Virus record (IMG/VR): IMGVR_UViG_3300032215_000060
Location: 1 to 33,108 of that record
DNA: 33,108 nt
DNA from: a virus
Direction: 5' to 3' (one strand)
Made by a program: the position numbers and the translations under genes
The notes under the pieces: generated by a model
What the model saw: only the letters and a program-made list of their open reading frames with translations
Databases searched by the model: none
Told to the model about the DNA's origin: nothing
Shown: positions 1 through 33,108 of the stretch, piece after piece
Layout: every line of letters starts with the position of its first letter
How positions within the stretch are numbered: the first letter of the stretch is position 1

Positions 1-14
1 ATAATTTTTTTCAT
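1..14 (-). CDS. 5' end of a leftward gene cut by the window edge
   Basis: An ATG at 14-12 opens a frame reading Met-Lys-Lys-Ile before the window ends. It starts 2 bases after the stop codon of the gene at 17-649. Its leader, AAAAAATAACT directly before the ATG, matches the leader of the RNA polymerase gene at 32325. It would be the next gene of the leftward cassette. Nothing can be said about its product. Confidence 0.4.
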
Positions 15-16
15 AG

Positions 17-649
17 TTATTTTTTTAGTTTGATTTTCCAATAGGACTGAATACCGTAGGTTGCACCTCCAGTAACTTGAGTACCTATGTTTAGACCGAA
101 TATGTGGTCTTTCTTATTTTTTAGTAATAATCCCACACTAGCACCTGTTATACCAAGAGTTTGATTTCCATTTATACCACCACCTAAGTATAGTTGTGTC
201 TTAGGTTTCTCATAAATAGTATTGGTAATAGTGGTCTTTTCAGTGATTGTTGGAATCTTATAGTTATATCTATAGGATCTGTTCTTTAATTGATTTTCTT
301 TAACTGTATCTGCAATAGCAACATAGCCAAGAGTATCTAATTTTAGAGTATCTGCATATACTGTTAGAGCTAAGAACTTAGTTAATAAAGTATCATATTG
401 AACTTTAAGACCTATATAACTTGTATCAGCTATATAATGAGCTGGTATAGGAGCTGTATCATGAATAATAGTTCCTTTCATCTTTTTAACAATCAAGCTA
501 TCATGTACTTGCCAACTGGTATCATGTAAAACAACTGTGTCAGAAGTGTTATGTTTACCTGAATTAGCTCCACCACAACCACTTTGTTGTAAAAAGACAA
601 TGGCAATTAAAACCACTATAATTATACTAAGCAGGTTTTTCATCATCAT
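17..649 (-). CDS. putative lipoprotein, spanin-like, with Asp-Thr repeats
   Basis: This 210-residue protein begins with a strongly hydrophobic segment (about residues 5-20) followed by LQQSGC, a plausible but imperfect lipobox that would place the lipid on Cys25. Residues 35-115 contain eight Asp-Thr pairs plus an HDS at irregular spacing, in a region predicted by eye to be beta-rich. The C-terminal third is glycine-rich (GGGINGNQTLGITG) with alternating hydrophobic residues, which could be a beta structure at the outer membrane. The start overlaps the upstream holin-like gene by 23 bases, so the two are probably translated together. A lipoprotein beside a holin-like gene suggests a role in disrupting the host envelope, such as a spanin. 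That role is inferred from context only; a virion or surface lipoprotein is the alternative. Confidence 0.6.
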   Translation of the reverse strand: MMMKNLLSIIIVVLIAIVFLQQSGCGGANSGKHNTSDTVVLHDTSWQVHDSLIVKKMKGTIIHDTAPIPAHYIADTSYIGLKVQYDTLLTKFLALTVYADTLKLDTLGYVAIADTVKENQLKNRSYRYNYKIPTITEKTTITNTIYEKPKTQLYLGGGINGNQTLGITGASVGLLLKNKKDHIFGLNIGTQVTGGATYGIQSYWKIKLKK

Positions 650-881
650 CTTTCTTTTTAGCTGTAAATTTATCTAAACTATCAGCACCCATACCAATAG
701 CTGTAATAACCATAACGGCATTTACAAGCTCAGCAGCAGGTTTAAAATGCTCCTCAGAGAAACTGTTTGCTGTCATAGTACTACATAAGAATATAGCACC
801 TAAGAAAGCTACTACAGGCTTTATTGAGATAGAGCCACGCTCATCTTTGAATAGTTCAACTATCCACTCTTTAAACTTCAT
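627..881 (-). CDS. holin-like small membrane protein
   Basis: This 84-residue protein has two hydrophobic stretches, about residues 22-40 (PVVAFLGAIFLCSTMTA) and 49-66 (AAELVNAVMVITAIGMGA). They are joined by a short charged loop, and the C-terminus is highly charged (KKKDDDEK). Small size, two membrane spans and a charged tail are the general look of a class II-type phage holin, which makes the membrane lesions that release or activate endolysin. The amphipathic start MKFKEWIVELFKDERGS could lie along the membrane. It overlaps the lipoprotein gene downstream by 23 bases and follows another single-span protein gene upstream. Holins have little sequence conservation, so the function is an inference from topology and context. 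No endolysin is visible within the window. Confidence 0.55.
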   Translation of the reverse strand: MKFKEWIVELFKDERGSISIKPVVAFLGAIFLCSTMTANSFSEEHFKPAAELVNAVMVITAIGMGADSLDKFTAKKKDDDEKPA

Positions 882-892
882 AAATATTGATT

Positions 893-1189
893 TTAAGGTA
901 TGTAAAGAATTCTTGTTACTTTCAATCTGTCTGGAGGTAAAACAGCATAACTATTTTTTAAAGAATCTTCAGGAATTTCTTTAGTAGGTAGTTCTGCTGA
1001 GGCTGTTTTATAGACCATTCTCTCCAAGTTGTCTATACGAGTTTTGTCAATATTAGATTGAGCCATTAAGGCTTTAACATCATTTTTGATTGTACTCACA
1101 TCATTCCAGATGAGCAAACTAACTAAGGATACAAGTGTTGGAAATATCCAAACTTTAAATGTAGCTATAGAAGGATTGTCTTTAATCAT
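893..1189 (-). CDS. small membrane-anchored coiled-coil protein
   Basis: This 98-residue protein has one hydrophobic segment near the N-terminus (about residues 12-28, VWIFPTLVSLVSLLIW). A helical region likely to form a coiled coil follows (about 30-62, with the sequence STIKNDVKALMAQSNIDKTR and onward). The tail is proline-containing. An N-terminal anchor followed by a coiled coil is the layout of inner-membrane spanins (Rz type) and also of several phage membrane accessory proteins. It lies 11 bases from the holin-like gene and 10 bases from the next gene upstream, inside the same leftward cassette. I do not recognise a specific family; an i-spanin role is a guess from layout. Confidence 0.5.
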   Translation of the reverse strand: MIKDNPSIATFKVWIFPTLVSLVSLLIWNDVSTIKNDVKALMAQSNIDKTRIDNLERMVYKTASAELPTKEIPEDSLKNSYAVLPPDRLKVTRILYIP

Positions 1190-1199
1190 GGTTTAGATA

Positions 1200-1469
1200 C
1201 TATTTAGTAGGTTGAAACTCATATACTAGACCTGCTGGCTTTTCAAAGCTGGCAATCAATGAGTTAGCAATGATTTTACCAGTTTTGTCTTTACGTACAA
1301 AGTATCTCATACGATTCTCACGAATGTTCTGAGGACTTCTAATAGTGTTAGCAGCTGGAATCTCAATAGTATCGATTGGAACAGGTTGCTCAGCAGAAAT
1401 GCTTTGCATTGTACCAGGAATAGGATAACCTAAATAGTCCTTTTGGGCATAAAATTTTTTAGTAACCAT
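1200..1469 (-). CDS. conserved-looking hypothetical protein, first gene of leftward cassette
   Basis: This 89-residue soluble-looking protein starts MVTKKFYAQKDYLGYPIPGT. It has no signal peptide or membrane span. It is rich in Pro, Ile and Arg and contains a central RSPQNIRENRMRYFVRKDKTGK segment with beta-strand-like alternation. It is the promoter-proximal gene of the leftward cassette and reads away from the AT-rich divergent region. The three genes after it look membrane- or envelope-related, so it may belong to a lysis or virion-assembly module, but nothing in the sequence names a function. Confidence 0.5.
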   Translation of the reverse strand: MVTKKFYAQKDYLGYPIPGTMQSISAEQPVPIDTIEIPAANTIRSPQNIRENRMRYFVRKDKTGKIIANSLIASFEKPAGLVYEFQPTK

Positions 1470-1584
1470 GGTATTAATATTTATATATATAAACTTAGAA
1501 TATGTACAATTTGTATAATCCCTACAATATAATATACGAAATATTCAGGAAATTATCTACATTTGTGAATATAAAAATCAAATT
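1470..1584. promoter_or_regulatory. AT-rich divergent intergenic region; candidate promoter/origin-like site
   Basis: These 115 bases separate the leftward cassette from the rightward replication genes and are very AT-rich, with TATATATATA-like runs at 1482-1491. TACATTTG at 1558-1565 fits the Bacteroidota -7 form TAnnTTTG, but there is no TTTG at the expected -33 distance. TTATCTACA (1553-1561) and, on the other strand, ATATTCACA (1572-1564) each differ by one base from the DnaA-box consensus TTATNCACA; they face each other with a 2-base spacer. TATAAT occurs at 1514-1519 and 1528-1533. A regulatory role follows from the divergent layout. Origin or autoregulator function is inference. Confidence 0.5.
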
Positions 1585-2070
1585 ATGGAAATAAACGACT
1601 ACGCCTACCAATTAGAGAAAAAACTAGTGGATAAGTTTAAGCAAGACTTTTATAAAAAGTTTGATTACTACCCAGTTATCCTTACAAAATCCAATGCTTT
1701 AGTAGAAGAAAGGAGCAAATTAATGAGCTTGGAAGAGCTAAAAGAGTATTTTACCCCATTTTTACCTATAAGAAACGGTAAGACCATTCCCCTGGATAAG
1801 AAATGCAGGATCAGAGAAATCACTGAATTAAGGTCTATTTTCTGCTATATAGCTAGGACCATGAGCTATTCCCTTAAGTCAATAGGGGAGTTTTTAGCCG
1901 GAAAAGACCATACAACCGTCATTCATTCTATAAAGTGCTTTAATGACCTTAATGAGACCTCAGACGTGTTTGCAGAAAAGTACACTATGATCAAAAATTA
2001 CATAAAACAATTAAATACAAGAGAAAATGAGTCACCAGCTGTGGAGCACCTGTCTGAAGTACAGGATTAG
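1585..2070 (+). CDS. DnaA domain IV-like DNA-binding protein
   Basis: The protein has 161 residues. Residues about 75-120 resemble the C-terminal DNA-binding domain of the bacterial initiator DnaA: a helical stretch ending in SLKSIGEFLAGKDHTTVIHS, close to the DnaA signature in which DHTTV contacts the DnaA box. There is no Walker A motif, so the AAA+ ATPase domain is absent. The N-terminal 70 residues are charged and unassigned. DnaA-like stand-alone domain IV proteins are known in crAss-like phages. It is the first gene of the rightward run and reads out of the divergent region that has two near-match DnaA boxes just upstream of its ATG. It may recruit replication to a phage origin or regulate its own promoter. 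The start is the first ATG after the AT-rich region, with an A-rich leader. Confidence 0.8.
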   Translation: MEINDYAYQLEKKLVDKFKQDFYKKFDYYPVILTKSNALVEERSKLMSLEELKEYFTPFLPIRNGKTIPLDKKCRIREITELRSIFCYIARTMSYSLKSIGEFLAGKDHTTVIHSIKCFNDLNETSDVFAEKYTMIKNYIKQLNTRENESPAVEHLSEVQD

Positions 2071-2608
2071 CCCAAACCAAATTTACTACCTAGACAGTAG
2101 AAGAGATCAAATCTCTACAGGTAGTATCATAGATGCAGATATAGAACGTGCAATAGCACAGAGTAATGGTTATGTAGATTCAGATAACAATCTGACTGCC
2201 AAAGCCTTAGTAGTTTTAAACGAGTTTGAGACTTATTTAGTTAAGAGAAAGAAGAAGATCAGTAGAGAAATCTTAGGTGATGACTTTGCAGATAGAATCA
2301 AAGAGTACTTACAACTGTTTCCAGATGGTAAGTTACCTTCAGGCCAATTGGCTAAGGTTAACACTAAGACATTGACAGACAAGTTTATAAAGTTCTTTGA
2401 CATGTTCCCTGATTATAATAACTGGCCCTTAATACTAGAAGCTACAAATTATTACATATATTCTTGTAGTAAGGAGGATAATAAGTTTATGCAGACTAGT
2501 GAATATTTTATAAGTAAGCAAAACCTGCATAAGGAAATTTCCTCTAAACTAGCAGACTATTGTCAGATGATTTTAAATGACCCAGAATTAAAAAATATTC
2601 AAGATTAA
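2027..2608 (+). CDS. hypothetical protein in replication module
   Basis: This 193-residue, mostly helical, charged protein has no motif I recognise. A lysine-rich patch (LVKRKKKISRE) lies about one third in. The frame has a stop at 2012-2014, and ATG 2027 is the only Met near the N-terminus, so the gene overlaps the end of the DnaA-like gene by 44 bases in a different frame. The true first codon could be a non-ATG codon near 2070, because the first 15 residues inside the overlap look less protein-like than the rest. Its position between the initiator-like protein and the helicase suggests a replication role, such as helicase loading, but that is inference only. Confidence 0.6.
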   Translation: MSHQLWSTCLKYRISPNQIYYLDSRRDQISTGSIIDADIERAIAQSNGYVDSDNNLTAKALVVLNEFETYLVKRKKKISREILGDDFADRIKEYLQLFPDGKLPSGQLAKVNTKTLTDKFIKFFDMFPDYNNWPLILEATNYYIYSCSKEDNKFMQTSEYFISKQNLHKEISSKLADYCQMILNDPELKNIQD

Positions 2609-2609
2609 T

Positions 2610-2640
2610 TTTGTTATTAAAAAGATATTTATTAACTTTA
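2610..2640 (+). promoter_or_regulatory. Bacteroidota-type promoter-like site upstream of 2663
   Basis: TTTG at 2610-2613 is followed after 19 bases by TAACTTTA at 2633-2640. This matches the Bacteroidota primary-sigma form TTTG-N19-21-TAnnTTTG at all but the last base. It lies in a 54-base gap and ends 22 bases before the ATG at 2663. It could be a chance match in AT-rich DNA. Confidence 0.45.
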
Positions 2641-2662
2641 CAACCCTACAAAATTTCAGTGT

Positions 2663-2863
2663 ATGAACAGTTACGACCAAGAGATTGAAAAGCTATTCGA
2701 TCAAATCACAGTTAGAATCAGTGATAGAGAAATATTTGCTATAACCCTAGAAGGATTTAAGTTAGCTATGGAAAAGATGGCTATTATAGCAAATGCTGAC
2801 GGCAAGTTAGAAGTGTTAAAAGATTTAAAACAAGATTTTAAGGAAATTTTAACTAATGCCTAA
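2663..2863 (+). CDS. small acidic hypothetical protein before the helicase
   Basis: This 66-residue, helix-rich protein begins MNSYDQEIEKLFDQITVR and carries many Glu, Asp and Lys residues. It has no Cys and no membrane span. Its stop overlaps the helicase start by one base (TAATG at 2861-2865), so translation is probably coupled. It follows a promoter-like site. Small helical proteins directly before helicases can be loaders or inhibitors, but no motif supports that here. Confidence 0.55.
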   Translation: MNSYDQEIEKLFDQITVRISDREIFAITLEGFKLAMEKMAIIANADGKLEVLKDLKQDFKEILTNA

Positions 2864-3918
2864 TGCATAATGAAATTATAGAAAGACCTTATGGAGCACT
2901 TTTATATTCAGAATCACTCACTGAAAGTGCAAGCTATGTTAACGATAGAAGACATGGTAGAATTAAATCATTCAGAACACCATGGTCTGGTTTTAATAGA
3001 GCCGGTATTAATGGATTAGAATGGGGATCAATATTAACTATAGGAGCTAGACCTGGTTCAGGTAAGACACTTATAGCTAGTCAAATATTAAGAGAGTCCC
3101 GCAGACTAAATCCTGATCAAGATTTTAATATACTAGAATTTCAATTTGAGATGGGTCCTAAACAATCTGGTTCTAGAGCTTTTGCTGCAGAGCTAGCTTT
3201 AGATTATAACCAAGTGTTAAGCACTGATAAATCTCTTGATGATTTTACTTTTGATAGAATTCAAAGATTAATAAGAGAAACAAAAGATCTTGAGAGTAAA
3301 GGCGTTTGGAGATTACAAATTAATAAACCTATCAATCATAAAGAGATGCTAGATGCTATACGTAAGTACTATGTAGCACTTGGTAGCAAACCACTTCTTA
3401 TAACTATTGATCATAGTTGGTTAATTAAGAAAGCTCCAGATGAGAAAGAGAAGTTTTCAACTCTTTATAACACTGTAGAAGCATTAATGGAACTCAAGAA
3501 TGAACTACCTATTATTATCATCATGCTCACTCAGCTTAATAGAACTATAGATGAAGCTAGTAGAAAGACACCGGGTAACATAGGAAACTATCCAGTATCT
3601 GCAGATGTATTTGGTGGTGATGCTCTTATGCAAGGATCAGATATGTTAATAGCATTAAATAGACCATATAAATCTAATATATTTAGTTACGGACCAAGGA
3701 AGTATGAAGTAAAAGATGACTACATCTTTATGCACTTACTTAAGATTAGAAACGGTTCTGACAAAAATGATATTCTATTTATGCAAGCAGATTTTAGAAG
3801 ACAGCAGTTGTTAGAAGTACCTGAGTTTCATTCAACTGGCGGTAATAATAATGCAGCTAATGGTAACGGTTATACACCGTATAATTCAACAGTTGGACAA
3901 AACACTTTTACAACATAA
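2863..3918 (+). CDS. DnaB-like replicative DNA helicase (RecA-fold core)
   Basis: This 351-residue P-loop ATPase would unwind the phage replication fork. Walker A is GARPGSGKT (residues 61-69). The following strand, LEFQFEMG, places Glu97 like the catalytic glutamate of DnaB (FSLEM). Walker B is LITIDHSWL (Asp183). TQLNR at 223-227 matches the SQLSR sensor. DALMQGSDMLIALNRP and the late LLKIRNGSDKNDILFMQADF resemble the last DnaB motifs, in which the RNG/HRNG segment forms the arginine-finger loop. The usual N-terminal helical domain of DnaB is missing, as in several phage SF4 helicases. The last 30 residues are Asn/Gly-rich and likely disordered. It belongs to the replication operon with SSB-like and primase genes. 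Confidence 0.9.
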   Translation: MHNEIIERPYGALLYSESLTESASYVNDRRHGRIKSFRTPWSGFNRAGINGLEWGSILTIGARPGSGKTLIASQILRESRRLNPDQDFNILEFQFEMGPKQSGSRAFAAELALDYNQVLSTDKSLDDFTFDRIQRLIRETKDLESKGVWRLQINKPINHKEMLDAIRKYYVALGSKPLLITIDHSWLIKKAPDEKEKFSTLYNTVEALMELKNELPIIIIMLTQLNRTIDEASRKTPGNIGNYPVSADVFGGDALMQGSDMLIALNRPYKSNIFSYGPRKYEVKDDYIFMHLLKIRNGSDKNDILFMQADFRRQQLLEVPEFHSTGGNNNAANGNGYTPYNSTVGQNTFTT

Positions 3919-3938
3919 AATAACAAAATACAAATATC

Positions 3939-4532
3939 ATGGCAGACTTTACTGTGCAAACTGCAGAAGAGCAGAAGAAGGAGTGGAAACGTAATAAGCT
4001 AGATGCTATACGTGATTACCACAAAGATTTAATTAGTGACCTTGGCATTAGTATCACTGATTTTAATATGAAAATGCCGTTCCATGACAAACATGGAAAG
4101 TTAGTAGTAGGTATCTTTTCATCAGAGTTTAGAAAAGAAAAAGGTTTCTTCTTTGAATTAGTTACTAGAGATCTAGTACCGGCAGATGAGAAGCGTACTG
4201 TTTATAGAATTCCATTTAACATAGCTTTTGAAGAAGAGTATGAGTTAAATGAGAAAGGATCTTATTTAGTTCCTATAGAAGAACTAAGATCTGTAAATGT
4301 TCCTTCAGTGGCTATTAGTAAATATTCAGCAATAGAGACAGAAGACAAAGTTTTTACTACAAGTACAACAGCACCTGATATAAACAAGATGCCTATGTAT
4401 AAAGCACCAGCTCCAATGGATGATTCTGATGCTCCTTATAGTCAAATGACTATTAGGGATTATTATGCTATTCATACAGGAAAGCCTGTAAGTGGTAAGA
4501 CTTGGTTAAATGATCTTATTAAACAAAAATAA
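3939..4532 (+). CDS. hypothetical protein between helicase and Sak4-like ATPase
   Basis: This 197-residue protein has a charged N-terminal helix (residues 8-35) and a beta-rich middle (LVVGIFSSEFRKEKGFFFEL onward to about 130). A Thr/Ser/Pro-rich linker (about 130-165) leads to a compact C-terminal segment, YSQMTIRDYYAIHTGKPVSG, near residues 166-185. The linker-plus-tail layout suggests a tail peptide that docks a partner. It is not a P-loop, although SGKT occurs near the C-terminus without the rest of a Walker motif. It sits 20 bases after the helicase and 11 bases before the ATPase, so a replication or recombination accessory role is likely. No family is recognised. Confidence 0.65.
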   Translation: MADFTVQTAEEQKKEWKRNKLDAIRDYHKDLISDLGISITDFNMKMPFHDKHGKLVVGIFSSEFRKEKGFFFELVTRDLVPADEKRTVYRIPFNIAFEEEYELNEKGSYLVPIEELRSVNVPSVAISKYSAIETEDKVFTTSTTAPDINKMPMYKAPAPMDDSDAPYSQMTIRDYYAIHTGKPVSGKTWLNDLIKQK

Positions 4533-4543
4533 AACAACCCCAC

Positions 4544-5227
4544 ATGGCACAAGGTGTATTAATCATCGCAGAAAGTGGTGCAGGTAAGTCTACAGCAATT
4601 GAGACTCTGGACCCATTAGAGACATTTATTATAAATGTAGCTAATAAACCCCTTCCTTTTAAAGGATGGAAAAAGAAGTATACTATTTGGAGTAAGGACA
4701 ATCCAACTGGTAACATGTATGATAAGTCTGGTACAGCACACATAGCTGCAGCATTGCAATATGTGAGTGACAAAAGACCTGAGATTAAAACCATAGTGGT
4801 AGATGATTTCCAATATATGAGCTCATTTGAGTTCTTTGAAAGAGTAGACGAGAAAGGTTATGAGAAGTTCACTCAGATCGGTGCAGGTTTAGCTCGTATA
4901 GCTAGAATGCCTAAAGACTTGAGAGAAGACTTAACTGTATTCTTCTTAACTCATGCAGAAGAGTCAACTGACATGGATGGTAAACGTAAGTTAAAAGCAA
5001 AGACTATTGGTAAAATGGTTGATGAGAAACTTACATTAGAGGGATTATTCTCTATAGTTCTTTACGGTAAAGTAAAGAAAGGAAAAGATGATGTAATTAG
5101 ATATGTTTTTGAGACACAGACTACAGGTGATAACACATGTAAGTCACCTAAAGGAATGTTTGGTACCTTTGAAATACCAAATGACTTAGGCCTTGTTAAA
5201 AAATCTATTATAGATTACGAGAATTAG
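4544..5227 (+). CDS. Sak4-like/phage AAA nucleotide-binding protein
   Basis: This 227-residue RecA-fold P-loop protein starts almost directly with its Walker A, AESGAGKST (residues 10-18). Walker B is IKTIVVDDFQYM with Asp86/Asp87. A later strand, DLTVFFLTHAEES, has the sensor-like polar residue after a hydrophobic strand. This short single-domain layout is that of the phage AAA-domain family often called Sak4 or nucleotide-binding protein. Sak4 proteins have single-strand annealing or recombinase activity aided by an SSB, and such a gene often sits next to an SSB gene. The next gene (5267) is SSB-like, which supports the call. The ATP-binding assignment is strong; the recombination role comes from the family and context. 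Confidence 0.8.
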   Translation: MAQGVLIIAESGAGKSTAIETLDPLETFIINVANKPLPFKGWKKKYTIWSKDNPTGNMYDKSGTAHIAAALQYVSDKRPEIKTIVVDDFQYMSSFEFFERVDEKGYEKFTQIGAGLARIARMPKDLREDLTVFFLTHAEESTDMDGKRKLKAKTIGKMVDEKLTLEGLFSIVLYGKVKKGKDDVIRYVFETQTTGDNTCKSPKGMFGTFEIPNDLGLVKKSIIDYEN

Positions 5228-5266
5228 TATATTTCAAACGTTTAAATATTTAAAAACAACACGGTT

Positions 5267-5878
5267 ATGTTTAGTACAAAAGGACAAGAAGTAAAACAAG
5301 GTGGTGGAGTACAGAAGTCTCTACAACCAGGAGTAGTTTATGCACACATTTTTAGTGCATCAGTAAAAGAGTCAAAAAATACAGGAAAAAAGTCTTTAGA
5401 GTTTATCTTAGAAGGACCTGCATTGGAAAACTTTGAAGGATGGAGTATAGAAAAAGGTAATGACGCTGGACCTAAATTTAAAGGTCAGTCAGCAAGAGTA
5501 TCTGCAAGTATGTGGATTGACAGTTCTGGTGAGACTAGCCCATCTAAAAATGAGATTATGAATAAACTTAGCATTATTGCAGTTGAGTTAGGTCTTAAAG
5601 ATGAGTTAGATCAAATCAATGCATCTAGTATTGAAGACTGGGTTGCTCAAGTAGCTAAGTTAGTAGCAGGTAAGAATTTATATTTCTTTCTAAAGGGTCA
5701 AGAAGAAGAGTACAATGGTAAAACTATTGTAAAGTTATCTTTACCTAAGTTTAAGTATGCTTCTGCTTATGAAGATAAGTTAGATGTATATGATAGAAAT
5801 AACCAATATCATTTTAAGGCATTACAAAATAAGCCAGTAACTGGTTTTGAGCCTGTTAATGATGATTTCAATATGTAA
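5267..5878 (+). CDS. putative single-stranded DNA-binding protein
   Basis: The protein has 203 residues. The N-terminal half alternates beta-strand-like segments with glycine and aromatic residues (FSTKGQEVKQGGGVQKSL, then SLEFILEG and FEGWSIEKG), as expected of an OB-type fold. A helical insert covers about residues 90-125. The end of the protein is acidic with a terminal aromatic (PVNDDFNM), reminiscent of the protein-docking tail of SSBs. It follows the Sak4-like ATPase by 39 bases and is followed by a strong intrinsic terminator, so it closes a transcription unit. SSB would coat single-stranded DNA at the fork and assist annealing. The fold is judged by eye, so the call is moderate. Confidence 0.6.
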   Translation: MFSTKGQEVKQGGGVQKSLQPGVVYAHIFSASVKESKNTGKKSLEFILEGPALENFEGWSIEKGNDAGPKFKGQSARVSASMWIDSSGETSPSKNEIMNKLSIIAVELGLKDELDQINASSIEDWVAQVAKLVAGKNLYFFLKGQEEEYNGKTIVKLSLPKFKYASAYEDKLDVYDRNNQYHFKALQNKPVTGFEPVNDDFNM

Positions 5879-5907
5879 TATCGGGACTTTCATACATACA
5901 ATTAAGA

Positions 5908-5939
5908 GGGGAGGGTTTCTACTCTCCCCAATTTTTTTT
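5908..5939 (+). terminator. intrinsic terminator after SSB-like gene
   Basis: GGGGAGGG (5908-5915) pairs with CTCTCCCC (5922-5929), giving eight pairs with one G-T. The loop is TTTCTA, and AA plus eight T (5932-5939) follow. It lies 29 bases after the SSB-like stop and 11 bases before the primase ATG. The core GGGGAG/CTCCCC stem recurs at 10415. Confidence 0.88.
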
Positions 5940-5950
5940 AAATTTACGTT

Positions 5951-6919
5951 ATGTTTAAAACAAAAGATTTAGTACATGATATAAAAGGTGTGCCTATAAA
6001 CTGGATCTTTGAATACTTCGGTAAGTTAAAAGAAAAGTTAACCGGTCAAGATGTAAAGATTAAAAGCTTATTCAATAGTAAAGAACGTACACCTAGTATG
6101 TGTATCTATTACAATGCAGAAGCTAAAGTTTATAAGTATAAAGATTTCTCTACAGGTAAGGGGGGCTCAGCTATAGATCTTGTAAAAGATATCTATGACT
6201 TACCATATCATAAGGCTTGCAATTTAATTGTAGAGCAATATAATGATTATGTTCTCCATAATAATGGAGGATACGACGTAAAGGAATTTAAAGAGCAGTC
6301 TAAATATAAAGTGAAGAGCTATATATTTAGACCATGGACTACACAAGATCAGTATTTCTGGACCCAGTTTAATATTGGATCTAAAATATTAGATGAATAC
6401 TGTGTTAAGCCAATTGCTTATTATACTATGGTAAAAGACGATAAAGAACTAGTTATCAGAGGTAACTATATCTATGGGTATTTTACAAAAGGCGGTGAGC
6501 TGTATAAGATTTACCAACCAAAGACTTTTGACAAGAAGTTCCTAAAGATCAAAGACTATTTACAGGGAGAACAGCATCTAGAGCAGAATGATTATCTAAT
6601 TATTCTGTCCAGTCTTAAAGACATGATGGCTCTGAAGTCCCTTAAGCTTTCTAATATCAATGTAGTTGCACCAGATAGTGAGAATTCTATGATTAAAAAA
6701 GACACTATGGAGCAGTTTATAAAAGATTATAAGAAGGTTATAGTAATGTTAGATAATGATGAAGCAGGTATTAAAGCTATGGAGAAGTATAAAATTACTT
6801 ACCCTGCAGTGGAGATTCTTCTTCTTCCTATGAGTAAAGACCTATCCGACTCAATAAAAGACAATGGAGCTAAAGCTGTTAGAGACAGATTGGTTCCATT
6901 AATAAATAAAAAATTATAA
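5951..6919 (+). CDS. DNA primase, DnaG-type with Toprim domain and degenerate zinc region
   Basis: This 322-residue protein is predicted to lay down RNA primers. Residues 36-80 follow the outline of the DnaG zinc-binding domain (SLFNSKERTPSM, then YKDFSTGKGGSAIDLV), but the metal-binding cysteines and histidine are not present. Residues 215-300 form a Toprim domain: LIILSSLKDMMALKSL, VIVMLDNDEAGIKAM with Asp268 and Asp270, and a final LPMSKDLSD. The usual Toprim glutamate position is occupied by Ser (SSLKD), a variant I associate with phage primases of this type. It lies just after a strong terminator, so expression must come from readthrough or its own promoter. Its stop overlaps the HNH gene start (TAATG). 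Helicase and SSB genes nearby fit replisome function. Confidence 0.82.
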   Translation: MFKTKDLVHDIKGVPINWIFEYFGKLKEKLTGQDVKIKSLFNSKERTPSMCIYYNAEAKVYKYKDFSTGKGGSAIDLVKDIYDLPYHKACNLIVEQYNDYVLHNNGGYDVKEFKEQSKYKVKSYIFRPWTTQDQYFWTQFNIGSKILDEYCVKPIAYYTMVKDDKELVIRGNYIYGYFTKGGELYKIYQPKTFDKKFLKIKDYLQGEQHLEQNDYLIILSSLKDMMALKSLKLSNINVVAPDSENSMIKKDTMEQFIKDYKKVIVMLDNDEAGIKAMEKYKITYPAVEILLLPMSKDLSDSIKDNGAKAVRDRLVPLINKKL

Positions 6920-7311
6920 TGGCAACTAGAAAGAAACCAGTTAAGAAGACAAGTAGAGTTCCTAAAACTAGAAATGCGGGAACTATGACAGAATCAGCTT
7001 TTTGGTCATTCATACGTAGTGCCCTTAGACAGAAGTCTAGGTGGTGGAAACCTATTACAGAATGTAAGATGAAAGCTCGTAGGCCCTATAAAGGACCTAA
7101 TAAGAGACAGAAGTTTGAATACTTATGTAATAGTTGTAAGACATGGTTTCCTGATAAACAAATTAACGTGGACCATATTGTAGGAGCAGGTAGTTTAAAC
7201 TGTGGGCAGGACCTTCCCGGATTTGTGGACAGGCTCTTCTGTGAACAGGATAATCTACAAGTGTTATGTACAACATGTCACGATCATAAAACAAAATTAG
7301 AAAAGAAATAA
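6919..7311 (+). CDS. HNH endonuclease-like protein
   Basis: This 130-residue protein has a very basic N-terminus (RKKPVKKTSRVPKTR), then a helical, Trp- and Arg-rich stretch, then an HNH/zinc module: CNSC (Cys70/Cys73), VDHIVGAG (Asp85-His86), NLQVLC (Asn112), CTTCHDHK (Cys117, Cys120, His121, His123). The Cys pairs would hold zinc and His86/Asn112/His121 or His123 would form the nuclease site. Being within the replication operon and overlapping the primase stop by one base, it may act as a replication or recombination nuclease rather than a homing enzyme. There is no intron or interrupted gene next to it. Confidence 0.8.
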   Translation: MATRKKPVKKTSRVPKTRNAGTMTESAFWSFIRSALRQKSRWWKPITECKMKARRPYKGPNKRQKFEYLCNSCKTWFPDKQINVDHIVGAGSLNCGQDLPGFVDRLFCEQDNLQVLCTTCHDHKTKLEKK

Positions 7312-7312
7312 T

Positions 7313-7549
7313 ATGGCAATTTATAACAATGACACAGATCCAAACGTTAATGATTGGGATAGGTCAGAAGAAGCACAGATTTCTAAGCAGGAGCTATTAA
7401 ATAAAGTTGCTGAACTTGAAAACTGTAATGATTTAATTAAAGAGTTAGTAGCTCTCCTTGAATATGAAGAAGCTTTAACTGTAGATCCAAGATCCCAACA
7501 AAGGATGAGTGCTAAACTAATAGAACTAGGATTATGGCCATCAAGATAA
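7313..7549 (+). CDS. small acidic hypothetical protein
   Basis: This 78-residue helical protein (MAIYNNDTDPNVNDWDRSEE) is acidic, with leucine-rich heptad-like spacing in the middle (QELLNKVAELENCNDLIKEL), which may form a short coiled coil. It starts one base after the HNH stop and its end overlaps the next gene by 16 bases, so it is tightly embedded in the operon. No family is recognised. Confidence 0.5.
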   Translation: MAIYNNDTDPNVNDWDRSEEAQISKQELLNKVAELENCNDLIKELVALLEYEEALTVDPRSQQRMSAKLIELGLWPSR

Positions 7550-8034
7550 CTACAGAAGATATAATAGCTAAATATCCAAAGATATTTGAAGACTATCCTG
7601 GTAATCCAGGAAGATGTAATTGGCATGGTGTACCGACAGGTTGGTTACCAATTATAGATGACTTGTGTGGTTCTATACAAGAATACATAGATCATCATAG
7701 ACACTCTATAGATAATCCTGATTATATAGAAGGATCTACATGGAACTATGATGATATAACTACGCATAAATCTATAATGGTATCTCATAATCAAGTTACC
7801 TGCACACAGATGAAAGAAAAGTTTGGTGGACTCAGGTTCTATGAAAATGGTGCAGATAAAACAGTAGATGGTATGATACACTATGCAGAATACTTAGCTG
7901 ATAACACATGCCAAGATTGCGGTTCTAGAGAAGACCTAGGCATAACCTCAGGTTGGATAACTGTACTTTGTAGAACCTGTGTAATAGCTCATGGTGATAG
8001 AGCCATGAGAGTTTGGAAACCTAAAAATTTATAG
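7534..8034 (+). CDS. conserved phage hypothetical with zinc-knuckle
   Basis: This 166-residue protein contains the phrase MKEKFGGLRFYENGA, then CQDCGSREDLGITSGWITVL, then CRTC. The Cys pairs CQDC and CRTC are likely to bind one zinc. The order GW(L)PIIDDLC, KEKFGGLRFY, CxxCG, GW..(T/V)LC recalls a widespread family of unnamed phage proteins that I recognise by pattern but not by function. ATG 7534 overlaps the preceding gene by 16 bases; no later start keeps the first conserved segment. The gene after it begins one base downstream of its stop. Confidence 0.65.
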   Translation: MAIKITTEDIIAKYPKIFEDYPGNPGRCNWHGVPTGWLPIIDDLCGSIQEYIDHHRHSIDNPDYIEGSTWNYDDITTHKSIMVSHNQVTCTQMKEKFGGLRFYENGADKTVDGMIHYAEYLADNTCQDCGSREDLGITSGWITVLCRTCVIAHGDRAMRVWKPKNL

Positions 8035-8035
8035 T

Positions 8036-8374
8036 ATGGCAGATATAGATCAAGAAATAGATCATAACTCAGCATTTAGAAAATGGATGAATGATCCAGA
8101 AACTCAAAGAATGCAGGAGGAAGCTCAAAAGCAGTGGGAAGAAGAGAAACAAAAATTAAAAGATGATCTTACACCAGAAATGGTTAATGACATTAGAGAA
8201 TGGCGTTGTATAGAAGATTATACATGGAGAGCCATAGCTACAGCTTTTTACGAGAAGTATAAAGACTTTAGTTATTCCCATAGTATTATGCCAAGTAATC
8301 AAATTAATGGTATGATGATTTGCGGTGTTGCACAAGATTTATTAAAACAAGAAAACTCAGAAGGATGGAATTAG
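8036..8374 (+). CDS. hypothetical protein with conserved WRAIA...NQINGM segment
   Basis: This 112-residue protein has a highly charged helical N-terminal half (Gln/Glu/Lys-rich, about residues 10-50). A compact C-terminal part reads REWRCIEDYTWRAIATAF, then SNQINGMMICGVAQDLL. The second half is like a family of small phage proteins in which a Trp-Arg-x-Ile-Ala helix precedes an NQ-x-x-G helix, possibly a small helical DNA-binding fold. That is my pattern impression, not a proven family. Its last 10 bases overlap the likely start of the nuclease gene. Confidence 0.55.
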   Translation: MADIDQEIDHNSAFRKWMNDPETQRMQEEAQKQWEEEKQKLKDDLTPEMVNDIREWRCIEDYTWRAIATAFYEKYKDFSYSHSIMPSNQINGMMICGVAQDLLKQENSEGWN

Positions 8375-9393
8375 AATCATTAATGGAAGAAACAGTTGTC
8401 AAATTACAAGATGACTTTTATAGTAAGAAGTTTTACTTCTCTTATAGTAGCTTAAACAAGCTTATGTGGAACCCTGCAGTATTTTATCAGATGTATGTTC
8501 TAGGTAATAAAGAAGAACGTACAGATGCTCACTTAATACAAGGTAAGATTATTCACGCTCTTCTCTTAGAAGAAGAAAAGTTTAATGAACAGTTTGTTAT
8601 TAGCCCCGGCAAACTTCCAGGTGATAATATCAAGATAATAGTTGACAGAGTGTACAGTCATCATGTGCAAATAGCTAAAGATGGTGACACTCGTACTAAC
8701 TTAGAAGAGTTTGACGGTGCAATACTAGATGTAATGAAAGATATAAACTACTTTCAGAACCTGAAGACCGATCAACAGCGTGTAGAAAAGGTAATTACAC
8801 TAGAAGCTACTAACTACTGGGCATTTCTTAAGATTAAAGGAGATAAAACTCTAATTGATCAAGAGACATATGACTATTGTAAGAGTGCAGTGGAACTAAT
8901 CAAGACTAATAAGTCTATTTGTGAACTAATTGGCTGTAATTTAAATGACTTTAGTAACGTTGAAGTTACTAACGAGCTCCCGCTACAGGTTGACCTAGTA
9001 AATAAAAATTTTGGTGTTAAAGGAATTATCGATAACTTAGTATTAGACCATGATAAGAAGATTATCTTTGTAAATGATATCAAAACTACTAGCAAAGACT
9101 TAAAAGACTTCCCTGAAACTATTGAATTCTATTCCTATTGGATGCAAGCTGCAGTATATATTACTATGGCTGTTTCTGTATATAAAGAACTGATAGACAA
9201 AGGATATACTATTAAGTTTCACTTTGTAGTTATAGATAAAGCATTTCAAACATATGCCTTCCCGGTATCTAATACAACAATAAACAAATGGGGTAATAGA
9301 TTTTTAGAAGTGATGGATAAAGCCAGTTGGCATTACGATAATAAAAGTTATGAACTACCTTATGATTTTGCTACAGGGAACGTAACTTTATAA
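8365..9393 (+). CDS. PD-(D/E)XK nuclease (RecB/RecE/Cas4-like exonuclease)
   Basis: From ATG 8365 the protein has 342 residues. An upstream ATG at 8320 is possible, but it adds a Cys/Arg-rich 15-residue stretch lying wholly inside the previous gene, so I prefer 8365. Motifs run FSYSSLNKLMWNPAVFY (start of the RecB-like fold), LIQGKIIHALLLEEE with His64, GIIDNLVLD with Asp223, NDIKTT with Asp238 and Lys240 (D-x-K standing in for E-x-K), and WMQAAVY with Gln261. This order H, D, (D/E)xK, QxxxY is that of Cas4/RecB-type nucleases, which chew DNA ends to make single strands. Together with Sak4-like and SSB-like genes it could form a phage recombination system. Confidence 0.82.
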   Translation: MELESLMEETVVKLQDDFYSKKFYFSYSSLNKLMWNPAVFYQMYVLGNKEERTDAHLIQGKIIHALLLEEEKFNEQFVISPGKLPGDNIKIIVDRVYSHHVQIAKDGDTRTNLEEFDGAILDVMKDINYFQNLKTDQQRVEKVITLEATNYWAFLKIKGDKTLIDQETYDYCKSAVELIKTNKSICELIGCNLNDFSNVEVTNELPLQVDLVNKNFGVKGIIDNLVLDHDKKIIFVNDIKTTSKDLKDFPETIEFYSYWMQAAVYITMAVSVYKELIDKGYTIKFHFVVIDKAFQTYAFPVSNTTINKWGNRFLEVMDKASWHYDNKSYELPYDFATGNVTL

Positions 9394-9404
9394 AAAGACA
9401 TAGT

Positions 9405-9965
9405 ATGATAGAAACCCTTTATGGAAAGTATTTTCAGAAATCAAGATCGTTTCTATATCCAGCTCTTGGAATCAAACGTAATAGCAATATTACTCCTACA
9501 GGTACCTATCTTTCTCTTGAGGGGAAGATAGGCCCTGAGGATATGAAACTAATAGTAGCTTTTAAACACGATGATAGTGAAGGGTATAAAACTTTTGAAG
9601 ATAAAATGTTGTTAACCAATCCTTTATATGAAGATAAGATAAGTGTTAAAGAATATAACCTTTACATATTTAACTTTGAAATGTATAAAGATGACTGGTT
9701 TAACTTTTTATTAGGTAAGTACTCAAAACTATCTAACGTTTTAAAGAGAGCCATAAAATCATATTATGGGGAATCATCGTCTGAATTTAAGTATATGGAG
9801 ACTTATATATACCCTGAAAAGTTTATAGGAGTGTATTCCAAAATGCTTAATGTAGATATAGCTACTCTTAAAGAAGTGGGTGAGCTGTGTGATCCGTGTG
9901 ATCTAAAAAAAGAAATATTAAAGATTTCTGTAAAAGATTTTGAATTATTAGAAAAGAGTAACTAA
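9405..9965 (+). CDS. hypothetical protein
   Basis: This 186-residue protein is rich in Lys, Tyr, Phe and Leu, with a beta-rich first half (TGTYLSLEGKIGPEDMKLIV) and a helical second half. It has one pair of close cysteines (ELCDPCDLKK) near residues 163-166. There are no membrane spans and no nucleotide-binding motif. It lies 11 bases after the nuclease gene. The promoter-like site at 9939-9970 overlaps its 3' end. I do not recognise the family. Confidence 0.6.
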   Translation: MIETLYGKYFQKSRSFLYPALGIKRNSNITPTGTYLSLEGKIGPEDMKLIVAFKHDDSEGYKTFEDKMLLTNPLYEDKISVKEYNLYIFNFEMYKDDWFNFLLGKYSKLSNVLKRAIKSYYGESSSEFKYMETYIYPEKFIGVYSKMLNVDIATLKEVGELCDPCDLKKEILKISVKDFELLEKSN

Positions 9966-9970
9966 ATTTG
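9939..9970 (+). promoter_or_regulatory. Bacteroidota-type promoter-like site upstream of 9987
   Basis: TTTG at 9939-9942, a 20-base spacer, and TAAATTTG at 9963-9970 match the full Bacteroidota TTTG / TAnnTTTG form. The site spans the end of the 9405 gene, and its -7 box ends 16 bases before the ATG at 9987. This is the best promoter match I found in the window. It would drive the single gene 9987-10388, which ends at the terminator at 10415. Confidence 0.55.
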
Positions 9971-9986
9971 TAAAAAACCAAGAATT

Positions 9987-10388
9987 ATGAATAAATCAAT
10001 GATGTTAATTACATCTGCGTGGGGAGCTAAAAAGACATTTAAATTAATACCTATCACTCCAGATTGTCCTTATAACGAGGCTATCTTTGACTTTGATAAT
10101 AAAGTGTTGGCAGTAGTATCTAGAGAGAAAAAAGACTCTTTACATATGTTAGCTAAGCTTAATGAATTTGGTGATCCTCAGACAATGAAGATTGGCAAGA
10201 GATCAAATGGTAAAGATTATGCTGAAGAGCGTAAGACATTAGAAACATATTATGAATACTATGTAGAAAAAGCAGATGAAGTAGAAAACTTAATCAACAT
10301 GTTTGCAATTAATGCAGACAGCTTTGACTACAAGCAGTACTTCGTAGAAGAAAAACCTACTTTACCAAGTAGTATAGTGACCGTATAG
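9987..10388 (+). CDS. hypothetical protein forming a possible single-gene transcription unit
   Basis: The protein has 133 residues. The N-terminal half is beta-strand-like (NKSMMLITSAWGAKKTFKLI, then AIFDFDNKVLAVVSREKKD), followed by a long charged helix (about residues 75-105) and a short Pro/Ser-ended tail. It has no cysteines, membrane span or known motif. A promoter-like site lies just before it and an intrinsic terminator just after it, so it may be expressed at a level of its own. That pattern suits a protein needed in quantity, such as a structural or nucleic-acid-coating protein, but this is only inference. Confidence 0.65.
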   Translation: MNKSMMLITSAWGAKKTFKLIPITPDCPYNEAIFDFDNKVLAVVSREKKDSLHMLAKLNEFGDPQTMKIGKRSNGKDYAEERKTLETYYEYYVEKADEVENLINMFAINADSFDYKQYFVEEKPTLPSSIVTV

Positions 10389-10414
10389 ACTAACCCAAAA
10401 CAAAGACTGGAATA

Positions 10415-10438
10415 GGGGAGAGAAATCTCCCCTTTTTT
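10415..10438 (+). terminator. intrinsic terminator before DNA polymerase gene
   Basis: GGGGAGA (10415-10421) pairs with TCTCCCC (10426-10432) around a GAAA (GNRA-type) tetraloop, followed by TTTTTT (10433-10438). It lies 26 bases after the 9987 gene stop. The core stem is the same GGGGAG/CTCCCC as at 5908. The 45 bases between it and the polymerase ATG show no TTTG/TAnnTTTG promoter. Confidence 0.9.
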
Positions 10439-10483
10439 CAGCTTTACTCGTAAGGGGGAACAGCTTAACTGAACCATTGTATT

Positions 10484-12427
10484 ATGAAAAAAGAAGATAT
10501 TCCTACCCATTGGGTAATGGATTATGAAACATTGTGTAATTGTTTCATAGCCGTATTTGAACACTATAAAGATGATACTATCAGTGAGATATTCATCATC
10601 AATGAAGACCAAAATGATTTTGTTAAGTTTATTAATTTCTTACAGAAGTGTATAAATACTAATCAATGGCACATCTCTTTTAATGGTCTAGCATTTGATG
10701 CTCAGATCTCTCAGCACTTACTTAAGAACAGATCTAAACTTGCTAATCTTAGTGGATTAGAACTAGCTACGTATATACATAAGCTAGCTCAGACTATTAT
10801 TGATAAGTCTAACAGAGGTGAATTCCAAGAGTTTGCTCCAAGACAGATTAAGATTAGACAGATTGATTTATTTAAGATGAATCACTGGGATAATAAAGCT
10901 AAGATGAGCAGTCTTAAATGGATACAGTATAGTATGGATTGGGGTAATGTAGAAGAAATGCCTCATCATCATAGTAAACCTGTTGAAAATAGTCAACAGC
11001 TGCAGGATATAATAACCTATTGTATTAATGATGTCAAGTCTACTAAGAAGATACTAGAACATTCTAAAGAACAAATAGATTTAAGAAAGACTCTAACTAA
11101 TGAGTATGGTATAGATCTGTATTCTGCTTCAGAGCCTAGGATTTCTAAAGAGATATTCTTGTATTTCCTAGAACAAAAGCTTGGATGGCAGAAGAGTGAG
11201 ATAAAAACATTAAGGACACCTAGAAGTAGGATTAACCTTGGTGACTGTATCTTACCCTATGTTAAGTTCCAGACTCCAGAGTTCCAGAGGATCTATGAAT
11301 TCTTTGAGACAAAGGTAGTTAAATCTACTAAGGATGGATTCAAATTTACACTAGACTATAAAGGCGTAAAGACTGATTATGGATTAGGCGGTATACACGG
11401 TGCAGCCCCTGCAGGTGTATATGAAGCTAAGCCGGGATGGACAATAGTAACTTCAGATGTTACTAGTTACTATCCTAATCTAGCTATTAAGAATAAGTTT
11501 CATCCAGAGCATCTCCCGCAGAAAGAGTTTGGAGACTTGTACGAATGGTTCTTTGAAGAGAGAAAGAAGATACCTAAGACAGATCCAAAGAACTATGTAT
11601 ATAAATTGATCTTAAATAGTACATACGGTCTTACAGGTGATGAAAATTCTTTCCTGTATGATCCTAGGATGACTATGCAGATTACTATCAATGGTCAACT
11701 GTTATTATCTATGCTCTATGAGCAACTCAGTTTAGCTATACCTGAAGCTATTCCGCTTATGCAGAATACAGATGGTCTTGAGATGATGATTCCTACTAGT
11801 GAATACAGTAAGTATATGGATGTCTGTGCACAGTGGGAAGTAATGACTCAACTTAATCTAGAACATGATGAGTATTCTAAGATGGTTATTGCAGATGTCA
11901 ATAACTATATAGCTGTACACAAAAATGGAAAGGTTAAGTCTAAAGGTAAGTTTGAATGGGAAGACCTAGAGAAAAAGAAGGTGGGAATATTTCATAAAAA
12001 TAAATCCTTCCTGATTATTCCTAAAGCTATCTATGCATTCTTTGTAAATGGTATAGCCCCTAAGGATTTCCTTGCACAGAACAGATCAATCTATGATTAC
12101 TGTGGAGGTGTAAAAGCTAAAGGTGGATGGTACTATGAACATAGAAGTGTTGAACATGGTGATGTACTTACTAAAAAGCTACAGAAGATTGTTAGATACT
12201 ATGTAACTAAATCTGGTACCAAGATAGTAAAGTGTCACCCAGACGGTAGAGAGATGCAGGTAGAAGCAGGTCAGTGGATGCAGAAGGTAGTCAATAAGAT
12301 AGACCCTAGTATTCCCTACGATCATTACAATATAGATACGGATTATTATTTAGAGAACATAGAAAAGCAAATAGAGCAAATTAACAAGTTTAAGGTTAGC
12401 TCTTCAACACAATTAACATTATTTTAA
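10484..12427 (+). CDS. DNA polymerase family B with 3'-5' exonuclease
   Basis: This 647-residue replicative polymerase is compact for the family. The proofreading exonuclease has all three motifs: DYE (Asp13/Glu15), NGLAFD (Asn67-Asp72) and YCIND (Tyr179-Asp183). A YGLGGIHGA segment (299-307) resembles the YxGG motif between the exonuclease and polymerase domains. Polymerase motif A is SDVTSYYPN with Asp325. Motif B is KLILNSTYG with Lys374 and Tyr381. Motif C is QNTDGLEM, where the usual DTD is NTD, keeping Asp430 but not the first Asp. The most C-terminal 150 residues are Lys/Tyr-rich and probably form the thumb. It follows a strong terminator and is 10 bases before the DUF932 gene. I see no sign of a linked terminal-protein gene. 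Confidence 0.92.
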   Translation: MKKEDIPTHWVMDYETLCNCFIAVFEHYKDDTISEIFIINEDQNDFVKFINFLQKCINTNQWHISFNGLAFDAQISQHLLKNRSKLANLSGLELATYIHKLAQTIIDKSNRGEFQEFAPRQIKIRQIDLFKMNHWDNKAKMSSLKWIQYSMDWGNVEEMPHHHSKPVENSQQLQDIITYCINDVKSTKKILEHSKEQIDLRKTLTNEYGIDLYSASEPRISKEIFLYFLEQKLGWQKSEIKTLRTPRSRINLGDCILPYVKFQTPEFQRIYEFFETKVVKSTKDGFKFTLDYKGVKTDYGLGGIHGAAPAGVYEAKPGWTIVTSDVTSYYPNLAIKNKFHPEHLPQKEFGDLYEWFFEERKKIPKTDPKNYVYKLILNSTYGLTGDENSFLYDPRMTMQITINGQLLLSMLYEQLSLAIPEAIPLMQNTDGLEMMIPTSEYSKYMDVCAQWEVMTQLNLEHDEYSKMVIADVNNYIAVHKNGKVKSKGKFEWEDLEKKKVGIFHKNKSFLIIPKAIYAFFVNGIAPKDFLAQNRSIYDYCGGVKAKGGWYYEHRSVEHGDVLTKKLQKIVRYYVTKSGTKIVKCHPDGREMQVEAGQWMQKVVNKIDPSIPYDHYNIDTDYYLENIEKQIEQINKFKVSSSTQLTLF

Positions 12428-12437
12428 AATTACAATT

Positions 12438-13241
12438 ATGCCAGCAAAAACAGAATTTACTAGTGAGCAGCGTATCAGAGCAGCTGTACTTCCTACTCAT
12501 GGTAAAACTTACGCAGTGATCCCTCATGGATCTCTTATAGATGAAACAAGAAAAGAACTTCAGGCAGCAGGCTTTGAAGTTACTAAAGAATTATATAAAA
12601 CTAACTTAGATAGCCAAATAGCACAAGGTATCTATCATTTGAATTATGGTAACGATCCAGACATGGGTCTAATGTTTGCATGGTCAAACAGCTATAACAA
12701 AATGATGAAGTTTAAGTGTGCTGTAGGAGCTCAAGTATTTATATGTATGAACGGAATGGTATCAGGTAATCTATCTAACTACTCTAGAATACATACAGGA
12801 AATGCTTTACAGGAAGCCATAGATACTATTAAGATACAAATATCTAATGCTAGAAAGTTCTATGATCAGTTAGTAAAAGATAAAGAGATGTTAAAAAGTA
12901 TCACACTGACTAGAGGTGAGCAAGCAGCTATAGTAGGTCAGCTATTAATTGAACAAGATGTATTGACTCTTAGCCAAGTTGGTATTGTTCAGCGTGAAAT
13001 AGATGAACCTAGTCATACTTATAATGCTCCTGTAGATTCAGCATGGACTCTATATAATCATGTAACACTAGCTCTAAAAGATTCTCATCCTTTAACGTAT
13101 ATAGCAGATCATGAGAAGCTACATAACTTCTTTATAGATCAATATGGTCTTATTAAAAAGTATGTACAACCAGAATTAACTTTTGTAGAAGAAGTTAAGA
13201 AAGAAGAAATAGAAATTGATAATGGAGTTATATTTTTATAG
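12438..13241 (+). CDS. DUF932-like phage/plasmid protein
   Basis: This 267-residue protein has a central segment, GLMFAWSNSYNKMMKFKCAV followed by GAQVFICMNGMVSGNLSNYS (residues about 77-116). It matches the DUF932 outline in which a 'SxSYD..R.L.v..GA.VFVC.N....G' block is conserved. DUF932 genes occur on phages and plasmids; their function is unknown, though a DNA-related role is often supposed. The first 75 residues are beta/alpha-mixed and the last 70 end in an acidic helix. It follows the polymerase gene by 10 bases and is likely co-transcribed with it. Confidence 0.72.
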   Translation: MPAKTEFTSEQRIRAAVLPTHGKTYAVIPHGSLIDETRKELQAAGFEVTKELYKTNLDSQIAQGIYHLNYGNDPDMGLMFAWSNSYNKMMKFKCAVGAQVFICMNGMVSGNLSNYSRIHTGNALQEAIDTIKIQISNARKFYDQLVKDKEMLKSITLTRGEQAAIVGQLLIEQDVLTLSQVGIVQREIDEPSHTYNAPVDSAWTLYNHVTLALKDSHPLTYIADHEKLHNFFIDQYGLIKKYVQPELTFVEEVKKEEIEIDNGVIFL

Positions 13242-13247
13242 AAAAGT

Positions 13248-13604
13248 ATGGCAAGAGAGAAATGTAAAGTGACTGGCAAGTCTAGGTTTCCAACACCTGG
13301 AGAAGCTAAGGAAGCTATGAATAGTCTCAGGTCAACAAAAAGATATTATGATACAACAGGTAAAAGAATAAATAGAGGAGCAGGTAAAGTAAAACAGTGT
13401 AGATTTTACTACTGTTGCCACTGTAACGGTTATCATATGACTAGTCATAGTGCACCTTTAAATCAGAAAAAAAGAGAAAGGATGCATAAAGATAGAGTAG
13501 AGTCTACTAAGACTTTGGTAAAAGATAAAGATGAGGCAGCAGAGTGGATGAAAGACTCTCTGCCATTTCCTGAAACTAAAACTAATAACAATGAAATGGT
13601 ATAG
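13248..13604 (+). CDS. small basic zinc-finger-like hypothetical protein
   Basis: This 118-residue basic protein has a central cluster, CRFYYCCHCNGYHMTSH (residues about 51-67), in which CxxxxCxxC and following His residues could bind zinc. An upstream KCKVTGKSRF contributes another Cys. The C-terminal third is a charged helix. A small protein with a '(Y/C)xxCxxCxGYHxTS' block is common in tailed phages and has no assigned function. It overlaps the next gene by 14 bases. Confidence 0.62.
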   Translation: MAREKCKVTGKSRFPTPGEAKEAMNSLRSTKRYYDTTGKRINRGAGKVKQCRFYYCCHCNGYHMTSHSAPLNQKKRERMHKDRVESTKTLVKDKDEAAEWMKDSLPFPETKTNNNEMV

Positions 13605-13911
13605 GTTAAATGAAGATCACAGTGTAGAACTATTCCCAGAAGGTGAGTATCCTTTAAATGGTGATTTACGTAGTGCTATTAAGCACATAGGAGATGATGT
13701 AGTAAATGATCAAAGAATATCTACAGTGTTTTTACATTTAGATCATAACTGGAACCCAGATGGTGAACCAGTATTATTTGAAACCATGATCTTTGGTGGA
13801 GAATATGATGAAGAAATGTGGAGATACTATACATGGGATGAAGCCAAAGCTGGACATGATAGAATTGTAAATTGCCTTAAAGAAGGCGTAACACCAATAG
13901 AAAATATATGA
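13591..13911 (+). CDS. conserved phage hypothetical protein
   Basis: This 106-residue protein contains ISTVFLHLDHNWNPDGEPVL, FETMIFGGEYDEEMWRYYTW and DEAKAGHDRIV. That run of phrases (STVFLxLDH, LFETMxFGG, YxTWxEAxxGH) recurs in unnamed small proteins of many phages. I recognise the pattern but know of no function. The protein is acidic and soluble-looking, probably a compact alpha/beta fold. It overlaps its neighbours on both sides (14 bases before; an ATGA stop/start overlap with the kinase gene after), so translation is coupled. Confidence 0.65.
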   Translation: MKWYRLNEDHSVELFPEGEYPLNGDLRSAIKHIGDDVVNDQRISTVFLHLDHNWNPDGEPVLFETMIFGGEYDEEMWRYYTWDEAKAGHDRIVNCLKEGVTPIENI

Positions 13912-14594
13912 TCATAGGAATCAATGGATATGCCGGCAGTGGAAAAGACACTGTCGGTACTATCATACAATATTTAAAAGCTAAACCTCTAAATACATCT
14001 TTAGAAGATATATTAGACTTTCCTCTTACTCATCAGTGGTGGTTAGAAGAATCGTCTGGATGGGAAATAAAGAAATGGGCTGGTAAACTTAAAGCTATTG
14101 CTAGTATGTTAACTGGTATAGATGAGAAAAAGTTTGAAGACCAAGAGTTTAAAAAGACTGATTTAACTCACCAATGGGACTGCAATCCTCCTGATAAAAG
14201 AGGTTTAGGTACTATACATAAAAAACCTATGACAGTAAGAGACTTCTTACAAAGATTAGGTACTGATGCTATTAGAGATGGTTTACATACTAATGCATGG
14301 GTTAATGCTCTAATGTCTGATTATAAACCTATAGACTGGAATGATGACGAACAACCCGAACATCCTAATTGGATTATTACAGATACTAGATTTCCTAATG
14401 AAGCACAAGCTATTAAAGATGCAGGAGGTTTAGTAATTCGTGTAGATAGAACAGGCGTTAAACCTATCAACGATCACCCTTCAGAAGTAGGATTAGATGA
14501 TTGGAATTTTGATTATAAGATAGCTAACGTATCTGATCTTAAAGCTCTTACTGGGACAGTAGAGATGATATTATTAAAAGAAAACTTATTGTAA
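13908..14594 (+). CDS. deoxynucleoside monophosphate kinase
   Basis: This 228-residue P-loop kinase is predicted to phosphorylate dNMPs to dNDPs for phage DNA synthesis, like T4 gp1. Walker A is GYAGSGKDT (residues 7-15). The segments WAGKLKAIASMLTG, TVRDFLQRLGTDAIRDGLH and NWIITDTRFPNEAQAIKDAG (with Asp and Arg in DTRFPNE) are the family's conserved blocks for dNMP binding and catalysis. It ends with VIRVDR followed by a His/Pro/Ser-containing lid-like stretch. Its start overlaps the previous stop (ATGA), and its stop overlaps the next start (TAATG). Being in the operon after the polymerase supports nucleotide supply as its job. Confidence 0.88.
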   Translation: MIIGINGYAGSGKDTVGTIIQYLKAKPLNTSLEDILDFPLTHQWWLEESSGWEIKKWAGKLKAIASMLTGIDEKKFEDQEFKKTDLTHQWDCNPPDKRGLGTIHKKPMTVRDFLQRLGTDAIRDGLHTNAWVNALMSDYKPIDWNDDEQPEHPNWIITDTRFPNEAQAIKDAGGLVIRVDRTGVKPINDHPSEVGLDDWNFDYKIANVSDLKALTGTVEMILLKENLL

Positions 14595-14950
14595 TGTGTA
14601 AACACTGTTTAAACTATGGAGAGGGTGATGATGATGTATATGAAGTTACTCAAGAAGATATTAATCTTTGGAAAGATAACGGTAAATACTTTGGTTATCC
14701 TAAATGTTGTATAGAAGAATTCTGTAACAGAGAGACTATTGACATTACACCAGAGCAGGAGCAAGTTATTGATAATCATGGGTTTATCCCATGTCAGAAA
14801 CATGCTATCATGATTTTGGAAAATAAGACCACTTTAAAAGACCTTATTATTAATAGAGAGTGTCAATACGATTATCCTATGGATGATGAAGATGCTGAAC
14901 TAATGAAATTTTTAATAGATAATGACCCAGAATTCCAAATTAACGACTGA
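14594..14950 (+). CDS. cysteine-rich hypothetical protein
   Basis: This 118-residue acidic protein has a CKHC pair at residues 2-5 and the block YFGYPKCCIEEFCNR at about residues 32-46, with a further Cys (PCQKH) around residue 67 and one near the end. The 'GYPxCCxxxFC' block is one I have seen in small phage and archaeal unnamed proteins, possibly a metal site. The N-terminal Met-Cys makes Cys2 available for binding. It overlaps the kinase stop by one base, and a 48-codon overlapping frame begins within its 3' end. Confidence 0.58.
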   Translation: MCKHCLNYGEGDDDVYEVTQEDINLWKDNGKYFGYPKCCIEEFCNRETIDITPEQEQVIDNHGFIPCQKHAIMILENKTTLKDLIINRECQYDYPMDDEDAELMKFLIDNDPEFQIND

Positions 14951-15068
14951 TAAGTCAGTAAAGAAAAGAAAAAGATTTAAAATTCCTTATATTAAAGTAA
15001 CTTTACAGCAGGATAAATCTGTATATAAAAATAATAGTAAGCTATATGAAAATACTACACATAAGTGA
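14922..15068 (+). CDS. putative 48-aa basic micro-protein overlapping both neighbours
   Basis: ATG 14922 opens a 48-codon frame ending at TGA 15066-15068. The product is very basic, with a KKRKRFKIPYIKVTL core and many Lys/Asn residues. It overlaps the end of the preceding gene by 29 bases and the start of the phosphoesterase gene by 23 bases, and it fills what would otherwise be a 95-base gap in a run where gaps are rarely over 40 bases. That gap-filling, and the continuous overlaps, argue that it is real. Its A-rich codons could also be a by-product of AT-rich DNA. Confidence 0.42.
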   Translation: MTQNSKLTTDKSVKKRKRFKIPYIKVTLQQDKSVYKNNSKLYENTTHK

Positions 15069-15738
15069 TACTCATGGATTTCACAATTCCTTCCCAGAAA
15101 CAACCTGGGAGGGTATTGATGTAGTAGTCCATAGTGGAGACTGCTCTAACTACTATGATGTATTTAGAAATGAGCAAGAAGTGACTAACTTCTTAAACTG
15201 GTATGAACTGGTTCCCGTTAAGTATAAAATATACGTAGCGGGTAATCATGATACCTCTATAGAAAGAAAGAGAATAACTAAAGAAGACTTTGAAAAACGT
15301 GGTCTTATCTACTTAGAAGACTCATTTACAAATATAGACGGTATTAAGTTCTATGGTTCTCCTTATACACCAACATTTAATCAGTGGGCGTTTATGAAAG
15401 CTCGTGATAAAATGCATGATGTATGGCAGGCTGTACCAGAAGATACTCATGTATTAGTAGTTCACGGTCCTCCTAAAGCAATTAGAGATTTATCATTTGA
15501 CAGAAATGGTGACTTAGAATTTTGTGGAGATATGTCTCTTTATAAAAGATGTATGCAGTTAAAAGATACTCTTAAACTAGTATGTTTTGGACATATTCAT
15601 AATATGGATGGTGTACCAACTAACCAAGGCATCTCTCGTTTTGCACATACCTCTACAGCATTTTCTAATGCAGCTTGTGTATATGACGGACGCTTTGATT
15701 TAGGTCTACTATCTTATGGTAATAAATTTAAAATCTAA
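15046..15738 (+). CDS. calcineurin-like metallophosphoesterase
   Basis: This 230-residue protein carries every metal-site motif of the fold: HISDTHG (Asp8, His10), VVHSGDC (Asp32), VAGNHD (Asn67, His68), VVHGPP (His140) and CFGHIHN (His183, His185). These bind two metal ions and hydrolyse phosphoesters. The substrate is not evident: members cut cyclic nucleotides, nucleotides, RNA 2',3'-cyclic phosphate or phosphoproteins. It lies four genes upstream of none other of its type, but a cREC gene with a proposed cyclic-phosphate role is 1.1 kb downstream in the same operon, so joint action on phosphorylated nucleotides or RNA ends is an idea worth holding. ATG 15046 immediately precedes the first motif, so the start is secure. 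Confidence 0.88.
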   Translation: MKILHISDTHGFHNSFPETTWEGIDVVVHSGDCSNYYDVFRNEQEVTNFLNWYELVPVKYKIYVAGNHDTSIERKRITKEDFEKRGLIYLEDSFTNIDGIKFYGSPYTPTFNQWAFMKARDKMHDVWQAVPEDTHVLVVHGPPKAIRDLSFDRNGDLEFCGDMSLYKRCMQLKDTLKLVCFGHIHNMDGVPTNQGISRFAHTSTAFSNAACVYDGRFDLGLLSYGNKFKI

Positions 15739-15741
15739 CAT

Positions 15742-15972
15742 ATGAAAGACAAATGTATTTTATGTGATGCTGATACAGCATATGATAGTTCTACCCATAT
15801 AGATATGAGAGTAGGATATATAGAAGGTGCAGGACAATTATGTCATGCCTGTTGGATGAGAGGTACAGATAGAAGACACTTCTTAGTACCACATAATATT
15901 GTTTACAACACTCCTAATGATCAAGAGTTAGGAGCTAAAGTGAGAGAATTATATTATGAAACAGAAAAGTAA
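15742..15972 (+). CDS. small zinc-knuckle protein, conserved in phages
   Basis: This 76-residue protein has a CILC pair (residues 5-8) and a CHAC pair (about 34-37), spaced to hold one zinc ion, with VGYIEGAGQLCHACW around the second pair. 'R.GY.EGAGQLC..C' is a pattern I recognise from unnamed small phage proteins. It begins three bases after the phosphoesterase stop and overlaps the next gene by 17 bases. Function unknown; zinc-ribbon-like proteins often bind nucleic acid or partners. Confidence 0.62.
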   Translation: MKDKCILCDADTAYDSSTHIDMRVGYIEGAGQLCHACWMRGTDRRHFLVPHNIVYNTPNDQELGAKVRELYYETEK

Positions 15973-16231
15973 TATTGCAGAAGACTTTATTAACCAAATG
16001 TTCATTATAGCTGGCCATCCAGAGGTCAGTTATAATGACGTTCTTGGTAGACAAGACGCTTGGTACACTGAATGGACTATGACTGAAGCTCAAAGAGATG
16101 AGTGGAAGGAATGGGGGATCAGTTATTTTAATAAAAAGAAAAGAAGTTGGGGTAAAAAATTAATAGAAAGGGAAGTAGCAATGATTGACTTATGCTATGG
16201 ACTAAAAATAGATAATAATCCTGTAAAATGA
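15956..16231 (+). CDS. hypothetical Trp-rich protein
   Basis: This 91-residue protein has five Trp residues, with the block AWYTEWTMTEAQRDEWKEWG in its centre followed by a basic patch (KKKRSWGKK). It appears helical. It overlaps the previous gene by 17 bases and its stop overlaps the next start (ATGA), so it is translationally coupled on both sides. I have seen similar 'WTMTxxQxxEWxxWG' proteins in phages, but no function is known to me. Confidence 0.55.
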   Translation: MKQKSNIAEDFINQMFIIAGHPEVSYNDVLGRQDAWYTEWTMTEAQRDEWKEWGISYFNKKKRSWGKKLIEREVAMIDLCYGLKIDNNPVK

Positions 16232-16497
16232 AAAAGTATATAAATGCAATTTTAAGTATAGGGACAGTAGTAGTATTGTTCTATACATTATTTGATCTTA
16301 AGAATCAAGTAAAACAAGTAGATATATTAAAGAAAGAATTAAATAGAGTGACTGTTGTAAAAGATAGTCTTTATGATGAGACTTTTAGTAAGCAGGTAGA
16401 GTTAGGTAGGTATGAGTTATCTCTAAACTATCTCCAGGAAGTTAATCCTAAGGCAGCTGTTCAATTTGTAAATTATATGAATCATGAAACTGAGTAA
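16228..16497 (+). CDS. small membrane-anchored coiled-coil protein
   Basis: This 89-residue protein has a single membrane span near the N-terminus (residues about 5-22, INAILSIGTVVVLFYTLF). A helical, Lys/Glu/Val-rich stretch to about residue 65 with heptad-like spacing follows. The layout (short N-terminal stub, anchor, extended coiled coil) resembles the single-span protein at 893-1189, but the sequences differ. It couples to its neighbours by ATGA overlap upstream and a 14-base overlap with the micro-gene downstream. Role unknown; membrane targeting of the replication complex or superinfection exclusion are possibilities without direct support. Confidence 0.55.
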   Translation: MKKYINAILSIGTVVVLFYTLFDLKNQVKQVDILKKELNRVTVVKDSLYDETFSKQVELGRYELSLNYLQEVNPKAAVQFVNYMNHETE

Positions 16498-16588
16498 ATG
16501 GAATTGGACAGCTATTATAGTATGGTTTACTATAGCAGCTATATCATTTTATCTATGGTATAATATTATAAATTATTTTATAAGATGA
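16484..16588 (+). CDS. 34-aa single-span membrane micro-protein
   Basis: ATG 16484 opens a 34-codon frame ending at TGA 16586-16588. The product begins MKLSKWNWTAIIVWFTIAAI and continues hydrophobic to a final Arg, so it is essentially one aromatic-rich transmembrane helix with a positively charged N-terminus. It overlaps the upstream gene by 14 bases, and its stop overlaps the next gene's ATG as ATGA. This exact coupling on the downstream side, and the filling of an otherwise empty 87-base gap, support it being translated. It is too short for standard gene callers. Such micro-proteins can act as holin regulators or exclusion factors. Confidence 0.62.
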   Translation: MKLSKWNWTAIIVWFTIAAISFYLWYNIINYFIR

Positions 16589-16854
16589 CACCTAATACCT
16601 ATAGACTGACAAGACTAAATGATAATCTTGTAAAAGAGGGTACACAGATAGTTTGGATTAACTATAAGCTTACTGGTAATTCTAAGTATAAACGCCCCGC
16701 TAAAGGTAGAGGGTTAGTTATATATAGAGGAATGGCTGACTATTGGCAAACAACAAGAGTGCAATCTTTTACAAGAGTAAAAGGCGGTACAGTGTTGTTT
16801 ACTACAGAAAATAGTAACTATAAACTAGAAAAAATAAACAATGAAAAAGCTTAA
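16585..16854 (+). CDS. small basic hypothetical protein
   Basis: This 89-residue basic protein, MTPNTYRLTRLNDNLVKEGT and onward, has alternating hydrophobic residues and many Thr, Arg, Lys and Tyr. This suggests a small beta-barrel or SH3-like fold, possibly RNA- or DNA-binding. It has no Cys or membrane span. The start overlaps the micro-gene stop as ATGA, and its 3' end overlaps the cREC gene by 14 bases. No family is recognised. Confidence 0.52.
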   Translation: MTPNTYRLTRLNDNLVKEGTQIVWINYKLTGNSKYKRPAKGRGLVIYRGMADYWQTTRVQSFTRVKGGTVLFTTENSNYKLEKINNEKA

Positions 16855-17287
16855 GAAGTGCTTATATCTTGATGATGTAAGAACACCTACAGATACTATT
16901 CCAGGCTATGAGCCTTGGAATGTAGTGAGAAACTACGAAGAGTTTACTAGTTGGATATTAGTTAATGGTATACCAGATTTAATCAGCTTTGACCACGATC
17001 TAGCTGAGGAGCACGTAAACGACTATTTTAGCCAGCTTGCTTCTCAAGGGTATCAACACCCCAGCTATGATAAATATGCTGAAAAAACAGGCTTAGACTG
17101 TGCTAAATGGTTAGTAGATCTTGTACAGGCTAATCCTAAGCTAGTAATTAAAGCCTGTTCTGTACATAGCCATAACCCGGTTGGAGCCAATAATATACAT
17201 AGCTTCATCAATGGCTTTAAAAAACACATGGGTTTGGCTGAAGACTGTTATAAAGGGAAGCACCCTTTTAAAGTAGAAAACAAATAA
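16841..17287 (+). CDS. cyclic-phosphate-processing receiver (cREC) domain protein
   Basis: This 148-residue protein is a single receiver-like domain. LYLDDVRTP (Asp11, Asp12, Arg14), NVVRNYEEFTSWI, ISFDHDL (Asp51, His52, Asp53) and the C-terminal ACSVHSHNPVGANNIHSFI match the cREC family. In that family the receiver fold has extra His/Arg residues and is proposed, from genome context, to process cyclic phosphates on nucleotides or RNA ends rather than take part in two-component signalling. There is no output domain and no histidine kinase nearby. It is next to last in the rightward run. In a phage it might repair cleaved tRNA ends or clear a defence signal nucleotide; this is inference from the family. 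Confidence 0.8.
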   Translation: MKKLKKCLYLDDVRTPTDTIPGYEPWNVVRNYEEFTSWILVNGIPDLISFDHDLAEEHVNDYFSQLASQGYQHPSYDKYAEKTGLDCAKWLVDLVQANPKLVIKACSVHSHNPVGANNIHSFINGFKKHMGLAEDCYKGKHPFKVENK

Positions 17288-17289
17288 AT

Positions 17290-17460
17290 ATGCAAATAAG
17301 TATCTCACTGTTAAGTAAGAATGAGACATTACTTGGTCTAATGATAGACCAAGGGGAGTATGAAAAGACTAAAGGTGTATGGGTACCCTTTACCCGTGTA
17401 AGGATAGGAATTGTATTCCTAACCCTAGACACGATGTGGTACCATAGCATTAAGAAGTAA
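17290..17460 (+). CDS. 56-aa hypothetical protein, last gene of rightward run
   Basis: ATG 17290 opens a 56-codon frame to TAA 17458-17460. It starts two bases after the cREC stop and ends three bases before the stop of the convergent giant gene. The product, MQISISLLSKNETLLGLMID at its start, then VWVPFTRVRIGIVFLTLDT, is a small beta-rich soluble protein with sensible composition. Position and spacing fit the operon. The same DNA holds a series of inverted repeats (17332-17444), so an alternative is that this region is a structured, partly non-coding end of the operon. Coding seems more likely to me. Confidence 0.6.
   Translation: MQISISLLSKNETLLGLMIDQGEYEKTKGVWVPFTRVRIGIVFLTLDTMWYHSIKK
17332..17353. 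repeat. 9-bp perfect inverted repeat at the convergent junction
   Basis: CTTGGTCTA (17332-17340) and TAGACCAAG (17345-17353) flank an ATGA loop, a stable hairpin in either RNA strand. No T-run follows on either strand, so it is not a standard intrinsic terminator. It lies inside the 56-codon gene. Confidence 0.65.
17405..17421. repeat. 7-bp inverted repeat near operon end
   Basis: TAGGAAT (17405-17411) and ATTCCTA (17415-17421) flank a TGT loop. Palindromes GGGTACCC (17381-17388) and TGGTACCA (17437-17444) lie on either side. With the hairpin at 17332 these make four dyad elements in 113 bases just before the convergent stop codons. Confidence 0.5.
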
Positions 17461-17463
17461 TTT

Positions 17464-20400
17464 CTATCTTCTCTGTTTGTACATTTCCTTCTCTGCGGCT
17501 TCCACTGGACTCACCTGAGTTCCGGTGAAGCCAAAGATGGAGAATATATCTTTCCAGAACTTAGGCTCACCTGACTTCTGGAACCAATAAGGACCTGTAT
17601 CTTTTTTCCAATAGGCGTTATCTTTCTCTTCTAGATATAATGCAAAGTTACTATAGGCATCAAACATCTTTTGACCTGTAGTATTCCATAAACTTGTTGG
17701 ATCTCCCATACTTTTAACGGTACTACCTGCTTGTTTTAATGATCTACGACCTAAGCTGAGATTCCATTGACCCTTTTTAGCATTATACTCTACAGGGTTT
17801 AATATTCCAAAGGTCTCTTGTTCATTCAATGTTGCTAAAGTAGCTACTAATGCGTGATTAAATAACCATCCAGTTAAATTAAAGTCATCTTCATTAAGGG
17901 CACCACTACGTTCTTTCATTTTGTTATACTTATCAGGATCTTCTGCTCCATACCATGAGAATATACTAACTAGTATATAAGACATTAAAAATTGTAAAGC
18001 AGCATCTGCAGCAAACTTTTTAACATTAATTTTCTCTTCATTAGTAATTGATCCGAAGTTTCTAGTTCTTGCTAATTTAGCAGCAGCTTGAAGAGTACTT
18101 ACATAATACCCTGTACTAACTGTACCTAAAGCATTACTAGTTCTTGTTTTAGCAAATCTATTCATAGCCATAGATATAAAGTATCTCTTTAAAAAGAACG
18201 CAACTCTTCCTAAAGAATATCTCATAACCTCTGGTTGATCCATTTTAGAATAAGTACCTACTAATCTATTATTTAACTCATGAGATCTATTCTTAAACTG
18301 ATTAAACTTAGCACCACCTTGAGCCCACTCTTTATCAATACCTTCTTTAAGTTCTATTTGTCCATTACGTATTTCCCAAGCATCTGCATATCTAAGCTCA
18401 GTTGATACTCCATCTATAGTTTGAGTAACTCTTTGATGGTATAACATTCCTGTAAGCAATTCAGTTTGTACTTCAAGATCTAAAAACTGTCTTGGAGATG
18501 TAAAGAAACTAAGTCCTGCAGCATCACCAGCTAAACTTCTACCAAATTGATGCTTTAGAAACTTTTCAAATATACCTTGGCCTGGATCAAAGATTAACAT
18601 CATTTGAGCATCTAAAGACTTATTACCCACTTCATATAAAGACATAGTATGAGCCATTATCATTTTTACAGCTTTAGCTTTACCTAAATGATAACTTGCT
18701 AAAGATAAAAATCTGCCGCCTGTAGATTCTATAATATTTTGCATTAAAGCTCCTTGTCTATTTTTCACAGCTGAAGGAAGAACGTTAGATGCAAACAATC
18801 CAAAGCTAGCTAAACTACCTCCTTTATTAAGTATTTTTTGTATAAAAGGAGCTTTAATAAAGATATCTTTAGTATGAACACCTTGAAACTCCTTTTGTAT
18901 AATATTACTGATAGCATTTGCTCTATTATTTTTACCAGTCGGTCCTAACTTAAAAGAATTACCTATAGTAGCCATAATTTTACCTATTGCACTATCCTTT
19001 TTTAAAGTACGTTGTGAGGTTACATTTTGTAAAGCCTGAGCAAAAGGATTTAATTCAATAAGCTTTTTTTGTTTTAATCCAGAGTGCATATATCTTCTCA
19101 TACCATCAAGTATGTTTATACTCACTTGACTTGGATCTAATGAATACATACCTGTAATAGGTACCTTTTGGATATCTTCTCCAAATATATCAGTGTACAT
19201 CATTTTGCTACTGTCAAAGTTAAATCCTGTAACTTCAGCATCATCTGCTGCTGATAATATAGATTCTTTTAAACCAATAGCCCATTCTTTAAATTTATTA
19301 CTTTCTTTACTTATAGAGGTACTTTGTAAATATTCTAAATTCTCTTTACCATATCTAGGTATATCTAAATATAAACGGCTTTCTCTAGGTAAAGTGGCTT
19401 GATGTTTAAGATGAATTTCCTTCATCTTTTCCATTAAAGCAAAAACATTAGGGTTCTCTCTTTCTAATTTAGCATAGTCATGATTATAATACTTATCATC
19501 TTTAGCTCCTTGCTCAACTGTCTTAGGAAGAAAATTACCTTTATTATCTACAGTTTGTCCAACTACTTTTTTAGTTCTATAATCTTTTTTAACAGAGCGG
19601 AAGAAATAAGATAAGCTAGGTTTACCTAAAATCTGTTCACCATCTGATAGAGTGATTTTCTCATAATGCTCTTCATTATTAGGACGGTTACGGTTCCATA
19701 TAAATAGACGCTCGTATTTAGTTATAATTTCACCAGACTCTCTATCATAGACTTCTTTAGTAATATGGTTTTCTTTAAACCACTTTTCAAATTCAGGACT
19801 CTTGCTAAACAATCTAACATAGCTGCTAGGATCAAGTATACTATCTACAGTGTTTTCATTGTTCTCATCAAAAGGTTTCTCACCCATCTTGTCTAGATAG
19901 TTATTAACTATATCTGTATAGTAATCAGTAGCCTCTTTAGATTGAATTTCTGATAATCTTTGGTATAAACTAGCTAGCTCTGCTTTCTGAAGAATATTAA
20001 TTCTAAGACTAATACCCTTATCAATAAGCTCGCTAAGTCTAGCATCATCTTCTGGAGATAATCTTTTACCAAAAGAAAAGTCTTTTCTAGTAAATAAAGA
20101 ATCAAGTTCTGATTGTTCATCATCCGTAAGTCCGTTATATAGACTCTTTCTTTTATCTTGTATAGATTTCTGGTACGCTTTAATTTTATCTTTAGAAGTT
20201 TGACTAAAGTCTCCTCCAATAATCTGACCATCTTGGTCTCTAAATCCTGTAGAAAGACTTAACATGTTTTCCATCTCACCAGATGAATCTACTAAGTCTT
20301 GAGTGGATTGAGGCAGTTTAGCCATAAAGTCTTTAAGATCAGAAATGATCTGATTTCTCTCTTCATAGAATTGAGGAGTGTAAGCAATAACTGTATTGTC

Positions 20401-22905
20401 TTTAATCCATTTATCCCTAGCAATTTTAAACTCTTGACTATCTGGAGCTATACCTTGATCCACTAGATCTTGTTCTATTCTTCTTAATGTAGATTCAAAT
20501 TTATTAGTAGGAATCCACTCAAAGAATTTTCTAGAATCTTTTCTATATTGACGTTCTATCTGAGCTATCTCAAGATCACGACCCACCTTAGGATTACCAT
20601 TCTCATCAGTTAAAGAAGCTAACTGAGAGTATCTTCTCCATAAGATTTTCTTTTGAGACAAGATCTCATCAATATGATTAGGATCATATTCTTGGTCTGT
20701 AAGATTCTTAATTTCATTTAAGATCTCATGTTTGTTTCTATAAGCTTCTTTACCCGCTTCAGAATTATATATCTGTTCACGATTATAATATTCATCTACA
20801 TATTCTTGATGAAAATAATCTTTCTTATGTTCCTTTATTTCTTTAAGTTGTTGATCAGCTGTAGCTTGATCCCCAGAGGCAACCGCTATATTATAAGCAT
20901 GTTGTAAAGTGTATAATTGTACTAAGTGATCTTTAAATTGAGATTTAAAAGTTAAAACCTTTCTAGTTTTAATTTCTCCATCTTCATCTATATAAGGTTT
21001 ATTTTCTTCATGAATTAACTCTTTCATAGTTCTAGCAAAGTTAGTATTACTATACCCTACAGCATCTAACAAAGGAGCTAACTCTGTAGACATTTCATTA
21101 CTTAAACGAAGAGTTTCAGCGTCTACATCATTGTATGCATTTTTTAAATACATAGCAAAACCACCAACTATAGGGTCAGGGCTATTGGTATATGCTTCAA
21201 GGAAAGAAGAAAATATATTAGTGTCTTTAGCATTACCAGTAAGTAAGTCATTAACTCTTTCTTTAGTTAGCTTTTGGCTATCCCACTTTTTTTGTACTTT
21301 ATCAATCTCAGATTGTTTCTGCTTCTTATCCGTAAGCTGTTGTATAATATCTGAATAGTATCTGTCTATCTCTTCTGCTAAAGGTTTTAAATGCTCAAGC
21401 ATTACATTATCAAGAGCACTAGCATATATTTTACTAATAGCTCTACCACTTTGATCAACACTATATTTAATTCCAGATGCTAACTTTGAGAAATCTGTAT
21501 TAGGAGAAAGTCCAGCATCATTAAGACCGTTAAGAGTTTCATCTATAAACTTACTCCAGTTTCTCATTAACAAATCATAATAGAATATATCTTTGATAGT
21601 ATCTTGAGAATCTCCTTTAGTAGCTAGTTCTTGTATATGATTATAAATTTTAGCAGCAACTTTATCTAAACGTAACATAGCGTGTACAAAACTTTGTACC
21701 ATTTTCTCACGAGCTTGTACATCATCGTACATATCATCTAATAGTTTATCAATGTCATTATTAGACAATGTTTCTTTAAGTTCTTGAAGTTCACCACGTT
21801 TAGTAGCTTCATCAACTAAAAATTTACGAGCCTCACTATAGTTAGCATTTTCTTTAATACGTCTAATTTGACTACTAACCACACTATAAAATCTTTTAGA
21901 TGCTATAGCCATACCGCTTTGCTCTACTGACATTAATTCTTTAGTAAAATTAGAGATGTCACGTAGGTAGTCTACCATGTTTTTCTCTGTGAAGATCTCA
22001 GTGTCTATATTAAACTGATCACTTTTTAGCATGTCAGCTAATTCAGATAGACTGGTCTTAGTAGAAAGCTTCTCAATCTTAACAGTTTTACCAAAGATCT
22101 TACGCAATGCTTGTTTAAAAGCAAAGATCATTTTATTAATAAAGTCTGTAAAAGACTTAGAGTTCTTAACCTGATTGGTCTCATTCTCTGCTTCTTTAGC
22201 CAAACCTCTTGTAAGAATCTCTTGTTGAAAATGAGTATCATCTTCTGTTAACTCAGGATATAAAGCTTTAACTTGTTCTACAATAGATTTACCCTCTTCA
22301 GTCATCAAGATATCAGAATACAACTTATTAAACAATTCTTTGTTCTGAGCAAACACTGCAGCTACTAATGGGTGAGAGAATTCATGTAGCACACTCTCTG
22401 ATGTAAAACCATCTTGTACAAAAAACACTTTACCCCCAAAGAAAAAAGCAGCTTCACCATTCCATGGATTTTTAGCTTTATCAGTTAACTCACGTGCTTC
22501 ATCAGCAGTAATCTGACTGTAAGGAATATTTAAGTTAGTAGATATCTTGAAGGCAAGTTCTGCTGCAACATTATTACCAATAGTCTTCTTTTGACTTTCA
22601 ACACTTGGAACTTTATTAAAATCTTCTGTATCTGTAGGAGCCACCTCGTTTAGTCCAGTGATATACTGAATAAGAGGTTCACCGTTCTCATCTAAATTTA
22701 CACCTGATTCTTGCTTATTAGTTTCCCAATCACCTTTTTCATTCTTAAAAGCATCAGTATAGACTTGAGCCCACATTCTTAAAGACTGTTCAGGATCATC
22801 TTGAATATCTAAAATGCCACTAAACAGTAAAGAGTCTTTACCATTAGGAGCTAATACTTGTTCAAGTTCATTAGTTTCTTTATTACGAATTATACTACAA
22901 GCCAT
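17464..22905 (-). CDS. giant virion-associated protein with zincin-type HExxH motif
   Basis: This 1813-residue protein is the last gene of the leftward giant-gene operon. ESVLHEFSHPL at residues 170-180 places His174, Glu175 and His178 in an HExxH metalloprotease signature following a short beta hairpin (FFFGGKVFFVQDG), a usual zincin arrangement. The long middle is helical and highly charged (coiled-coil-rich, residues about 300-1000). A hydrophobic stretch near 1633-1652 (FLMSYILVSIFSWYG) could cross a membrane, unusual for such a protein. In crAss-like phages giant proteins encoded next to the RNA polymerase are packaged and ejected into the host; this one fits by size, strand and place. 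Its ATG lies 3 bases after the polymerase stop. Protease activity is predicted from the motif only. Confidence 0.78.
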   Translation of the reverse strand: MACSIIRNKETNELEQVLAPNGKDSLLFSGILDIQDDPEQSLRMWAQVYTDAFKNEKGDWETNKQESGVNLDENGEPLIQYITGLNEVAPTDTEDFNKVPSVESQKKTIGNNVAAELAFKISTNLNIPYSQITADEARELTDKAKNPWNGEAAFFFGGKVFFVQDGFTSESVLHEFSHPLVAAVFAQNKELFNKLYSDILMTEEGKSIVEQVKALYPELTEDDTHFQQEILTRGLAKEAENETNQVKNSKSFTDFINKMIFAFKQALRKIFGKTVKIEKLSTKTSLSELADMLKSDQFNIDTEIFTEKNMVDYLRDISNFTKELMSVEQSGMAIASKRFYSVVSSQIRRIKENANYSEARKFLVDEATKRGELQELKETLSNNDIDKLLDDMYDDVQAREKMVQSFVHAMLRLDKVAAKIYNHIQELATKGDSQDTIKDIFYYDLLMRNWSKFIDETLNGLNDAGLSPNTDFSKLASGIKYSVDQSGRAISKIYASALDNVMLEHLKPLAEEIDRYYSDIIQQLTDKKQKQSEIDKVQKKWDSQKLTKERVNDLLTGNAKDTNIFSSFLEAYTNSPDPIVGGFAMYLKNAYNDVDAETLRLSNEMSTELAPLLDAVGYSNTNFARTMKELIHEENKPYIDEDGEIKTRKVLTFKSQFKDHLVQLYTLQHAYNIAVASGDQATADQQLKEIKEHKKDYFHQEYVDEYYNREQIYNSEAGKEAYRNKHEILNEIKNLTDQEYDPNHIDEILSQKKILWRRYSQLASLTDENGNPKVGRDLEIAQIERQYRKDSRKFFEWIPTNKFESTLRRIEQDLVDQGIAPDSQEFKIARDKWIKDNTVIAYTPQFYEERNQIISDLKDFMAKLPQSTQDLVDSSGEMENMLSLSTGFRDQDGQIIGGDFSQTSKDKIKAYQKSIQDKRKSLYNGLTDDEQSELDSLFTRKDFSFGKRLSPEDDARLSELIDKGISLRINILQKAELASLYQRLSEIQSKEATDYYTDIVNNYLDKMGEKPFDENNENTVDSILDPSSYVRLFSKSPEFEKWFKENHITKEVYDRESGEIITKYERLFIWNRNRPNNEEHYEKITLSDGEQILGKPSLSYFFRSVKKDYRTKKVVGQTVDNKGNFLPKTVEQGAKDDKYYNHDYAKLERENPNVFALMEKMKEIHLKHQATLPRESRLYLDIPRYGKENLEYLQSTSISKESNKFKEWAIGLKESILSAADDAEVTGFNFDSSKMMYTDIFGEDIQKVPITGMYSLDPSQVSINILDGMRRYMHSGLKQKKLIELNPFAQALQNVTSQRTLKKDSAIGKIMATIGNSFKLGPTGKNNRANAISNIIQKEFQGVHTKDIFIKAPFIQKILNKGGSLASFGLFASNVLPSAVKNRQGALMQNIIESTGGRFLSLASYHLGKAKAVKMIMAHTMSLYEVGNKSLDAQMMLIFDPGQGIFEKFLKHQFGRSLAGDAAGLSFFTSPRQFLDLEVQTELLTGMLYHQRVTQTIDGVSTELRYADAWEIRNGQIELKEGIDKEWAQGGAKFNQFKNRSHELNNRLVGTYSKMDQPEVMRYSLGRVAFFLKRYFISMAMNRFAKTRTSNALGTVSTGYYVSTLQAAAKLARTRNFGSITNEEKINVKKFAADAALQFLMSYILVSIFSWYGAEDPDKYNKMKERSGALNEDDFNLTGWLFNHALVATLATLNEQETFGILNPVEYNAKKGQWNLSLGRRSLKQAGSTVKSMGDPTSLWNTTGQKMFDAYSNFALYLEEKDNAYWKKDTGPYWFQKSGEPKFWKDIFSIFGFTGTQVSPVEAAEKEMYKQRR

Positions 22906-22908
22906 ATT

Positions 22909-25900
22909 TTATAAATTACAGTTTTTAGATTCTTCAATTTTCTTATTAATAGCAGCCTCAATCTCTTGGTCTGATATAGGTTGATTAGATTGGAACTCTT
23001 TTCTAAACCCTAGCATTTGCTCAGCTCCAGGATGAACATATCCAAATCTTTTATATAATTCTGTAGCCAGATGATCAAACGTTCTAGGAGCAGACTTAGT
23101 TAAAAAGTCTACTGATACATCTTTAACCTTAGTTAAGTTTAACCCAAACTCAGGGAATGCCACTTGGAAACCATTACTTAAATGAGCACTAATCACATCT
23201 AATGATTGATTTATAAAGCCAATGTTAGAATCAAAGGTGTCATCTGTCCAATTCTTACCGACAGCTTTTAATACCACAGGGGCACTGTTTCCAGCATCAT
23301 TATACACTTTAGCTATGTTATCACCTGTACCATTCTCATTTACAGGGTATACAAATATAGTGTTTTTATTAGCGTTTAATATAGGTTCAAGCTCACTCTT
23401 TGCAAATTTATTACTAAACGTTCCTATAGAAGGAGATATAGAAGTTACAACTGTAGCTTCTGTCTTAGGCTCTGTTAAGTTACGCTTAGTAGGCTGTATA
23501 TAGTTTCTAAATCTATTACGAACAGCTGTAGCAGACTTAGCCCAGTTCTTATCAAAGATTTCAGAATAGTCATCTAAGAATTCATTAGTTAATCCCTCTT
23601 TAGATAGTTCACTCATTGGTTCTTCTAAAAGCTTCATTAAAGACTCAGAAGGAAGAATCATTGCAATACTATCATTAGTCTTACTGATACCGGCTCTTAA
23701 GTATTCTGATATGATCATTCTACTAAAGAACTTAGATATTTCAGCGTTAGCCGTAGGGTTAGTCACTTTAATTGTTCCTGGATCAGAAAGTCTCTGAAGG
23801 TTCTCATGAAGTACATTAGCCATGTCTGTATCAAGCTTACTTGATTTTAACTTAAGAGTCTTAAGCTTATTCACATCAAACTTACTACCCGGACTGTATC
23901 CTAATTGATCAAAGATCATGTAGTCTTTTTCTAACTCAGGATACTTAGTTTTCATTCTATTGAACTCATCTGCAATACTGTTGTCAGACTTAAGCATAGT
24001 GTAGAAGTTAAATGTTCTTTCTAAAGCTCTATCTCTAAGTCTTTTTTCATAACTCTCTCTAGTCTCGTTATCTCTTACTGGAAGTATAGATCTTAAGTAT
24101 TCACGCTCTAGCACGTAGTTAGAATACTCTTGGAAGTTAACGCTTTCATCTCCCATTTTAAAAGCTTGGACAGGAAGAGTAGCTAATCCTGATTCTTTAT
24201 AAGTGCCCTTATCTGTATAAGCTGTACTAGCAAAGTCAGACTTTATCTGATCTTTATCCATGTACATTACCCCGTCTTTTACGTAAGCACCATTTCTAAT
24301 CTGTACATTTTCTACCGGAACAGCTTTATCTATAAGTAAACCTTTGTACTCAGTGATCTTATTAATATCCATTCCCTTTAAATGATTCTGTAAAAGATAC
24401 AAAGGAAGGTCATTCTTAAATGTAGCTACATACTTCTCAGCATCATCAAAGCTATTTGTATAAGCTTTAGTAGCAATCTTGTTTATTAAGAAGTTATTTA
24501 TATTAGCATCTCCTCTAAGCTTCATTAAAGGCTCCCATAATTTTAACTGGAAATCTTGCACAAGGAAAGATTTAATAGGAGAGTTATACAATATATTTTT
24601 AACTAAGTCAGCAGGTACAGCATTTACAATCTTCAACTTATCTATTTTGCTAAGTCTCTCTTGAGCAGAGAACAAAGATTTAGAAGGAGCAGTATCTAAG
24701 TTAACAGTCAATTTAATATTAGTCAATTGACCCATCAAGTCTTCTAATTCAAAGAAGTGTAATAGAGCAGCTTTAGCCATATCAGAATTGGTATCTTTAG
24801 TATCAATCATTCCTAATAGGTTATCACTATTATATTCAACTCCATTATTATACTTATTAATAATCTTATATATAGTCTCATTACTAACAATAGGTTCTCC
24901 AGTTATTTTATTTCTAAGGATCTCACCTTTCTTATTTCTAGGTAGATCATCTTCAAAGTTATCTAGTATAAACTGTTTCTTAATGTTATATTTATTAAGT
25001 CCTTTACCCTTATTCTCTCCTTTACCACTTGCCTCAAAGAAAGGACTGTTAGATGCAGCTCTTTGTTTAATATAGTCAACAATCAAAGGTTGAGATACAA
25101 AGTGAGCAGCAGTCTTAAAGTCAACACCTGATTCAAGCATAAACAATAACACTGGACCAGCTACATTGTTACCATTGATATTAAAGATCCAAGCATCTTT
25201 CTCAATGTCTACCCATCCGTTCATCAATTGAGAAATCAAGTCAGAGATCTTCTCACCACTTGTAGTGTTAATATCAGATAGAGAAATGTATTGCTTACCA
25301 TCTTTAGTAAAACTATTATGTTTCATTCTAATATTGATAGGACGAATTTCTTCTACAAGAAGCCCTGTATTCTTATCTCTCTTATACTCACCTGTCTCAA
25401 AGTCAATTGGGTAATGAGTGTATTGATTTTCTAGTCTAGCACCCACTCTTTTAAAGATGGATGAGTATGCATTGTCTACGGCACCAATACCTAAAGTCTT
25501 TTTACCAATGTTATTAGACTCATGCTTATATAGATTATACCTAGGCTCTAAGGTACGAGTAGGACTGATTACAGATTTACTCTTTCCTTTCTTATCAGTC
25601 ATGGTACGAACAGCATCACCGTTCTTAACAGCCAAAGGATTATACCCCTGAATGTTTTTACTAGCTAAATCATCTGCCACACCTTTAACAATATCAGTAT
25701 TGTTTGGACGAATAAGAGCTTCAAAGTTATCAGGATGTTCTAAGATCTGACGGATCTTTTCAATGATCTTGTTCTCTGTACCCTTAACATTATCGTTTGT
25801 ACTATACTTAGCCTGCTTACTATTCTTAGAATAGTTAGGTTGGAATATAGTTAATTTATCAATGTCAAAGTCAGATCCAGATTTAGCCACGATTTCAGAT

Positions 25901-28900
25901 GGAGGAATAACAATAGACCCTGCTTCTTCAGGAAGGAACTCATACACTTCCATAAACTCCATAGAGTTCAATCCTTGTACAGGAATACGTACACCCACCA
26001 TAGTGATAAGCTTACGACGGTCTTCTTCATCTAACCACTCATCTTTCTTAAGCATTTCATTCAAACGCTCTCTTGTACCAATCTTCTCTCCATCAGTATG
26101 TGTAAGTTCAAGTAGTTTGTAATAGTCACCTTTCATTGCAATTTTTACTTTCATAGCACTTGTCTTACCATCTTTTCCTTTACCAGGACGATATGTAGGC
26201 AAGTCATTAGTACCACGATAGTTCTTAATGTCTTCTTCTGTAGGATTAGTTAACTTAGTAGTAGACTCAAAGCCAGCTCCAGAAACTTGTACTAACTGTT
26301 CTCCGTTCATCTTCTGACGAACCAATCGTTTTATTACGATAGAGTTTAACAACTTTTCAATCTTCTCAGCGTTAAGGCTAAAGCTTAAGTCTCTCTTAAT
26401 ATCATTAATGTCAGAGCTTTCTCTTACAAAGTCTATGTCATGCTCAGGAAGTTCTTGACGAGCAAGTTCTCTTTCAACAAAGTCCATCAAGCTCTTTACA
26501 CTACCTGTATAGTTTCCTTTCTTATCTTGTGTCCAACCAGCTTCAGCTAGTAACTCATTTTTCTTTTTAGTTTGGAAATCATCAAGTAAGCCCTCAAAAT
26601 CAGTTACTAATTTCTCAAAGTCTTTAGATGTTGCAATCCCTTGTTTAAATAAATCATTGATAATCAACTTTCTAAGCTGAGTAGAGAAGATAGTTTTATT
26701 CTTCCAAGTAGATTGAATATCCACTTGATCTTTTAAATACTGAATAAACACTTTGTTAGTAGTAAATTCTGGATCACCTTGTTTCCAAGGAGTTGTAGTT
26801 CTTTCTTCTTTATTAGTATATAAATCATCATATTGACCATCTTTAGTTACAGTGGCTAACTTACTTCCAGATTCAAATAAAGCATAATCCACTTGTTGTT
26901 TAACTAAGTTGTCATGCACTGTTTGCATATTAGTCCCCTTAATCAAACTAGGGATCAATGGAACTAATGAGAACTTATGGAAAGCTTGTAAGTGTAACTT
27001 ATCACTCTTAACCGGTCCAGCATATTGGAACTTCTTTGTAGGGAAGAACTCACTGATTTCTTTAGGGTCAACCTCTTCTTCATTAATAATCTTATTGTAA
27101 AGATCATTTTGCTTCGGAGACCATGCTCCTTCTAAAATAGAAAACATACGGTAAGAGTCAAACGTTACCCATCCTTGAGCATCCCCCTCATTCATTTCTG
27201 AATAAGGTTTTAATATAGAAGCTGCTTGTTCCTTAGTATATCCTTTAGCAACAAGAGCATCAAGATATTCATTATAGTATACTGACTCAACATTATTATC
27301 TTTAAATATCACTGAGTTAATAGTACCATCAAAGGTTCTTTCAGTGGCTCCTATCTTTTTAGCATAGGCTCTACCAAGATTGTTTACAAAGTTAGTAGTA
27401 GCTTGACCAGAAGCAAAAATTCTACCAGTAGATCCTACAGCAGCGTTACGCTTATGAAACTCTTCTTTATTATGATTATACATAGCTAAGTCTCCATAGA
27501 CCATAGCCATACCTTCCATATTATGAATAAGAGCATTCACTGTAAATGATTTAAGAGCTATCACTTTAAGTTGAGCATCAGTTAAATTAGAGCCGGCACC
27601 AATCAAACTAGTAATACTCTTAGCAGATCCTCTAGCTCCACCTCTTAAGATATCCTTAGATATAAAAGGCATTTCACCAAATACAGTGAGGTTCTCCTGA
27701 GTTAAGTTGTTTATATATCTAGATATGTCATTAGAGATTCTCTTTGATAACTCAGCATCTTCTAAAAGAGATAATGAGTCATCGGCATTAGCCATCTCTA
27801 TCAAGTCTGTCTTTAATCCATCAGAAAGAATGTCATCAAACATTGTAAATGTCAATCCTCTTTCATTAAACCCAGGAATATTAGGAAGCATACCTGCCTT
27901 AAGCATAGCTATACGTTCCATCTCAGCAGCAATCTTTGGCTTAAGAAGAGCTACTGTAGCATTGTTAGCTGTAGCATCATCAGCAAAATACTCACTACTG
28001 ATATATAAGTGACGAGATTTGGCATTAAACGGTGTGTTAAGTAAAGATACCCCATAACCATATGCAGTGGATTTAGAAGCATGTCTGCTTGTTTCCATGA
28101 TACCCTTCATTAACATAGTATGTAAGTCCATTACAAACTTAGTAGCTGGATCAGCAGAGGTTGTCTTAATACCATTTAGTCTGAACTGAGCTTGAGCCTC
28201 GTTACTAACCACTTCTTTAATACCATCTAAGTTAACTATATCAATTGTAACCGTTTCAGCATTAGTCTTACCCACTCTTCTCTGGTTCATGTTAGCTGTC
28301 TCAAAGTTTCCTGTAGGAATATGGAACATGCTGTTCATCCAAATAGAATATTTAGCAGCTGGGTTATTTCTAAAATCTAAGTGAGCCATGTGAGGCTTAC
28401 CAACTATATCTGTATATGTTTTACCAGCAGCATTTAGTTCAGCAAACTGTTTAGTAACTGTATTGTTTAATGATAGATCAAAAACAGAGTCACCATTAAC
28501 GTTCTCTACAGAGTTGTTACTATACTTACCAGAATTGCTACCTTCTATATTAAGAAGCTTTTCTATATTAGAAGATTCTCCTTTATGTAAAAGAGTAGTG
28601 TTACCCTTACTGTCTTTAGTAGTTACGTTCTTTAATTCATTACGTAAAAAGTCTATCGGACTGTTGATAGTTATTTTACTACCTGCTTCTTTAGATGAAT
28701 TAAAGTAATTAATTCTAGATAGAGCAGAGTGTAAATAAGTAACTGCAGTGTAATTTTCATTTAAGCTTTCTCTAACAGCTTGGTTATCAGTCATGTATAA
28801 ACCAATAGCTCTTAAAAACTTAATAGCTTGCTCTGAGTTAAGCTTAGCAGTACCACTTAAAAGAGTACTCTTAGGAAAGTCATTAAGTATAGACTCTATG

Positions 28901-31900
28901 TTTAACTGATTCCCTTGAGGTGTATTTCTTGCATACTTGTTATTTCTTATAGCATCAAACTGAGACTTAAAGTTATTCTCAACTTGCTTAAATGTAGGAT
29001 TAGTTTCAGTGAATTCTACACTAAATGTAGATCCGTCTTCACCAGGAACTTGACTTTTAACTAAACGAACTTCTTTAATAGGCACACGGTATACACTAAA
29101 GTCACGATGGAAGTTAATCCACATGTTCATAGCCGGCCAGTCTGAAGTCTGAGTCTTCTCCATAGGATCACCTAGGCGTTCAACTAAAGCTTTTAACTCA
29201 GGGAATCTTGTAGCTGCTTCACTAAGCTTTCTATACATATCCACTTCATCAATAGCTCCTTGTACAGTATTAATTACAATACCCCAAGTTCTATTAAAGT
29301 CAGTCAATTTAGCATCTCCTAAAGCATTCATTTCCACCTTACCATTCTTATCTAAAGCTGGCAAGCTCTTAATCAAATATACAGTTTGGTTACTAGCTAG
29401 TTCTCTAACTGATAACTCATTACCCTTACGCTCAAAAGCATTAGCTCCAAAGCTCTCACGAGCTTCGTTCTCTGTAATAGATAATTGATTGTCTTCATCT
29501 TTAACTACGTCTGCAGCATTCTCATTGATGTCTTGTTCAGCACCAGTTAAGTCTGCATACTTTTCATCAAAGGTTAAATAAGAAGATCTCTTCTTATGGA
29601 AAGCAATTACTCCTAACTCTTGTTCTCCTTTACTAACTGCAGCATAATCACCCCACTCACTTAAAGCAAAGTTTAATATTCTTTTAGAGTTTTCAGAAAG
29701 ATTAGGGTCATTTAATTTCTTTGCTAACTTACTTTTAATCTCTGCATACAATGGAGCAGTAAATTCTGGATTAGTAAACAATACACCAAGGTTAACACCA
29801 TAGTCTTGTAAGGTAGAAGCCATTAATGAGTCAATACTTTCTACAAGAGTCTTTGAGTCTTGGTAGTTTAACCCACCATCTATATTCTTATCATCTAAAG
29901 GTTGAGCACCTTTGTTTAATATCTTAAATTGTACATTGTTTAATGATGCACTATAGTCATTAATGTTTCCAATATAAAGTTTCTCATAAAGCTCTCCTAT
30001 CTTAGGAATAGCTGTAGCTTCACTAATAGCATCTTTAATACTGTATCCTTTAAATACAGCCTTTAAGAAGTTTAGTATACGTCTAAACAATGTATTACGA
30101 GTCCCTCTACCAGCAACTACATATTTACCATCAGCCATACCATACTTACGATAATCTTCAGCTAAGAATTCCTCTAATTGGATATCACTAGCTGCACTAA
30201 ATTTAATAGTTCTGCCATCTGCAGTTTTAAAAGATCCTGTAAGTTTTCTAGTCTCACCATATAAAGCCACCTTTTGATCTCTAGTTAAAAACAATTGAGA
30301 AAAAGCGTGCCATCCTTCATGGTATAAGTCAGTGTAGTTAGATCCTTGGAATAGAGTGATACCAGATAAAGTGAAAGTAGCCAATGCATTAGAGTTCACA
30401 ACATGAAACATAGTTTCAAAAGGAACTTTATCATTTAATGGACTATTAGTATACCAAGCTCTTGCTTTAGCAATCTGTTCTTCTGTAGCATCACTGTTCT
30501 CTAATATAGATTTCTTTAAAGAGAAGTCAGTATTCTTTAGCAATTCAGCTAAAGGACTAATCTTATTATCTGTAGGTGTAGCTTCTGTTAAACTAACAGA
30601 AGCAGTCTTAGTAGTTTTAGTTTCCCCAAACAATTTAGTTTGAGACTCCACTGTAGGGAAAATACTATTGTAAGCATTCATACTTACCACCTTACCCTCA
30701 GCATTTTTAGCTAGGTTAGTATAGAAGTTACCAGTCAAGAAGTTATTATACAATTCTTTTTGAATCTGTATATTACCATCTAGATTGACAGGCATATCTA
30801 CATATCCATTAACCAAGTCTTTATTAATGTTTACTGTCTGACCACTTAAGTTCTGTAAGAATGTACCACGATTAGTACTTATTGAAGTATCTAACTCCTG
30901 CTCTCCTTGCTTTACAAAGATCTTACCATCACGTTCAAATATCTTAGTATCATTACTATATGTAAACTGTTTTACAATAGCAATCTTTTCAGCATTAGAT
31001 TGTGTATTAGCACTATCAAACAATAAGTCAGCTAAATTCTCAGCTAAGTTATTATTTAGTTTAGCAAAAGTTGGTCTACGTACAAGAATAGGAAGAGAGT
31101 ATCCTGGAACATGGAAGTATACACCACCAGACTTATAGATACCTGTGTCTTCTTTAGCCACTGTAGGTTTAAATCCATCAGGTAATTGTATAGAACCAAT
31201 AGTGTTTATTGTACTAAAGTCTTCATTAACATAGCCATTTCTACCAGGAGTGATAGAGAACATTAAAGAACCTGTAGGATTCTCTTTAAGAAACTTACGA
31301 GCACCTTCTAAGACATCCATTTCTTTTTGTCTTTCAGCCTGTAACTCTTCTTGAGTTCCCATACCTTTCTCAGCCTTTCTCTCTACAGTTTGTACTCTAG
31401 GTACATACTTGTTTCCTGTTCTAGCATCAGAATAAACATTTCTTATTTTACCATAAACAAGTCTACCACCAGCTTCTTTACTTGTGATATTACCTTCTTC
31501 ATCAAAATATAATACTTTACCATTTTTGTCTGTATATAAAAGTGCAACAGCAGATTCATTATGATTGGCTCTGTTCTGCTCACTCTGGTTAATAAATTTT
31601 GTGTCCGAAACATATAGATCAGCATCATCAATAGATGAAGCTTTTACTAAACTCATATAGATACCTGTTGTGGTACCCATCTTAAGATTGTTAGCTGTGC
31701 TGGCATTTAATGAATTCATTAAAGCATTAATCTTTCTAACTACAGCATAGTATGTTTTCTTCTTAGGATCTGGATCTGCAACATTATCTTCTGCTACAGC
31801 CCCATCGTAGTCTTTAGCCTCTTGATTGAATACAGCTAATGCTGTTTCAGGAGCAGCTATAAAGGAACGATTATTGTATAACTTTTTTTTCTCTTCAACA

Positions 31901-32325
31901 TCTGAGTTCTCAATCTCAGTGTATACATCAGTAGGAACTACAGGAGTGGATGGGTTACTCTCTTCTAGAATTTCTTCTATAACCTCTAAGTTATTATTAT
32001 TTAATTCAAGAAAAGACATAACATTATCAATGTTTTTAAAGTCTCTTCTCATCTTATTAAGATTATCAATACTTACATTACTATCCTGTAAATAATCAGC
32101 TATCTCTTCTAGGCTACCATAAGCAGCATTAATCATTCTAGGAACATGCTGTATATAATCAAGAGCATTAGTCTGGTCAGCTCCAGCTGCCATTAAACTT
32201 TGGTATAATGTACGTATAGCTGTATTTGGGTCAAATATGTCACCTCTATTTTTAGTGGCAACAATATCACCAAGTACTGTTGAGTATAACGCTTCTACCT
32301 GATCTTCTGATAATCTACAAGCCAT
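22909..32325 (-). CDS. giant virion RNA polymerase of crAss-like type, with zincin-type motif
   Basis: This 3138-residue protein contains VGVRIPVQGLNSMEFMEVYE (Arg2113 in RIPVQG) and, 39 residues on, SGSDFDIDKL with Asp2152, Asp2154 and Asp2156. The R-x-P-x-x-G...DxDxD layout is that of the catalytic double-psi beta-barrel of cellular RNA polymerase beta-prime subunits and the crAss-like phage phi14:2 polymerase, where the aspartates hold the catalytic magnesium. It is longer than phi14:2's ~2180 residues, so extra domains are present. One is visible at LYHEGWHAF (His669, Glu670, His673), an HExxH zincin motif, possibly a processing protease. The protein would be packaged and injected to transcribe early genes. 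Start ATG 32325 follows the previous stop by 9 bases; the first codons read Met-Ala-Cys, as in the 1813-aa neighbour. Confidence 0.88.
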   Translation of the reverse strand: MACRLSEDQVEALYSTVLGDIVATKNRGDIFDPNTAIRTLYQSLMAAGADQTNALDYIQHVPRMINAAYGSLEEIADYLQDSNVSIDNLNKMRRDFKNIDNVMSFLELNNNNLEVIEEILEESNPSTPVVPTDVYTEIENSDVEEKKKLYNNRSFIAAPETALAVFNQEAKDYDGAVAEDNVADPDPKKKTYYAVVRKINALMNSLNASTANNLKMGTTTGIYMSLVKASSIDDADLYVSDTKFINQSEQNRANHNESAVALLYTDKNGKVLYFDEEGNITSKEAGGRLVYGKIRNVYSDARTGNKYVPRVQTVERKAEKGMGTQEELQAERQKEMDVLEGARKFLKENPTGSLMFSITPGRNGYVNEDFSTINTIGSIQLPDGFKPTVAKEDTGIYKSGGVYFHVPGYSLPILVRRPTFAKLNNNLAENLADLLFDSANTQSNAEKIAIVKQFTYSNDTKIFERDGKIFVKQGEQELDTSISTNRGTFLQNLSGQTVNINKDLVNGYVDMPVNLDGNIQIQKELYNNFLTGNFYTNLAKNAEGKVVSMNAYNSIFPTVESQTKLFGETKTTKTASVSLTEATPTDNKISPLAELLKNTDFSLKKSILENSDATEEQIAKARAWYTNSPLNDKVPFETMFHVVNSNALATFTLSGITLFQGSNYTDLYHEGWHAFSQLFLTRDQKVALYGETRKLTGSFKTADGRTIKFSAASDIQLEEFLAEDYRKYGMADGKYVVAGRGTRNTLFRRILNFLKAVFKGYSIKDAISEATAIPKIGELYEKLYIGNINDYSASLNNVQFKILNKGAQPLDDKNIDGGLNYQDSKTLVESIDSLMASTLQDYGVNLGVLFTNPEFTAPLYAEIKSKLAKKLNDPNLSENSKRILNFALSEWGDYAAVSKGEQELGVIAFHKKRSSYLTFDEKYADLTGAEQDINENAADVVKDEDNQLSITENEARESFGANAFERKGNELSVRELASNQTVYLIKSLPALDKNGKVEMNALGDAKLTDFNRTWGIVINTVQGAIDEVDMYRKLSEAATRFPELKALVERLGDPMEKTQTSDWPAMNMWINFHRDFSVYRVPIKEVRLVKSQVPGEDGSTFSVEFTETNPTFKQVENNFKSQFDAIRNNKYARNTPQGNQLNIESILNDFPKSTLLSGTAKLNSEQAIKFLRAIGLYMTDNQAVRESLNENYTAVTYLHSALSRINYFNSSKEAGSKITINSPIDFLRNELKNVTTKDSKGNTTLLHKGESSNIEKLLNIEGSNSGKYSNNSVENVNGDSVFDLSLNNTVTKQFAELNAAGKTYTDIVGKPHMAHLDFRNNPAAKYSIWMNSMFHIPTGNFETANMNQRRVGKTNAETVTIDIVNLDGIKEVVSNEAQAQFRLNGIKTTSADPATKFVMDLHTMLMKGIMETSRHASKSTAYGYGVSLLNTPFNAKSRHLYISSEYFADDATANNATVALLKPKIAAEMERIAMLKAGMLPNIPGFNERGLTFTMFDDILSDGLKTDLIEMANADDSLSLLEDAELSKRISNDISRYINNLTQENLTVFGEMPFISKDILRGGARGSAKSITSLIGAGSNLTDAQLKVIALKSFTVNALIHNMEGMAMVYGDLAMYNHNKEEFHKRNAAVGSTGRIFASGQATTNFVNNLGRAYAKKIGATERTFDGTINSVIFKDNNVESVYYNEYLDALVAKGYTKEQAASILKPYSEMNEGDAQGWVTFDSYRMFSILEGAWSPKQNDLYNKIINEEEVDPKEISEFFPTKKFQYAGPVKSDKLHLQAFHKFSLVPLIPSLIKGTNMQTVHDNLVKQQVDYALFESGSKLATVTKDGQYDDLYTNKEERTTTPWKQGDPEFTTNKVFIQYLKDQVDIQSTWKNKTIFSTQLRKLIINDLFKQGIATSKDFEKLVTDFEGLLDDFQTKKKNELLAEAGWTQDKKGNYTGSVKSLMDFVERELARQELPEHDIDFVRESSDINDIKRDLSFSLNAEKIEKLLNSIVIKRLVRQKMNGEQLVQVSGAGFESTTKLTNPTEEDIKNYRGTNDLPTYRPGKGKDGKTSAMKVKIAMKGDYYKLLELTHTDGEKIGTRERLNEMLKKDEWLDEEDRRKLITMVGVRIPVQGLNSMEFMEVYEFLPEEAGSIVIPPSEIVAKSGSDFDIDKLTIFQPNYSKNSKQAKYSTNDNVKGTENKIIEKIRQILEHPDNFEALIRPNNTDIVKGVADDLASKNIQGYNPLAVKNGDAVRTMTDKKGKSKSVISPTRTLEPRYNLYKHESNNIGKKTLGIGAVDNAYSSIFKRVGARLENQYTHYPIDFETGEYKRDKNTGLLVEEIRPINIRMKHNSFTKDGKQYISLSDINTTSGEKISDLISQLMNGWVDIEKDAWIFNINGNNVAGPVLLFMLESGVDFKTAAHFVSQPLIVDYIKQRAASNSPFFEASGKGENKGKGLNKYNIKKQFILDNFEDDLPRNKKGEILRNKITGEPIVSNETIYKIINKYNNGVEYNSDNLLGMIDTKDTNSDMAKAALLHFFELEDLMGQLTNIKLTVNLDTAPSKSLFSAQERLSKIDKLKIVNAVPADLVKNILYNSPIKSFLVQDFQLKLWEPLMKLRGDANINNFLINKIATKAYTNSFDDAEKYVATFKNDLPLYLLQNHLKGMDINKITEYKGLLIDKAVPVENVQIRNGAYVKDGVMYMDKDQIKSDFASTAYTDKGTYKESGLATLPVQAFKMGDESVNFQEYSNYVLEREYLRSILPVRDNETRESYEKRLRDRALERTFNFYTMLKSDNSIADEFNRMKTKYPELEKDYMIFDQLGYSPGSKFDVNKLKTLKLKSSKLDTDMANVLHENLQRLSDPGTIKVTNPTANAEISKFFSRMIISEYLRAGISKTNDSIAMILPSESLMKLLEEPMSELSKEGLTNEFLDDYSEIFDKNWAKSATAVRNRFRNYIQPTKRNLTEPKTEATVVTSISPSIGTFSNKFAKSELEPILNANKNTIFVYPVNENGTGDNIAKVYNDAGNSAPVVLKAVGKNWTDDTFDSNIGFINQSLDVISAHLSNGFQVAFPEFGLNLTKVKDVSVDFLTKSAPRTFDHLATELYKRFGYVHPGAEQMLGFRKEFQSNQPISDQEIEAAINKKIEESKNCNL

Positions 32326-32334
32326 AGTTATTTT

Positions 32335-33108
32335 TTAAGCGTTGGTTTTACAACCAAGTTTGTCAATTAAGTTATTTACATTAGCACTATTATCCTTACC
32401 AGTGTTAGCTAGTATATCTTTATTAAGCTCTTGTACCTTAGCGGCATTAGATGTAAAACCATCTACAGCATCTTTAGAGGCTTCTACTTCCACCTTATCA
32501 CTTTCAGTAATTTCCATTGGAGCTTCTTTTTTAGCCTTAGCTACTGTTCCTGCTTCTACCATAGTTATTCTTTTAGATAGGTCTTGTTGGTTTAAGACTA
32601 AAGCATCTTTAACCTTAGGCATTTTAATAGTCACTTCTTCATTAGAAGATTTCTTAACCATACCCTTTTTACCATCAGTAAAGGTAATAATATCTCCTGG
32701 TTTTAAGTCAGAAGTCTGTAACTTTTCTAGAAACTCTTTACGTTTGATATCTATCATGGCAGCCACATCGGAAGCTTTAATTCCTGGGTTGTCTCTCATA
32801 AGACTAATAATCTTAGTAGTCAATGTGTTAGCTGTACTAGAAGTAAGATTAGGTAAGTCTCTAATAGAAGATACTGAATTTAATAGATCTTGAACCATTT
32901 CAGTAGACTTATTATTATTAAGATCTTTTAACTGACTCAACATATCATTTCCAAAATCCATTTCACTTTCTGTAGGAGTTTCTTTTACTGGTTCTATTGT
33001 ACCACCTTCTAAAGCAGCTAGTTCTGCTTTATATTTAGCATCTATTAATGTTTCATTAGCAACAATGGGGGTCATTTTATTAATTTGCTCATCAGTAAAC
33101 CCGTATTG
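32335..33108 (-). CDS. 3' part of a protein of the giant-gene block, cut by window edge
   Basis: At least 257 codons are open to the right edge. An internal ATG at 33075 exists, but the 11 codons before it (QYGFTDEQINK) are also coding-like and without a stop, so the true start probably lies outside the window. Residues near the middle, LKPGDIITFTDGKKGMVKKS, look like a small KOW/SH3-like beta-barrel, and the rest is helical, acidic and Asn/Ser-rich with a long likely disordered tail. Only 9 bases separate its stop from the polymerase ATG, so it is in the same operon and possibly a virion-packaged partner. No family is recognised. Confidence 0.65.
   Translation of the reverse strand, partial: QYGFTDEQINKMTPIVANETLIDAKYKAELAALEGGTIEPVKETPTESEMDFGNDMLSQLKDLNNNKSTEMVQDLLNSVSSIRDLPNLTSSTANTLTTKIISLMRDNPGIKASDVAAMIDIKRKEFLEKLQTSDLKPGDIITFTDGKKGMVKKSSNEEVTIKMPKVKDALVLNQQDLSKRITMVEAGTVAKAKKEAPMEITESDKVEVEASKDAVDGFTSNAAKVQELNKDILANTGKDNSANVNNLIDKLGCKTNA

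Follow-up and report, generated by a model that had tools for sequence, protein, structure and literature searches.

The 115-bp intergenic gap at positions 1470 to 1584, which separates the replication genes of an uncultured phage from a divergent gene block, probably consists of two overlapping promoters that face in opposite directions. What was observed directly is how the elements described below are conserved, where and on which strand they lie, and how they are spaced; that they act as promoters, where transcription starts, that the two exclude each other, and which polymerase reads which of them are inferred. The window, that is, the whole stretch of DNA analyzed (33,108 nucleotides), is a 33-kb virus record (IMGVR_UViG_3300032215_000060), probably a fragment of a larger genome. 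Its rightward gene run (1585 to 17287) begins with a DnaA-like gene and also encodes a 193-aa protein, a DnaB-like helicase, a Sak4-like protein, a primase, and a DNA polymerase (PolB). Leftward genes flank this run, at 17 to 1469 on the left and at 17464 to 33075 on the far side, and the latter block includes a 3138-aa giant ORF with DFDID (22909 to 32325). The first-pass annotation had read the gap as a possible phage origin or autoregulatory operator centered on a facing pair of near-match DnaA boxes. What stood of that reading was the DnaA domain IV-like gene, the overlapping promoter box, and a regulatory strand switch (the gap is indeed AT rich, with 18.3% GC, and the genes diverge there), while the DnaA boxes and the origin did not hold.

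The gene directly to the right of the gap (1585 to 2070, + strand) encodes a DnaA domain IV protein without the ATPase. As had been proposed from the letters, it carries the DnaA DNA-binding domain: the 161-aa product matched Pfam Bac_DnaA_C (4e-13) and, both by sequence and by fold, PDB entry 1j1v (DnaA domain IV on DNA), which was the best fold match of a model with a mean pLDDT of 83. The protein comprises domain IV plus a mostly helical N-terminal part, in which, as in the rest of the protein, a Pfam search returned no match to the AAA+ domain. In the family alignment, R75, R83, D108, and H109 were invariant and aligned with Escherichia coli R399, R407, D433, and H434, residues with DNA-contact roles. 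Thus, the phage protein shares the fold and the contact residues of DnaA domain IV; unlike in the DnaA system, it has no AAA+ domain and the sites upstream of its gene are not conserved as boxes. The second gene of the replication operon (2027 to 2608, + strand), which is kept beside the DnaA-like gene, encodes a 193-aa protein with a family-wide mean column identity of 66% and a model pLDDT of 87. It had neither a sequence match nor a fold relative in the PDB, and a role as helicase loader was dropped on those grounds. The DnaB-like helicase lies at 2863 to 3918 (+ strand; Pfam DnaB_C, 1.2e-18; PHROG 19). On the other side of the gap, the divergent leftward block opens with an 89-aa ORF (1200 to 1469, − strand) that has homologues in the window clade and gave no family match in Pfam or PHROG searches.

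The two supposed DnaA boxes, box 1 (TTATCTACA, 1553 to 1561, + strand) and box 2 (ATATTCACA, 1572 to 1564, − strand), each have one mismatch to TTATNCACA, and their letters, coordinates, 2-base spacing, and distance to the ATG at 1585 were all correct on re-reading. By itself, however, the pair is not compelling. The window contains 48 one-mismatch matches to TTATNCACA, against 50.4 ± 6.8 expected from shuffles, so that near-matches are equally frequent in shuffled sequence, and shuffling of the whole window produced a facing pair in 4.5% of cases for a gap of ≤3 and in 13.5% for a gap of ≤10. Inside the 115-bp gap alone, the probability of such a pair is low (P of ca. 0.003), yet it had been chosen from the whole window. 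Given that chance statistics did not make the pair compelling, conservation had to decide.

Relatives were fetched by their helicase, independently of the gap sequence, which gave 48 records; 40 of these had a match to DnaA domain IV, located near the helicase wherever the sequence spanned both. Further loci were added by a pattern scan, for a total of 53 distinct loci, some of them truncated. Twenty-five sequences from the window and sister clades were aligned, those of the same clade not being independent. Box 1 departed from TTATNCACA by at most one base in 8 of them, all belonging to the window clade, and box 2 did so in 5. The pair is therefore lost in relatives that keep the DnaA-like gene. 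Beyond the window clade, near-matches to DnaA boxes showed no clear excess over shuffles (0.17 versus 0.25, 0.21 versus 0.18, and, in a group of six, 0.67 versus 0.29). We dropped the DnaA boxes on this conservation and on the chance counts. On the other hand, four close relatives were identical across the 60 aligned columns that hold the pair, with variable flanks. Judging from this alignment, the block around the pair is a real constrained element, but its conserved letters differ from those of a DnaA box. An inverted repeat, ATATTCA...TGAATAT (1541 to 1547 and 1566 to 1572), was also considered as an operator and set aside, one arm being already broken in close relatives (TGAACAT). An exact DnaA box, TTATCCACA, was found 108 to 113 nt before the ATG of the DnaA-like gene only in the L037/L041 clade (also at G029 90966 and G035 15242).

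The promoter-like box that had been noted as overlapping both members of the pair, TACATTTG (1558 to 1565, + strand), was placed correctly and is kept in relatives. It lies 27 nt before the start codon of the DnaA-like gene and fits TAnnTTTG, the published −7 consensus of Bacteroidota (PMC9723704, PMC7366714). An exact TAnnTTTG was present in 24 of the 25 aligned sequences; the sole exception, L162, has TATATTTG, displaced by an insertion. The two most variable letters of the block are precisely the free positions of this consensus. Across the family, 41 of 46 regions carried TAnnTTTG on the sense strand, compared with 3 of 46 on the antisense strand, and five regions lacked it. It occupied two main positions according to clade, −26 to −31 or −64 to −66. 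As read from these sequences, the element moves yet stays kept, near −64 in the more distant clade versus −27. There is no rightward −33 TTTG in the window sequence from 1530 to 1540, a difference from the Bacteroidota primary sigma promoters; a −33 element is likewise not identifiable in Flavobacterium johnsoniae (PMC7366714). Some distant relatives have TTTG-N20-TAAGTTTG at their own site. We predict that TACATTTG is a Bacteroidota-type promoter box for the replication operon, its activity being deduced from the motif and a Bacteroidota host being assumed from the kinship with crAss-like phages.

The sole sequence common to the whole family was ACAATATAATATAC at 1524 to 1537, which reads leftward as GTATATTATATTGT (1537 to 1524, − strand) and is found upstream of the DnaA-like gene family-wide. 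In the helicase-selected relatives with readable upstream DNA, this core was exact apart from one change in the L019/L020 type and one inserted base in L050/L051, and it was kept across relatives with DnaA-like proteins as low as 34% identical. Another 18 copies (≤1 mismatch), located away from dnaA in seven longer records, lead into co-directional genes, although this count overstates the independent events, several copies being orthologous between records. In five of the seven records, every one of these copies was on the late strand or at its head and none was in the dnaA run, while G052 and G059 have single copies on the opposite (−) strand ahead of genes also on that strand. Two copies were less clean: downstream of G049 16744, a 44-aa ORF is called in the opposite direction, and L321 3001 falls within a called ORF of 50 aa. 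Because the other copies lead into co-directional genes, GTATATTATATTGT looks like the core of a phage promoter for leftward genes, with a predicted start at ca. 1524 in the window. Most copies away from dnaA carry TTTG 18 to 19 nt upstream (TTTG-N18/19-GTATATTATATTRT). At the DnaA-like gene, 35 of 45 relatives have a TAG at a fixed distance of 22 nt before the core; in the window, this TAG (1559 to 1557, − strand) falls within box 1, the reverse complement of which holds it at a −33-like position for the leftward core.

A pattern scan located the 17-mer YACAATATAATATACRA in 118 stretches, where the leftward core is present by selection and was excluded from the conservation count; 56 of the 118 placed it just upstream of a DnaA-like ORF. 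The remaining 62 (loci L088 to L202), without a DnaA-like gene within the stretch, could represent further copies of the promoter or AT-rich matches arising by chance. Another stretch, ATAAACTTNNAATATGTAGA (1490 to 1510), is conserved in the window and sister clades and lies within the predicted leftward leader. In the window, folding of this leader as RNA was no better than that of shuffles (z of +1.3).

Taken together in one arrangement, TACATTTG would start the replication operon (the DnaA-like protein, the 193-aa protein, the helicase, and on to PolB) near 1570, within the region spanned by box 2, and the TAG followed by GTATATTATATTGT would start the divergent block. Elsewhere in the genomes, the leftward core, mostly as TTTG-N18/19-GTATATTATATTRT, would drive co-directional, largely late-direction genes. 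The starts were placed by the rule from Flavobacterium psychrophilum, in which TAnnTTTG maps at −12 to −5 (PMC9723704), applied also to the leftward core. With this placement, the rightward −33 zone (ca. 1534 to 1537) would fall in the leftward core, and the rightward −7 box would contain the leftward −33 zone (ca. 1557 to 1560). Since each −33 zone would be within the −7 zone of the other promoter, one polymerase should exclude the other, and the gap could switch between the two gene blocks. In the crAss-like phage phi14:2, a virion polymerase transcribes the early genes (reviewed in PMC10136315), so that the host sigma factor may not be the one that reads the TAnnTTTG box.

The proposal that the gap is a phage origin, in which the box pair would recruit the DnaA-like protein or host DnaA, is in agreement with its AT richness, its position next to the replication genes, the block conserved around the pair in close relatives, and a local turn of the GC skew. 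Nevertheless, skew follows gene direction, and the change of gene direction explains its turn at the switch. The cumulative (detrended) skew of five long relatives reached its deepest minimum away from the switch; these records were read as consecutive tiles (G010 minus its last 841 bases), and minima at record ends are approximate. Moreover, the pair is lost where the DnaA-like gene is kept, box counts are at the level of chance, and the protein lacks the AAA+ domain with which DNA would be opened. Neither could the family-wide motif GTATATTATATTGT be retained as an origin signal, since it recurs ahead of late-direction genes. With conservation, counts, and skew all against it, we dropped the origin at the gap as very improbable.

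The region could instead be an autoregulatory operator, where the DnaA-like protein binds boxes of the TGTAGA/TCTACA type (a variant of the DnaA-box half TCCACA), box 1 among them, and controls both promoters. TGTAGA occurs in 2 to 4 copies in most sister-clade regions, against ca. 0.1 expected, and in 2 copies in most window-clade regions; the gap copy in G051 is the densest TGTAGA cluster of that record. The residues aligned with the DNA contacts of DnaA are retained, and such an operator is compatible with the two promoters. But in the remaining clades with the protein, most regions contain one TGTAGA at most, the window has only one, and the promoter element accounts for some copies, as TTGTAGA following the leftward core. 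We consider this explanation unlikely, although the DnaA-like protein may regulate its own gene through a different sequence. We also regard as doubtful that the protein competes with host DnaA at the host oriC and blocks host initiation, its own upstream region having no special role. A protein with only domain IV and its contact residues would suit a competitor for host boxes, and the phage genomes have no cluster of exact DnaA boxes; however, family-wide the gene comes first in the replication operon, beside the helicase, which fits a role in the phage at least as well. We give little credence to a more elaborate version, an early/late transcription switch in which this ATPase-free DNA-binding domain would occupy degenerate TGTAGA boxes between the two mutually exclusive promoters, shutting off the replication operon and turning on the divergent block.

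Returning to the two opposed promoters, both were compared with those read by the primary sigma factors of Bacteroidota (sigma-ABfr in Bacteroides and sigma-A in Flavobacterium; −7 TAnnTTTG and −33 TTTG). The rightward box matches the −7 consensus, and the TTTG upstream of the late copies of the leftward core resembles the −33 element. In contrast, GTATATTATATTGT stands in place of TAnnTTTG, suggesting that the leftward element is not an ordinary host promoter. The end of the core, TATATTGT, resembles TAnnTTGY, the alternative-sigma motif SM5 of F. psychrophilum (PMC9723704). We found no report of a promoter consensus for crAss-like phages, including late promoters, in the openly licensed literature. 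The origin claim is thus replaced by a testable promoter map for an uncultured phage group, in which TTTG-N18/19-GTATATTATATTRT (predicted, late direction) and TAnnTTTG (replication operon) are offered as concrete candidates for promoters read by host or virion polymerases in crAss-like phages.

With regard to taxonomy, the first-pass label of Crassvirales is plausible. As in the crAss-like phages phi14:2 and crAss001, there are opposed gene blocks, a giant protein with DFDID, and a DnaB-like helicase (ca. 29% identical), although late-gene profiles returned no recognized crAss hallmark. A DNA search of GenBank phages with window positions 1 to 4000 gave no match. Unlike the named crAss-like phages, in which none was found, the window carries a DnaA domain IV gene; searches of named phages with the DnaA-like protein gave weak domain IV matches only, and no report of such a gene in crAss-like phages was found in the openly licensed literature. 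Here, it heads the replication operon across a whole environmental lineage. When bacterial genomes were scanned with the DnaA-like alignment, 520 stretches encoding relatives of the domain were detected, with a best identity of 47% among the 80 retained, and no hint of the host emerged. No Rfam family was found in the window. Two GC-rich inverted repeats followed by T-runs, at 5879 to 5950 and 10389 to 10483, lie between replication genes and resemble intrinsic terminators.
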